A stretch of DNA of 64,000 nucleotides, from the NCBI GenBank assembly GCA_036768485.1, contig JAVLUZ010000644.1:1-64000 (forward strand). Direction: 5' to 3'. The notes beneath the pieces were generated by a model. That model saw only the letters and a list, made by a program, of their open reading frames with translations, made no database searches and was not told the DNA's origin. Source of the DNA: Mermis nigrescens (Eukaryota > Nematoda > Enoplea > Mermithida > Mermithidae). Below are positions 1 to 64,000 of this stretch, piece by piece. Every line of letters starts with the position of its first letter. The stretch's first letter is position 1. The position numbers and the translations under genes are program-made.

Positions 1-1054
1 TCAGCCTATTCCGGCAAGCCATTTTTAGGTTGGTTGGCAACTTTCCGAAAAAGGTTGCCTAGTAATCATTGAAATTTGTACCTATAATATTTTGATTAGT
101 TTTTTACCCCACTTTAAATGTTTTTTTGTAGTCATCTAAATAACAGTTAAAAAATGCATGCTTATTTCACATTGTGAAAATAGAGTTGAAATTTATAATT
201 TTGTCTTAATAGATAATTGCCTCATGCATGAGATCAGTGTAGATTAATTTGTGTTAGCAGCAGCAAAAAAGAAGTCTTTTAATCGAACGCGTAGAACCGT
301 GTGGCAAAAATACAAATATGACTCCAAGTGCAGCTGTTTCATTATTTATAGATATTATATTGTAAAAGAAACTCGCTCTTTGAAAAACAACAATGCTTTA
401 TTTGCCTGTGTGTCCATGATAATTCGTGTTTTTATATTCGCTATCTTCTGTATTTCACCTTGCGACGTTTTATCTGAATAAAGTATTATTATTATTATTA
501 TTAAGCCTGGGCTACGGCCAACGGTCTGCCGCATCAAAATAGTTGTAAAATTTCGACCAAATTATTGAAGAGATACTAAATTGCGAGTAACCTATTTTTG
601 TATTGCTCGTGCTACTCATCTCAATTAGCTTCTAGGCTATTTATGAATTCACTACCCTCGACTTTGCTGCAAGATGTGGCATGGCGCTCTTTGAACCTTC
701 ATTGGAAGGGAAACAGACGTTAGAAGAAGCATAAAGCATCTGCTTATATTTAATGGGGTACGGCGTCTCGGTGATTTTCAAAAATTGCTTACTTCGCTCT
801 TGCTACAAGATAAGGCGCTCTATAATTGAGCGTATAAATGCAAGTCTCCGTTGGACCTAGGAATTATACTAAGGAAATTCGCATTGACTGAACGCTTTTA
901 CTGTTAATGCATACTTGCTAGTTGCGCCTAAAGTTATTTTACGTACCTATATATTTAAGATGCCCGAATGAATTTTTGATTATCGAATATTTCTATAAAA
1001 AACGTCATTAATTATTGATTTTCCCATAACTTTATTAGAAATTTCATTTTACAG
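1..1054. other. Non-coding stretch, nothing recognised
   Basis: AT-rich sequence with a short ATT microsatellite near 485-502. No ORF here has convincing amino-acid composition and I recognise no repeat family. It could be intron or intergenic DNA. Confidence 0.4.
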
Positions 1055-1207
1055 AAATATGTGGAGGAAGATCGTAATGATAATATTAATAAATATTGGA
1101 AAAAGAGCTGTTCAATCAGCTAACGATTATGAATACGATATTCCACCATCAACTGAGCTAAAAACTTTTTGCACGTTTACGAAACTTGATCATACGATCA
1201 CATGCGG
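1055..1207 (+). CDS. Possible first coding exon of a secreted protein
   Basis: A T-rich tract and ACAG precede position 1055, and a good donor (GTACGT) follows 1207. An ATG at 1059 opens a frame beginning MWRKIVMIILINIGKRAVQS, which resembles a signal peptide: a basic start, then a hydrophobic core. An acidic segment and two cysteines follow, and the frame leaves the exon in phase 2. A second reading is possible: from the same acceptor another frame starts KYVEEDRNDNINKYW and stops after 22 codons, which would make this a terminal exon. No partner exon of matching phase was found nearby. The Kunitz exons at 15.6-17.2 kb need a phase-1 donor, so they do not join directly. I do not recognise the product. 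Confidence 0.3.
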
Positions 1208-1293
1208 GTACGTTTGTGTCTTTACTAATTATACTAACGACAGTGCTGTCCTTGATGATTTTTAATATTTAATTGTTGTCCAACAGTCAGGTC

Positions 1294-1702
1294 CAGACAT
1301 GCACAGCATGCAAATTCTGTGGGGAATGAAATTTTAAAGCACCTATTTTGGGCCAAAAATCGATGGTAACGCGTCGAAAACATCGTTTTTTGACGTTTTA
1401 GACGATGCTTCATCTTTCTAGTGCATAGAAACATGAAGAAATTTTTTAAAAAAATCAAAAAAGTCGAAAAAAGTGAACAATATTCAGGTGAAAACATAAT
1501 AATATGAAGCAAAGCGTTGACAATTTGACAATTTTGAGCAAATAGATGGCTAAAAACGCTTATAAAAGCACTTTTTATGCCAATTTTAGGGAAAATTTTG
1601 GAAACTTCTGAAAACTTCTAAAAAATCGACAAATCTGGTGGGGTAAAAAATATTTTGCGGGGGGTGAATACCCCACCCAAACCCCCTGCAAGATCATGTA
1701 TG
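1294..1702 (+). mobile_element. MITE family A, copy 1
   Basis: Non-autonomous element of 409 bp with no coding capacity. It starts CAGACATGCACAGCATG and ends GATCATGTATG, so the termini are imperfect inverted repeats (CAGACATG / CATACATG). It is flanked by a perfect 8-bp duplication, GTCAGGTC, at 1286-1293 and 1703-1710. The body has the family's GACGTTTTAGACGATGC and TCTAG box, TTTTGAGCAAATAGATGGC, and G-rich ends. TSD length suggests a hAT-like transposase in trans; that is inference. Confidence 0.85.
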
Positions 1703-1710
1703 GTCAGGTC

Positions 1711-2539
1711 TGTATTCATTCATCAGCAGCTTAAGAATGGGAAGGGGCCGGCCTAGAATAAACTCGGTCTTTATCTCGAATACTTGCTGGGATAGCTTGC
1801 AAACAGCATTTCTTGTTTTTTTCAACGTGTTTTATTAGGATAATAAAAATCTGACGTTCTAATTATTGAAATAGTGAAATTCGTAGAAAATCTTTCATAT
1901 AGCGCTAAGCGCCGAAAATTTCTATGACATAATCATGCAGTTCTTTATTTTACCACATGCTATTTTACCTTCCAAAATTTTTTATTAGCCAATGGGACGA
2001 CTTCTGCTCTCTCCCCAAAAACATAGCCTTGCCAAGATTCATTACATAAAATTAAATATGAACATATCAATTCAGCCTATCAAAGAACTCAAGCTTCAGT
2101 TGATTATGAGCATAGCTGGGCAAGCCTTAAAGTCTCGGCTGGTACCGGAGCTCAATTTTTTAGTTGGTTGCCTAGGTCAGAAAAGTGGTTGAATTTTTAA
2201 CATGTTAGTCTTGCTTCCATGCAAACTCCATTCATAATTTCACGCGAAGTCGCACTACTTCTCGCGCGACATAATTAATGGTGTGTCAAAATTAGTATGG
2301 TGTAAAAAAATAGTGCAATCGATGATTTGCATAGCAATTATGTTTAAAAACTCATTACTTTAGTAACAATTGACCTTTAATCTTGAAGAGACATTTACCG
2401 CCTTTAATATGCTTATTTTTTATGCAATCCATTGTGTAAAAATAAAACTTCTACAGAGTTCCTCATTTTCATGTCGTCAAATAGATATATACGTTTTCAT
2501 TTCAAATATAAATCCTGCTTGAAATGCACGAAAATTGTC
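1711..2539. other. Non-coding stretch
   Basis: No repeat family or exon recognised. A 66-codon frame at 1992-2192 has no domain features and no good splice context. Confidence 0.35.
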
Positions 2540-4457
2540 ATAATTCAGCGCAAGCTCTAGACATCAATAACGAATAATACAATTAAATCAATTCGGAGCG
2601 AAGCGCCGGAAAATTTTGAGATTTAACCTTTGTGAAATGCAATTTTGCATTACAAAAATTGTCCGAATTTGGCGCGGCTTAAACATCAAGAACAAGTAAT
2701 AAAATTAAATCAATTCGGTGCGAAGCGCCAGAAAATTTATAGATTCCACCTTTTTGAAACGCAATTTTGCATTACAAAAATTGTCCAAATGTGTCGCGGC
2801 TTAAGCATCAATAACAAGTAATAAAATTAAATCGGTTCGGCGCGAAGCGCCGGAAAATTTTGAGATTTCACCTTTTTTCAGACGTAATTTTGCATTAAAA
2901 AAATTGTCTGGATTCGGCGCGAAGCGCCGGAAAATTTTGAAATTTAACCTTTGTGAAGTGCAATTTTGCATTACAAAAATTGTCCAAATGTGGCGCGGCT
3001 TAAGCATCAATAACAAGTAATAAAATTAAATCAATTCGGCACAAAGCGCCGGAAAATTTTAAGATTCCACCTTTTTCAAACGCAATTTTGCATTACAAAA
3101 AATGTCCGAATTTGGCGCGGCTTAAGCATCAATAACAAGTAATAAAATTAAATCCATTCGGCGCGAAGCGCCGAAAATTTTGAGATTTCATTTTTGAGAC
3201 GCAATTTTGCATTAAAAAAATTGTCCGGATTCGGCGCGAAGCGCCAGATAATTTTGAAATTTAATCTTTGTGAAACGCAATTTTGCATTACAAAGATTGT
3301 CCAAATTTGGCGCGGCTTAAGCATCAATAACAAGTAATAAAATTAAATCAATTTGGCGCGAAGCGCCAGAAAATTTTGAGATTTCACCTTTTTGAAACGC
3401 AATTTTGTATAACAAAAATTATCCGAATTTGGCGCGAAGCGCCGGAAAATTTTGAAATTTAACCTTTGTGAAACGCAATTTTGCGTTACAAAAGAATTGT
3501 CCAAATTTGACGCGGCTTAAGCATCAATAACAAGTAATAAAGTTAAATCTATTTGGCGTGAAGCGCTGGAAAATGTTGAGATTCCACCTTTTTGAAACAC
3601 AATTTTGCATCACAAAAATTATCCGAATTCGGCGCGATGCGCCGGAAAATTTTGAAATTTAACCTTTGTGAAACGCAATTTTTCATTAGAAAAATTGTCC
3701 GAATTTGGCGCGGCTTAAGCGTCAATAACAAGTAATAAAATTAAATCTATTTGGCGTGAAGCGCTGGAAAATTTTGAGATTTCACTTTTTTGAGACGCAA
3801 TTTTGCATTAAAAAAATTGTCCGGATTCGGCGCGAAGCGCCGTATAATTTTGAAATTTAACCTTTGTGAAACGCAATTTTGCATTACAAAGATTGTCCAA
3901 ATTTGGCGCGGCTTAAGCATCAATAACAAGTAATAAAATTAAATCAATTTGGCGCGAAGCGCCGGAAAATTTTGAGATTTCACCTTTTTGAAACGCAATT
4001 TTGTATAACAAAAATTATCCGAATTTGGCGCGAAGCGCCGGAAAATTTTGAAATTTAACCTTTGTGAAACGCAATTTTGCGTTACAGAAGAATTGTCCAA
4101 ATTTGACACGGCTTAAGCATCAATAACAAGTAATAAAGTTAAATCTATTTGGCGTGAAGCGCTGGAAAATTTTGGGATTCCACCTTTTTGAAACACAATT
4201 TTGCATCACAAAAATTATCCGAATTCGGCGCGATGCGCCGGAAAATTTTGAAATTTAACCTTTGTGAAACGCAATTTTCCATTAGAAAAAATTGTCCGAA
4301 TTTGGCGCGGCTTAAGCGTCAATAACAAGTAATAAAATTAAATCTATTTGGCGTGAAGCGCTGGAAAATTTTGAGATTCCACCTTTTTGAAACGCAATTT
4401 TGCATTACAAAAATTGTCCGAATTCAGCGCGGCCTAAACATCAATAACAAGTAATGT
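2540..4457. repeat. Satellite with GGCGCGAAGCGCC palindromes
   Basis: About 1.9 kb of tandem repeats. The anchor AAGCATCAATAACAAGTAAT recurs at about 2803, 3003, 3127, 3327, 3526, 3718, 3917, 4118, 4317 and 4438. Spacings are mostly about 200 bp, with some of about 122 bp. The 200-bp form is the 122-bp unit plus a second 78-bp block that carries another palindrome. Each block has the core GGCGCGAAGCGCC followed by GGAAAATTTTGA, then TTTTTGAAACGCAATTTTGC. Short minus-strand ORFs of about 60 codons are products of the periodicity, not genes. Confidence 0.9.
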
Positions 4458-4679
4458 ATGTATAAAAGACTAGCGTTTCTTTACACATAAAACAGGTGGA
4501 CAGACAAGTAAGTATGTATGTATTTTTAATACATCGATGTGTAGAAGATCACAAAAATACATCATGTGTTTTATTTTGATCTGACGAATTATTATTTTCT
4601 CTAAGTTTGGCATTACCTACTTAGGTATAATCTCTGAATTATGCATTACTTATGTACCGATTTTTAGAGAGCCCAGTAA

Positions 4680-5518
4680 CCGATTCGGTTGTCGGGATTT
4701 GATAATCGGTTGTTGGGATCTAAAAATGATTGCTGAGCTCCAAAAATCGGTTGCTGGACCCCAAAAATCGGTTGCTGAGGTCTCAAAATCGATTGCTGGG
4801 GTCAAAAAATCAGTTGGTGGGATCCGGAAATAGGTTGCTGGGGTCTTAAAATCAGTTCTTGGCTCCGAAAATCGGTTGCTGGGGTCCTAAATCAGTTGCT
4901 GGGCTCCAAAAATCAGTTAGTGGGGTTAAAAATCGGTTGCTGGGGTCTAAAAACCAGCTGCTGGGCTCCAAAAATCGGTTGCTGAGGTGTAAAAATCGAT
5001 TGCTATGGTCAAAAAATCAGTTGGTGGTGTCCAAAAATCGGTTACTGTGGTCTGAAAACCGGTTGGTTGGCTCCAAAAATCGGTTGCTGAGGTCTATAAT
5101 TTGGTCGGTGAGCTCCAAAATTCGGTTTCCGGGGTCTACAAATCGGTCTGTGAGCTCGAAAAATTGATTGATGGGTCCTAAATCGCTTATTGGGCTTAAA
5201 AATCTTAAAAATCGCCTGTTGGGTTCCTAAATCCGTCATTGGGGTCCGAAAATCAGTTGCTAGGGTCTGAAAGTTGGTTGCTTGGCTATAAAAATCGGTT
5301 GCTGGGGTCTGAAAACCGGTTGGTTGGCTCTTAAAATCGGTTGCTGAGGTCTATAAATCGGTTTGTGAGCTCCAAAAAGCAGTTGCCGGGATCTAGAAAT
5401 CGTTAGTGAGCTCGAAAAATTGATTGATGGGTCCTAAATCGCTTATTGGGCTTATAAATCGCTTGCTGGGGTCATAAATCCGTTACTGGGGTCCGAAAAT
5501 CAGTTGCTGGGGTCTAAA
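4680..5518. repeat. Diverged minisatellite, about 20-23 bp units
   Basis: Degenerate tandem array of units resembling CCAAAAATCGGTTGCTGGG, with many substitutions and small indels. It runs directly into the much more homogeneous 21-bp array on its right and looks like the older part of the same locus. Open frames across it follow from the repeat. Confidence 0.85.
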
Positions 5519-6885
5519 AATGGGTTGGCTGGCTCCAAAAATGGGTTGGCTGGTTCCAAAAACAGGTTGGCTGGCTTCAAAAATGGGTTGGCTGGTTCCA
5601 AAAATAGGTTGGCTGGCTTTGAAAATGGGTTGGCTGGTTCCAAAAACAGGTTGGCTGGCTTCAAGAATGGGTTGGCTGGTTCCACAAACAAATTGGTTGG
5701 TTCCAAAAATGGGTTGGCTGGCTCCAAAAATGGGTTGGCTGGTTCCACAAACAGGTTGGCTGGCGTCAAAAATGGGTTGGCTGGTTCCAAAAATAGGTTG
5801 GCTGGCTTCAAAAATGGGTTGGCTGGTTCCAAAAATGGGTTGGCTGGTTCCACAAACAGGTTGGCTGGTCCCAAAAATGGTTTGGCTGGCTCCAAAAATG
5901 GGTTGGCTGGTTCCAAAAACAGGTTGGTTGGTTCCAAAAATGGGTTGGCTGGCTCCAAAAACAGGTTGGCTGGTTCCACAAACGGGTTGGCTGGTTCCAA
6001 AAATAGGTTGGCTGGCTTCAAAAATGGGTTGGCTGGTTCCAAAAATGGGTTGGCTGGCTCCAAAAATGGGTTGGCTGGTTCCACAAACAGGTTGGTTGGT
6101 TCCAAAAATGGGTTGGCTGGCTTCAAAAATGGGTTGGCTGGTTCCAAAAATGGGTTGGCTGGCTCCAAAAATGGGTTGGCTGGTTCCAAAAACAGGTTGG
6201 TTGGTTCCGAAAATGGGTTGGCTGGCTCCAAAAACAGGTTGGCTGGTTCCACAAACAGGTTGGCTGGTTCCAAAAACAGGTTGGCTGGCTTCAAAAATGG
6301 GTTGGCTGGTTCCAAAAATGGGTTGGCTGGTTCCACAAACAGGTTGGCTGGTCCCAAAAATGGGTTGGCTGGCTCCAAAAATGGGTTGGCTGGTTCCAAA
6401 AACAGGTTGGTTGGTTCCAAAAATGGGTTGGCTGGCTCCAAAACAGGTTGGCTGGTTCCAAAAACAGGTTGGCTGGCTTCAAAAATGGGTTGGCTGGCTC
6501 CAAAAATGGGTTGGCTGGCTCCAAAAATGGGTTGGCTGGCTCCAAAAATGGGTTGGCTGGTTCCAAAAATGGGTTGACTGGCTCCAAAAATGGGTTGGCT
6601 GGTTCCACAAACAGGTTGGCTGGTTCCAAAAATGGGTTGGCTGGCTCCAAAAATGGGTTGGCTGGTTCCACAAACAGGTTGGCTGGTTCCAAAAATGGGT
6701 TGGCTGGCTCCAAAAATGGGTTGGCTGGCGGCTTCAAAAATGGGTTAGCTGATTCCAAAAATGGGTTGGCTGGTTCTAAAAATGGGTTGGCTGATCCTAA
6801 AAACAGGTTGGCTAGCTTCAAAAAATGGGATGGTTCCAAAAACACGTTGGCTGACTCCAGAAATGGGTTGGCTGATCTTACATAA
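5519..6885. repeat. 21-bp minisatellite, about 65 units
   Basis: Nearly uninterrupted array of the 21-bp unit CCAAAAATGGGTTGGCTGG(TT/CT). Variant units carry CAAACAGG or AAATAGG, and these variants recur in blocks of several units, a sign of multi-unit duplication. Because 21 is a multiple of 3 and the unit lacks stops in several frames, ORFs of 145-410 codons open on both strands (repeats such as WLAPKMG, GSKNGLA, EPANPFL). There is no start context, splice signal or unique sequence to support a protein, so I treat it as non-coding. Confidence 0.93.
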
Positions 6886-7282
6886 TGATTGGTTGCTCTC
6901 AACCACGAAATAGTGCGTCAGTTTTGTCCCTGTACAAAACATATCCCTCAACCCGGGGACCCTTCAGCCTGTTCCGGGATTGGTCCAGCCTGTTCCCGGT
7001 TGAGGCTGAAACAGGGTATTGCCCAGGTGTGTTTGTGACTACGCCCTCATTTTTCACAGGCCGCAGAATATACTTCGATTTTTGCGTTGTTTAGGGGAAG
7101 TCTAATTGTTTAGCACATTCCTACGGCTTCTGCGCATATAGGGAAATTTTCCCTTAGTCCCCTCCTTTTACATCATTAACAATGAAGAAATTCAAGTATA
7201 CTTATCCTTTTTTGTTCCATCGGAGAATTTTTCTTTGCTAGTTCCCTTCTTTTATTTAATACTTCAGGCCATATATGCTTAG

Positions 7283-7560
7283 ATGGGTAGCGTCGAGAGA
7301 CGACGAGTGGTTGGTAAACTCTTTAAACTACGGATCTGAAGGTCACAGATTCGATTCCGCCTCGATGCAGTTCTTTTCGGCACGCCAACCCAGCCTTTCA
7401 TCCCTCCGGGGTCGATAAACGGGAAGCTGGACTTGTGTGGCGGAGTTTAAAACCCTTGGGACTTGCGCCGCCTTGCGGTATCTAGCTGAAAGCATCTTTG
7501 GATGCTTGGGTAAAACCCGCTTTGGGTTTAAAGCTCGGCCTTTGACCTTTAACTTTTTAA
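7283..7560 (+). mobile_element. tRNA-derived SINE
   Basis: The first 80 or so bases look like a tRNA gene. A 7-bp acceptor-like pairing joins GCGTCGA to TCGATGC. There is an A-box-like CGAGTGGTTGG, an anticodon region ACTACGGATCTGAAG close to tRNA-Arg(ACG), and a B-box-like AGATTCGATTCC. The body follows, with CCTTTCATCCCTCCGGGG and GTCGATAAA; from memory this is a motif seen in several invertebrate tRNA-SINEs. The anticodon stem is mispaired, so this is not a working tRNA gene. The 3' end is unclear. Confidence 0.6.
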
Positions 7561-7586
7561 GGTGTGCAGCGCTAAAATTCTGGGGA

Positions 7587-8930
7587 GTGTAAGTAGCTAA
7601 AGAAATTTCTTTTTCGTCTTGAACTCTTTACACTAAAATGATCACAGATCAAGAAATATTGCGTTAAAGGAGAAAAAAACTTATGTTTTGAGTAGTTGTA
7701 GCCCTCTACATTGTAAAACCAATTGGACTGCACAGAAACCAATATTGTGATAGATAAGCTTCAGGACACGCCAAGAGTAAAAAACCCGTATACTTTACAC
7801 TTTTGTGCAACAACCATCGATTGTAGAGAAATTTTAATGTCACATTCGTAATCTACAACTCGGGGGCAACATTTTCAAAAATGAAATTGGCCCTTCGCAA
7901 ATTGTTTGATACCCAATGCTCTAGGCGGAAAAGTGCTTCTAAGTGTAAACTTTACACTTGTGCTAATAACACAATATTGGGTGTATAGAAACAAAATAAA
8001 CTGGTATCTGTAACGCTAAGGTCAGGGCAGATTTTAAGCATAATTAGCATGTTCCGCCTACTTAGCGGAGTAGCTGAAGAAATTTCAATTTTCGTCTCGA
8101 ACCCATTACACTAAAACGATCACAGATCGATAAATATTGCGTGAAAAGAGAAAAAATCTCACGTTACCCTCTACATTATAAAACCAATTGGACTGCACAG
8201 AAACCAAAATTGAGATAGATAAGCTTTAGGACACGCCAAGAGTAAAAAAACCCGTATACTTTACACTTTTGTGCAGTAACCATCGAGTGTAAAGAAATTT
8301 CAATGTCACATTCGTAATCTACAACTCGGGGGCATCATTTTCTAAAAAAATTGGCCCTCCGCAAATTGTTTGATACCCAATGCTCTGAGCGGAAAAGTGC
8401 TTCTCAGTGTAAACTTTACACTTGTGCTAATAACGCAATATTGAATGCATAGAAACGAAATAGACTAGGATATGTTACGCTAAGGTCAGAGCACATTTTA
8501 AGCATAATTAGCATGTACCGCCTACTTAGCGGAGTAGCTGAAGAAATTTCGTTTTTCGTCTCGAACCCTTTTTACTAAAACGATCAAAGATCGAGAAATA
8601 TTGCGTTAAAAGAGAAAAAATTGGTCCTGAGATATTGTAATCCTCTACATTATAAAACCAATTGGACTGCGCAGAAACCAAAATTGAGTTAGATAATCTG
8701 AAAACACGCAAAGAGTAAAAAACCCATATACTTTACATTTTTGTGCAATAACCATCGAGTGTAAAGAAATTTTAAGGTCAGATTCGTAATCTACAGCTCT
8801 GAGACAACATTTAAAAAAATTGGCCCTCCGCAAATTATTTGATTTTTCGGTTTACACTTTACACACTCATTGCTAACTTGGTATTGAGTTTTAACAAAAA
8901 CAAAAAATGGTACATCCAGTTTCCCAATTA
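7587..8930. repeat. Three-copy tandem repeat, about 468 bp
   Basis: Long direct repeats start at about 7587, 8059 and 8525, each with TAGCTGAAGAAATTTC near its start (TAGCTAAAGAAATTTC in copy 1). Shared landmarks are TTTACACTTTTGTGCA, ACCATCGAGTGTAAAGAAA, CAAATTGTTTGATACCC and GCATAATTAGCATGT. The third unit is the most diverged and is cut short after TTTACACACTC. No ORF is conserved across the units. Confidence 0.88.
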
Positions 8931-9045
8931 TCTATCGTTTTAAAAAACCGCACCTCCCTGGTGTGTGCCGTTGTTGCTGTGGGGGGGACACAAAATTCGC
9001 ACATGCTGTGATAAACATATAAGAAAAAATGTGGCCAAGTATATT

Positions 9046-9071
9046 ATAGGTAGCGCTGTCGCGCTACCTAT
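9046..9071. repeat. Short perfect inverted repeat
   Basis: TAGGTAGCGC and GCGCTACCTA flank a 4-base loop (TGTC), and an A-T pair extends the stem by one. It lies in otherwise featureless sequence. The role is unknown and it could be a remnant of an element end. Confidence 0.6.
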
Positions 9072-9439
9072 GATGTAACCTACTTTTGTTCGCTTACTTT
9101 CTATATTTCGGCACGGCATAAAATAATGAATACGACCATGGCCAAATGCCAGGATTTTGGTTGTTAATGTTTCATTGATTCGAAGTTTTGGAACCCGTAC
9201 CCTGACTACGCTATTTTTGAGAACAGCAATCAGGTTGTTCATTGACCCTTCAAGTAGTACCAATTTAAATGATAAAAAATTAGCTGCATCGGATTACTGT
9301 ATCATACATAGTTGCGCAAAGTGAAAGTTTCAGTGAGAGGTGAAAATCAAAGAATTCGGAAAGAGCTAAGTGTTTTGTAAAAAAACAGAACGATTCTATT
9401 TTGGAAAAACGATGACATCGCTTTGAAACCATCACTTTT

Positions 9440-9990
9440 GAGCATATGTGGCAAATACGTAGCCAGCCCTTTTGAACCCTTAAACAGCTATATAGCTTTT
9501 TTGAGTTAAAAACAGCTAGTTAGCTTTTTGAAGTCAGAAAAAATAGCTAAATATCCTGTTGAAAATCAGAAAAACTATAGCATTTCTGACGTACTTGGTC
9601 ACGTGGCCATAGATGTAGAACATGATCGAATGATTGACCTGGGGAGGGGTGTTGAAAATTGAGCTTTTTGGACCAAAATGACCCCAATAACTGGTACAAA
9701 TGCTAAAATAACGTTCAAACTATGTTATTTCACGCATTCTGGTCAATTTCAAGCCTCGAAGAAAATTTTCAATTTATCATTCATTTTCGGCCCTCATATT
9801 GCCTCGTGTTCCACCAGTAAATTTTCAAAACTTTTGCGGGGTTGGTCCGGTTTCGCGGCTGCGGGGTTGCATAGCCGCCAGGGTCAAGTGACTTAACCCT
9901 GTGCCCTTGCCTGATTAATCAATTCCTAAGCTATGTTTCTGGGTCCAGAAAAAGCTGTATAGCTAGTTTCTGAGCCCTAAAAAGACTGTA
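9440..9990. repeat. Fragments of MITE families C and E
   Basis: Around 9470-9590 and 9940-9990 there are scraps with the family C signature (AGCTATATAGC next to TTTTTGAG/TCAGAAA). Between them, 9620-9890 matches family E: GGGGAGGGGTGTTGAAAATT, GACCAAAATGACC, AACTGGTACAAATGCTAAAAT and a CATTTTCGG segment. Neither has readable ends or TSD. Confidence 0.55.
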
Positions 9991-9995
9991 TATAG

Positions 9996-10417
9996 CAGTG
10001 TTTTTTGTACAAGGTCCGTTTATACATGTACCAAGATGTCTCTAAAAGTCTTTGTGCATTTTGTACACACAAATTTTTGGGTACTATAATATGGTACAGT
10101 AGCGATTTTAAAGTGGCAAAAACAGAGTTGTTCGACCTTTGGTAATGTATTTTAGCTAATTTCTGGGTTTCTGAGGGCAAAATCACTAATAATCGTCTCC
10201 GGCGCGAAGCTCTGAAAAATTTGACATTTTCCTTATAAAATGCAATTTCTGACATTACAAAGAGATATAGAACACACAATTACTCATAAAATTTCTGTGA
10301 ATTTTAAACCTTTTCTCAGTTTTTGTCTTCTCAAAAATCTTTGTGCATGTACAAAGACGGTACCCAAAAGTCTTTGCACATCGGGAAAAGTCTTTGCCGA
10401 TTACAAAAAAAACACTG
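9996..10417 (+). mobile_element. hAT-type MITE family B, copy 1
   Basis: A 422-bp element starting CAGTGTTTTTTGTACAAGG and ending in ACAAAAAAAACACTG. It is flanked by a perfect 8-bp TSD, GTATATAG, at 9988-9995 and 10418-10425. The CAGTG terminus plus 8-bp TSD fits the hAT superfamily. Inside are paired tracts (CTTTGTGCATTTTGTAC near the left end, CATGTACAAAGACGGTACC near the right) and one copy of the GGCGCGAAGC module. No transposase. It sits about 100 bp upstream of the ARL2 exon acceptor. Confidence 0.92.
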
Positions 10418-10519
10418 GTATATAGAAATATTTTCTCGGCCAAAATTGCATGTTCATGTATGGTATCATAGTACACGACATTCGCAGTACTACGCTTTAA
10501 AAATAATGCTTAAAACCAG

Positions 10520-10781
10520 GAAAGAATTGCATGCGTTGCTGGTTGAAGAGCGACTTCTTGGCGCAACTTTGGTCGTTTTGGCCAATAAGCAAGATTTACC
10601 CGGCGCACTGAATGCCCAAGAAATCGCCGCAGCTCTTGATCTGGATTCAATAAAAAGCCACAATTGGCGCATTTTTGATTCTTCGGCCATAAAAGACGAC
10701 GAGTCGTTGAATAAAAATATTGCGCAAGCCATAGATTGGCTCATTAGCGATATTTCCGATAGAATTTTTGATTTAGATTGA
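10520..10781 (+). CDS. ARL2: ARL2-like small GTPase, last exon
   Basis: ARL2 is an Arf-family GTPase that works with tubulin cofactors and lipidated-cargo carriers in the cytosol and mitochondria; that role is known for the family. The exon starts after AAAACCAG and encodes about 87 residues to TGA. It has KELHALLVEERLLGATLVV, the guanine-specificity motif NKQDLPGA, the region DLDSIKSHNW, an SA (G5-like) position, and a C-terminus ending DWLISDISDRIFDLD. Length and order match the C-terminal half of ARL2. About six residues (KDDESLNKN region) look inserted before the AQAIDWL helix. The P-loop and switch exons were not found in the window and must lie upstream, or this is a stranded fragment. 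The frame is intact and a poly(A) signal lies 340 bp downstream, which favours a real gene. Confidence 0.8.
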
Positions 10782-11118
10782 ACAGTTTCGTTTGTTTACT
10801 TTGCTTCTTTGCATTTATACGTATTTTAAATTAATGGAAGCCAATTTTAGCGACCAGGAAAATTCGCGCATTGTGTTCAGCGATATAATTGCTTTGTACT
10901 GCAGTGAGTAGACAAAATTTTTTCTTTTCAGTCTATTTTTGTGCCAAAATAATTTTTCAACGCCATATATGATTTTTAGCACCCCTTTCTCCTCGTAACA
11001 GATTTCACCGTGCATTAGGCTTGATTGATTTGTTAAAAATGATGGAAACAATGATCTCTGCTGATTTATAAGTCGTTTTCTTATTTATTGCTAAAATTAC
11101 TTATTTGGCGCATGATAT

Positions 11119-11124
11119 AATAAA
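11119..11124 (+). terminator. Poly(A) signal candidate, ARL2 gene
   Basis: AATAAA 338 bp after the ARL2 stop codon, on the same strand. It is the first canonical hexamer I see after the stop; usage is inferred. Confidence 0.45.
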
Positions 11125-11821
11125 GCGTATGCAACGCAGTACCTATTCTGCGAGACGTTTTTCTACGCTAAAAACATGATGAAACAAAATGCTTTATGGC
11201 GGTTTCCACTTAAACAGATAAGAAATTACTAAAATTTTAGGATGCAGTCAGTTTTGCACATCAATTGCAAAAGCACGCGTAATTCGTAATGTCGTAGTTT
11301 TACGCAAAAGAAACTGGGTGTACTGGACTATTAGAGTCGATTTTATTCACTCATAAGCGGACCCATATGCATGATTCGGTCCCAAATGAATTCGGTCTAT
11401 GTCTCGAAAAATTCGTTGGGATAGCTTACAAAAACTGCATTTTTCGATGTCTATCGACATGCTCTATCCATCAAGATCTCAAAATTCTAACTTTTTGATA
11501 AAAAAAAGTTTGCCTCTTACATTCCCTAAATTCACATGCCCAAAATCGTTTGATCCGATGTCGGTACCACACTTATGCCTTGATCCGGACTATACTGCGA
11601 TTGGCGAAAATATCCATTGATAGTAAAAAAAACTCATTTTTGATAAAAAAAGTCGGATCAGCTCAAGGTGAGCGCTTCACTTTCTTAGCCTCTCAGTTGA
11701 TTATTCTAGAAAAATGCTTTAATATCATTGCCAGCATACAAAGGCTTGGGGTTTTTAGACCAGCAGAACCGAAGAGTCCTCCATAATTGAATCTTTAGCG
11801 TTTTTATGCGTGAGTTCTCTT

Positions 11822-12226
11822 CATTCATGATCTTTGGGGGTTCATTCCTTCCACAGAAAAATTTTAAGCCCCTGCAAAAATTTTTTCACCTCCCCCAGAA
11901 TTGGCGATTTTTTAAAAATTCCCAAAAAATTTTCCTAAAATTTGTGGAAAAGATGCTTTTTTATGCGTCTTTGTTTTCTATTTGCTCAAAAGTGCCTAAT
12001 TTTCGGCGCTTCGCGCCATTATACTCATGTGTTGACTATATTTTATTCATTTTGTTCCGACTTACTTGATTTTTTCGATTTTTGAAAATGTTTTTATGCT
12101 CTAGAAAGATGAAGCATCGTCAGAAACGCTGAAATACGATGTTTTTGACGTGTACCTACCATTTTTAGACCAAAAAAGGCATTTTAGAATTTCACTCCCC
12201 CAGAAATACCATGCTGTGCATGTATG
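11822..12226 (-). mobile_element. MITE family A, copy 2
   Basis: A 405-bp family A element in reverse orientation, from CATTCATGATCTTTGGGGG to CCATGCTGTGCATGTATG. Flanks are GTTCTCTT and GTTCTGTT, an 8-bp TSD with one mismatch. It contains the palindrome module as TTCGGCGCTTCGCGCC. Confidence 0.85.
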
Positions 12227-12739
12227 GTTCTGTTCCATCAGACTCCCAGAATAAGGCTGCTGTCTATGTATGCTTTTAAGATGCTTTCGATAGCTTTTTT
12301 GTTTCCAATATTCTTGTGCAGTTCTGAAGTCTCTAGTGCTTATGTAAATGTACTTTACGCGGTGATCAGTGCGTTGTGCGAACTACCACAAATTTTTAGC
12401 GACTATTGATCAGAATATTCAATTAATTGAATTGTGTTTTTTATATATTGATGTATTTCCTTACCTTGCGCATAATGTTTTTGTCAATATGATACTCTGA
12501 TGCGAACTTACCAATTTCTGTACAAATTGACTTTTTAAATTTATCTAAGGATTCGGAAGCAAATCCTGAAAATCTTCCGGAATAAAAAAGTAATATGGTT
12601 CAGAGCACTTTATCATTTCTCTGTATTTGTTTTATTCATTTGCGTTTATCAAAAACTTCGAAAAGATGGCAAGATTTTCTTTATTTTGAAAGTCCATCAG
12701 AGGAGCCTAATTGTGCTCGATTGCCGTTTTTCGAATAAC

Positions 12740-13011
12740 TCCTCGAGTCCACACCTGGGCGTGGGGGGTTCGGGGGTATGCACCCCAAACAGAAACCAAA
12801 ATACCCTCCCCCAGAAACCAAAATACCCCCCCAGAATCAATTTTTGAAAATTGTTTTTGTTTTTTTTCGCAATTTTTTGATGCCAATGGATAGTGCTTGA
12901 TGAGAAACGTTGAAAAATGGTGTTTTCTCGCCATACTACTATTTTTAAGGCCATTTTTTACCTTTGAAAAATCTTGCACTTCCCCCAGAATTTTGGTGCC
13001 GCCTACCTATG
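12740..13011 (-). mobile_element. MITE family D, copy 1
   Basis: A 272-bp element from CACACCTGGGCGTGG to GCCGCCTACCTATG; imperfect TIRs CACACCTGGGCG / CATAGGTAGGCG. Flanked by CTCGAGTC and CTCGAGAC (7/8). The body carries TTGATGCCAATGGATAGTGC and AAATGGTGTTTTCTCGCCAT, which recur in the other D copies. C-runs next to both ends are the complement of the G-runs in A. Confidence 0.85.
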
Positions 13012-13333
13012 CTCGAGACCCCCAAGTGGGCTTGATAAGACATGTACATTATATCACGGAATTTCAATGGTCAGCCAGCACTATTTTTTTAATTGACTCG
13101 GCTCGAAAGGTTGTTGCCTGCCTCAGGAATAAAATACATATCTGCATGATAAAAAAGAACAGATCGATATTTTTTAGATTGGCAAAAATGTTTCCATTTT
13201 TTTGTTAATTTTGTCAGAGGTTCACCAGTGTTTTCCCTCGGAATGAAAATTTGTTTCTTATTCTTTTAACAGAAACTTATGGTTTTGCTCCACACAAGGG
13301 CAAAGGGAAGGGTGAGGGGGGAGGAGGTATCAC

Positions 13334-13479
13334 CACACATGGGCGTGGAGGGTTGTATGTACCTCCCAGAAGTTGAAACCTCTAGATTACTGCAGACCCC
13401 CCAGAACTCCATTTTTAGTAGCATTTTATCAATTTTACCCATCCTGACCCCCCCAGAGTTTTCTTGCTGCCCACGTATG
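13334..13479 (-). mobile_element. Short MITE family F, copy 1
   Basis: A 146-bp element from CACACATGGGCGTGG to TGCTGCCCACGTATG with a perfect 8-bp TSD, GGTATCAC. Its ends are nearly those of family D, but the body is shorter and different, so F looks like an internal-deletion relative mobilised by the same machinery (inference). Confidence 0.8.
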
Positions 13480-14759
13480 GGTATCACCCTTCCCTTGGAT
13501 TTTTTAAAAACCTGACACTGTCAGACGATTGGTAAAACATCGGATGTTCATGGGAAAATTTTAATATAGCTGAAAAACAGCTTGGTTAACCAAAAGTTCT
13601 GTCAATTTAATAAGTTTAATGCGAACGGATTAATTTTACACTTTTTGTCAGTTATTTGTCACATAAAACTGAATTATCTGCGTAATACATACTTTAGGTA
13701 AGACATTTTTTCAAAAAAAACATTCTGGAACTGAATTCATCCGCCTTCTAAACTCAAGAACGACATTTTACGATGCTTAAATAGATATAATATTAACAAT
13801 TCACCTGGTAAAACGCATGTTATGATATGATCTATGTTTACTATGTGACTGTTTTCGAATTTCACCAGCCTTCCCCCCCCTGCTCACCTTTATCTTTCCC
13901 CACCTGTGTTTGGCCCTTTGATTTTTCAATTTTCCACGTCGACAATTAAAAGGTAATAAAAAGTGGCTGTCCTTTTGGAGATCTATGATTGTGATGGTCT
14001 GCTTCACAAGTTTTTGGGCGAATTTTACTGACAGTATACGATAATTATGGATCAGCTCAATGCACTTGCCGCAAACTGTCACATTTCTGGCGGCAAAAAT
14101 TTTTTAAAGTCAGATGCAAACTTATTTGAAACGGGCCGGCTGGACGGAATAAAAATTTTTTATTCGGTTCTCATTAGATGCTGTTTTACGCAGAAATACA
14201 GAGCATCTAAAATTTGTGGAAAAGCCGCAAATATAATTTGAATTGTATCAGTTTTTGAAGCCCAGAAACTGTTACTTTCCCTACTTCACATCGCGTCCTG
14301 TCAAAATTGTTGCTTGTCTGCGAAATGTATTTTGGAGAATGAAAAGTGCAAAAAAAGCTAGGCCAACGAACTTTATAAATTCGGATAAGACAAAATTACG
14401 CAGTTCATTCAGGTTCCGAATTCGTAAAAAATTTTCCTTCATTACACTCAATTGAGACGCTGTTCGTGTTATTATAAACGTCGAAGATGCATAGCTGTTC
14501 GAAAAGCTTGAGCTTAATCCATATAATAATTTGGCTCTTTTTGTTGTGCTATATTTATTCGTTCTTAGTTCCTGTAAGAATTAGGAATACTTTGTTGCTA
14601 ATCAGATTAATTAGCGTTATAGTTGTATGTGCATATTCTAGGTTGACTTGGCGTATTTGCAGCGCGTAGAAAATACTACTCTCACTTCAAGTAAGGTCTT
14701 TTGAGCTTAATGTACTGTACAATTCATCAGGTAGGTTGTAGCTGAGGCAGAGAATGGGG
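13480..14759. other. Intergenic stretch, weak ORFs only
   Basis: No repeat family recognised. Two frames of 60-65 codons at 14047-14241 and 14487-14669 (+) have no splice context or domain; the second is merely hydrophobic. A poly-C/T tract lies near 13870. Confidence 0.35.
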
Positions 14760-15090
14760 ACCAATCCCCTTAAAATTACGTACCCTGATCTTGGAGTTTA
14801 GGAGTCTTCAACCCCTAAGGTTTCCAACTCCCGGAATTTTTGATTTAAAAAAAATTGGAAAAGATTCAGATTTAAGCGCTTTTTAGCTATCTTTTGGTTC
14901 AAAAGTCAAATTTTCGGATTCATTTCTGACTTTGTTCAATTTTCTCGATTATTTTCGTATTTTCTTTAAATTTGTTTGTTTTGTGTTCTAGAAAGAAAGA
15001 GCATCGTTAGAAACAAAGAAATTGTGTTTTTGGTACGCACCTATCGTCTTTAGCTTAGAAAAGGCAATTAAAAAGACATGGTACACACCA
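14760..15090 (-). mobile_element. Degenerate MITE family A copy
   Basis: Reverse-oriented family A body: GATTTAAGCGCTTTTTAGCTA, TTCTAGAAAGAAAGAGCATCG and TAGAAACAAAGAAATTGTGTT align with other copies. Both ends are eroded and no TSD can be read. Confidence 0.6.
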
Positions 15091-15663
15091 AAGGGCTAAA
15101 TAGAAAATTCAGTCTCCAGAGAGTTGACAAATGTTAATTAAGACACCTAAGTGAAATTTCTGGTAGCTGAAAACATGAGAATTTCAGAAATGTCATTCAC
15201 TTTGCATGAAAGTGAAAACCGATTGAAACAAATGCATTTGGACATTCGAAAACGTAAGAAATGCGATATCCGACACGCATAACATATGCTATTAAATCAA
15301 TAAATCAAGCTTTTATAACAAAATATTGGTCGATACATTTTCTTTTGCTTGATAAAACATGTGTTCCAATGAAAAAGGGTAGGTACTGAGAAGCTTGCCA
15401 CAACAGGATTTCTGATCTTACAGTAAAATGCAATAAAGCAGACGACTAGATCACGGATCTACAGCTAGGTAGTGTTAAAAGGGCACCCTAGATTACAAAA
15501 TTGAAAATTATTGACGCGCATTTTAAGGGTTGCTAGAATAGATTTTAGCGCTTTTCTGAGCTATTAACAGTAGCTATCTTATTTGTGTTATTTATGCCGT
15601 CATTTTGCCTATCTCCTTAGTTGTTGAAATGTCTGACTTCCAAATTCGTCCCCCCAAATTCAG
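15091..15663. other. Probable intron or 5' flank of the Kunitz gene
   Basis: AT-rich sequence without recognised repeats, ending in a pyrimidine-rich acceptor (CCCCCCAAATTCAG) at 15663. Confidence 0.35.
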
Positions 15664-15804
15664 GTGGCCTGCTGTTTATTTCATTGAGTTTAAGTAAAAT
15701 TCAAATTACAAGTATAAATATTTGCCCAGTTGCTAAATGCACGATTTCGATGTGTGGATTTTGCGAACAATGCGTTGCTCAGGATTCTCAATATTATTGC
15801 CGAC
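15664..15804 (+). CDS. Cysteine-rich exon upstream of Kunitz domain
   Basis: A 141-bp exon, phase 1 to phase 1, between AAATTCAG and a consensus donor GTAAGT at 15805. It encodes a hydrophobic segment (GLLFISLSLS) and then a cysteine-dense stretch: CPVAKCTIS, CGFCEQC and YYC. Joining its phase-1 donor to the phase-1 acceptor at 17022 keeps the frame into the Kunitz domain, the main evidence that this is coding. The hydrophobic part may be the end of a signal peptide, with the initiator Met in an earlier exon. Another frame is also open here but does not fit the downstream exon. Confidence 0.55.
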
Positions 15805-17021
15805 GTAAGTATCCAAGATTTAATTTTTGGTATACATAATTATTACCTGATTCAATTCCTACTTATGGGTATTCGAATTCAGAGGGTGTTAAGAATTTAA
15901 AAATGATAGATAAATTGTTCAGCAAAAGCTACCGTTTAATTTTGTCAAAATATTTACCTTTGTCAGCAGTAGACATTGTGTAGAGCATGTCAAATCTATT
16001 CAGCTCGGTCAGGCGGTTCAACTAGAAATATTCATAATTTTTTGGCTTTATTGAGTTAAAAAGACGATGTAAACATTAGAATATTCAGAAAAACGAAGAT
16101 TTTACGTATAGAAAAGTCATAAAAGTATGTTTAAGTCTTTGATTTCGAGCACTATTCGATTTTATCGTCTTCGCTCAAAATTCAACAAAGGATCCCTCTC
16201 CTATATTTTTTGCAATTTTTAAAACATATTACGCGATGCTTTTTGGCACTATAAATAATATGACTTCCTGTAGCCGTTCAGGCATATAATAAGTTTTTCA
16301 GAATAAGATAAACAGGGTACGGGTTGGTCGTCGTGTAAATGAATAAGCTGAGTTAGATAAGATGAAAGAATAAAGTTGAATAGAAAATAAAATGCACGAA
16401 TGAATAAATGAATAAGAAATGTTCTCTTAAGAACCAAAATCAATTATTCAAAATTACTTCTCATGAGTGTAGGTATAATCTCTTTGAGTAAGTTCTACGT
16501 CTCGCTATATTTTACCACTTTTATTAAATAAAAAATTATACACGTTGGTATATAATTTTATAATTGTCAGGTTTCCAACCTGATTTTTAGCGCTGGATCT
16601 GTAGTTTTACTCGCACGTAATAGAATCGCGACGTAATGCATTGTGAAATCGAGCAGTATGGAGCTCAAACTTTTTGCAAATTTCAGTCTTTCAACGGCTG
16701 ATATCTTCACTTTTATACTTATGTAACTGAGAAGCCCGAAAACTGGGCAGGTTTGAAGACTCGCCACTGGCCAGTGTTCGGTTGCTTTCGGAAGCCGAAC
16801 CGGAACTCAAGTAAAAAAATTGCGCTACTCAATTCGGAGATGAAACGTCATCTCCACACGTTAAGCGCAAAAGCTATAAATACCACATCCGAACAGCGAA
16901 ACGAGCTGGCGGGAAAAGCTACGAAAAATAGCGCATGAGCTCAGTGAATGTGTATGTGCGCCGCACCTACACACTTTCACATTTATTCTTTACATTTTCA
17001 GCCGTAAAACTATTTCTTCAG
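15805..17021. other. Intron of the Kunitz gene
   Basis: A 1.2-kb intron, GTAAGT...TTTCTTCAG. No repeat family recognised. An alternative acceptor 20 bases upstream (TTTTCAG at 17001) would shift the frame. Confidence 0.5.
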
Positions 17022-17221
17022 GAAACAGGACATGTGTTGATGTAATGTGCAGTTTAATCCCATGGAAAGGGTTAACGTGTAAGCAGAATTCTACTCGTTG
17101 GTACTTCGACTCGAGGAAAGGAACGTGTCAAAAATTTAAATACAACGGCTGCGACGGCAATGACAACAATTTCTTGAACGAAGCCGAATGCGAAAATTTT
17201 TGTATAATTCGAAATTCATAG
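17022..17221 (+). CDS. Kunitz/BPTI domain protein, last exon
   Basis: The exon encodes one complete Kunitz serine-protease-inhibitor domain and stops at TAG. All six cysteines are present in order: CSLIPWKGLTC, then RWYFDSRKGTC, FKYNGC, and AECENFC, with the family's GNDNNF signature (usual form GNxNxF). The residue after the second cysteine, the P1 site in this family, is Lys, so a trypsin-like target is predicted. The usual Gly-Pro-Cys before P1 is Gly-Leu-Thr-Cys here. Only six residues follow the domain, so it is C-terminal in a small secreted protein. It joins in phase 1 to the exon at 15664-15804. Confidence 0.85.
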
Positions 17222-17365
17222 CTGGATGACGATAATGTAATTAACTGAATAGGCATTCCTTTTGTTCTAACCGATTGTAAAGTGTATTAATGTGCGACTG
17301 AATCTTTCAAATATTGTAGTTCGTTTCACATAAGTTTTGCATAAATTTTAAGAATTTTCGCCGAC

Positions 17366-17371
17366 AATAAA
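17366..17371 (+). terminator. Poly(A) signal of the Kunitz gene
   Basis: AATAAA 145 bp after the TAG, on the same strand and with no competing hexamer before it. Confidence 0.6.
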
Positions 17372-17854
17372 CCGGCAGCTAACGATAATTTCAACAAACC
17401 TAATATATTTATCGCAATCTGCTATAGTCTGTCCCATTCCCAACGGCCTATTTTTGCTTTAAGGCTTATTACTGAAGCAAAATATTTCACGGCTTAGTTA
17501 ATTGCGGCAGTTTGTTAGATGCTCCATATGTTAAGCAAAGCACGTTAAACATCAATATGAAGAGTTTTAAGCAATCAACCGCTACGAGAGGCTAATTGAA
17601 GAAGCCAATTCGTGCAGTGAAAAACTAATACAGTAATGAGACTTTTGTGAAAATGGGCCGTGTGGAATGGAACAGACTAAAGCTTGCGGCGTGCAATGGT
17701 GAAAAAGCGTTATTTTACTGGATGGGAGAGTTTTTGAATCTGTTTGTTTCCGAGTTACAACGATTCCCACTAATTCGTAAAGATTGGAAAAATCATGACG
17801 ATAGAGAAAAGGAAAAATGAATATAGCAAAAACAGCTCGAAGTCCGATGAGCCG

Positions 17855-18245
17855 GTCTGCAACCATAGGTCTTCTCGGTGGGGTGGGGAGCTTGACCTTC
17901 AGCATGGCAACTGACTCCCGCCTCGAAAAATGGCCGCGACTACCCAGAAATGCAGATTTTTCATGAAAGTTGTACAAAGTGTGCCCTTTGAGCATTTTTG
18001 GCTCAAAAATTCTCGTTGCTTCGCGCCATGTATATACATACATTTTCTAGCTATATTCTGTTCAATTCACTCGATTATTTCAAATTTTTCTAAATTTTTC
18101 GTTTTTATGTTTGAGAAAGAACGAGTATTGTCAGAGATGTCAAAAAGCAGTGTTTTTGACGTGTGATCTTGGCTTTTAGCTCAGAAAACACTTTCAAAAT
18201 TTGTTTGGTCTGACCCTCACCCCTTCAGAACTCTCATGCTGCATA
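17855..18245 (-). mobile_element. Degenerate MITE family A copy
   Basis: Reverse-oriented family A body with TGAAAGTTGTACAAAGTGTGC, GCTTCGCGCCATGTATATAC, AGAAAGAACGAGTATTGTCAG and an end near CTCATGCTGCATATG. The left end (ATAGGTCTTCTCGG) is eroded and no TSD was resolved. Confidence 0.6.
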
Positions 18246-18589
18246 TGCATAATATATGCAGCTGTCCATATATTTTTGCAATGATAGATATCAGCGCTAT
18301 TTCGCACGCAAGAATTGGTTTCCGACTGACTCTCTATAAGCACTAGGCTCAAAATTAATAAGCTACGTTACGCTTATTAGAAGAGATCATTTTTAAACCG
18401 ACAGTGCAGGTTTATAACCATTGTGCTGCTACAAAAAACAGCTGTTTACTGTGAGGTCCTAACGATGCACTATCTTTGTTTCCGAGCTCAACGATCGTAA
18501 ATCTCGAGGTGAAGAAGGTCTTTTTATCGATTTTCGCGCCGATTGTGTTAAATGCAAACCAAACCGTAATATTAATAACCAACTCTTCA

Positions 18590-21530
18590 CCTAGGTAGTC
18601 GCGCCCCTTTCTCGTACTTTGCGTTTAAAAGTTCTGTATTTCAATTCAAGAAGTTTGTTAAATAAGCTAGAGTGATTTAAAACTGTTACTAAATAGCAAA
18701 CAGTTTGAAATAATACTTTGTTGTGAATCTTGGCTTTATCCTGAAATTCCAGATAGTCTACTTTGCAGTTCAAATAATTACCAAATTATTCGATGTGATC
18801 GGTTAAATAAACGTGGGGGTGGACTTATAGTTTTTGCTAATAATAATCTACATATTAAACACATCAAAATTCCTATCAATTTTCCTGCCTGTGAAATTTT
18901 AATTTTTGATTTATGCAATACTGATTTCAAAACTAGATTTATTCTAGCTTATCGTCCTCCTACTTATGATATTATGTATGCTGAAAGTCTTTGTAATTCT
19001 ATTGAATGGGCTTCTAATGTACCTTATCCTTTATTAATTGTTGGTGATTTTAATCTTCCTAAAATTAATTGGGTCTCCAACACCTTTCCTTCTGATCCCA
19101 TCAATACTTTATTTTATGACACCTTCTGTACAACTGGTTTGGAGCAACTAATCCGTAGTCCAACTCACGATAATAATATATTAGATTTGCTTTTTTCACT
19201 TAATCAAGCCATTAACGTGAAGATATCACCTCCTTTTTCTGTTAGTGATCATAATTCTATTGCTTTCGAAATTCAAGGGTACGAAGAGACAAATCACATG
19301 CCCTCTTGTTTAAATTTTCGAAAAGCCAATTACGAGTTAATTTCTATGCGATTAGCCACTGTTTCTTGGCCCGATTTATTTAATCAGTGTACTTCGGCAG
19401 ATGATATGTATAATGTTTTTGTTTCAGTTCTTCAAACTATTAGTTCTGATCTAATACCTAAAAAAGTACATAGAAATTTTAAGAAAGTATTTCCTAAACA
19501 CATCCGTAAGTTATATTTAAAAAAACTTAAATTATGGAAAAATTACAAAAAGTTCAAAACTCGAACAAATCGAACTATCTATTCTAGTTTCTGCAAATCT
19601 ATAAAAAGAGAAACCAAAAATTTTTACGCTAAAGAAGAATTAGAAGTTTTGAAATCAGGCGATATCCGTAACTTTTACAATTTTGTTAATTCTCGTTTAA
19701 AAATCAGGAAAAGTTCATTTCCCCTGACTTTATCTAATGGTATTGAATTAGATGACGATCATGTAAAAGCTAATCATTTTAACTCATATTTTGCCTCTGT
19801 TTTCACTGTTGATGATCAAAATCTTCCTGTTTTTCAGGCTCGTACTTTTTCTTCGTTAGCAGAAATGAATTTCGATGTAGACACCGTTTACAGAGCTATT
19901 CGCGAATCTAAACCAAGTACTGCATGTGGCCCTGATGGCCTATGCTCATTTTTTATTAAAAAACTAGGTTATTTGCTTTCTCCTCCTCTTGCTTCTATCT
20001 TTGAAACTTCTTTTCGATCAGGTTCAATTCCAAAATTGTGGTATCAAGCAAACGTAATTCCAGTTTTCAAAAATAAAGGTGATTCTGCTTGTGTAGAAAA
20101 TTATCGTCCGATTTCGTTGTGTTGCTCTCCTTGTAAAATTATGGAAAAAATTGTTAATAAAAAGATTCTGGATTACTTAAATATAAATAATTTACTTTCT
20201 CCTCTCCAATTTGGATTTTTAAAAGGTCGATCATGTGAAATGCAATTGCTAAAGTGTAAAAACGAATGGGCAAAATTTATTGATAGAAAATCTACTGTAG
20301 ATGTAATTTTTATCGACTTTAAAAAAGCTTTCGATTCTTTATCGCACACAAAATTACTTCATAAACTTTCTGCATATGGTCTAAATGGTTTTCTTTTCAA
20401 CTGGCTTAAATCTTTTTTATCCTCTCGATCTCAGTGCGTTGTTGTTAATAGTTCTTTTTCAGATAGCTTTAATGTAACTAGCGGCGTCCCGCAAGGGAGC
20501 GTGATAGGGCCAACCCTTTTTCTGATTTACATTAATGATTTATGTGATAATATGAGTAGTCGTATTCGGTTATTTGCTGACGATGTTAAAATGTATAATT
20601 TGTCCTCTTCTAAAACTATACTTCAAAACGACCTTAATAAGCTTTATACATGGTCGCGTGAATGGCAGCTTCAGATATCTATTGATAAATGCTCAGTTTT
20701 GTACATGGGTTATAATAATCCTAAACATCAATATTTTATTGGAAATCAACTTTTACCTTCTGATTCTGACTGTGTCCGCGATTTAGGTGTTCTAATGTCT
20801 CAAAATTTGAAATTTCAGCAGCACTATCATGAAGTGATTAAAAAAGCTTCTCAGCGATCCAGTCTGATACTGAAGTTATTCTTCTCTCGTGATCATAAAA
20901 TTTTGTCTCGTGCTTTTGTTGTATATGTTCGTCCGCTTTTAGAGTACTGCTGTACCGTTTGGAGTCCTTATCGTATTCGAGATATTGATCGTATCGAGCG
21001 AGTTCAGCGCAAGTTTACCCGTTGTATTTTTGGTTTTAGCAGTGGTTTGTCATATAATGATCGTTTAAAAAGTCTGTCATTAGAACGTCTCGAAATACGC
21101 CGTATTCGTTTTGCTTTATCCTTTTATTATCAGATTATTAATGGAAAATCACACATTCTCTGTGACGAGTTTTTCGCATTTAATCGCAACTATACTCGCT
21201 CTGTCAATAACCTTAAACTGACTGTTCCAGTAGCTCGTTCAGATATTCTCAAGTATGATTTCAGTCATAGATATGTGAATCTGTGGAATTCACTTCCAGT
21301 TGATGTTGTAAATTCACCTAGCTTAGAAATTTTTAAACGCAAACTAAATGCTTTTGATTTTTCTGTTCATCTGAAGGGGCACGTGTAAGTTTTCACGTTC
21401 GTGACTGCGTGTCCCGTTGCTGACGTTTTAGTCATATATCGTTTTATCATATCTTTGTATCGTACGCTGTGTCTTTATTTTTACCATGTCTTGTACGTTT
21501 TGCAATAAAATCTTTGTTGTTGTTGTTGTA
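18590..21530 (+). mobile_element. CR1/jockey-like non-LTR retrotransposon
   Basis: Element of about 2.9 kb: a nearly full ORF2, a 3' UTR of about 140 bp, AATAAA at about 21505 and a short 3' microsatellite tail (TTGTTGTTGTTG). Short 3' tandem repeats instead of poly(A) fit the CR1-like clade. The 5' end begins close to the start of ORF2, with no ORF1, so the copy is 5'-truncated, as is usual for this class. I could not read a TSD. Confidence 0.9.
18595..21388 (+). pseudogene. Non-LTR ORF2: AP endonuclease and reverse transcriptase
   Basis: A long frame from 18673 to TAA at 21388; its first 25 or so codons lie in another frame (18595-18672, with YFNSRSLLNKLE), so there is one frameshift near 18670. 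In order: endonuclease motifs CCESWL, RCDRLNKRGGGL, AYRPP, GDFNLPKINW and SDHNS; then RT motifs ACGPDG, NYRPISL, FIDFKKAFDS, SGVPQGSVIGPTLF and the catalytic FADD. A C-terminal segment with LLEYCCTVWSP and DRIERVQRKFTRCIF follows, typical of CR1/jockey proteins. Catalytic residues appear intact, so the copy decayed recently. The frameshift probably makes it inactive, though it may be an assembly error. Confidence 0.9.
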
Positions 21531-22107
21531 TCCTTTTTTACCTATCATTTGTGGTAGTTTTTCTTTGAACTTCTTTTACCACAGGCAAGAAGGAATTTAA
21601 ATCGGAGAATGATTTTTCCTTCATTCCTCATTGCCTTCTTAGCCAAAATCGCAAAAAATTGTCGCTGAATTTCACAATAATATTTAGAATCTAGGTATTT
21701 ACCTATTTAAATGTATTCTGTTGCTTTATGTACATACTTTGTTTTATGCACATTGTGTATTATGTTTACATTGACAATGCATTTTTACCTACTTTTTATA
21801 TGTTTCTTTTTTTAAATACTTTCACCGAATAAATTTTCTTCTTTCTTCTTCTACTCCGCGCAGTTTTTACATAAAATGAGATTTGTTCAAGAAGCAAGGA
21901 TGGCAACAATTTTTCGGCGTTATGAGCACAGACCTAGCCAGGATTTTCGCTAGGGTAATTCCCAGAAAATATTCTATCTAAAAAACGCATTAAAACTGGC
22001 GGGGGCAGTTGAATGATGTGTTTTTTGGGATTTTTCACATAGTCCGAATAATTTTGTTATTTGTGATTTTTCAAAACTTCTTTAGACAACTAGACAACTT
22101 TTTCTAG

Positions 22108-22195
22108 GAAGTTCCTTTCAGCAGCGATCGAACCTGAAACCTCTCGTGTCATAGACAGACACATTATCCAATACAAGGACCCAATATTTTAAGAA
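22108..22195 (-). repeat. tRNA-Arg-like fragment (SINE head or pseudogene)
   Basis: Read on the minus strand: an A-box-like TTGTATTGGATAATG, an anticodon-arm region TGTCTGTCTATGACACGAG, and a B-box-like CAGGTTCGATCGC. Spacing matches a tRNA, but position 33 is not T and the acceptor ends do not pair, so it is not functional. Confidence 0.45.
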
Positions 22196-22278
22196 GTCAA
22201 CGAGTTCTCAATAAACCATATACGTGTTAACCTTCTGTCAATTTGTGGCAACAGCAATTGCTGTGCGGATTCAGATTG

Positions 22279-22428
22279 ATGCCAGACATGGGCTTAGCCT
22301 AAGGCATAAATGGGGCAAAAATTGCTTCGTTCGCTTCGCTCGCTCCGCAATTTTCGCTCCATTTATCTCCAGGCTTAGCCTCAAACGCTGGCCTCCATTT
22401 ATCTTAGGCTAAGCCCAAGCGCTGGCAT
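22279..22428. mobile_element. Palindromic MITE-like element, 150 bp
   Basis: The left end ATGCCAGACATGGGCTTAGC is matched by the reverse complement of the right end (ATGCCAGCGC..GGGCTTAGC). The pairing continues through CTAAG and ATAAATGG, about 35 bp each side with small gaps. The centre has CGTTCGCTTCGCTCGCTCC. No TSD was found. Confidence 0.6.
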
Positions 22429-22867
22429 GAGTGTGAATGCACATAACTAAGCCTAAGCCTTAGACATTGGTAACAACAATCCAATGATTCTCTTCACCAT
22501 TATTGTCATGATCAGCGACAATAATTTCCTACGCTTTCATGATTTACGGAGAAGAATTCTTCCAGAACCCGAAATAATCGCTTTTATGATAAACCACTAA
22601 GATATTCGTAATTTTTTTTTACCCATACTTGACAAATTTTGGCAAAATTTTGAAGGAAATTTCTTTACTTCCTAAACTACAAGTGCCAGAAATTTAGTCC
22701 ACAAACTACATTGTATTCTCACTAATTTAGCAAGAGACTTCCGGGTTCTTTTCCGTGCTCGGAAATCAACTCTAGAGTCTACTTCCAACCATCTGGGTGG
22801 TTTTCCTGTCGATTTTCGATACTTTCCGAAAATCACAAATAACAAAATTTAGCCACATCGTCCTGCA

Positions 22868-23307
22868 CACGGTTTTTTATATTCGGCAAAGAGTTTTTCC
22901 GATGTACAAAGACTTTTGGGGACCGTCTTCGTACATGTACAAAGATTTTTGGGCAGACAAAAACTGGAAAAATCTTTAAAATTCGCAAAAATTTTCGGCG
23001 CTTTGCGCAGAAATGAGTAATTGTGTGTTCTATTCTATATATCTTTATGTCAGAAATTGCTATTTCGAAAGGGAAAATGTCAAATTTTTAGGCGCCGTAT
23101 TGAGACGATTATTAGTGATTTTTGCCTTCAAAAACCCAGAAATTAGCTAAAATACACTACCAAAAGTCGAACATATCTGTTTTAGCCACACTAAAATTGC
23201 TACTGTACCATATTATAGTACCCAAAAATTTGAGTGTACAAAATGTGCAAAGACTTTTAGGGACCATCTTTGTTTAAGTAGAAACTGACCTTGTACAAAA
23301 AACAATG
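22868..23307 (-). mobile_element. hAT-type MITE family B, copy 2
   Basis: A 440-bp reverse copy from CACGGTTTTTTATATTCGGC to TTGTACAAAAAACAATG. Flanks are GTCCTGCA (22860-22867) and GTCCCGCA (23308-23315), an 8-bp TSD with one mismatch. The right TSD is shared with the next element. Confidence 0.9.
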
Positions 23308-23315
23308 GTCCCGCA

Positions 23316-24824
23316 TAGTGATCGACCAGGGCCCCGGCCCCGGCTATCTCCGGCCATTTTTCAGCATCCCCGGCCCCGGCCAGGGCAAGGTCAAAAAATG
23401 GCCGGGGCGGGGTAAAAGTTAGTGATTCGTATTTTGTACAGGATGTAATACTGCCACTTATTTATCAATCGGCAAGTGTTAATTTTGAGAACTGTACTGA
23501 TTCGACCATATGTATACTCAGTCCTTGTTATATATTTGCTACTGTGTATAAATGAGCTTTTACTGAATAAATGTTCAGGACAATCTGCATGTTTTCGATT
23601 CCTTCACTTAACTAATCAAACCAAATGCTACTTTTATCTCATTTATTCGTAGCTAGTGACTGAAATATTTAGAGTTGACATTGACAAACACGTTCTATTT
23701 CTAGTTGGATATTGTACGTTTTCAAAAAACTATTTTTACAAAAAACACTTTTACATTTAATTGAATGGGAACCGCCTGCTTTAAAACGTGTTTCGTGTGT
23801 AATAGTTATTAGGACGGAAGTTAATTCTAGGCGAATGTAAATTGCGCTGCAGAATTGCGTTCGATTCGATAAACTATATATGTCTCATTTATTACGTCCA
23901 ATACCTACTCCGCCCAATCGCTACATCATCTGTGATTTCACTACTTCTCTTTCTGGTTTTGTTAATAACAATTATTACTTCTGTTTTTCATCGGAGCTTT
24001 CTCATTTATATTTGAAGTGTTTGTTTCTTATTTTAACTTGCTTGGAAAATTTATGCTCTGTTAGGGCATTAACTGTGTGCAATCATTCTTACTCGCTTCC
24101 AAGGGGGGGAGTAAATCGGAAAAAAATTTTAAAGTCCCTTTTTAACCCTAAAAACGCTTGATATGCGTTTAAAACGCGATTTTTAAGCATTTCTGATAAT
24201 GCTCTTTCTTTCTAGAACATAAAAGCACGAAAAAATTTCGAAAAATTGCATTAAATAAGTCAAAAAGTGACTATTCAATGCCAATTCGGCTTGAAGCGCC
24301 AAAAATTTGACAATTTTGAGCCATTTGAACGCTACAAACGCTTAAATCTAAACACTTCCTATGATTTTTCTAAAAAAAGTGTGAATTCTGGCGGGATTCT
24401 TAGCGGGGGATGAAAGCTCAGAAACCCTTATTTCTGTATCATAATTTGCGAGCAATTGGATTCAATACGTGGAAGCTCCCAAGCACTTTGGCTGATGAAC
24501 ATGTAGAATGCGGCGCATGCAGCAGCAGTAGCAGTAGTTAGGATTCAAATGATACTGAGTGTGCTAATAGCAGCGACATAGAATTTATTGATGATTCAGA
24601 AGTAATAAAACTTCATTTGAAAAGGCACATCTAACTTTGCGCTTGCCGTTTACTACCGAATGGAGCAGTAGCTCATTATTTTTCTTCCTATGCCCACCCC
24701 AAGTATATATGTGTCATGCATAATATTTTCCTTGTCTGACTCCGGCCCCGGCCCCGGTCGGAGCCGGGGATTTTTTCAGCCCAGGTACTGCCCCGGCCAA
24801 AAAAGTCGCCCCGGTCGATCACTA
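23316..24824. mobile_element. hAT-type element with GGCCCC subterminal repeats
   Basis: A 1509-bp element with TIR TAGTGATCGACC at both ends, followed inward on each side by CCCCGGCCCCGG-type runs. Flanks are GTCCCGCA (left, also the right TSD of the B copy) and GTCCTGCA (24825-24832). TA-starting end plus 8-bp TSD fits hAT. No transposase is readable. A frame at about 24450-24634 (with NTWKLPS, ADEHVECGACSSSS, SSDIEFIDDSEV) holds one stop and may be a coding relic. A decayed family A copy lies inside. Confidence 0.82.
24110..24430 (+). mobile_element. Degenerate MITE family A, inside the hAT element
   Basis: Family A body without clear ends: TTTCTGATAATGCTC and TTTCTAGAACATAAAAGC, a decayed palindrome (TTCGGCTTGAAGCGCC) and TTTGAGCCATTTGAACGC. 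No TSD. Confidence 0.6.
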
Positions 24825-25059
24825 GTCCTGCACTATTTAAGCAATAAAAAATGTATTTTTTCAAAATTTTACGTTTTTGACGGAAAAAGGCTCAAAATGC
24901 GCGCGAAGCGCTTATTTTTCAACTTCCCCTGCAATGAAATGATAGAAATCTCCAAAAGATAGAAGAAATCGGGGCGAAGCGCCGAAGTTTTCGATTTTAT
25001 GCCGCAGAGCAGCATCATGCGACCATATTGCTCAGTTTTTGAACATGTCGAAATTTTCT

Positions 25060-25335
25060 CCAACGGGCGGAATTCCATCCCCTTCTCCCCCACGGGCTAC
25101 GCCAGTGATTATGAATTTGATGATGAACTTTGACCATTTTAGGGTGAATTCAGAAAACCGTGATTTGGCTGATTTTGTATAAATTTCAACGTTACGATTC
25201 AAAATTGAAGTGCTCTTTTCATAAAATTTTTCGAGGCTCTGCCCCTGACCCCCCTGGAGAAGGCGCTTGAGCGCGCTAATCCAGACCCTCCACCCCTTGG
25301 AGAGGGGGTGTTTCTTGGATTCTAACCATATTGAA
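25060..25335 (-). repeat. Dispersed repeat family J, copy 1
   Basis: Contains GGCGCTTGAGCGCG (imperfect palindrome), GTATAAATTTCAACGTTACG and a C-rich end (CCCCTTCTCCCCCACGGGC). Reverse complements of these segments recur at 26430-26620 and 26985-27200. Ends are not resolved. Confidence 0.5.
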
Positions 25336-25941
25336 GGCATCTGGGTAGCAAAATTTACAAAGTGTGCAGCTCTATTGGTCGTAAAACGTCTTTTTTAAAT
25401 TAATCCTTAATTAATCCTTTGGTCCCCCTTTCAGTGTTTAAAAAACTGATCATGCTTACACCCTCCCCCGAAACAAAATCCCGGATACGGGCCTGGGTAC
25501 AGTAAAAAGATTTTATGGTTCATGCAATAATTTATTGAGCACTTTTCGATGCTTTCTGTCGATTTTTGCAGCACTAGGCATAATTTTGACCGTAATCATA
25601 ATATATGGATTTTCCGAACATTTTTTGACACTTTTGGGAAATTTAGGGGCTCCTCCCTTATCAGAAAATTCTGGATCCGCCATTGATCACAGGTAACAGG
25701 AGTTTTTTAGAAGCCCGTGTGGTAGTTTTTACGGCCCGTTTTTCTTTTTCTATTCCCTTTGTACGGGAATGATGGTTTTTCTCAAGAGCTGTAGTATTCA
25801 TAGGCGTGGCCAGGATTTTTCCTAGGGGAGTCTGAAAAATTTTTAGCTTAAAATTCGGCAAAAAGGTATAATAGGTAATGCGCATTAGTTATGAAGTAAC
25901 ATAATGTCATTTTTGGTTTTTACTGTTTACGTCGTCTTGCG

Positions 25942-26341
25942 CAGGCATGCACAGCGTGGGAATTTCAAAGGGAAGGTGAAATTTTAAAGCGTCTTTTTTG
26001 GTTTCCAAAAATGGTCAATACGACGCGTCAAAAGCATTCTTTTTCGTCGTTTCTGACGACGTTCTACCTTTCTAGAGCATAAAGACTGAAAAATTCTGAA
26101 AAAAATTCAAAAAGTCTAAAAAAATTGAACAAAATATAGTCAAAACATGAGTGTATGGCGCAAAGCGCCAATAACTTGACACTTTTGAGCAAATAGATTG
26201 CTAAAACCGCTTAAAAAGCGCCTTTTCTACGACTCTTCAGGAAATTTTTGAAAACTGTTGAAAAATAGCGAATTCTCGGGGGGGGGGGGTGGATGAAAAT
26301 TTTTCTGAAGCGGGGGGCATGAACTACCAAGATCAAGTATG
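25942..26341 (+). mobile_element. MITE family A, copy 3
   Basis: A 400-bp copy starting CAGGCATGCACAGCGTGGG and ending GATCAAGTATG. TSD GTCTTGCG / GTCCTGCG (7/8). It carries the palindrome as ATGGCGCAAAGCGCC and an 11-G run near its right end. Confidence 0.85.
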
Positions 26342-26399
26342 GTCCTGCGACAATTTAAATGCATATACATCAAAACAAAATTTTTCACAATTATTGCTG

Positions 26400-27205
26400 C
26401 ACTTTTCGCATATTTTATTACTCGGTTTAGGGCATTAGATAAGGGAGAATGCAAGGGAAAACCTCTCCTCTGGTCTGGGGGTGTGGGATGGCGCGCTCAA
26501 GCGCCTCCAGCGGGGTCCAAAAAAGTTGCAGAATAAGCAATAAAATCTTGAAATATAACATTAAAATTTTCATAAAATCGTCAGAATCTTTGTTCTGAAT
26601 TTAGCCAATAACTAGGTAAAATTAATTGGCGCGAAGCGCTGCAGAATGACTAACAGAATGCTCAAACGCATGAAATGCGAATCTTTCATAAACTGTCATC
26701 GTGTACTATGCAGCTTTTTATGACGGCAAAAGCTCTGCGGCTCTTATTGACAAAACTAGAAGACATCGGCTGGGTGTTGTTTTGTTGTATTTATGTCACC
26801 GTGTTTGTAGCAGGTTGATTATCAATGTGAGTCATACTCAGAATTTTTGTCGATATGTCGAATTTCGGTTCACATTTCGGTAGGCCCATCTCCAGGATTT
26901 GGTTTCTGGGGGGGAATTTTAAAAAACGAGGGGGACCAAAGTATGAGTTCTAGGAGAAAGTGTTACGACCGCTAGAGCTGCTCACGTTTAAAATTTTTGC
27001 TTCTCGGTACCTCAGATATAGGGAGAAATCAAGGGACACTTTCTCTTATAGGACTGAGGGATATGGGGTAACTGACGTGCTCAAGCGCCCTTCAACGGGG
27101 TCCGAAGCTAAGTCCCGTAGAATTTTTAAAATTAGCACTTTAATTTTGGATGATAACGTTAAAATTTTCACAAAATCAGCCGAATCGTTGTTCTGAATTC
27201 AGCAT
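26400..27205 (+). repeat. Dispersed repeat family J, copies 2 and 3
   Basis: Two related segments, about 26430-26620 and 26985-27200. Both have a GCTCAAGCGCC motif, a CGGGGTCC(A/G)AA segment, TAACATTAAAATTTTCA or a close variant, and TTGTTCTGAATT(T/C)AGC. A GGCGCGAAGCGC module lies between them at 26630. Ends not resolved. Confidence 0.5.
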
Positions 27206-28037
27206 AATAGAAAACTCATCATCATCGCCAAAAATTGTCATTCTTGCTTCTTGCCTAAATCTCATTTTCTGTGTAAAACCTTATGCTAATTACGAATTAG
27301 TGACGGGACGTGAATCAATGGAATGACACTTTTTACGCGCGCCTCACAAGGTATATTGATAAATCAAAGTTTGCCAATCTAGATTCAAATATGTTTTACT
27401 TTGGGAAAGAAGCAATTAAGTCAGGAAGATCGTTCCAATTTGCATTATATTCGTGAAAGAAATCAAATTTGTTAATCGGAATGAGCGGCAGGCTGTTTAA
27501 AGACAGAATATTAATAAGTTGTTTACACCGCGAACTTGGGGTTAAGTAGATTGCAATGAATGGTTAGATTTAAGCGATTTTATGTTAAAAAAGTAAGGCA
27601 TGAGTAAAGGAAAAAATCGTTCTCAGATTTTATTTCGAAAAGAGGAGCACGTGCCATGCTCCCCCTACACCCGTGGATACGGGCCTGCATTTCAAATTTT
27701 GGTTAATTTTTTGAGGGTCTGAACAAAAGACGTTCAAAATTGGAGCGCGTATCTTGAAAAACCAGAGTTTTTTGCAAAAGGTTCCATAAGACTTAGTGTA
27801 CAGCGACGGTACGGCACCAGCTCTAATGTGTCTTTCTACATTCTATACGTATAAATTTAATGTATATATTTCTAGAAACATTATTACTGCCTTCTGTCTG
27901 CTATTTAAAACTATACGTTCCGACTTTTACTAATGCACTTTAGCCTAATTCTGAAGTTTCTTAGAATAAAAAAATATCAATACGGGGCGAATTATCGGAA
28001 ACCTTTGGTATTCTACTTCTTTTCAAGTTGAAAAATC

Positions 28038-29515
28038 GATTACTGGAAAATTGCTCGCCAACAATTGCTCGACAACAATTGCTTCTAACAATTGCTCGCC
28101 TAGCAATTGCTCGCCTAACAATTGCTCGCCAACAATTGCTCGACAACAATTTCTTCCCAACAATTGCTCGCCGAGCAGTTGCTCGCTTATCAATTGCTCG
28201 CCTAGCAATTGCTCGCCGAACAATTGCGCGCCAAACAATTGCTCGCTGAACGATTGCTCGCCGAACAGTTGCTCACCGAACAATGCTCGCCACAACACTA
28301 CTCCCCAGCAATTGCTCGCCAATTACTTGTCAAGCTTAACTCACTTATATGAATTAACATGTTCGCTTTTCATCAAGTAATATTCTATTTATCTAAAATT
28401 ATGCGCGTTACAGGGGAGGTCGGGTAGCCATTCTCAACCGTCCCCCAATCTCGCTCCACCACAAAAGGCGAAAAATTACATTCTTAGGCCATGATTTTTC
28501 CTATATTATTGAGCTAAAATTGAAGGCCATTCACCCTTCACCGTAAAACCGTAAATGGTCAGCTGCATATAGATGATTTCGGGGGTGGGGGGTTCGGGGG
28601 AGGTTCCCCCAGAAAAATTTTAACTCCCTCAGAATTTGCGATTTTTCGAAACTTCCCAAAAAATTTTCTAAAAATTCGTAGATAAGAATAAGATGCTTCT
28701 TTAAGCTTTTATAGCTACATATCCACTTGAGCTACATATCCATTTGCTTAATGGAGTCAAATTTGTGCCATATACTCATGTTTTGACTATATTTTATTTA
28801 ATTTTGTCGACTTTTTTGATTTTTTTTTGAAATTTTTCAATGATTTATGCTCTAGAAAACTAGAGCTTTGTCAGAAACGCCGATAAACGATGTTTTTGAC
28901 GCACGCGTACCTATTATTTTTGGGCCGAGAAAAGGCACTTCTTAATTCCCCTTCCCAAGAACTCCCATGCTGTGCATGTCTTGTCAGCTGTTTCCCACCC
29001 TTAACTTTGAGCCATTACATGTATGAGCCGCTAAGTGCAATAAAATTGCTTGCAGATAATCAGATTATAAATGCAAATGCAATGACTCAAAAATGTGGGT
29101 GTGAGACAGCCGACGATTTAAATGGCCTGAAAATGCAATTTATCGCCTAAATCTTGTGTTGAGGCGAGATCGGGAGGTTGACTGGCTGGAGAATCCATCA
29201 CCCAATGTCCCCTGTGACGATTGTGATTTAGACAAATACATAAAATAACACTTGATAAAAAGCATGCGTAACTAAACCGAATCAAGCTTGACAAGTGATT
29301 GGCGAGCAATCGCCTGATGGACAATTGTTTGGCTAGTAATTGTCACGCGAGCAGTTGTTAGGCGAGCAATAGTTCGGCGAGCAATTGTTCGGCGATCAAT
29401 TTTTCGGTGATTAATTATCCGGCGATAAATTGATAGGCGAGCAATTGCTAGGCGAGCGATTGCTAGGTGAGCAATTTTTGGAGAGCAATTGATGTCGAGC
29501 AATTATCCGGACAAG
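28038..29515. mobile_element. Foldback element FBa
   Basis: A 1478-bp element whose arms are the same minisatellite in opposite orientation. The left arm, 28050-28330, has about 14-15-bp units CAATTGCTCGCC(T/G)AA; the right arm, 29290-29505, has GGCGAGCAATTG units. The arms end inward in matching unique sequence (TTACTTGTCAAGCTT / AAGCTTGACAAGTGATT). Outer ends are GATTACTGGAAAATTGC and the complement of CCGGATAATTGC. Flanked by an 8-bp direct repeat, GAAAAATC, at 28030-28037 and 29516-29523. No ORF of its own; a family A MITE is nested in the centre. The architecture resembles Drosophila Foldback elements. Confidence 0.75.
28566..28982 (-). mobile_element. MITE family A, copy 4, inside FBa
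   Basis: A 417-bp reverse copy from CATATAGATGATTTCGGGGG to CCATGCTGTGCATGTCTT with a perfect 8-bp TSD, GTCAGCTG, at 28558-28565 and 28983-28990. It inserted into the centre of the foldback element and is therefore younger. Confidence 0.88.
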
Positions 29516-29523
29516 GAAAAATC

Positions 29524-30559
29524 TTTTTACCGTCTTAAGCACTATTTTATAGCTTTCTTTGCGGACACAATTTGGCAGCTGTAAAGACCTTGGACTCACA
29601 AGGTTAGGGTAAACAGGAAAGGGTGAAATATTAAATTTATTCTACAGTAATTAGGTACTACCTTACTTAACAAAATCAGGCGTAAATTGCTTGAACATAC
29701 ATTATTTTGGGCCGAAATCCCGATAATACATAACTTTCTGACCTTTCAGTGGGGGAATACCACTATACCACCCTCTCACATATTCCCATAGTTGGGGTGA
29801 GGGGGTATAACCCTTACTTCAGGGTCCAAGACTCGAATCACTGTCAGACGATTTTGAGCTATCAAACATTTTCTGCATGATTTTCGGGTACGAAAGTAGC
29901 AAAGATAATAATATTTTTAGCGCTTCGCGCCAACTAGTTGATTTCTGTTTTGTTTACCCATAACATGCCTAGAATGAAGTTATTATGATCTGAAAAGTCA
30001 AAATTACCGATTTAATAAACAAAAGTGACGAAACTATTCAGAATTAAACAGAAAGTGCTAAAAAATGCAGGTTTCCACATTAAAACATCTTATATAGGAA
30101 ACTCTAAATTTAGTGGTCCCAAATTTTAGGGTTTTACCCCTCCCCTGAAGTTTTGACCTTGGGAAACTATGCTCTCACTCCTCCCTATGTGCATGTGTCA
30201 TACAGAAGAACCCATGTTTTCTGCGCTTACAAAAAGTATACGTACCCGCGCAGATGCCTGATTAGTAATTCCTGCCTTAATATAGTTAGTAGCAGAAATC
30301 TTATATTGGTAAACAAAGTTCTTGTAAACAATCATTAATTAGTTTTATTTTCATGCTGTCTGCTACTTTTGCAGAACGTTCGTTTTATTCGTGGCGATAT
30401 AAGTCTTTCCTTAAGTGTGGATTTATCTTTGCATAAAGTTAGGGTCTGAAAAGATGACATTTCGAAATTTATCTTATCTTAATTTAGCGTAAGATTTGTC
30501 ACGAAATAAAGAATTAGAATAGTCTATATAGAATCTATTTATGCGGTAATTGAGTGTTT
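29524..30559. other. Non-coding stretch with repeat fragments
   Basis: 29700-29960 has fragments resembling the A/D families (GGGGGAATACCACTATACC, GCGCTTCGCGCCAACTAG) without readable ends. The rest shows nothing recognised. Confidence 0.35.
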
Positions 30560-30770
30560 TTTGCATTTCTAGGCTTCTTCAACACTGTTTCGGTGTTTCT
30601 AAGGATAATTAAATCTTAGGCGCTTTAATTTTAGAAAGTTAACACTTTTGAGCGAGCAGCTAATATTACTTTTCTTTTAAATTTTTTGGAAAATCGCGGA
30701 TTCTGCAAGGGAGGGGGTGAAAACTTTTCTGGGGAGTCAAACCCCTCAGATCATACACGAGCTTTATCCT
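30560..30770 (+). mobile_element. Truncated MITE family A copy
   Basis: Right half of family A: ACACTTTTGAGCGAGCAGCTA, AAATCGCGGATTCTG, a GGGAGGGGGTGAAAAC run and GATCATACACGAG. The left half is missing or unrecognisable. Confidence 0.55.
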
Positions 30771-30777
30771 TCGCCTT

Positions 30778-31222
30778 CATACAAGAGCATGAGGGGTGAG
30801 AGGGAGGTATTATACCCCCGAGCTCTAAAAAACTGATAAATATACTGCTATTTTGGCCGGAAAAGTATTGCTACATATGCTTTTCTAGGCTTAGAAAATT
30901 AGCAATACATAGTTTTTTGGGCTCAGAAAACTAGTAAATAGCCTCATTAGGACTCAGAAACTTACGGTGTGAGCTCAGAAATGCTATATAGTTGTGTTTT
31001 CTGAGTTCCAGAAGGATATATAGGTACTTTCTTGACTCCAAAAAGGGCTAAATAGCTATTTTAGTCCAAAAAGGCTATTGTAGCTATGTTTGTGAGTCCA
31101 AAAAGGCAATATAGCTAGTCTTTTGAGCCCAAAAAGGCTATATAACCGCTTTTACGAAGCACTTAGCTATCTACCAATTTTTGATTTTCACTTCTCTGAA
31201 AGTTTGACCTTGCGCACCTATG
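30778..31222 (-). mobile_element. MITE family C, copy 1
   Basis: A 445-bp element from CATACAAGAGCATGAGGGG to CCTTGCGCACCTATG. The interior is a degenerate tandem array of 40-45-bp units containing GCTATATAGC beside TTTTTGGGCTCAGAAAA. Flanks TTCGCCTT / CTCGCATT match 6/8. Confidence 0.75.
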
Positions 31223-31447
31223 CTCGCATTGCTAATATTTTTTCGACTCGCTTGGTTACGGCCGCCATTTTCTTATCTGAGCCTCCTTTTAACGGTAATC
31301 AACTGTTTTAACATAATGTGTGTATTCTTTTAAGATATTTTCATAACATAAGATTGTTTATTATTCTAACATCATTTACGTGAGAAATGATAAGAAATGG
31401 CGTCCGCCATACCTGGGCAATCCATTTTGGTTCTGAAGGTACCGGGG

Positions 31448-31915
31448 TCTCTTTTGTTGAGGTTGGTTGGTTGGTTGTTTGATTGGTTAGTTGGTTGGTT
31501 GGTTGGCCGGTTAGTTGGTTGGTTGGTTGATTGGCTAGTTGGTTGGTTGTTTAGCTGGTTGGTTGGTTGTTTGGTTAGCTAGTTGGTTGGTTGGTTGACT
31601 AGTTGATTGGTTGAGCGGTTGGTTGGTTGTTTGTTTGTTTGGCCAGTTGGTTAGTTGTTTGGTTGGGTAGATGGTTGTTTGGTTGGCTAGTTGGCTAGTT
31701 AGTTCGCCGGTTAGTTGGTTGGTTAGTCGGCTGGTTGGTTGGTTGTTTAGCCGGTTGGTTGGTTGTTTGGTTGGCTAGTTGGCTAGTTAGTTGGCCGGTT
31801 AGTTGGTTGGTTAGTCGGCTAGTTGGTTGGTTGTTTAGCCGGTTGGTTGGTTGTTTGGTTGGCTGGTTGGTTGACCGGTTAGTTGATTGGTTGGTTGGCT
31901 AGTTGGTTGGTTGTC
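31448..31915. repeat. TTGG-based minisatellite
   Basis: About 470 bp of TTGG tetranucleotide units with GTTTGGTTGGCTAGTTGG-type variants. A higher-order repeat of about 90 bp is visible (31680-31770 resembles 31765-31860). Frames such as GWLVGWLV are repeat products. Confidence 0.88.
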
Positions 31916-31929
31916 TCATTTTCTCACTT

Positions 31930-32943
31930 CTTTATTTTTGGGTCAAAAAATTCTACCCCCCATCAACAACTGTTTTTTTCTGGCGCCACCCAACTGGGGT
32001 TCTGAAGGTACCGAAGTGCCTTCTGGCGCCACTCGGTGGCGCAGGTGGCGCGGCATTGCCCACCTATGGCGTCCCCACTTATTTAGAAAAAAACTTTCTA
32101 CTTTGAAGATGTCCGCATTACAAGTACATTTTTGCACACGCAAGTCGATTCCTTTCTGCTGAAATGCACGTATAATATACGTAGTTGAACTTTCATAGTA
32201 CTCCGTTTATGACTCGAGTTCAACTCGAACTTATAGAGCATTTTATTTTGTCGTTCCGCACGTATTTTTCCTATTAATCAATTTTGTGACGTATCTTGTG
32301 CGTCATGGTTGTTTATTTTTTAAAAGACTACACTCGTCTGAGCAAGATAATTAGATCACCGCGAAGTTTATATTAAACGCTCAGCTAGTGGCGTGATCGC
32401 TATTACTTACTTTTTATGATAATGCTATACGCTTAAAAACGTTGTTTATACTTTTCTAACTTAGTTCACGTTACTTTGAAACTTGAAGAATTTTGTAATG
32501 TTTTATTCAAAATCAAGAACAGAAAGATTCTTATTAGTAAGCTTGACTGAAAGAGAAATAAGTATCAGAAACGAATTAAATTCTAATTTTCCTGAAAAAG
32601 TGCACAAAATAATACTAGAACAGTAGATTAGGGTAGATTCTTTCATGCTTTAATAAAATGTTTTGCACAGTTTTTGTTGAAAACTTGATTTTTTATAATA
32701 GTAACCGGCCTTTCCTATCCGGACGCGTCTAGGCGTGATCGACTTGGAAGTAAATGGTCGGAAAATGTGTCAAATTATGAAAAATTATTTACTATTTTTA
32801 GAAATTTGACGATTCTGTGGATTCAACCTTTTTTGTATAGGAGCGACAAACCTCCAGGATAATGTATTTTTCTATCAAAAATGCTAATGATCCTTGCTCA
32901 TAGACCGCTTGCGCTGCGCATCTGTGGTTCGACGACTCTCTAA
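31930..32943. other. Non-coding stretch
   Basis: 31960-32080 has D/F-like end sequence (CTGGCGCCACC, GGTTCTGAAGGTACC), and GGTTCTGAAGGTACCG also occurs at 31429, just left of the TTGG array. This hints at a flanking direct repeat around the array. Otherwise nothing recognised. Confidence 0.35.
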
Positions 32944-33392
32944 CAGTGCTTTTTTGTACAAGAACCGTTTGTACATGTAAAAAGATGGTACCTAAAAGTC
33001 TTTGTATATTTTGTACACACAAATTTTTGGGTACTATAATACGGTACGGTAGCGATTCCAATGTGGTAGAAACAGAGTTGCTAGACCTTTGGTAGTGTAT
33101 TTTAGCAAATTTCTGGGTCTCTGAGGGCAAAAAGCACTAAGAATCGTCTTAAAACGGCACGAAGCGCCGAAAAATTTGACATTTTTTCTTTCCAAATACA
33201 ATTTCTGCCATTATAAATATATATAGAACACAATTACTCATTTCGGCGCGAAGCGCCGAAAATTTTTGCTAATTTTAGACCTTTTTTGCAATTTTTGTCC
33301 CCCCCCAAATCTTTGTAATGTATATACAAAGACGGTCCCGAAAAGTCTTTGTACATCGGGAAAAATTTTTGCCGAATACAAAAAAAACCGTG
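32944..33392 (+). mobile_element. hAT-type MITE family B, copy 3
   Basis: A 449-bp copy starting CAGTGCTTTTTTGTACAAG and ending AAAAAAAACCGTG. Perfect 8-bp TSD CTCTCTAA at 32936-32943 and 33393-33400. It holds two palindrome modules, one nearly perfect: TTTCGGCGCGAAGCGCCGAA. Confidence 0.93.
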
Positions 33393-33554
33393 CTCTCTAA
33401 GATGATTAATTTAAAAAAGTCATGTTTTTAATTAAGAAAGCGGCAAAACTTCATTTCCAGTCAAGAAAAAAGAAAGCAAAGGCTAAAAATTCGAAAAAAT
33501 ATTGGGAAAGATTATTATCTGACTCTTGGGGCAGGTGACTACTCTGGTTAGGTA

Positions 33555-33950
33555 CAGACGTGTTCTTGGAGGGATTTAACCCCCAGAATGGCAACTGACC
33601 ACCTGCAAAATGGCTGCGACCCCCGCGGAATTATCGATTTTCTGTAAAAGTTGGTAAAAGTTCTAAAAAGTATGCCCTTTTTAAGTGTTTTTCGCTCATT
33701 TTGGCTCAAAAATCTCAAATTTTCGGCGCTTCGCGCCAACACATTTTCTTGACCTTTTTTATTTTATTAAGTCAATTTTTTAAATTTTGTTGAAATTTTT
33801 CACGTTTTTATATTCTAGAAAGAACGAGCATTGTCTGAAACGTCAAAAACAGTATTTTTGATGTGTACTTATCTTTTTTAGCCCAAAAAAGGCACTTTTA
33901 AAAAAATTTATGGGCCTGACCCCCCAGAATTCCCATGCTGTGCATGTTTG
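33555..33950 (-). mobile_element. MITE family A, copy 5
   Basis: A 396-bp reverse copy from CAGACGTGTTCTTGGAGGG to CATGCTGTGCATGTTTG. TSD GTTAGGTA / GTTTGGTA (7/8). The palindrome is present as TTCGGCGCTTCGCGCC. Confidence 0.85.
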
Positions 33951-33958
33951 GTTTGGTA

Positions 33959-34492
33959 TCTCATTGCCCAAATCGCTGTTGACTCATATTTAATGCAGAT
34001 TATCGTGGGCTTATTCTTTAATGAGTGTAGTACATTGTGTAACTAGAACAACACTGCGTTCACTAAAACGGAATTTTTTAGCTTAGTTGCGTGCTCAATA
34101 TACCAGTGCTTTGCTTAATGGTTTCCTGTAATTCTAATAGAAAATTGTGGTTTATATGCGTCATTGCCTTAGGTCTTATTTTACGGGCTATTTACATTTC
34201 CTCTCGCTTGGGCATTAAATTTCTTATTTTCATCTTATTTTTCTGAGGTTGCCTAGTAACCACTTCATTATTGGAATGCGGTATTCGATTTCCTTTCATT
34301 CGAATAGAGAATAATTGTATTGTGGTGAAATTTCTGGTACGGCAAATTACGCACAATAAATAATGCAAATAACGGTTTACACTTACACACTTAGTACAGC
34401 GGCTTAATTAGCTTGAACTTATGCTTATTTCATCGGCGAATTTAAATGTAAAAACTACGATTTATAAACACTAACCATTTTCACATTCAGGC
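33959..34492. other. Non-coding stretch
   Basis: AT-rich, no repeats or exons recognised. Confidence 0.35.
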
Positions 34493-34835
34493 CTTAGGTG
34501 CGCAAGGTCAAACTTTCAGAGGGAACCAAAAATCGGTGGGTAGCTACATGCTTCGTAAAAACGGGTCCATAGCCTTTTTGGGCTCAGGAAATTAACTATA
34601 TAGCCTTTTTGGGCTCAGAAAACTAGGTAAGCTATATAGCTTTTTTGGGCTCAAAACAGTTACGACTTACATAGCCTTTTTGGACTAAAAATAGCTATTT
34701 AGCCCTTTTTGGAGTCGAAAAATAGCTATTTATCCTTTTTAAACAAAAAAATACAAGTATACATAGCATTTCTGAGCTCGCACAATAAGTTTCTGAGTCC
34801 GAAAAAAGCTATATAGCAAGTTTTCTCATTTTTTC
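34493..34835 (+). mobile_element. Truncated MITE family C, copy 2
   Basis: Starts with the family's right-hand end (CTTAGGTGCGCAAGGTCAAA) and continues through units of TATATAGCCTTTTTGGGCTC. The distal end (CATGCTCTTGTATG in copy 3) is missing, so no TSD. Confidence 0.7.
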
Positions 34836-35412
34836 TGCTATTCCAATTTATAGCCCAGCTTATTTAATGACTAGGCTCTGAGTCTATTACACGAAGCTGC
34901 TTGACTGCCAGGTATTCTCGCATTTTGAGAATGTTCATTTTACTATTTTTTCAATGATCACTCTCCTGTACGCAACAGGTAGCCTCTGCGACATGACGTT
35001 CTTGTTCTTCATTAAAGTTGCGCTTTTTCTTTTTATCTACGCTTAAATTTCACTGTTTATTGATTCTATAGATTGACACTGATGAGCCGCTTAGAACAAG
35101 ATTTTTCTGGTTTAATTAGTAGTATAGGTGCCAGATTGCACTAAATTGCTGTCTTTCTTTTCGCATCGCACATCACTTACCTTGCGAGAATACACAAAGC
35201 GCTCACAATTATTGCCGGCATACAGCTCTGCTTACAAGTGAGTTATAATATGTAGCTTACGTCATTATGTCATTATTTGTCTCTTCGGTCGATTTTCAGT
35301 CCTTTATTTACTTTCACTTTCGCTATGTAATTTTTAAAAAAAACTAAAAAAATTTACAGTAGTCGCATTAGAGCGTCCTACTTTACATAAAGAATTACGC
35401 ACTTTTTATTCT

Positions 35413-35747
35413 AAGACTTACTGCTGATATATGAAATGCTTAATCAATTCCTTTGTTATTATTTTCCCATTATATATTGTTCACTAATGTTCAGTTTGAT
35501 CAAGCGTTTCTTCCGGCTGCTCGATTTCGCGGAATATAAGGAGGAACCTGATTGCGCTATCGGCTACCCTTTTTCGTTCCTGTTCCATATAAGTATTATC
35601 GGAACTTTTTCTCAGTCAAAATATCCATGTGGAATTTTCGTACGATGTCTGTGCTCACTCATACTCGTAATTGTAGTACAATTTTCGCTTGCTCGATTTC
35701 TCAATTTGCATTTACAATCGCCTAGCAATATAAAAACAATAATGATA
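35413..35747 (+). CDS. Possible exon of a multi-pass membrane protein
   Basis: After a T-rich acceptor (TTTTTATTCTAAG, 35412) a frame runs about 111 codons to a possible phase-1 donor, GTAATC, at 35748. It shows hydrophobic stretches (FLCYYFPIIYCSLMFSLI; LCSLILVIVVQFSLARFL) separated by a polar segment, DFAEYKEEPDCAIGYPF, with good codon variety, which is why I list it. AT-rich DNA gives hydrophobic frames by chance, and I do not recognise a family. Confidence 0.28.
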
Positions 35748-36829
35748 GGTAATCATAAATATCCTTCATAACATCATCGTATAGACGGGGTGAAGTCTAT
35801 AATTGCTCATAACGTTTTTTCTTTTGATCTGTTCTGTTGACTACTCAGCTGTCGTGAGCTTATAGCTTTTTCTACTACTTGATCTGTAATTATCGCGAAG
35901 CGAACGCTTTAAGTATTTGTAATGATTTTGTCCTAAACGCGACCAAAAACGACACTTTAACTTAGCATTTTGTGATCGTTATGGATAAAGCATGTCCAAA
36001 AACGTCAGAAAATGCGGCTTTTACTAGCTATCCCAACTTAGTTTCCAAAATATAACCCGAAATATATTGGGTCCGCCCCTTGGGCGAATCCTGCATACCT
36101 ACCTGCCTGACGTTAGGCAAGAACCAAGTTTTGCTCAAACAGGTGGAGCTGACTCTTTCTCTATTAATTATATTGTTGGCTCGGGTAATAAAATAGTTCC
36201 TAACGTGAATAAAATGTATTTGGAAAACATTACCTACCTTCTTTCCCCTTAAGATGAGGCCCCTTAAGATGGGGTCTAGTATTGATTCCTAATGAGACAG
36301 CACGAGTCAAAATAATCTTTATTTTTAAAAGCGTATTAGAAACGTCTTTTAAGTAGAGTCGAAACAGTAAACATATTTTGATAATAAATATTTCTAGGAA
36401 CGACCTTCTGATTTTTGTTCCGCATAATTTTTTGCAACTCTAATAGATAGTCAATTTTTGCTAAACCAAAAAATCTGGAAAATTTTCTCCGGAGGAAGAG
36501 GTTTTTAAAACAAAGCTAGTGTACATATAAATAAGAAGACGATTCAAATTCAAAATAATCATAGGGGCTCCTTTAAACTAAAGTCATCAGTGCCAAATTT
36601 TGTGAGAAGTTCTTAACAACATCTGTTTTGCGCATACATGTAACAGCTTGAAATTTTGGGCGAGGATCATCTGCCATTTTTTAGGAGGGAGGGGTAAATG
36701 ACCTCCAATTTTTGGCCAAAAACGGCCAAAAAACACGTGTAATCTCGCTATTGACCCGAGTTTTCAAATTTAAAACTGCACTCCTTATCAGAAACATCAA
36801 GCAGACCGTGACTCTCTAAAAGGTGCGCC

Positions 36830-37063
36830 ATGAATGAGTTTTTGCATCATACACTTTTGATTTTGATTTTGCCATTACTGTATTTTATCGTTCGGACGGC
36901 GCTCAGAAATAGTATCGCGATCTTGGATAAGATCAGTTCGATTTCCTCTTATTTTTTCATTCAAAAATACTTGTTTCTCTTAATCATTCCTGCTTTTATT
37001 TTTAGTTATGTACCGCAAATAGCGAGCAGACGCATGCATTGTACACGCGCACTCGTTTTATGA
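36830..37063 (+). CDS. Hydrophobic ORF, possible terminal exon
   Basis: A frame of 77 codons with two hydrophobic segments (LLILILPLLYFIV and KYLFLLIIPAFIFSYV) and a basic C-terminus. The stop TGA overlaps AATAAA (TGAATAAA). If the exon at 35413-35747 is real, this could be a later exon of the same gene, but phases were not resolved. It could equally be chance. Confidence 0.2.
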   Translation: MNEFLHHTLLILILPLLYFIVRTALRNSIAILDKISSISSYFFIQKYLFLLIIPAFIFSYVPQIASRRMHCTRALVL

Positions 37064-37369
37064 ATAAAAGACGTTAGTAATGTTTCGTATTGAATAAAAC
37101 CTAACGATTTTATGCTGGACGACGGCGGGTACAATGGACTTTAAATTCAATTCATTTGTTTCTGAAGGTCCTTATGTCGTAGAAAACTGTTTTTCCTGTA
37201 TTGCTTTCAAAACTTTTAGTCTATTCGTGTGAGCAAAGGAGTAGGTAGCAGATTTTGGCGAGGTTGTATCTACTGTTTATGTGCATCTAGTGAGAAGTAT
37301 TTCTTTCGTCGAGAAATGAGATACATGTAAAAGAATAACGATTTTTGTGTAATGTTTACGGGATGACGA

Positions 37370-37409
37370 ATAATGATAATAATAATAATGATAATAATAA
37401 TAATAAAAC

Positions 37410-37450
<41 letters not shown>

Positions 37451-37463
37451 TAATAATAATATC

Positions 37464-37525
<62 letters not shown>
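37370..37525. repeat. ATA/AAT trinucleotide microsatellite
   Basis: About 155 bp of AAT repeats with a few GAT, ACA and ATC interruptions. Confidence 0.97.
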
Positions 37526-37526
<1 letters not shown>

Positions 37527-38384
37527 TATTGATATTAATATTATAATAAAGCGAATACGCTTATCTATTTTATTTGATATTCACTATTAAGGTTAGACCG
37601 TTTACTATGTTTCCGATAAAGAAATGTTCATTCATGAAAAATTCAGCGATAAGCTTCAGAATGAAAGTTTGGGAATCGTATGATTTGGAAAATGGTGGAA
37701 CATCAGAATTTTTACCACCTTCCAAATGATTACCTGTCTAAAACACTTGTGAGTTATTAAGTTGGAACAATATTACAGAGCAACATAAACATTTAAATTT
37801 CTTCAAAATGATTAAGTTCGGACATACAACGACTTTTCTCCAGAACACGTTTTTTCCAGAAAATTGTGTCTGCGTGCTCAGCCATTAATTCTGCCCGCTG
37901 AATGCAGTGAGTGTTGAAAACCGTTATCGATATGCGCTAAAAATACCGATGTCATGCCCAACACATCCATAATGTGCGTATTATCTTTAGTTACGGACAC
38001 AATAATCATTCCTATTTCGGTCTGCACCGCGTGACTAGCGCTACCTATACCTACTAAGAAAAGTTTATAAAACTTAAATAGGTAAGCTAAAAATAACAAA
38101 CGGACCCGGTTTCTATAAAGTAAACCAGGCTTTAAGCTCGACTTAGGCCTCACTTAAGTCTAGCTTCAGACTTAGGCCTCACTTAAGTCTGGCTTGAATG
38201 CATCGATTTCATAGAAATCAGTTTGATTCTTACTTCTGGCTTAAGCCAGGTTTGGACCATAGTTTTTAGAAACCGATAAGCCAGGCTTAAGACGCGCTCA
38301 ATTTTAAGACCGCTTAATGAATAGGTGGCCGCATGTCAGAAAGGCAGCTTGAAAACAACAATCCAAGATGGGCGTGGTGGTTTA

Positions 38385-38480
38385 TTGAGACTTTTTAGAT
38401 TTCAGATTTTTTGATTTAAATTTAAGATTTTAGATTAGATCTCGATTCTAGATTTTTAGATTTTAGATTTAGATTTTAGG
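38385..38480. repeat. TTTTAGA low-complexity tract
   Basis: Repeats of TTTAGATTTTAGA and variants over about 95 bp. Just upstream (38120-38300) several CTTAAG-containing direct and inverted segments (GGCCTCACTTAAGTCT twice; AAGCCAGGCTTAAG) suggest a decayed element. Confidence 0.6.
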
Positions 38481-39146
38481 TCTCTATAATGTACATCGTT
38501 TTACATGTTTTTAGACAGCGAGACTGGCAAGTTGTAATCATATCCAGATTTTTAGTGGCCGCAACAATCATTTTATCGTAGAAAACGCTAGAATTTTCGC
38601 GTGATATCGTTGCTTGTGCTATTTGCATTTGCTAAATTTGTGAATAGGCAGCTGTCGAATTTAAAGAATCGCAGCTAAGAAATACCGTGGAGGATATACA
38701 ATTGTATTAGCTCACCTCACTTGATGTCAATCTCTTAGTCCAATTATTTGGTAACGCCCCGGGTGACCGACAGTCCCGGGTCACCTACAAATAGTATAAA
38801 AATCGATCTGTCAATCAAAAAATTCCTGAATGACCGACAGTACCTACTGGCCGACTGTTCCGAGTGGCCGACAGTCTCGGGTGGCCGACTATACCGGGTG
38901 TCCGACAGTTCCGGGTGGCCGACTGTACCGGGTGGCCGACCGTACCGGGTGGCCGACAGTCCCGAGTGGCCGACACTGTACCTGGTGATCGATAGATGTC
39001 ATAAAAATTCCCAAATGACCCGGTTGTACTATTGCTATGAATATATGGGTCGGATGCACTTCCGCCACATAGGTCACATCCGCCGTCTAGGTCAGTTCCG
39101 CCGCATAGTTCATTTCCGCCGCATAGTAGTACGGAACAGTCGCAAT

Positions 39147-39408
39147 CACACCTGGGCATGGGGTTTTGGGGGTATGCACCCCCGAGAAACCAAAATATCC
39201 CCCAGAAATCAAAATAACCCCCAGAATTCAATTTTTGAAATATTTTTTCGTTTTCTTCCTTAATTTTTTGATGCCAATGAATAGTGCTCGATGAGAAAGG
39301 TCGAAAAATAGTGTTTTTTCGCCATACCACCATTTTCAAGGCCATTTTTGACCTTTGAAGAATTTTGCACACCCCCCCACCCCAATATTTTCTCGCTGCC
39401 CACGTATG
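39147..39408 (-). mobile_element. MITE family D, copy 2
   Basis: A 262-bp copy from CACACCTGGGCATGG to GCTGCCCACGTATG. TSD GTCGCAAT / ATCGCAAT (7/8). Body motifs TTGATGCCAATGAATAGTGC and GTTTTTTCGCCATACC match D1. Confidence 0.85.
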
Positions 39409-40238
39409 ATCGCAATCGTTATTAATTTTACAAAGTGCATTTTAGAGCAGTAGCATTTGAAACATAGTACTTATACGGGTTTCCGTTCAATTAAACAAAT
39501 GTAATAAAAGTTTTTAGTAAAAAATAAAATGTCCGACTTAGATATCCGAGTTCAGTTATTAGGTAGCTCTTTGATAGTCATAATGCCATATTATGCAGCA
39601 TTGGATAAGCAGTTATTTTATGGATCATCTTGAAAACTTCAATCAATAAATGAGGTTAGGCAAAATTTTACCACGCATTCATTGTTAAAAATTGAATTTT
39701 AAATGAGCTTTTTTGTCGAAAAATTTATTTTGCGCTCACTGCTAAAAATGAACCCTATTTTGTGAAAAAAAATCGATTGAATCCGTTGTACTCCGTTCGT
39801 GAGTGCCCAGAGTACACAAAAACATTTTGCCAAATTTTATGTAATACTGCCAAGTTTAATTGTTACGTTGCGATTTGGCTCTCTAAAATGGATTTTGGTG
39901 AAGCTAATGCAGCCTTAAGTACAAGACTTAATAAATCTGTTATCCAGTATACTTTGCGCATTCACGATCATAGAATATATATAGAATTCCGTAAACAAAG
40001 CTTCCGAGTTCTTCGAGATCGTGTCCCAACACTGCCACCCGTCCCAACACTGCCACCACGAGTCCCAACGCTGCCACCGTCCCAACATTGCCACCGTCCC
40101 AACACTGCCTCTGCGAGTCCCAACACTGCCACCACGAGCCCCAATACTGCCACCACGAGCCCCAACACTGCCACCGCGAGTTCCAGCATGCATACAGCGA
40201 GTCACACATGGACCTCATTGGGGGGAGGGGGTTGTAAA

Positions 40239-40372
40239 CATACGTGAGCAGCAAGAAAATTCTTGGGGGAGCAGGATGAGTAAAATCGCCAAAAATGTTA
40301 CTAAAAATTGAATTTTTCAAGTAAGGGGGTTTCAACTTTTTGGGGAGGGTACAAACCTCCCACGCCCATGTT
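40239..40372 (+). mobile_element. Short MITE family F, copy 2, inside FBb
   Basis: A 134-bp copy from CATACGTGAGCAGCAAG to CCCACGCCCATGTT. TSD GTTGTAAA / ATTGTAAA (7/8). It sits within another D/F-like sequence (about 40206-40495), which ends in GCTGCTCACATG. Confidence 0.65.
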
Positions 40373-40830
40373 ATTGTAAACCCCTAAAACTTCAAACTCC
40401 CCGAATCAGGCGGATCTTCCACAACTGTGTTTTTGGCTTTTTCCTCAATGTTTGCCCCATAATATCCACTCCCAGAATTAAGTCGCTGCTCACATGTAAT
40501 TAAAAGCATTAAGTACACAACGTTCATGGAAATTTAATGGTGGGGTCGCCAGTGAAGGGTAGAATCAAGAACTTGTTAGATGCTAAATCTTAAACTTTTT
40601 TGCGTAGTAATTCTTTGTTGCATTTATAATGTATTGTCATGTCAAAGTTGCCTAGAAAACAGAGGAATAACCAATATAGTGTGCTTATCGTGATAGTACA
40701 ACTCGAATGCGCAGTCCGCACGGACATAAATCTCACATTGAAATTTTAGAAAAATATGCTTATTGAGTCTTTGTCCCTTTCTCACACTTTTTTGTATTCT
40801 GATATCAAATACCTTAGCAGTAATTTCCTT

Positions 40831-40991
40831 CAGGAAGGTAGCTGGCCGTCTTATTTTGGGGGGACCAACATCAATTTTTGGGGACTAAACCCAAAAATAG
40901 CACAGAATAACGTTTAAAAAGTCCTATTTTTCCGATTTTTTGAATTGGGGTGGGGTTCGGACCCCCCATTCCCCCCAGAGCTACGTGCCTG
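40831..40991 (+). mobile_element. MITE family G, copy 1, inside FBb
   Basis: A 161-bp element from CAGGAAGGTAGCTGGCCGTC to AGAGCTACGTGCCTG with a perfect 8-bp TSD, ATTTCCTT (40823-40830, 40992-40999). Internal motif AAATAGCACAGAATAA is shared with copy 3. Confidence 0.88.
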
Positions 40992-43461
40992 ATTTCCTTG
41001 AGTCTAAATGCTTGATTTTAGCCTAGCAAATACGTACCTACCATGCATGCCCCAAATGTTAGGCGTTTTTGCAACAAAATTTCCGTGCATTGCATGTGTC
41101 TGCCAACAAACTTGGGACTCGCGGTGGCAGTGTTTGGACGGTGGCAATGTTGGGACGGTGGCAGTGTTGGGACGGTGGCAGTGTTGGGACTCGCGGTGGC
41201 AGTGTTGGGACTCGCAGTGGCAGTGTTGGGACTGGTGGCAGTGTTGGGACGGTGGCAGTGTTAAGACTCGCGGTGGCAGTGTTGGGACTCGCGGTGGCAG
41301 TGTTTGGTTGGACTGGTGGCAGTGTTGGGACGGTGGCAGTGTTGGGATAGTGGCAGTGTTGGGACGGTGGCAGTTTTGGGACGGTGGCAGTGTTGGGACT
41401 CGCGGTGGCAGTGTTGGGACTCGCAGTGGCAGTGTTGGGACTGGTGGCAGTGTTGGGACGGTGGCAGTGTTGGGACGGTGGCAGTGTTGGGACTCGCAGT
41501 GGCAGTGTTGGGACTGGTGGCAGTGTTGGGACGGTGGCAGTGTTGGGACGGTGGCAGTGTTGGGACTCGCGGTGGCAATGTTGGAACTCGCGGTGGCAGT
41601 GTTGGGACTCGCGGTGGCAGTGTTTGGACTGGTGGCAGTGTTGGGACGGTGGCAGTGTTGGGACGGTGGCAGTGTTGGGACGGTGGCAGTGTTGGGACAT
41701 TGGCAGTGTTGGGACGGTGACACTGTTGGGACTACACCTTCTTCGAGATGGTGGAATTAACGAATATTGGCTTTGTATTGATTGTGAAAATTTGTGGAAA
41801 GTGCAAGATGCTAACAACGCGAATCAGTTTGCTGTTATTAATTGAAAACGATGTTTTATTAGTCATCGAATAATTTTCTTATGTAAGAAAACCTTAATAA
41901 TGTAGGTGGTTCGCATCGTGAGAATTATTTACCATAAATTACCTTAAACGTGGCTAAAGATGACACTTTTTACAGCCAATATAGTAGAAAATTATTGAAA
42001 AGTACCCATTCTATAACCTTGTGTTGAAAAATGAAGGAAAATGCAGTTTTTACCGACTATCTCAGCGAAGTTTACTAGAAATAAGACCATTTCATGTTGG
42101 GTCCGCCCCCTCACTTTGGCGAATCGTAGCGCATATAGCAATTATTCCGTAATATGCGGCGAAACTGTATTAAGCGGCGGAAGTGACCTATGCGGCGGAA
42201 GTGAACTATGCGGCGGGAATGCACCCCAATCGAATGTATGTACGTTACGTATTTTATGTATGCGTGCACGTACATTTTTTCAACATTTTTTCAAAAATCG
42301 AAATACGTAATTTTTTCATTCTCTCAGAATAGCAACAAAGTTTTCACTGGCATAAATGTGAATATGAATTTATTACATGTACATATTGTATAAACTTATT
42401 AAATGTACATATTTAATATAAACTATCAAGACTAAAACTGTTGTATTAAAGATTCATTTTTGTCCAGTCGTCGTTAAGATCTTGAGTTATATACTTATAT
42501 TCCTGTGCGCGTTAAATTCGGCCTACAGCGTAGTTTCGCATGCGCAATGGAATGCAAAAGCAATGAAAAAACCTCATTTGCATTCTGAATCGGGCGGATA
42601 CTTAATCCCTGTTTTTGCCAAAATAAACATTTTTAAAAGGAGCCTATAGAGTGCTCAGTAGTTTCGCTTGAAAAATGGAGGCGATTTCGGTTTAGCTGCC
42701 TTTATAAATACGATTCACGGTAATTCAACTTTGCTAAAGTGCGAAAGCCGTGCATATCCGACGCGCTCCGCTCCCATGATGGGGATACAATTGATTACTT
42801 TGAATGTAACGGTTGTGCAAAGGTTGGAAATGAAAAATCTCGAATAACCGTTAGGAATTCGCGAATTTTAGAAAAATCACTCACTTGGCTTATTTGCATA
42901 CCAAGGGCGTAGTCAGGGAGGGGCATGGGGAGTACGTTCCCCCGAAATCGTTCAGAAATTCTTTTGGTTTTTATGTGTAATAGTTAGTAACTAACATCGG
43001 GTTCGAAAAGGCCTAAATGTCGAAATTTTTCGGCGCTTCGCGACACACTGATAAATTTGGGCATTCTTTTATTGTTAAAAACTGAGAAACTGGCTGCACA
43101 AAAGTCTTGGCTACGCCTCTGTTTATTAGTTGGATTAATTGTCGAGTAAATCATTTGATGGCACTTTCGCAGCACTGAAGTTACACAAATGTGTAGCTGA
43201 AATTTTGCAGCCACGATAAGTTTAAGTTGGATAGCACTACAATATTACGCGTTGTAAATAATAGGCCTTTTTTTACAAAATCCTGCATGTTTTAAATTTG
43301 CTATGAATTCATATGAGCAATGTTATTGCATTGGTAAAACTATTTATGTGCATAAATAGGTACCTACTTGAAAAGCAATAAATCTGAAATTATAAGTCAG
43401 TTAGGAATTTTTATGACAAACCTATTATAATACCACTTGTCGGTCACCCGGGACTGTCGGC

Positions 43462-43709
43462 CATAGGTGGGCAGCACCAAAATTCTGGGGGAGGGGGTGA
43501 AAAAATTTTTAAAGGTCAAAAAATGGTCTTAAAAGTGGTCGTAAGGTGGAAAACACCATTTTTCGTCGTTTCTCATCGAGCACTATCCAATGGCATCAAA
43601 AAATCGCCAAAAGCAGAAAAAAATTTCAAAATTTGAATTTTGGGGGGTTATTTCAACTTCTGGGGGTGCATACCCTTCCCCCAAACCCCTCCCCCCACGC
43701 CCACGTGTG
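43462..43709 (+). mobile_element. MITE family D, copy 3, in the FBc arm
   Basis: A 248-bp copy from CATAGGTGGGCAGCACC to CGCCCACGTGTG with a perfect 8-bp TSD, CTGTCGGC, formed from one minisatellite unit of the foldback arm. It must be younger than the arm. Confidence 0.92.
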
Positions 43710-43946
43710 CTGTCGGCCACCCGGTACAGTCGGCCATCCGGGACTATCGGCCACCTGGTACAGTCGGCCATCCGGAACTGTCGGCCACCCGGTACAGTCG
43801 GCCACTCGGGACTGTCGGCCAGACGGGAATTTTTATTGACAGATCTATTTTCGAAACCATTTGTCGGTCACCCGGGACTGTCGGTCACCCGGAATTGTCG
43901 GTCACCCGGAACTGTCGGTCACCCAGAATTGTCGGTCACCCGGGAC

Positions 43947-44245
43947 CAGTGTTTTTTTAGCGCCGCCCCCTTGAGCGCAGCCGCTAACGATGTTCTGAAG
44001 CCATCAGTGCCATGAAATCCTCATCAGCGCAATGATAAATCGGATGTTATACAATGTACACAAAGTGAGTTTAGATTTTTGAACCTCCTTCACCTTGTTT
44101 CTCCTCTTGCTTCTCTCACCTTTAATTTTTTACTCATTTTATGTTTAAAATATGCAAATTTTTTGCATTAGCGCTCTGCGCTAATGGTCCAAATTTTTTA
44201 TTAGCGCGCGGCCAGTTTCATTAGCGAGGCGCTAAAAAAACAGTG
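43947..44245. mobile_element. hAT-type MITE K
   Basis: A 299-bp element with 18-bp TIRs CAGTGTTTTTTTAGCGCC and CACTGTTTTTTTAGCGCC (one mismatch). Perfect TSD CCCGGGAC at 43939-43946 and 44246-44253, inside the last unit of the FBc right arm. CAGTG end plus 8-bp TSD fits hAT. Inner sequence differs from family B, although the first 12 bases match. Confidence 0.93.
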
Positions 44246-44411
44246 CCCGGGACAAAATCGTCTATTTTACTCCGGTGCTTGAGACCCGGTATAAGGATGC
44301 AAAAATTATTTTTAAAAGTCGCAGTACCTGCATTAGTGATTTTCGGTTCGGTAGGTAGGTGAAAAAATATTTTATCGAGTAAAACGGCATGTTTCAACCT
44401 ATGGCTTTTTC

Positions 44412-45336
44412 GATTGTGTCTCAAGAGCCCCACCAGTCTCAACAGCCCCACCGTCCCAACAGCTCCACCGTCCCAACAGCCCCACCAATAATCCCAACAA
44501 CCCCACCAATCCCAACAGCCCCACCGTCCCAACAACCCCACCGTCCCAACAGCCCCACCAATAATCCCAACAGCCCCACTAGTCCCAATTGCCCCACCAA
44601 TCCCAACAGCCCCACCGTCCCAACAACCCCACCGTCCCAACAGCCCCACCAATTATCCCAACAGCCCCACTAGTCCCAAGAGCCCCACCAATCTCAGCAG
44701 TTCCACCGTTCCAGCAGTCCTACCGTTCCAACAGTCGCACTGTCCCAACCACACATAAGCTTGGAGGGAGGGGATGTTTAGAGTATAACCCCCTTTAACT
44801 CCCAAATTATGGTAGACCCCAGAATTCTATATTTATCAATTTACCCCACCAGAATTTTCGCCGCCAATTTTGGTTGCAACTACCCCACTGTTATAATCAT
44901 AGCTTCATAGCTGCACGGCACGATCGGTCTGGAGAAGGAGTTTTGAGCCAAAAATGACCTCAAAACTGGCATGAATGTTAAAATAGCGTAAAAACTACGC
45001 TAATCCACATTTTCTGGCTATTTTGAAGCAGATTAGCGTGAAAGTTTTGATTTTTATTGAATTTTAACACTTCACATCGATCTATGCATGCAATATGCAG
45101 CTACATTTGGGCAGTACGTACTTTCCTACCTAAATTGTACGTACATGCTGTTCTTTTTATGATCAAACGGAGCCCGTATAAGTTCAATAATTCAAAAGTA
45201 CATCCGCCAAACGCACTTCTCGCATAATAGCAATCGCAGTAATGGTGCGGCTGCTGGGATTATTGGTGGGGCTGTTGGGCGGTGGGTGTTGGGACGGTGG
45301 GGCTCTTGGGACTGGTGGGGCTCTTGAGACATCAAC
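44412..45336. mobile_element. Foldback element FBd
   Basis: A 925-bp element. Left arm 44420-44750 of units CCCCACCGTCCCAACAG; right arm 45245-45336 with inverted units (GGTGGGGCTGTTGGG). Outer ends are GATTGTGTCTCAAGAGCC and the complement of GTTGATGTCTCAAGAGCC. Flanks GGCTTTTTC (44403-44411) and GCCTTTTTC (45337-45345) agree at 8/9. The centre is filled with F- and E-type MITE sequence. Confidence 0.75.
44895..45070 (+). repeat. MITE family E fragment
   Basis: Shares GCACGGCACGATCGGTCTGG, AAAATGACCTCAAAACTGG, GTTAAAATAGCGTAAAAACT and ACATTTTCTGGCTATTT with 9620-9890 and 53065-53345. Ends and TSD not resolved. Confidence 0.6.
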
Positions 45337-45389
45337 GCCTTTTTCTGGGGGCCAAACCTTTTAAAACACGTTTATGTAAATGCGACGGC

Positions 45390-45732
45390 CAGACATACAC
45401 AGCATGGGAATTCTGGGGGAGGGGTGAAATTTTTAAGTGCCTTTTTTGGGCTCAAAAACGGTGGATGGGTACGCAACAAAAATATCGTTTTTGGACTTTC
45501 AGACGATGCTCTTCCTCTCTAGAGCTTAAAAACAAAAAATTTTCCAAAAACATCAATAAAGTTCGAATAAGTTTAGAAAAATGTAGTAAAAAATGAGTGT
45601 AGCTAAAGACACTTAAAACAGCGCCTTTTATACGATATTTTTGGAAACTCGCGGATTCTGGGGAAGGCGAATAAATTTTCGGGGTTTTTTGAAAATCCAC
45701 GGAGTCCCCTTCTCATCCCAAAATCGTGTATG
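45390..45732 (+). mobile_element. MITE family A, copy 6
   Basis: A 343-bp copy from CAGACATACACAGCATGGG to AAATCGTGTATG; TSD GCGACGGC / GCGACGAC (7/8). The palindrome-containing middle is deleted relative to other copies. Confidence 0.83.
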
Positions 45733-45764
45733 GCGACGACTACGGTCGCATCCTATGACGAATT

Positions 45765-46052
45765 TCAAGCGTTGACGCAAATATTCAGCCATGGAGGATA
45801 TACATTATTGAGTCTAATCTGAAAATCAAGTAAAGCCGCAGAGAAAACCCGCGTTCTTATCACGCGGATAAAATTGTAAAAGGTTTGCATTGCAAAAGCT
45901 GCGCGCCCATCGTTAACATTTTTATGGGTCTGCTTTTCTTGAATTAATTTCATTCGCAATTCGTCATCGTATGTTATATTAGACTTTTTAATAAAGTCGT
46001 GAAAGCTCTCCCTTTTCATTATCTTTAAGAATGCATCTGCTCGCTTTTTCAT
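45765..46052 (-). CDS. Possible exon, unknown protein, minus strand
   Basis: A 95-codon minus-strand frame. Its first 60 residues look like real protein: a charged, mixed sequence with MKRESFHDFIKKSN, TYDDELRMKLIQEKQTHKN and FAMQTFYNFIRVI. ATG has A at -3. In-frame sequence upstream meets a stop within seven codons. The C-terminal third is less convincing and may be intron read-through. I do not recognise a family. Confidence 0.3.
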   Translation of the reverse strand: MKKRADAFLKIMKRESFHDFIKKSNITYDDELRMKLIQEKQTHKNVNDGRAAFAMQTFYNFIRVIRTRVFSAALLDFQIRLNNVYPPWLNICVNA

Positions 46053-48143
46053 TTTTAAGCATCTTTTTCAGCTGCCGCCTAACAATGTTGATATTTTTTA
46101 CATATCATTTGAGATGATGAACCATTCTGTTATGCTTCTTACCGTGTTAATAATTATGTAATACTTGACGCGTTCGATTCGAAACATCTTGATTTTGCGA
46201 AATACGCACAAAAGCGGCCGATCGGGCGTATTTTTTCGTTTGAAATCGCCGCCGAAAAATCTATGGTGCGGATGGTTTGCTGCAACAGTAATCGTGTCAT
46301 AATTAATTCAAAGTCGGCGACTTAGTCACGTACGCCGTTATTCAAGCTTTTTCAATTATTGCTAATGAGGATAATTATGGTCTCTCGTTGCGACGATAAT
46401 TAATACAATATTTTTTGTGATTTGTATAGACCGTTGATAGGCTCTACAGGCAGACGTATTTAAATATCGTCTTGTCGCAACTGACGGCTGTTGTCTTAAT
46501 TTTGCAGCTCCCAAAGCCTAAAATTTTTAATTTATACACTGAATCTTGTGATTATTTTAAGATAAGGCTGCGTGTAATTTTTTCTCTGACGTAGATTGGA
46601 TGACCTCACTCCAGTCGGTCATCCGACGTAATAATACATTAATAATGTCTAGATTTTCGTTAAATCTCCCCCTTTGAAGTTCAACAAACTTTATGATCAT
46701 AATTGGGAGAAAATGTCCACTTTATTATCAAAATGAAAGAACTGTGAATAATCGACTGAAGACAGGAAGACAAGCTTAAAATAAAATCTCCGAAAATGCT
46801 TAACATCTATGGCCTTGTGCATCCATCTGTGAAAAGGACTTGTTGAGTTTTAATATGCCATGACTATAGACTAGCTTTTCAGGCAAGTCACGTCTCAATT
46901 TTCGCTCTTAGTACAGAATTCACACCGATTCCTTCGGATTTCTTGAAAATTCTCAAACAGTCCTATTGTAATAAACCAAATATCTACTCGCATTTTCCGA
47001 AGGAAGCACGAGGCAACTAGATTTAATTCAAATTTCTTGCTATCCTTAAATAATCATATTGATTTTTCAATAGGCATTTGTTTGGGAGTGAGCAAATTTT
47101 ATAACTGATTTAAGATTGAGGGTTCGTTCCAGCGACTATCAAAATCATATCGTGCTGACGACTTTTGTTTAAAATTCTCATGAATATCACACCAGATTAT
47201 ATAATTATGAATTCCATTATGCTAATTAGGATTGCGTAGGTTTCCACGTGTTGAGTTATCAGAATTGTCAATTTCCGTTTTGCAAAGTGCATCGTTAAAT
47301 TCATGTGAGAATATTGATTTTATTTAATGTGGCGAAGATTGACGACTAGTTCTGAGCGTTTCAGTCGCTTCAAAAGGCATTTTTATAATTTCTCATTCGC
47401 TAAAACTTATTAATTGTTATGCTATTTTCAAAGCTTATAAAAACTCATTTTCTGTACATGATTAATCAATCTTAATCGACGTTGGTTAATTTTAAAAAAA
47501 CGCATCAAGTGTGCTTTTTATCCGTTTAGCTTGACACGCACGTGATTTCTATTATTTGTTCGCGGTTATCTTTGTTTTTAATGACAATAAGCAAATTTGA
47601 ATCATTTAGCGTACTATAACTGGATGTACTTAATCGATACTTTACTTTCCAGTCGACTCATTTTTGAGTTGTTTTTCGAAATCAGTTTCTTGCGAGATTC
47701 ATTTGGCTTCTTTTCTATTTTGAATCCATAACATTTGATTTTTTGTACTGAATCGTCCTCCATGAAATTTTTCGGTATCTGAAATGTGTATGGGAATCGG
47801 AAAATTTTAGGTATGTTTGTCCTTATCAAGCTATTTTTTTACTCGTAAAAATGACAATTGAATAATCTAATTGTACCTTATTTAGCTATAATTATTTTTA
47901 GATTAAGAATCTAAATAGCTTAATCATTGTCTATAACGTTGGTTCAAAGATTACGTGGCATTCTAATTTATTTACTAAAGTTTACAGAGTACATTTTGCT
48001 ACGAACATTTTAATTGCATCGGCAGATGCCATAAGAATAGAAATTTCTAAGCGCCTAGTGCAGATTTTTTTGATAATTGTATGAAAATCTGAAATATTTA
48101 CGATTAAGTGATTAATAGCTATTCTTGAATAGCGAAAAACATT
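46053..48143. other. Apparently single-copy non-coding DNA
   Basis: Two kilobases without any repeat family recognised elsewhere in the window, which is unusual here. No convincing exon. Only a 71-codon basic frame at 47614-47829 (-). Confidence 0.35.
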
Positions 48144-48222
48144 TGGCTAGCCAGGACTCTAATCTGGGCTTCCTGGTTACCGGCCAAGCGCAATGATTGA
48201 TAGTTCTATTGTGCCGTGTGCC
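48144..48222 (-). repeat. tRNA-Thr-like fragment
   Basis: On the minus strand a perfect-length anticodon arm is seen (CTTGG, loop CCGGTAA, CCAGG; anticodon GGT), followed by a T-arm-like CCCAGATTAGAGTCCTGG. The 5' half and acceptor stem do not pair. Likely a tRNA pseudogene or SINE head. Confidence 0.45.
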
Positions 48223-48450
48223 ATAGAAACGTGCTGAAAATGTAGTTTCTGCAAACGTGATTAATGGGGACATTTCACGAATCGTAATCGAAATCATCGT
48301 CCCTAGACTTCGAACATTCTTCATTTTCTTCGAGCTGTCTAAGATGTATCGTGGCATTTAAGATACCTTGTACAGACTGACTTATCAGAACGGGGATGGC
48401 CTCTAGAATGAAAAGAGATTCGATTTTCTTTCTTCAGTGTTTCTCAAAGA

Positions 48451-49051
48451 CAGGCATGTAGCTGGCCTTCTAATTTTGTAGGGACGACAACTTCGAAGTC
48501 AGATATCTGTAGATGATGCAAAAAAATTTTTGAGCGTCTTTCAGCGAGCTCTAACACATTGGAGAAGAAAAACATTTTTGTAAAATTTCAAAAATTTAAA
48601 GTTGATTTCAATCGTATTCGAAAAATATGTTGTATAAAATAGCCATACGAACGGTTCCTCAACATAATATACAAGCTTGATTTTGTTGAAAAATTGTTTA
48701 GCTGGTTTTATTTTCAGTTTTCGTACATTGCAAAGAAAAGCAATGCGGACAATAAATCATAGTGCGCTGAGCGCCAGAAAATTTTGACTTCTTCGTCCAT
48801 GTATTACTCAAACTTGAGCTGTTTGGAAGATAGAAAACACAAAAAAGCAATAAATTTGGCGCCAAACTCCCGAAAATTTGAGGTATATTAGTTCAAAATA
48901 TTGCTAAAATCTATTCTAAATAGCGGTCCTTCAAATGTGCCCTGAAAATTCTCAGTTTTTTCCTATGGGGTACCTTATGAAAATTGCTCGTGCTTCCAAA
49001 ATTTGATAGGAAATCAGTCCCCTCACCTATCCCCTACAAGCTACGCGCCTG
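48451..49051 (+). mobile_element. MITE family G, copy 2
   Basis: A 601-bp long form from CAGGCATGTAGCTGGCC to AGCTACGCGCCTG; TSD CTCAAAGA / CTCAAAGG (7/8). Contains a decayed palindrome (GTGCGCTGAGCGCC). Longer than G1 by about 440 bp, so G1 is an internal-deletion form. Confidence 0.85.
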
Positions 49052-49123
49052 CTCAAAGGAATGAATTTAAAATTCTCAAAGTGCATTTGAACCACCTAAA
49101 CAAGCTTTCTGCACACATTTGAG

Positions 49124-49478
49124 CATACGTGCACTGCACTGCATCGGAATTCTGGGAGGGGCGGGCGGAACCATTATTTTTTCAAGGTGCCTTTTTGAGC
49201 TCAGAACGATGGATACGCATGAAAACATCATTTTTAAGTGTTTCCGGTGATGCTCTTCCTTCATAGACGATAAAAAGCAATAAAGTGCAACAAAATTCGT
49301 CACAAGTGACTGTTTAAGGCGCAACGCCTAAACAAATGCGCTTTAGTTAGTACTAAAACATCGCTAAAAACATTCTACGATTTTTTTTCGGAATATCGCG
49401 AATCATTGGGGAAGTGTGAAAATATTTTTTTAGGGGTGAAAACTTCTTGCGGATGTGAAACTCCTAAGATCATGTATG
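49124..49478 (+). mobile_element. MITE family A, copy 7
   Basis: A 355-bp copy from CATACGTGCACTGCACTGC to GATCATGTATG with a perfect TSD, CATTTGAG (49116-49123, 49479-49486). Confidence 0.9.
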
Positions 49479-49486
49479 CATTTGAG

Positions 49487-50440
49487 TCAGCAAACCATAA
49501 ATTTGCGTATGCTTAAGGCGCAATTTATTGTTTTTGTGTTTGCACTAGAATGGAGTTTAATAAAACTCGTAAAAATTTATAAGGGTCGAAGTTAGACTGA
49601 ATGTTGAGAAATCAGTCGTGCAGCTGAGTAATTTTAAATGCAAATTGTACAGTAAAGTGAAAAGTTTTCCAGTAATTTGACATTTTTCTTTTCCAATATA
49701 GGAAGCTCGTCAAGGAACGCTAAAAAATGTCATTATTTTGGGAATTCCTTTATGATTCTTTCTTAAGTTATCTGATTTCCAAAAACTTCTCTACCTTCAA
49801 TGAAATTAAATCCTGATTATGGGTCTAGTCATTTATAGCTAGTAAGCTAAGTTGATCAGCTGTACTGCTCAAGTCGTCGAAAAGGCTCGTCTCGGGTCCT
49901 AATTGTTTAATAGCACGCTTTTCGACCTTCAGCGAGGATAAAAGATCCCGCTCACCCCACCTTTGCGTATGTACGAATGTATTTCCGCAGTGGATTTTGA
50001 CTAGGATAACGTTGTCAAAGGGCGTTTGACCTTATTTTTTACTTTTTTAAATGATTTAGATCATTTTCTTTCTATTTTGCCAACTATGCTGCAGTAAGTA
50101 AAGCAAAGGATTAAAACTTACATGTAAGAGTACGTGGCGGGCTTGAAAGTCTAGTAATTACGTGTAATGTCATTCTAGGGCTTAGAATGTACAAGTTAAT
50201 TGTCAGAAAGCGTGAGAACTTGCTAGTAAATTGCAATAAATGATTAATTTGGCTTGACCTTTTCAGGGTATATTTAATGGGCACCAAACAATCGCGAGTC
50301 AACGACAATTGTTTCGAAGATGATACCTACTTATTTAAAGGAATATACTATTGTCGGAGCTAGTAGATTTTAAAAGACGAAAGTATATTAGCCAGGGTTT
50401 TTCTTCGTGAGACCCTTAATGCAAACGAAAATTTCCTCTC
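49487..50440. other. Non-coding stretch
   Basis: No repeat family, no exon recognised. Confidence 0.35.
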
Positions 50441-50448
50441 CTTTGCAC

Positions 50449-50881
50449 CGCGGTTTTTTTGTATTTGGCAAAGAATTTTTCCGATGTACAAAGACTTTTA
50501 GGGACCGTCTTTGCGCATGTAGAAAGATTTTTGGGAAGGCAAAAACTGCAAAAAAGTCCAAAATTCCCAAAAATTCTCGCGCCGAAATGAGTAATTGTGT
50601 GTTTTATGCATCTTTATAATGGCAGAAATTGCATTTAGACAAGGAAAAATGCCAAATTTTTCGGCGCTTCGCGTCGTTTCAGACAATTAATAGTATTTTT
50701 TGTCAGAAACCCAGAAATTAGCTAAAATACACTACCTAAGGTCGAAAAACCTTGTTTTACCGCTCTAAAAGCGCCACTGTACTATGTTTTAGTGCACAAA
50801 AATTTGCACATACAAAATGCACAAAGACTTTTGGTGACCATTTTTGAAGAAGCATCAAGGGACCTCATACAAAAAATACTG
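50449..50881 (-). mobile_element. hAT-type MITE family B, copy 4
   Basis: A 433-bp reverse copy from CGCGGTTTTTTTGTATTTGG to CATACAAAAAATACTG. Perfect TSD CTTTGCAC at 50441-50448 and 50882-50889. Confidence 0.93.
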
Positions 50882-51386
50882 CTTTGCACAGATGCGAATG
50901 AAAATCTTGAAAACGGAGCAACCTCAATGTTTATAATGTTAAGAGCTGATTATCCGCACAAACAGAGTTAATTTTCCTTTGCGCAAATGCGGATGAGGGT
51001 CATGCAAAATAAAAGAGCCCTGCCACTGGCATCAATCAGCTCAAAAACTTGGGTTGCCATGCCTGGTACGCTTTTAGGTAATTTTTTGTGACCATCCAGG
51101 GAAACTTCAGAAGACGATGAAAAGTTATATTTCAGAAAAACCGTGGAGGGGGAGGTGAAATTGAATAGGAGAAAATCAAAAAACTTCTAGGAGAATGGTC
51201 ATAATGCATCAACACGTATTAAGGAGTGCTTGTTTACTGATATAGGTAAATTTTTTTCCGAAGTTCTATTCTTATAAAATATGCTCTAAAATAATCAGAT
51301 GTTAGATTTAGGAGAATTGCAAAATTGGAGGGGAGCTTTTGGGGACAGTTCATTTTGAGCCCAATTTCCATATAGGTATTCCTAAA

Positions 51387-51696
51387 CAGTGTTTTTTTTG
51401 TACAAGATCCATTTGTACATGTACAGAAATGGTCCCCAAAAGTATTTGTACATTTTGTACATGCACATTTTTGTGTACTATAATATGGTACCGTAGCGAT
51501 TTTAGTGTGGTAAAACAGGGTTTTTCGGCCTTTGGTAGTGTATTTTAGCTAATTTCTGTGTTTCTGACGCCAAAAATTACTAAAAATTGTCTTGAAACGG
51601 CGCCGAAAAATTTGACATTTCTCCATTCTAAATGCAAATTTTGTCATTTTAAAGATATATAGGACAAACAATTACTCACTTCGGCGCCAAGCGCCG
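51387..51696 (+). mobile_element. MITE family B, copy 5, 3'-truncated
   Basis: Begins CAGTGTTTTTTTTGTACAAG like other B copies but stops after the internal palindrome (CGGCGCCAAGCGCCG), 310 bp in. Flanks are nevertheless TTCCTAAA (51379-51386) and TTCCTAAG (51697-51704). It ends only 77 bp before the EGF-gene exon at 51773. Confidence 0.75.
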
Positions 51697-51772
51697 TTCC
51701 TAAGCAGTAGTTTTCTTTTTCCCTATAATCCGCATTATCTTACGCGCTTTGACTCGAATAAAATATTTTCAG

Positions 51773-52144
51773 ATAATGTGCGGCTGGCGCTGCTTCTTCT
51801 GGTTGCTCAAACTTTTTTACTCAAAAGATCATTAGCTCTGCCCGATGACGATCTTTCGTTAACTAACGCCGTATCGTCTAACAAAAGCGCCTTTTTCAAC
51901 AGATCGACGGTGCGACTCAATTCACTCCTCAAACTTTTTCCCAGTACTTTACCGCTAAATGGCAGTTTTTCACTGTCTACGAAAGAACATTATGTTCCGC
52001 AATTAAACAAAAACGATGTCGACGCCGATTCTCCGGCAAAGACCATAGATGATTCCAATCAAACCGGTTATCGTCTTGACATGATAGTCACGAAACTTGA
52101 GCCAACGATGTCTACCGTGGCCAGCTGCTCGCTGCACCTGAATA
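51773..52144 (+). CDS. EGF-domain protein, exon with signal peptide
   Basis: The acceptor TATTTTCAG is followed by a phase-1 frame of about 124 codons. It starts with a hydrophobic stretch (VRLALLLLVAQTFLL) then KRSLALPDDD, a likely signal peptide or signal anchor. The initiator must be in an upstream exon, because the ATG at 51776 is in another frame. The rest is Ser/Thr/Asn-rich with N-glycosylation sequons (NKS, NRS, NGS, NQT), as in a secreted or surface protein. I place the donor at 52145 (A|GTAAAA, phase 1), which joins in frame to 53433. A second phase-1 candidate lies near 52165. Sequence beyond about 52195 is MITE-like (GACATG..GGGATCCCC). Confidence 0.65.
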
Positions 52145-53432
52145 GTAAAAATTTTTTAAACCAAATTCGTGATTTTGCAAAGTTTCAGTGCAGACATGAA
52201 AGAGGGGGTAGGGATCCCCTAAAGTTAGCTGTCCTCCTATCCCCCGATGCCAGAAAATTTTTGACCTCTTCCCCCGACTTTTGAAACAAATGAATTTTTA
52301 GCCGGTTTTCAGATCTTTTTTGGCGAAAATAGGAGTCCATTCCCCCGCCCTTCCTACCTTCCTCTAAAAATGGCTGGTAATCCCGACCCTAAATTTCGAG
52401 CCGTTCCATGTGCTCCGGTGTCACATATCAGAGTGTCTGGTTCTATACTATAAGGTGCCTTAAAGTGTCCGGACTACATAAATTTGCGTCAACAAGAGAG
52501 GGCATTATAACCTTGAAACAAATTGAGGATCACTCATGGGCATGGGCAAGGACGTACGCAGGAGGAGGGGACGGCGACCCCCTTAGATCCAAAAAATTTT
52601 GGGAAGGTAAGATAAAGCAAGGAAGATAATGGAAATTGGCATATTTTTATCGAAAAATCTCCAAATTTTCTGTAAGGATCCTTATTTTCCGCAAGCTTGT
52701 TTAGAGCAGGACCGAAAAATTTCACTATTCACTGCCTATTGAAAGCCAAATAGAACTTTTTCTCGAAGAGATCGAATTTTATTATTTTATCGGATAGAGC
52801 ATATTCGGAAACGTCAGAATATGCACTTTATTTTTGGTACCGCCGCATAATCTCCAAATATATGGCCACCTATTTAGGACCGCCCCTCATCTTCAAAAAA
52901 TTTTGCATACGCCCCTTGGCGTTGAGTTGAACCAGACTTCAACCCAATTAGACCCAAGAATTGAATTTCTGAATTTTTATCGTTTTTTTTTCTTGAAAAG
53001 CCATGTTTTTTTACTTCATCCCATCACCTCACATGGGCCTGTGGTGTTCGGAGTGTAGACCGTAGGTGCGCAGCATGGCCGATCTGGGGGGGGGCTTAGT
53101 CGGTCTTGGGAGGGTCAAAAATTGCGCTTTTTTGGGGTAAAATGACCTTAAAAACTGGTATACGCGCTAAAATAGCGTCAAAACTACGTTATTGCACAGT
53201 TTCTGGTCAATTTCAAGCACTTTTGAAGAAAATTTCCGATTTTCATCCATTTTAGGCCTTTATTTGCTTCATTTCCCACACAAATTTTCAATGTTTTCAT
53301 TCTGGGGGTCTAGACCCCTAACCCTACCCACGTGCATGTCTGGTCCAAACCCCCTATTATCCTGAATTATTAAATATTTCGCTTGCATACTTTTATCTGT
53401 TTCAATCCGTATAATAAACTAGTATTTTTTAG
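52145..53432. other. Intron with MITE fragments
   Basis: Holds an A/D-like fragment at 52195-52300 (with GACCTCTTCCCCCGAC) and a second at 52540-52920. An E element sits at 53065-53345. Ends in TATTTTTTAG. Confidence 0.5.
53065..53345 (+). repeat. MITE family E copy
   Basis: Begins GTAGGTGCGCAGCATGGCC, continues with a G-run, AAAATGACCTTAAAAACTGG, GCGCTAAAATAGCGTCAAAA and CTGGTCAATTTCAAGCAC, and ends near CCCACGTGCATGT. The start resembles family C. TSD not resolved. Confidence 0.65.
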
Positions 53433-53594
53433 GTAAAAAGTCGCAGAATCAACAATTTATTATTCAGTGGACGTTATCACCGAGTAGCGTGCATTGCACA
53501 GCAGTTAGTACGGTGGGCGGGGCGCCGATTAGCGCCAATGTTACATCGTACACTGATAGTCTTTATGGAAACAATGCTTATTACATAACGTTTG
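53433..53594 (+). CDS. EGF-domain protein, internal exon
   Basis: A 162-bp exon, phase 1 to phase 1, between TATTTTTTAG and a consensus donor GTAAGA. It encodes 54 residues including FIIQWTLSPSSVHC, GGAPISANVTSYTD and NAYYIT, with one sequon (NVT). Its trailing G and the next exon's TC make a Val codon. No domain recognised. Confidence 0.7.
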
Positions 53595-55785
53595 GTAAGA
53601 ATAATACGCAAAGTTAAAATTTTGTACGTCTCCCCGATTTTTGGCGAAAACTTCCGTTTTTGGCCGTTTTTAGGTGCCTTTTGGCCAAATATTGGACATC
53701 ATTTATGTATCTCTTCTCGCTTAAAAATGATCGAGACTCCTTGTCCCAAAATTTTGAGCTACTACATGTATGACGACAACGATTGATTAGATCGCTCTTT
53801 TTCCACCTAATCACTGCTATTATGGTACTTAGTTAACGCAAATAAAAGTCTTTTGACTTCTTTCCATGGGATGTGGTGATTTTGAAATTAAATAAACTGT
53901 ATGAGAAACTAAAAAATTTGGCCATCGCAGGTAAAGATACAATGATTTAAAATGGCTCTGAAGATTACTTTATCGATTTTTTTTATACCTTTATTATTAT
54001 TATTATACGTTTGAATCGAACCGATATTAGGTATTCTTTCATACATAATTAATGTCTGACCCCGTCCGCAAAGTTCAGTTTTTTCAAAGTTTATGAGCAA
54101 AAATTAATTTTAACTTCGAATAAATAAGTTACTATACTTTAAGTGCATATCAGGCGTAAAAGAGTAAGAGTCGGAGTATTAGTCGAAATATAACAGAACT
54201 GGAAGAGTGCAACCATATTGTAGATTGTACATCCAATGCTTCTACCGATACGATCGATCATGTATGCTATGATTCCCTAGAGTGACTTGTTTGTTATATC
54301 CTAAGATCAGACATTTTCTAAGGTCCTTTTTGAAGGGAGAAAAAATTCTGCGGGGTCGCCATTCTGAAGACGGACATCTAATTACCCAGAATAGGTTTAT
54401 CAGAATGCTCCTTTATAGCGTAAAACATTCAACAGTGTGGGTGTGGGTCAAACGGGTTTGTCAGACTAGTCGTTTTTTATCGGAGCCGCCCGAATTCGAA
54501 GCAAAAAAGTGCTACCTTTGATTATTCTTTTATGTTTTTTTTTAATTAAAAGGAATAGATTTCTCAATTTTCATTGAAAGCTGTTCTACGTGATTTGTGA
54601 GGAAAAAGAGCAGCTTTCTTTTTCTTTAGAAGTTTTTAGGTCGACATTTTTTTGTGAAAATGTTCAGCTACTTCCTAAACTTTGATGCTGCATATAATAA
54701 AGGGTGTTTGAAAAACGGCATCACACTTAAGAATTATACTGTAGCGCAGGGCCGTTAGGCAGGGGGGCGCCTCCCCCTTGGCCGGAAACAAATTCTAAAA
54801 GGTAAGATAATGCAAGGAAAGATGGAAAAATCGTCTGTCTTTGGACGCAAAATCTTCAAATTTTAGGCGCTTCACGCCGGATATGAAGTATTTTCTATCA
54901 TTTTGGCTCAAACGCGATCAAAAGATGACATTTTTCAATAGCTTTTTCGTTAGAAATTTGTTTTAAGTTCGAATGTTTCATCCTAACGGATTGTACATGT
55001 CGAAGAATGCGGTTTTTGCGAGCTATCCCGACGAAATTTCAGAGATATAGATTTATCTATGTTGGGTTCGCCCCCCCCGAATCCCATCCCCTCCCCCTTG
55101 ACCTAATCATAGATACGGGTCTGCTGTAGCGTATACTTAAAACTAGGAGCTGAAACTTTGCAAGAATGCAGTCCAGTGTCTGTTTGCTGGTTTGGTAAAA
55201 TTTCATAAATTAGGAAAGATTACTCCTAAATTCAGGCTTTCCTCCTAAAACTACATGCTTCGAATTTCGGCTTGAAAACTTTTTTCATTTTTGTCAAAAT
55301 GGATCGCTCATAATTTGGTAACCAATGAGTGTAGACTGCTGAAATCGGCGTTTGGAGAGACAAACATTAAACAAAATTGAAAAATTTTATTTAATACCAC
55401 TAAAAAGTTTTGCCGTAAAGTTGCCTCTATCAGCTTTGACGACGGTAGCCAAATTGATCGACAAAGTCATTGATTTCTTGTTGGCAGGCGTTTCCAGGCT
55501 CGAAAATTTGTTGTTTAATTGTGCAATATTCATAATCTGTATTTCGCACACGGATTTTTGTTCAAATTTTTCTAAGAATTTTAACACATCGCCATTTTAG
55601 CAAAAATCAGTAGAAAGTTTTTTGCGTCAAAGTCGAATCATGTAGGTTTAGGAGAAAAGTAATGGGTTAAAAAGAAATGTTTCTCATGTTATAAAATTTT
55701 ACTAAACAAACAAACGGACGTTTTATTTAAGTACACGCTACAGTATACTTTTTTAAAGCGGTACCGTTTTTTGATAACCCTGTAT
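53595..55785. other. Intron DNA
   Basis: First part of the 2.7-kb intron. 54740-55110 has repeat-like segments (CGCCTCCCCCTTGGCC, GGCGCTTCACGCCGG) without clear ends. An 82-codon frame at 55352-55600 has no features. Confidence 0.4.
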
Positions 55786-56252
55786 CGTAGGTGCGCAAGG
55801 TCAAACTTTAAGAGGGGGGTGAAAACCGAAAATTGGTAGCATAAAAACGGTTAAAATGCCTTTTTGGACTCAGAAATTTAGCTATAAAGCCTTTTTGGGC
55901 TCAGAAAACTAGCTATACGGCCTTTTTGGACTCATAAACATAGCTATATAGCCTTTTTGTGCTAAAAATAACTATTTAGCACTTTTTGGGGTCAAGAAAA
56001 TAGCTTTACGTATTTCCTGTCGAAACTCAGAATAGGCAACGATCTGATACTTCTGAGCTCACACGGTAAGTTTCTTAATCCAAAAAAGACTATATAGCTA
56101 GTTTTCTGAGCCCGAAAAGGCTATATAGCTAATGTTCTGAGCCAAAAAAGCATATATAGCTATGCTTTTTCGGCCAAAATGGCTCTACAGCTATCAGTTT
56201 TTCAGGGCTCAGGGGGGTAATACCCTCATCTCACCCCCCATGCTCTTGTATG
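55786..56252 (+). mobile_element. MITE family C, copy 3
   Basis: A 467-bp complete copy from CGTAGGTGCGCAAGGTC to CATGCTCTTGTATG with a perfect 8-bp TSD, CCCTGTAT (55778-55785, 56253-56260). It ends 30 bp before the next exon, so it abuts the acceptor region of the intron. Confidence 0.92.
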
Positions 56253-56282
56253 CCCTGTATTTGAACTTAAATCAAAATTCAG

Positions 56283-56723
56283 TCTTACCGGAATCGGATC
56301 AATTGTGCGCCAAAAATTTCGAAGTATGCGACGATCGACTATTGTTACCGTACAAATGCGGTCCGGCGTCCCAACTAAGCGTTTTTGAGCCCACAAACGA
56401 ATCTCAGCATAGAAATTCGGCCTGTTTGCAAAAATTGGAATTCGATTCTCGCTGCTGTCAATGCGACGACGTTTGCTCTGAGGCTCAAAATGACTCTATT
56501 TTCCCAACACCCCATCATTTTCCACTGGAAAACGATTCTCCCGTCCCCACGCCGCCCCCTTTTCTTATCAATTCGGTGCCTCAGGCCAATTTGACGGCCG
56601 ATTTGATGAAAAATCGCCAGGAGATCGCCAATTTGCTCGGCGATCAACAAAGTAGTACAAAGATGAATATTAGCAGTGCAAACTTGACGACGATCGAGCC
56701 GACCACTGGGCGTAACGCCACTG
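56283..56723 (+). CDS. EGF-domain protein, large internal exon
   Basis: A 441-bp exon, phase 1 to phase 1, from AAAATTCAG to the donor GTTAGT. 147 residues: a cysteine-rich part (LCAKNFEVC, PYKCGP, SRCCQCDDVCSEAQND), then a Pro/Asn/Thr-rich linker with sequons (NDS, NLT, NIS, NAT) ending TTIEPTTGRNAT. The CQCDDVC segment recalls small cysteine modules such as somatomedin-B-like domains, but I would not assign it. It probably forms an ectodomain stalk before the EGF domains. Confidence 0.75.
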
Positions 56724-57370
56724 GTTAGTCTCAGACATGTACAGCGTGAGAACAATACATGTAATGACGGATGGGGGATCCCCCAAAAGTTGGCCCCCAT
56801 CCCCATCAAAGTCAGAAATTTTTGACTCCCCCCATTTTTGGCAATAAGTTGCGAATTTTGGAAATTTCAGGTGTTCTATCTTTTTTTGAGCGAAAATTGA
56901 AGGTCATTTGCCCTTTGAAAAATGACCGACTTTAACCCCAAAAATTTTTCTCAAGCGCTGGTCTCTGGGCTTACAAATGAGGGATTTTAGACGTTTTCGA
57001 CTAACTCTTTCTGTCTAATACTGACGTTTTAATATTAATATTTGATATTATTTAATTTTTAATAATTTAAATAGGTATTTAATATTTTAATATTCTAATA
57101 TTCTGATAAAAGTATAATACTGATGCTGCACTGGTAGAATTTGCAAGTTTTGTGCGTTCGTGATAAATTCACCAGCAAAAAATTCTTCAATGGAATCGAA
57201 CGAAATACGTATATTCAAAAATGACTCTTTGGCAAAAAATTGATATTCTGTGCTAAAAAATCGCTAAAAACGCCTAAAACTACTTATTTTCCGAGATTGT
57301 TCGAAAAAATCGTAAATTTTGCGGGGTTTAGCAGCGTTTTGCGGAATAAAATTTTTCTATTGGTACCGAC

Positions 57371-57725
57371 TAGACATGCACAGTATGTAAATTGGGGAGG
57401 GGCGCGAAACGGAATATTTTTCTTAAGTGCCTTTTTGGGCTCAAAACTGTGCATACGCGTCAAAACCGTCATTTTAAGCCTTTCTGACAATGCTCTATCG
57501 TTATAAAACGTAGAAAATATCGAAAAAATTCTAAGACATTGAGCAAAAAATAGTCAAATAAAGAGTGCTGGCGCGAAATGCCGAATATTTGACACTTTTG
57601 AGCAAGTTGATAGCTCAGACGCTTAGAGCAGCCTCTTTTAAGAATTTTTTTAGAAAATAATGAATTTTGATGGTGAAAAAATGGGAGAGTGAAACCCCCT
57701 TTTAAATCCACAATGATAATATATG
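57371..57725 (+). mobile_element. MITE family A, copy 8, in intron
   Basis: A 355-bp copy from TAGACATGCACAGTATG to ATGATAATATATG; flanks GTACCGAC / GTACCGGA (6/8). Palindrome decayed to TGGCGCGAAATGCCG. Confidence 0.8.
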
Positions 57726-57847
57726 GTACCGGAGGCATGTCTTTCCATACCATTATGTTATGTCGCTTGCCCTGGTGTGCGCTACCTACATACTTTTATG
57801 ACCGTCTTTGTGTACACTAAATTAATTTTTTGTTTACATTCTCTCAG

Positions 57848-58066
57848 ATCTGCTTCCTACTTCCGCGGCCATTCAGTTGCCCTCAAATGCTTGTGATTCA
57901 AAACCTTGCCTAAATGATGGCCTTTGCATATTAAATACTCCCACGCAGTTCGGGAGCGATGATGCTCAATCGTCCAGCTTCTACTGTCGTTGCCTTGGGC
58001 CTTATTTCGGTCCCCGTTGTCAGTTCACGCTGGACTATTGCGAAAATGTAACCTGCTCGAACGGAG
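57848..58066 (+). CDS. EGF-domain protein, EGF exon
   Basis: The acceptor TTCTCTCAG opens a phase-1 frame with one complete EGF-like domain: ACDSKPCLNDGLC, then a long loop, then YCRCLGPYFGPRC. A second domain starts CENVTCSNGG. The first domain has all six cysteines and the C-x-C-x-x-G-x-x-x-G-x-x-C ending (here CRCLGPYFGPRC); the loop between the third and fourth cysteines is longer than usual. I place the donor at 58067 (G|GTCAGC), leaving phase 1 and cutting the second EGF after its Gly-Gly. A phase-1 donor at 58079 is also possible. The next exon was not found, so the gene runs beyond the window or its exons are missed. Confidence 0.82.
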
Positions 58067-58095
58067 GTCAGCTTACGTGTACAACACGATATTCA

Positions 58096-58435
58096 GAGGG
58101 GGTCAGTCCCTAGAATTCTTACAAAAGTCCCTTTTTGGTCCTAAAATGATGGGCAAATGTAAAAAAACACGGTTTTTAGACGTTTCGCACAATGCTCATT
58201 CTTTCTATAACATAAAAACATAAAAATTCAGAAAAATTTAAACATTTTTGAGATAATTCATTAAAATATGGTCCAAAAATGAGCATATGCAAAAATTTGA
58301 CACCTTTGAGTCGAGAGTTAGTTGAAACGCTTAAAAAGCAAACCTTATACGATTTTTTTCGACATCGGTAATTTAGGGGGTTAGTCGCAGCCATTTTGCG
58401 TGATTCATTACTCATTCTGGGGGCTTAAGCCTCCC
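58096..58435 (+). mobile_element. MITE family A, copy 9, ends eroded
   Basis: Family body from GAGGGGGTCAGTCCCTAG to GGGGGCTTAAGCC with TTTAGACGTTTCGCACAATGC and TTTGAGTCGAGAGTTAG. The first 25 or so bases of the family are absent and no TSD. It lies directly after the EGF exon. Confidence 0.65.
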
Positions 58436-58439
58436 TCCA

Positions 58440-59024
58440 CAAAATAATTTCAAAGAACACTTATGGAAATCAGGCTTGTTTTAAACTCTTCGATGCGCGT
58501 ATATTTATTTTATCTATGCCTGCAGCCAGTTATGAAGCAGGTTTAATTACCAACTTGAAGCGATTCTTTCTGTTTTTTTCATTAGGTATTCCTTTTGATT
58601 TTTAGTATTAAATTTTATTTTTGGAATAAAATTCTAGTTGCTTCATTAGATACTTCATCAGCATAACTATTTTCTCTATTTAACTGATTAACGTAAATAT
58701 AGTACACCAGGTTGAATAGTTTTATCTTTTCTTCTTGTGTTCAAGTTAATTTTTTTATTTTGCTGTTTGGATCAATATTATCCTCTGATCAGGTCCAAAA
58801 GTGCACGTAGGGATTCGGGTTTTTGGATACGTGTACCTAAGAATGGAAAAATGGGAAATATTTCGAGGCAAATATGGCAAAGTAAAGGCTAAAAATGGAT
58901 GAATCTCATAAATTTTTCGCAAAAGTCTTCAAAATTATTGACTTGAAACTTTGCATTAACGTAGTTTTTGTACTACTTTAGCATTTCTATTATTTTGTAG
59001 GTCATTTTGACTCAAAAAGTTTGA
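58440..59024. other. Non-coding stretch
   Basis: Probably intron of the EGF gene. The last 250 bp resemble family E remnants (CGCAAAAGTCTTCAAAATT, CATTTTGACTCAAAAAG). Confidence 0.35.
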
Positions 59025-59672
59025 CTGGCCAGTAGGGTTGTGCCGGGTACCCGGACCCGAATAGCCGGGTACCCGGCTAAAATTTTGGACCCGGACCCGG
59101 ACCCGACAATCCTAAATTTCTGGATCCGTGCCCGGACCCGGCTGTATCCATAAACTTGGACCCGGATCCGGATCCGGACCCGCCTTCAATATGGTGTCGG
59201 GTCCGGGTCCAAATATATAATGCACGCATTGCAGAAATCTTGAAAAACAACGAAAAATGACGTAGGCTTAAAAACAGGCAAATAGATCATTTTCAACATT
59301 TTAATCAACTCAGTAACAAATTGATGGCCTCATCAAACATTGAAATTTAAGGTGACAAATAGTAATAATGTGACAAATATTGGCGCTATATTAAAGCCGA
59401 AGCCATGTCTCTTGGGCGTGACACAATAGCAATATAAAGCATGGTTTAAGTTATTTATTGATGCACTTTTAGTAACAATACGCGTTAGCAGAGGCGGGGG
59501 AGGTGGCGACCGCCCCCCCATTGGCCAAAAATATTTGGCGAGATAATGAATGGGTATGCAATTTGCAATGATTTTTGGCCGTCAATGACCATAATTTCTC
59601 AAATTTATCCGACGCTACGCGCCGGATGATACCTATTAATGACATTTATTTGCTTTCTTTGCGATCTGGAAG

Positions 59673-60046
59673 CACTTTTTTTGAATCGGCAAAAATTATT
59701 CCCAATGTACAAAGACTTTTCGGGACCGTCTTTGTACACGAACAAGATTTTTGGGAAGTCAAAACCCGCAAAAAAGGTCAGAACTTCGCAGAAATTTTCG
59801 GTGCTTCGTGCCGAAATGAGTAATTGTGTGTCCTATATATCTTTAAAATAGCAGAAATCGCATTTCGCAAGGAAAAATGTCAAATTTTTCGGCGCTTCGC
59901 GCCGTTTAAAGACGATTCTTAATTCGCTACTAAAGGTCGAACGACTCTACTACACTAAAGCCGCTACCGTACTATATCATAGCACCCAAAAATTTGTGTG
60001 TACAAAATGTACAACGACTTAAACGGACCTTGTACAAAAAACACTG
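59673..60046 (-). mobile_element. MITE family B, copy 6, inside the hAT element
   Basis: A 374-bp reverse copy from CACTTTTTTTGAATCGGC to TTGTACAAAAAACACTG. The flanking 8-mers TCTGGAAG / CCTGTACG match only 5/8, so the TSD has decayed or the copy is rearranged. Palindrome present (TTCGGCGCTTCGCGCCG). Confidence 0.82.
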
Positions 60047-60486
60047 CCTGTACGCCATTTTCTGTTCATGTAGGTTTCAAATCAATTTTAATTGCAGAAA
60101 CAGCTATTTTTGCATAGTTTTCTTCTAATTTCAATTAAAAATTTCGATGTTTCGCATCAAATGCTATAAATACAGGAAATCAAGCAGTAAATCATGCTTC
60201 TAGACGTCTATCCACCTTAATTTCACTAAATTTTCCGGCGCTTCGCGCCAGATTTTTGTTAAAGTCAAAGAAATTTAATTCTTTTTTCGCACAAAATTGT
60301 CGAAAATTCCAAAATTTTTAGAAAAAATATTGCGTCAATAGTGATTTTATGTAAAAGTATTCGATGTAAAATACCGAAAAAATGCTATTTCACGCGTTAA
60401 GAGCAAATTTTTGGGCCTATTTTTGACTGTTTTTGGAAAAATTGGAATCAGGCACGTAACTGGCCGTCCTATTTTGGGTTGCCAAC

Positions 60487-61166
60487 CAAACGTGGGCAGC
60501 AAGAAAATTCTGGGGGGTGCAAGATTTTTCAAAGGTCAAGAAATAGCCTTAAAAGTGGTGGTATGCATACATGCACAGTATGGGAATTCTGGGGGGGGGG
60601 TGAAACCCTGAAGTGCCTTTTTTGGGCCCTAAAATGGCCGGTACGCGTTAAAAAACATCGTTTTTTGGCGTTTCTGACGATACTCTATCCTTCTAGAGCA
60701 AGAAATCATGAAAAAAATTTCGAAAAGAGTCGAATAAATTGACCAATATATCGCTTAAAACATGAATATATGGCGCGAAGCTGCAGAAAATTTGGCGATT
60801 TTGAGCAAATAGATAGCCCAAAACCCTTAAAAAGACACTTTTTCTACCAATTTTCAGGTAAGTTTAGGAAACTTTTTGAAAAATCGCCAATTCTGGAGTG
60901 GGGGGAGTGAAAAATTTTTTTGCGGGGGTGAAAAATGATTCTGCGGGGGGGGGTGAAACCCCCAAGATCATGTTTGGTGGTATGGCGAAAAAACACCATT
61001 TTTCGACGTTTCTCATTGAGCACTATCTATTGGCGTCAAAAAAATTGCGAAAAAACGAAAAAAATTTATAAAAATTGAATTCTGGGGGGGTATTTTGATT
61101 TCTGGGGGGGGGTATTTCGGTCTCTCGGAGGTGCATTCCCCCCAAACCCCCCTACGCCCAGGTGTG
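60487..61166 (+). mobile_element. MITE family D, copy 4 (nested level 3)
   Basis: From CAAACGTGGGCAGCAAG to ACGCCCAGGTGTG; TSD TTGCCAAC / GTGCCAAC (7/8) inside family G. The element is itself split by a family A copy. Confidence 0.88.
60566..60976 (+). mobile_element. MITE family A, copy 10 (nested level 4)
   Basis: A 411-bp copy from CATACATGCACAGTATGGG to GATCATGTTTG with a perfect TSD, GTGGTATG (60558-60565, 60977-60984), formed from family D sequence. It is the youngest layer of the stack. Confidence 0.93.
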
Positions 61167-61727
61167 GTGCCAACACCAATTTTGGGGGGACTAAGCTCCA
61201 TAAGGGCCAAAAATAGCACAGAATAATGTTTAGAAAGTTCTATTTTTCCGATTTTTCTGAATTTTGCGAGGTGTCCGGCCCCCTCGTTCCCCCCAGAGAT
61301 ACGTGCCTGGTTGGGATACCGCCCTCCCTTAGGAAAATCCTAGATGCGCCACTGCGCGTTAGCATATTACAAGCGTCTATGGAGACGTTCTTTTGGGGTC
61401 GTGCTGCTCACACCAACAGGCATGTTGCAACTTAGTGCACTGCTGTTTGTTTGCTTATTCCTTTGTACCACCATTCCTGAACTGAACCTATCCTGAAACA
61501 AAGAAACTAACAAATAAATGTGCAAGCATGCGGACATGAGGGAAAAATTGATAGGATATGGTGGTTTGGTAGGTACCACACAATGTTATGTTAACGGACC
61601 CGGACCCGAAATTGATAGAAATTTTGGACCCGGACCCGGACCCGTACCCGACTTTCCTAAAATGTTGGACCCGGACCCGGACCCGAATTTTCGAAAAAAG
61701 TGGACCCGGCACAACCCTACTGGCCAG

Positions 61728-64000
61728 TGACTATGTGCATCTTTGGTTCATATGTCTGATAAAAGTACCTTTAGCCGCAAATTTACATATAACGGCTCGA
61801 AATTTCGGTTGGGAGTCTCCGGCCATTTTTAGAGGAGAAGGGCGTAAATTACCTTCAACTTTTGGCCAAAAAACGCCTAAAAACAGTCCAAAATTTAAAT
61901 TTTTCCGTATTTATAAATTAAATTATAATTATGATTATAGTCTGTTCCGCACAAGTTTGGACATAAATTTTAAAAACCATTTCCGATAATACGCTGCCAG
62001 ATTGCGATTATAGCATTGATTTGCTATACATATAATTATCGTAATCCGTCGGCTTACTTTCGAAAAAATTCGTAAAATTTTATACCCAAACTTTTGTGAA
62101 ACAGACTATAGGAGTATGTAACTATGATTTAAGGGAAATAAGCCGCTTTCTATGCGACGATTCGCAATTACTTTGTGATTATTTTCTATAATCAAAATTA
62201 TTTCTAGCATTTTATGAATTTAAAGAAAAGTGAAATTAACGACACCACATCAAAAGTCTCTGTCGACTTAAATATAATACACCGTGGACTCACTCACATA
62301 TGAATTTATATATGAACTTAATGCAACAAATAGTAATCTAAGCTTTCCTCCTGCATTTTTGCAGATGAAACTCACTAAATATTGTTATTTCATCGATGAA
62401 GCTGTAGCTAATGCTTTAAATCGAATGCTCAATTAAAGTACGATAGAAATTAAAAGCTACGTTAAAGTATCGGAAAACATTTTTAGCAAAATGTTTAATT
62501 GTCCAAATATAGCGCAAATTCGGTTCATATCTTTTTAAGAGTTATTGTAACGGAAATTTGCATAAGTAAGTATTTTGCATATTTGTGTCAGCATGGTGGA
62601 GATGAATTTACGAAATTAAAGCGACTTACGATCTTATCTAGTTATATCCCTTAGCTTTAGAAATTATTGGAAAATGTAAATTTTTTAAAGTGGAATTATG
62701 GAATTCTGAGCAGTTTTTGCGAAGATCTGCTAAGCTAGGTTATAGATGAGTTCAGTCCTGATCCCTTCATGCGCATACGAATATAGCTAGCTAGCCAGCC
62801 AGCCACTGTACCTCTTTTGATTTCTCACAGCGCTTTTTTCATTCTATCGTTTGAAACTAAATCAAAATTGCCAAAAAATAGCCCATTCAGTGTGATTCAG
62901 GCTTGATTCCTTTTTTGGCTACGTTGTTTCCCTCTATGCGAGATTAATGAGCTGCGTTACGAAATGCAAATCGAATTACGCCACTACGCTTTCAAATAAA
63001 TACCGCGTACCACGTTTCTTTCGGATGGTTGCGGAATGCGTTTTTTGCTTTTATCGAAAATAACTTATTGTTTACGCTTAGAACGAGAGCATTGCTTCAT
63101 TCAATCAATTTCATGCGCTTTGCGCACTATCGCAATTTGTTACGCGACCATTATTTGTTACTGCTTAGGCCGAATGGCTGCTTTTAGCTCAACGAACAAC
63201 TGCGATTTGATAGATAAAAAATAAGTTCCTACACCTACTTATCTTATTCCGGCATTCGATGCGCTTCGCTTGCGATTTAATGCATTTGTTGCGTGCTCTT
63301 TGCAAATTATCCTCAGCCGACTCGGACCACATTTAGCTTTGAGCTTTTACCTACTGTAGGCCAGGCATGTAATAGCTCAAAATTTTGTTGAGGCTAGGCG
63401 GCCATTTTTAGGATTTGAGGTAAATTATCTTCAATTTTTGGCCAAAAATGGCAAAAGGATACGTAAAAAAGGCCAAAAAACGCAAGTTTTTTGCCAAAAA
63501 TGGGGAGCGGCGGTCAAAATCTCTGGATTTGAGGGGAAGGGGACGGCTAACATTGGTTTGAAGGACTCCTCAATCCCTATCTTACATGTGTAGGCTCTTG
63601 TGTTCTGTTAGTGGAAATCGATTCTTCGATTCGGGTATGCGATTTGAATTACCCTCTTCTCATTTCTATGTACGGTTTATATCAGGAATGCTCGAGTTTG
63701 GTCGAATATTTTGATCCTTAACTTAAATTTTTCCAAGTCGTTTGACTGATTTCATCCCGTTAACGATAAATTCAGTTACGAGAAATATTTTTATTATTCA
63801 AAAATTGGGATAATCTTTATTTCAAAAGAATAAGAGACCCGTCATTACTTTATTCTCTAAAAGAAATCAGGCATAAGTATACAAAGAGGGACTCATAATT
63901 TCTGTACGCACAAAACATGCTTACGTTATTAATGACTTAATGCGACAAAGCCTATCTTTAAGACTTCAAAAAAGATTTCATAATGACATTTTTTTCTGCA
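61728..64000. other. Mostly unrecognised sequence to window end
   Basis: Two short segments (61800-61880 and 63400-63590) share GGCCATTTTTAG and CTTCAA(T/C)TTTTGGCCAAAAA with 36660-36730, a further dispersed repeat. 62000-63350 shows no repeat or exon; I looked for a continuing EGF exon and found none. Confidence 0.4.

What the first reader, a model, noticed from the sequence alone, without database searches (positions are those of the whole stretch)
28038..45336. A group of foldback elements, each with its own minisatellite as inverted arms
Five structures (28038-29515, 38750-44259, 39048-42231, 40020-41738, 44412-45336) have arms made of tandem short units in opposite orientation. The unit differs in every one: CAATTGCTCGCC, GGGTGGCCGACAG, TTCCGCCGCATAG, CCCAACACTGCCAC, CCCCACCGTCCCAACAG. 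Most readable outer ends start GAT or GGT, and flanking direct repeats of 8-9 bp are seen for four. So a common end seems to carry quickly changing arm repeats. This resembles Drosophila Foldback elements in plan, but unrelated arm sequences behind similar ends are striking.
Basis: partly seen in the sequence, partly recalled or inferred. Interest (0 to 1): 0.82.

Follow-up and report, generated by a model that had tools for sequence, protein, structure and literature searches.

The report
Foldback transposons in a mermithid worm
The five structures are real jumping-DNA elements whose ends are built of short repeats facing each other, with related copies spread through this worm's genome; they resemble a known type from other nematodes, so the find adds new, unusually varied members to a known kind.

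Summary
In detail: five foldback transposons, D nested in C and C in B. Four of five have 8-9 bp target-site duplications (combined P about 4e-7). The host is most likely the mermithid nematode Mermis nigrescens. All five arms match many places in its genome. For D, 18 of 20 fetched loci are inverted pairs; of 14 copies with both ends recognised, 8 have a perfect 8-bp duplication and 13 carry one GAT-type and one GGT-type end, in one polarity to the interior (16 of 16). So ends are two different caps outside the arms, as in Tm1 of root-knot nematodes. In the same genome 4 of 16 inspected MULE transposase loci lie between inverted 15-bp minisatellite arms with 9-10 bp duplications; Pfam confirms FLYWCH+MULE (Phantom type) for two of them. 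There the arm unit tracks the transposase lineage. Arms differ between families rather than changing quickly behind one common end. The transposase that moves A-E was not found.

The parts
28038..29515 (.). Element A: foldback transposon, 15-bp unit (CAATTGCTCGCCGAA); target-site duplications 28030-28037 and 29516-29523 (GAAAAATC)
   Evidence: 98 arm matches genome-wide, own match included; genomic copy L057 with perfect 9-bp duplication ACTCAACCC
28049..28331 (+). A left arm, about 16 units
29292..29504 (-). A right arm, about 12 units in opposite orientation
28332..28492 (.). A inner, non-repetitive part of the inverted repeat; partner about 29122-29291
   Evidence: alignment; BLAST pair 28120-28492 / 29122-29504, 73%
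38750..44259 (.). Element B: foldback transposon, 17-bp unit (CCGACAGTACCGGGTGG) with spacer blocks; contains C, D and a hAT-like MITE; no clear duplication, so its ends rest on likeness to the D and E ends
   Evidence: 61 arm matches genome-wide, own match included
38758..38990 (+). B left arm
43438..44252 (-). B right arm, interrupted by a G-rich repeat (about 43462-43700) and by the MITE
43947..44245 (.). 299-bp hAT-like MITE (CAGTGTTTTTTTAGCGCC ends) inserted in B's right arm, 8-bp duplication CCCGGGAC
   Evidence: the class is recalled from end sequence and duplication length
39047..42231 (.). Element C: foldback transposon, 18-bp unit (CACTTCCGCCGCATAGGT), nested in B; duplications 39039-39047 and 42232-42240 (GAATATATG/GAATGTATG; with 9 bp the element starts at 39048)
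   Evidence: 51 genome matches to its left end, of which 40 of the 41 long ones (own match included) start at base 1 of the query
40017..41738 (.). Element D: foldback transposon, 17-bp unit (CCCAACACTGCCACCGT), nested in C; duplications 40009-40016 and 41739-41746 (TTCTTCGA)
40024..40188 (+). D left arm, about 8 units; cap GATCGTG at 40017-40023
41112..41731 (-). D right arm, about 33 units with a 209-bp higher-order period; cap GGTGTAG (read outside to inside) at 41738-41732
44412..45336 (.). Element E: foldback transposon, 17-bp unit (CCCAACAGCCCCACCGT), arms related to D; duplications 44403-44411 and 45337-45345 (GGCTTTTTC/GCCTTTTTC)
   Evidence: 62 genome matches to its left arm, own match included
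44419..44749 (+). E left arm, about 15 units; cap GATTGTG at 44412-44418
45243..45330 (-). E right arm, about 4 units; cap GTTGATG (read outside to inside)

Best explanation
These are non-autonomous DNA transposons, most likely of the Mutator-like (MULE) superfamily, Phantom type, with foldback arms. Each family has a long inverted repeat made of 15-18 bp tandem units, capped at either end by a different short motif of about 7 bp that lies outside the inverted repeat. A transposase made elsewhere in the genome (inferred) binds the units, cuts at the caps and inserts the element at a staggered cut that leaves 8-9 bp duplications. Several transposase lineages exist side by side, each with its own unit, so families with unlike arms result. 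Within a family the arms lengthen or shorten by duplication of blocks of units, as minisatellites do (inferred).
For: Shown: inverted minisatellite arms in all five and duplications at four. D copies at many unlike flanks: 18 of 20 fetched loci are paired arms; with the window's D that makes 19, of which 14 have both caps recognised; of these 14, 8 have perfect 8-bp duplications, 2 have 7/8, and 13 have one GAT-type and one GGT-type cap. Cap polarity relative to the interior is the same in 16 of 16 copies where the GAT end is known. The GGT-cap pattern has 161 genome matches at up to 2 mismatches, with 0 for the reversed control. A copies: L057 has a perfect 9-bp duplication and caps GATTACC/CGTGTGC, each followed by GGA, the cap+GGA plan of Tm1 (PMC3169594). 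Same genome: 60 MULE-domain matches; of 16 loci fetched, 4 lie between inverted 15-bp minisatellite arms (L053, L054, L068, L071), three with perfect 9-bp duplications and the cap pair GGAATC/G(G)GTCT, L053 with 8-10 bp. The L053 and L054 transposases are FLYWCH+MULE. Three transposase groups carry three units. Twenty ORFs read from the five elements show no transposase domain. Inferred: that this type of transposase moves A-E.
Against: No autonomous copy with the caps or units of A-E was found. D uses 8-bp duplications whereas the armed MULE loci use 9-10. Only 4 of 16 MULE loci show both arms; 4 more show a like array on one side, 1 (L072) has a 14-bp array cut off by the edge of the stretch, 7 show none (2 of those are ZSWIM-type). 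B has no duplication. The unit core shared with the MULE arms (RACANT) is not significant for A-D alone (P 0.18). Of the 14 end-recognised D copies, 4 have neither a perfect nor a 7/8 duplication (L039 6/8; L037 and L045, one insertion seen twice, 5/8; L035 2/8 with two like ends), and 5 of the 19 paired copies lacked one or both caps. The A copy L059 has both caps but no duplication. For C, E and B the two caps rest on single window copies.
Confidence: 0.8

Rival explanations
1. One transposon with a single common end keeps replacing its arm repeats, so all five are recent variants of one family.
For: Ends share G.T (P 0.0035); the GAT-type caps of B, D and E resemble each other (GATTTTG, GATCGTG, GATTGTG); D and E arms 71% alike; units share a weak RACANT core with MULE arms.
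Against: The E arm is conserved over many copies (86-95% at 39 other places); D and A have their own cap pairs, repeated copy after copy (D; A); duplication lengths differ (8 for D, 9 for A copy L057).
Confidence: 0.1
2. Families B, D and E belong to another superfamily with 8-bp duplications (for example Merlin, P or KDZ) and only look like the MULE foldbacks.
For: D has 8-bp, not 9-bp, duplications; no listed MULE match lies inside or near a listed D place (lists compared by eye; both lists are incomplete).
Against: MULE duplications of 8-11 bp are described (PMC6446971, passages); cap-plus-arms architecture is the same as in the armed MULE loci.
Confidence: 0.12
3. The inverted arrays are recombination products or assembly artefacts, not mobile elements.
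For: Nested palindromes are hard to assemble; one pair of D arrays on C48 is mirrored about 218 kb apart, and L037/L045 are one insertion present twice.
Against: Duplications, unlike flanks and constant caps in many copies; window arms are about 70-95% alike, not read-through palindromes.
Confidence: 0.01

Closest known systems
Tm1 elements of root-knot nematodes (Mutator/Foldback, Phantom type; PMC3169594)
   Same: Inverted repeats of variable numbers of short tandem units (Tm1 mostly 14 bp), different 7-bp motifs at the two ends outside the inverted repeat, GGA next to them (also in A), 8-10 bp duplications, nesting, mostly non-autonomous copies, FLYWCH+MULE transposase (here in other families of the genome).
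   Different: Here five unit families in the window plus three units at MULE loci in one genome; D uses 8-bp duplications; sequence relation of caps or units to Tm1 was not tested; the transposase for A-E is not known.
Rehavkus (known here from passages of PMC6446971 only)
   Same: 9-bp duplications, long inverted repeats, minisatellite part, MULE-related.
   Different: That paper gives a PHD finger and a minisatellite before the 3' end only; here FLYWCH and minisatellites at both ends.
Drosophila FB, Tetris, Galileo (foldback in form; Tetris passages of PMC4079207 read, FB recalled, Galileo from passages and listings)
   Same: Modular inverted repeats with tandem units; Tetris has 8-10 bp duplications.
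   Different: Tetris units are about 220 bp; Galileo has a P-type transposase. No sequence relation tested.
Sea urchin TU elements (recalled; paper not held)
   Same: Heterogeneous elements with inverted arms of 15-bp tandem repeats and 8-bp duplications, as recalled.
   Different: Not comparable here; no text or sequence seen.

Membership tests
Foldback-form transposons | Long inverted repeats with internal tandem units | tested here: met
   All five in the window; 18 of 20 fetched D loci
Foldback-form transposons | Target-site duplication of constant length per family | tested here: met
   D: 8 of 14 end-recognised copies perfect at 8 bp, 2 more at 7/8; one A copy perfect at 9 bp; B, C and E copies could not be fetched
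Tm1-type Phantom MULE foldbacks | Two different about 7-bp caps outside the inverted repeat | tested here: met
   D: 13 of 14, polarity 16 of 16; A: L057 and L059; B, C and E only from single window copies
Tm1-type Phantom MULE foldbacks | GGA motif inside the cap | tested here: inconclusive
   Present at A ends (window and the readable ends of L057-L061); not seen in B, D, E; unclear in C
Tm1-type Phantom MULE foldbacks | 8-10 bp (mostly 9) duplications | tested here: met
   8 bp in D, 9 bp in L057, L054, L068, L071
Tm1-type Phantom MULE foldbacks | FLYWCH+MULE transposase encoded by an autonomous copy of the same family | tested here: inconclusive
   Found between minisatellite arms of other families (L053, L054 by Pfam; L068, L071 by MULE-domain match, and similarity), not with A-E caps; 16 of 60 MULE matches inspected
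Tm1-type Phantom MULE foldbacks | Sequence relation to Tm1 caps, units and purine-rich motif | not tested
Rehavkus | PHD-finger transposase | tested here: not met
   Armed MULE loci L053 and L054 have FLYWCH and no PHD-finger match; A-E have no transposase to test
Helitron/Helentron with tandem repeats | No terminal inverted arms, no duplication (recalled) | tested here: not met
   Inverted arms and duplications present

The most novel reading that the evidence does not exclude
The minisatellite unit is the transposase's binding site and is exchanged as a module: in each transposase lineage a variant unit is amplified until it replaces the old array at both ends, while the caps stay, so that co-resident MULE lineages become insulated from one another and shed their parasites. 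The lineage-to-unit match in three transposase groups and an A-like ACAATTGCTCG stretch inside the L054 left arm fit this.
Probability: 0.25. Interest if true: 0.65.

Novelty: new member of a known kind. Interest (0 to 1): 0.45.

Why it matters
One genome holds many foldback families with unlike minisatellite arms, together with MULE loci that carry the same plan around open transposase frames. This makes it possible to test whether arm repeats are binding sites that co-evolve with the transposase, and whether such transposons are a steady source of new minisatellites. If the host is Mermis nigrescens, it also extends Tm1-like elements from root-knot nematodes to a distant nematode lineage whose genome is reported as 84% repeats (PMC10989877, passages).

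Tried and rejected
Assembly artefact: rejected by duplications and unlike flanks. Helitron-type elements: rejected by inverted arms. Rehavkus membership: rejected on the FLYWCH domain. A fixed 9-bp duplication fits the window's A, C, D and E with 1, 1, 0 and 1 mismatches, but the D copies show 8 bp, so this was dropped. A unit core shared by all families (RACANT): 0 of 300 shuffles reach the score for A, B, C, D plus three MULE units, but P = 0.18 for A-D alone, and 1 of 63 orientation flips equals the score (3 of 127 for the set of ten units); it is only suggestive, and the sets were chosen after looking. The long D copies L032 and L033 were read for a transposase: none seen by eye in ORF lists of 90 aa and more, not scanned with Pfam. 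Repeats with 31-bp units (30778-31220, 34495-34826, 55788-56252) are copies of a different repeat with unlike ends, not foldbacks of this kind. A scan of viral contigs with a D unit pair found nothing. A Kunitz exon search for the host found nothing. Genome counts of the D GAT cap and of the A, B, C and E caps were asked for but did not complete. Papers: PMC3169594 passages and section 5; PMC6446971, PMC4079207, PMC10989877 and PMC10879605 passages; others only in search listings. No paper on foldbacks in Mermis appeared in the rows shown (12 of 12; 13 of 13) or 111 (10 of 667).
Full report
What is there. The window holds five foldback structures as described. Tandem Repeats Finder and inverted-repeat searches give arms with units of 15 (A), 17 (B), 18 (C), 17 (D) and 17 bp (E) in opposite orientation. 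D lies inside C and C inside B; A and E stand alone. A's inverted repeat continues for about 160-170 bp beyond its minisatellite, and B's arms hold spacer blocks found in both arms. D and E arms are 71% alike, so not all units are unrelated. A 299-bp hAT-like MITE with an 8-bp duplication sits in B's right arm.

Chance. Four of five elements have duplications that rarely arise at random positions with the same freedom (A 0.0015, C 0.009, D 0.0005, E 0.009; B 0.36; combined 3.6e-7). Between duplication and arm lie about 7-8 bases that match poorly between left and right, although the arms just inside match well. Among the four elements with duplications, G at position 1 and T at position 3 fit 15 of 16 letters; 7 of 2,000 random sets reach this with free choice of positions and letters.

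Host. The window belongs to an assembly of 523,963,438 bases in 860 contigs. Mermis nigrescens was published with 524 Mb in 867 scaffolds (PMC10989877, passages). An ARL2-like exon at 10308-10778 has its best hit, 67% identical, in Romanomermis culicivorax, another mermithid; the next hits by E-value are 60-61%, and two unnamed proteins are 81% identical over only 40% of the query. The exon shares an insertion with Romanomermis. The species name is an inference from these.

Genome-wide copies. Queries from the arms matched 102 (D), 98 (A), 61 (B), 51 (C left end) and 62 (E) stretches. These counts include the window's own match and overlapping pieces of one array, and only 40 candidates per search were scored, so they are not copy numbers. 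Of 20 fetched D-arm loci, 18 are plus-then-minus pairs; two showed one array only. With the window's D that makes 19 paired copies. Both caps were recognised, at up to two mismatches, in 14. Of these, 13 have one GAT-type and one GGT-type cap, and one (L035) has two GGT-type caps and no duplication. Eight have a perfect 8-bp duplication, two 7/8, one 6/8, two 5/8 (L037 and L045, the same insertion seen twice) and L035 2/8. The five copies left out (L034, L040, L042, L043, L046) lacked one or both caps within two mismatches. The caps were located by similarity; the duplications were not. Where the GAT end is known it is always next to the same interior end, 16 of 16 (L034 and L035 undecided; L046 rests on a weak cap), and interiors are about 84-94% alike where they align. 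The GGT cap with its first unit matches 161 places at up to two mismatches, against 0 for the reversed pattern. E's left arm recurs at 39 other places with 86-95% identity, nearly always over its full length, so arms are stable within that family. For C, 40 of 41 long matches (own included) start at the first base of the element. In A copies the caps are GATTACC and CGTGTGC or CGTGTCC, each followed by GGA. Of six fetched, L057 has both caps and a perfect 9-bp duplication, L059 has both caps but no duplication, L058, L060 and L061 show one cap, and in L062 only a plus array was found.

Transposase. Twenty ORFs from the five elements show no transposase domain; three weak matches to other families are below their cut-offs. 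Nor do 20 of 115 other window ORFs of at least 70 aa. The genome has 60 MULE-domain matches. I fetched 16, with 2-3 kb on each side. Four have inverted 15-bp minisatellite arms on both sides of the transposase ORF: L053, L054, L068 and L071. L054, L068 and L071 have perfect 9-bp duplications and the caps GGAATC and G(G)GTCT; L053 has an 8-10 bp duplication. L066, L067, L069 and L070 have a like array on one side. L072 has a 14-bp array cut off by the edge of the stretch. The other seven show none; arms farther out would have been missed. Pfam was run on seven proteins from six of the 16 loci: L051, L053, L054 and L056 are FLYWCH+MULE, L052 and L055 are ZSWIM-type. Protein comparison gives a group L051/L053/L066/L067 (96-100%), a group L054/L071 (98% over 141 aa) with L068 (58-60%), and a pair L069/L070 (93%), with about 40-56% between groups. 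Their units are GGACATTTTTTCCC, GACAATTGGTAGG and GACATTTCGCCCC respectively; L051 has no array. So the unit follows the transposase lineage.

Mechanism. Shown: mobility of D and A (constant ends, unlike flanks, duplications), two-cap ends in these families, and a Phantom-type transposase within the same architecture in the same genome. Inferred: that such transposases bind the units and mobilise A-E in trans, and that arms grow by block duplication (a 209-bp period in D's right arm, 73 and 91 bp in E, 102 bp in A).

Known relatives. Tm1 of Meloidogyne has the same plan: different 7-bp motifs at the two ends, GGA, 13-15 bp tandem units, 8-10 bp duplications and a FLYWCH+MULE transposase (PMC3169594, passages and section 5). 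What differs here is the number of unit families in one genome and the 8-bp duplications of D. Membership of A-E in the Phantom type is likely but not proved, because no autonomous copy with their caps was found. I rate this a new member of a known kind.

Noticed in passing
30778-31220, 34495-34826, 55788-56252: Three copies of a roughly 330-470 bp repeat holding 31-bp units in both orientations, with unlike ends; a different class from the foldbacks.
   Followed up: partly
4704-6874 and L033:6085-7744: A 21-bp tandem array in the window; a very similar array (by its translation) lies inside the long D copy L033.
   Followed up: no
9996-10410, 22873-23307, 32950-33392, 50454-50891, 51394-51696, 59676-60020: A roughly 300-440 bp dispersed repeat in both orientations, about 69-82% alike.
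   Followed up: no
18671-21388: An open 905-aa endonuclease/reverse-transcriptase ORF of a LINE, best database relative 46% identical.
   Followed up: partly
L035: A D-family copy with two GGT-type ends and no duplication, next to another foldback arm; the Tm1 paper describes a similar case.
   Followed up: partly
G000:C48:17587243-17588626 and 17805706-17807089: Two D-type arrays mirrored about 218 kb apart with identical scores; a large palindrome or an assembly feature.
   Followed up: no
L066:3022-4301: A 220-bp, 99% matching tandem array stands where the right arm of a MULE element would be expected.
   Followed up: no
L072:4166-4301: A 14-bp tandem array (GGCGCCGAAACGGC) about 1.8 kb from a MULE ORF, cut off by the edge of the fetched stretch.
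   Followed up: no
39147-39408, 43462-43666, 12749-13011, 60975-61166: A G-rich dispersed repeat found inside C and B and elsewhere in the window.
   Followed up: no
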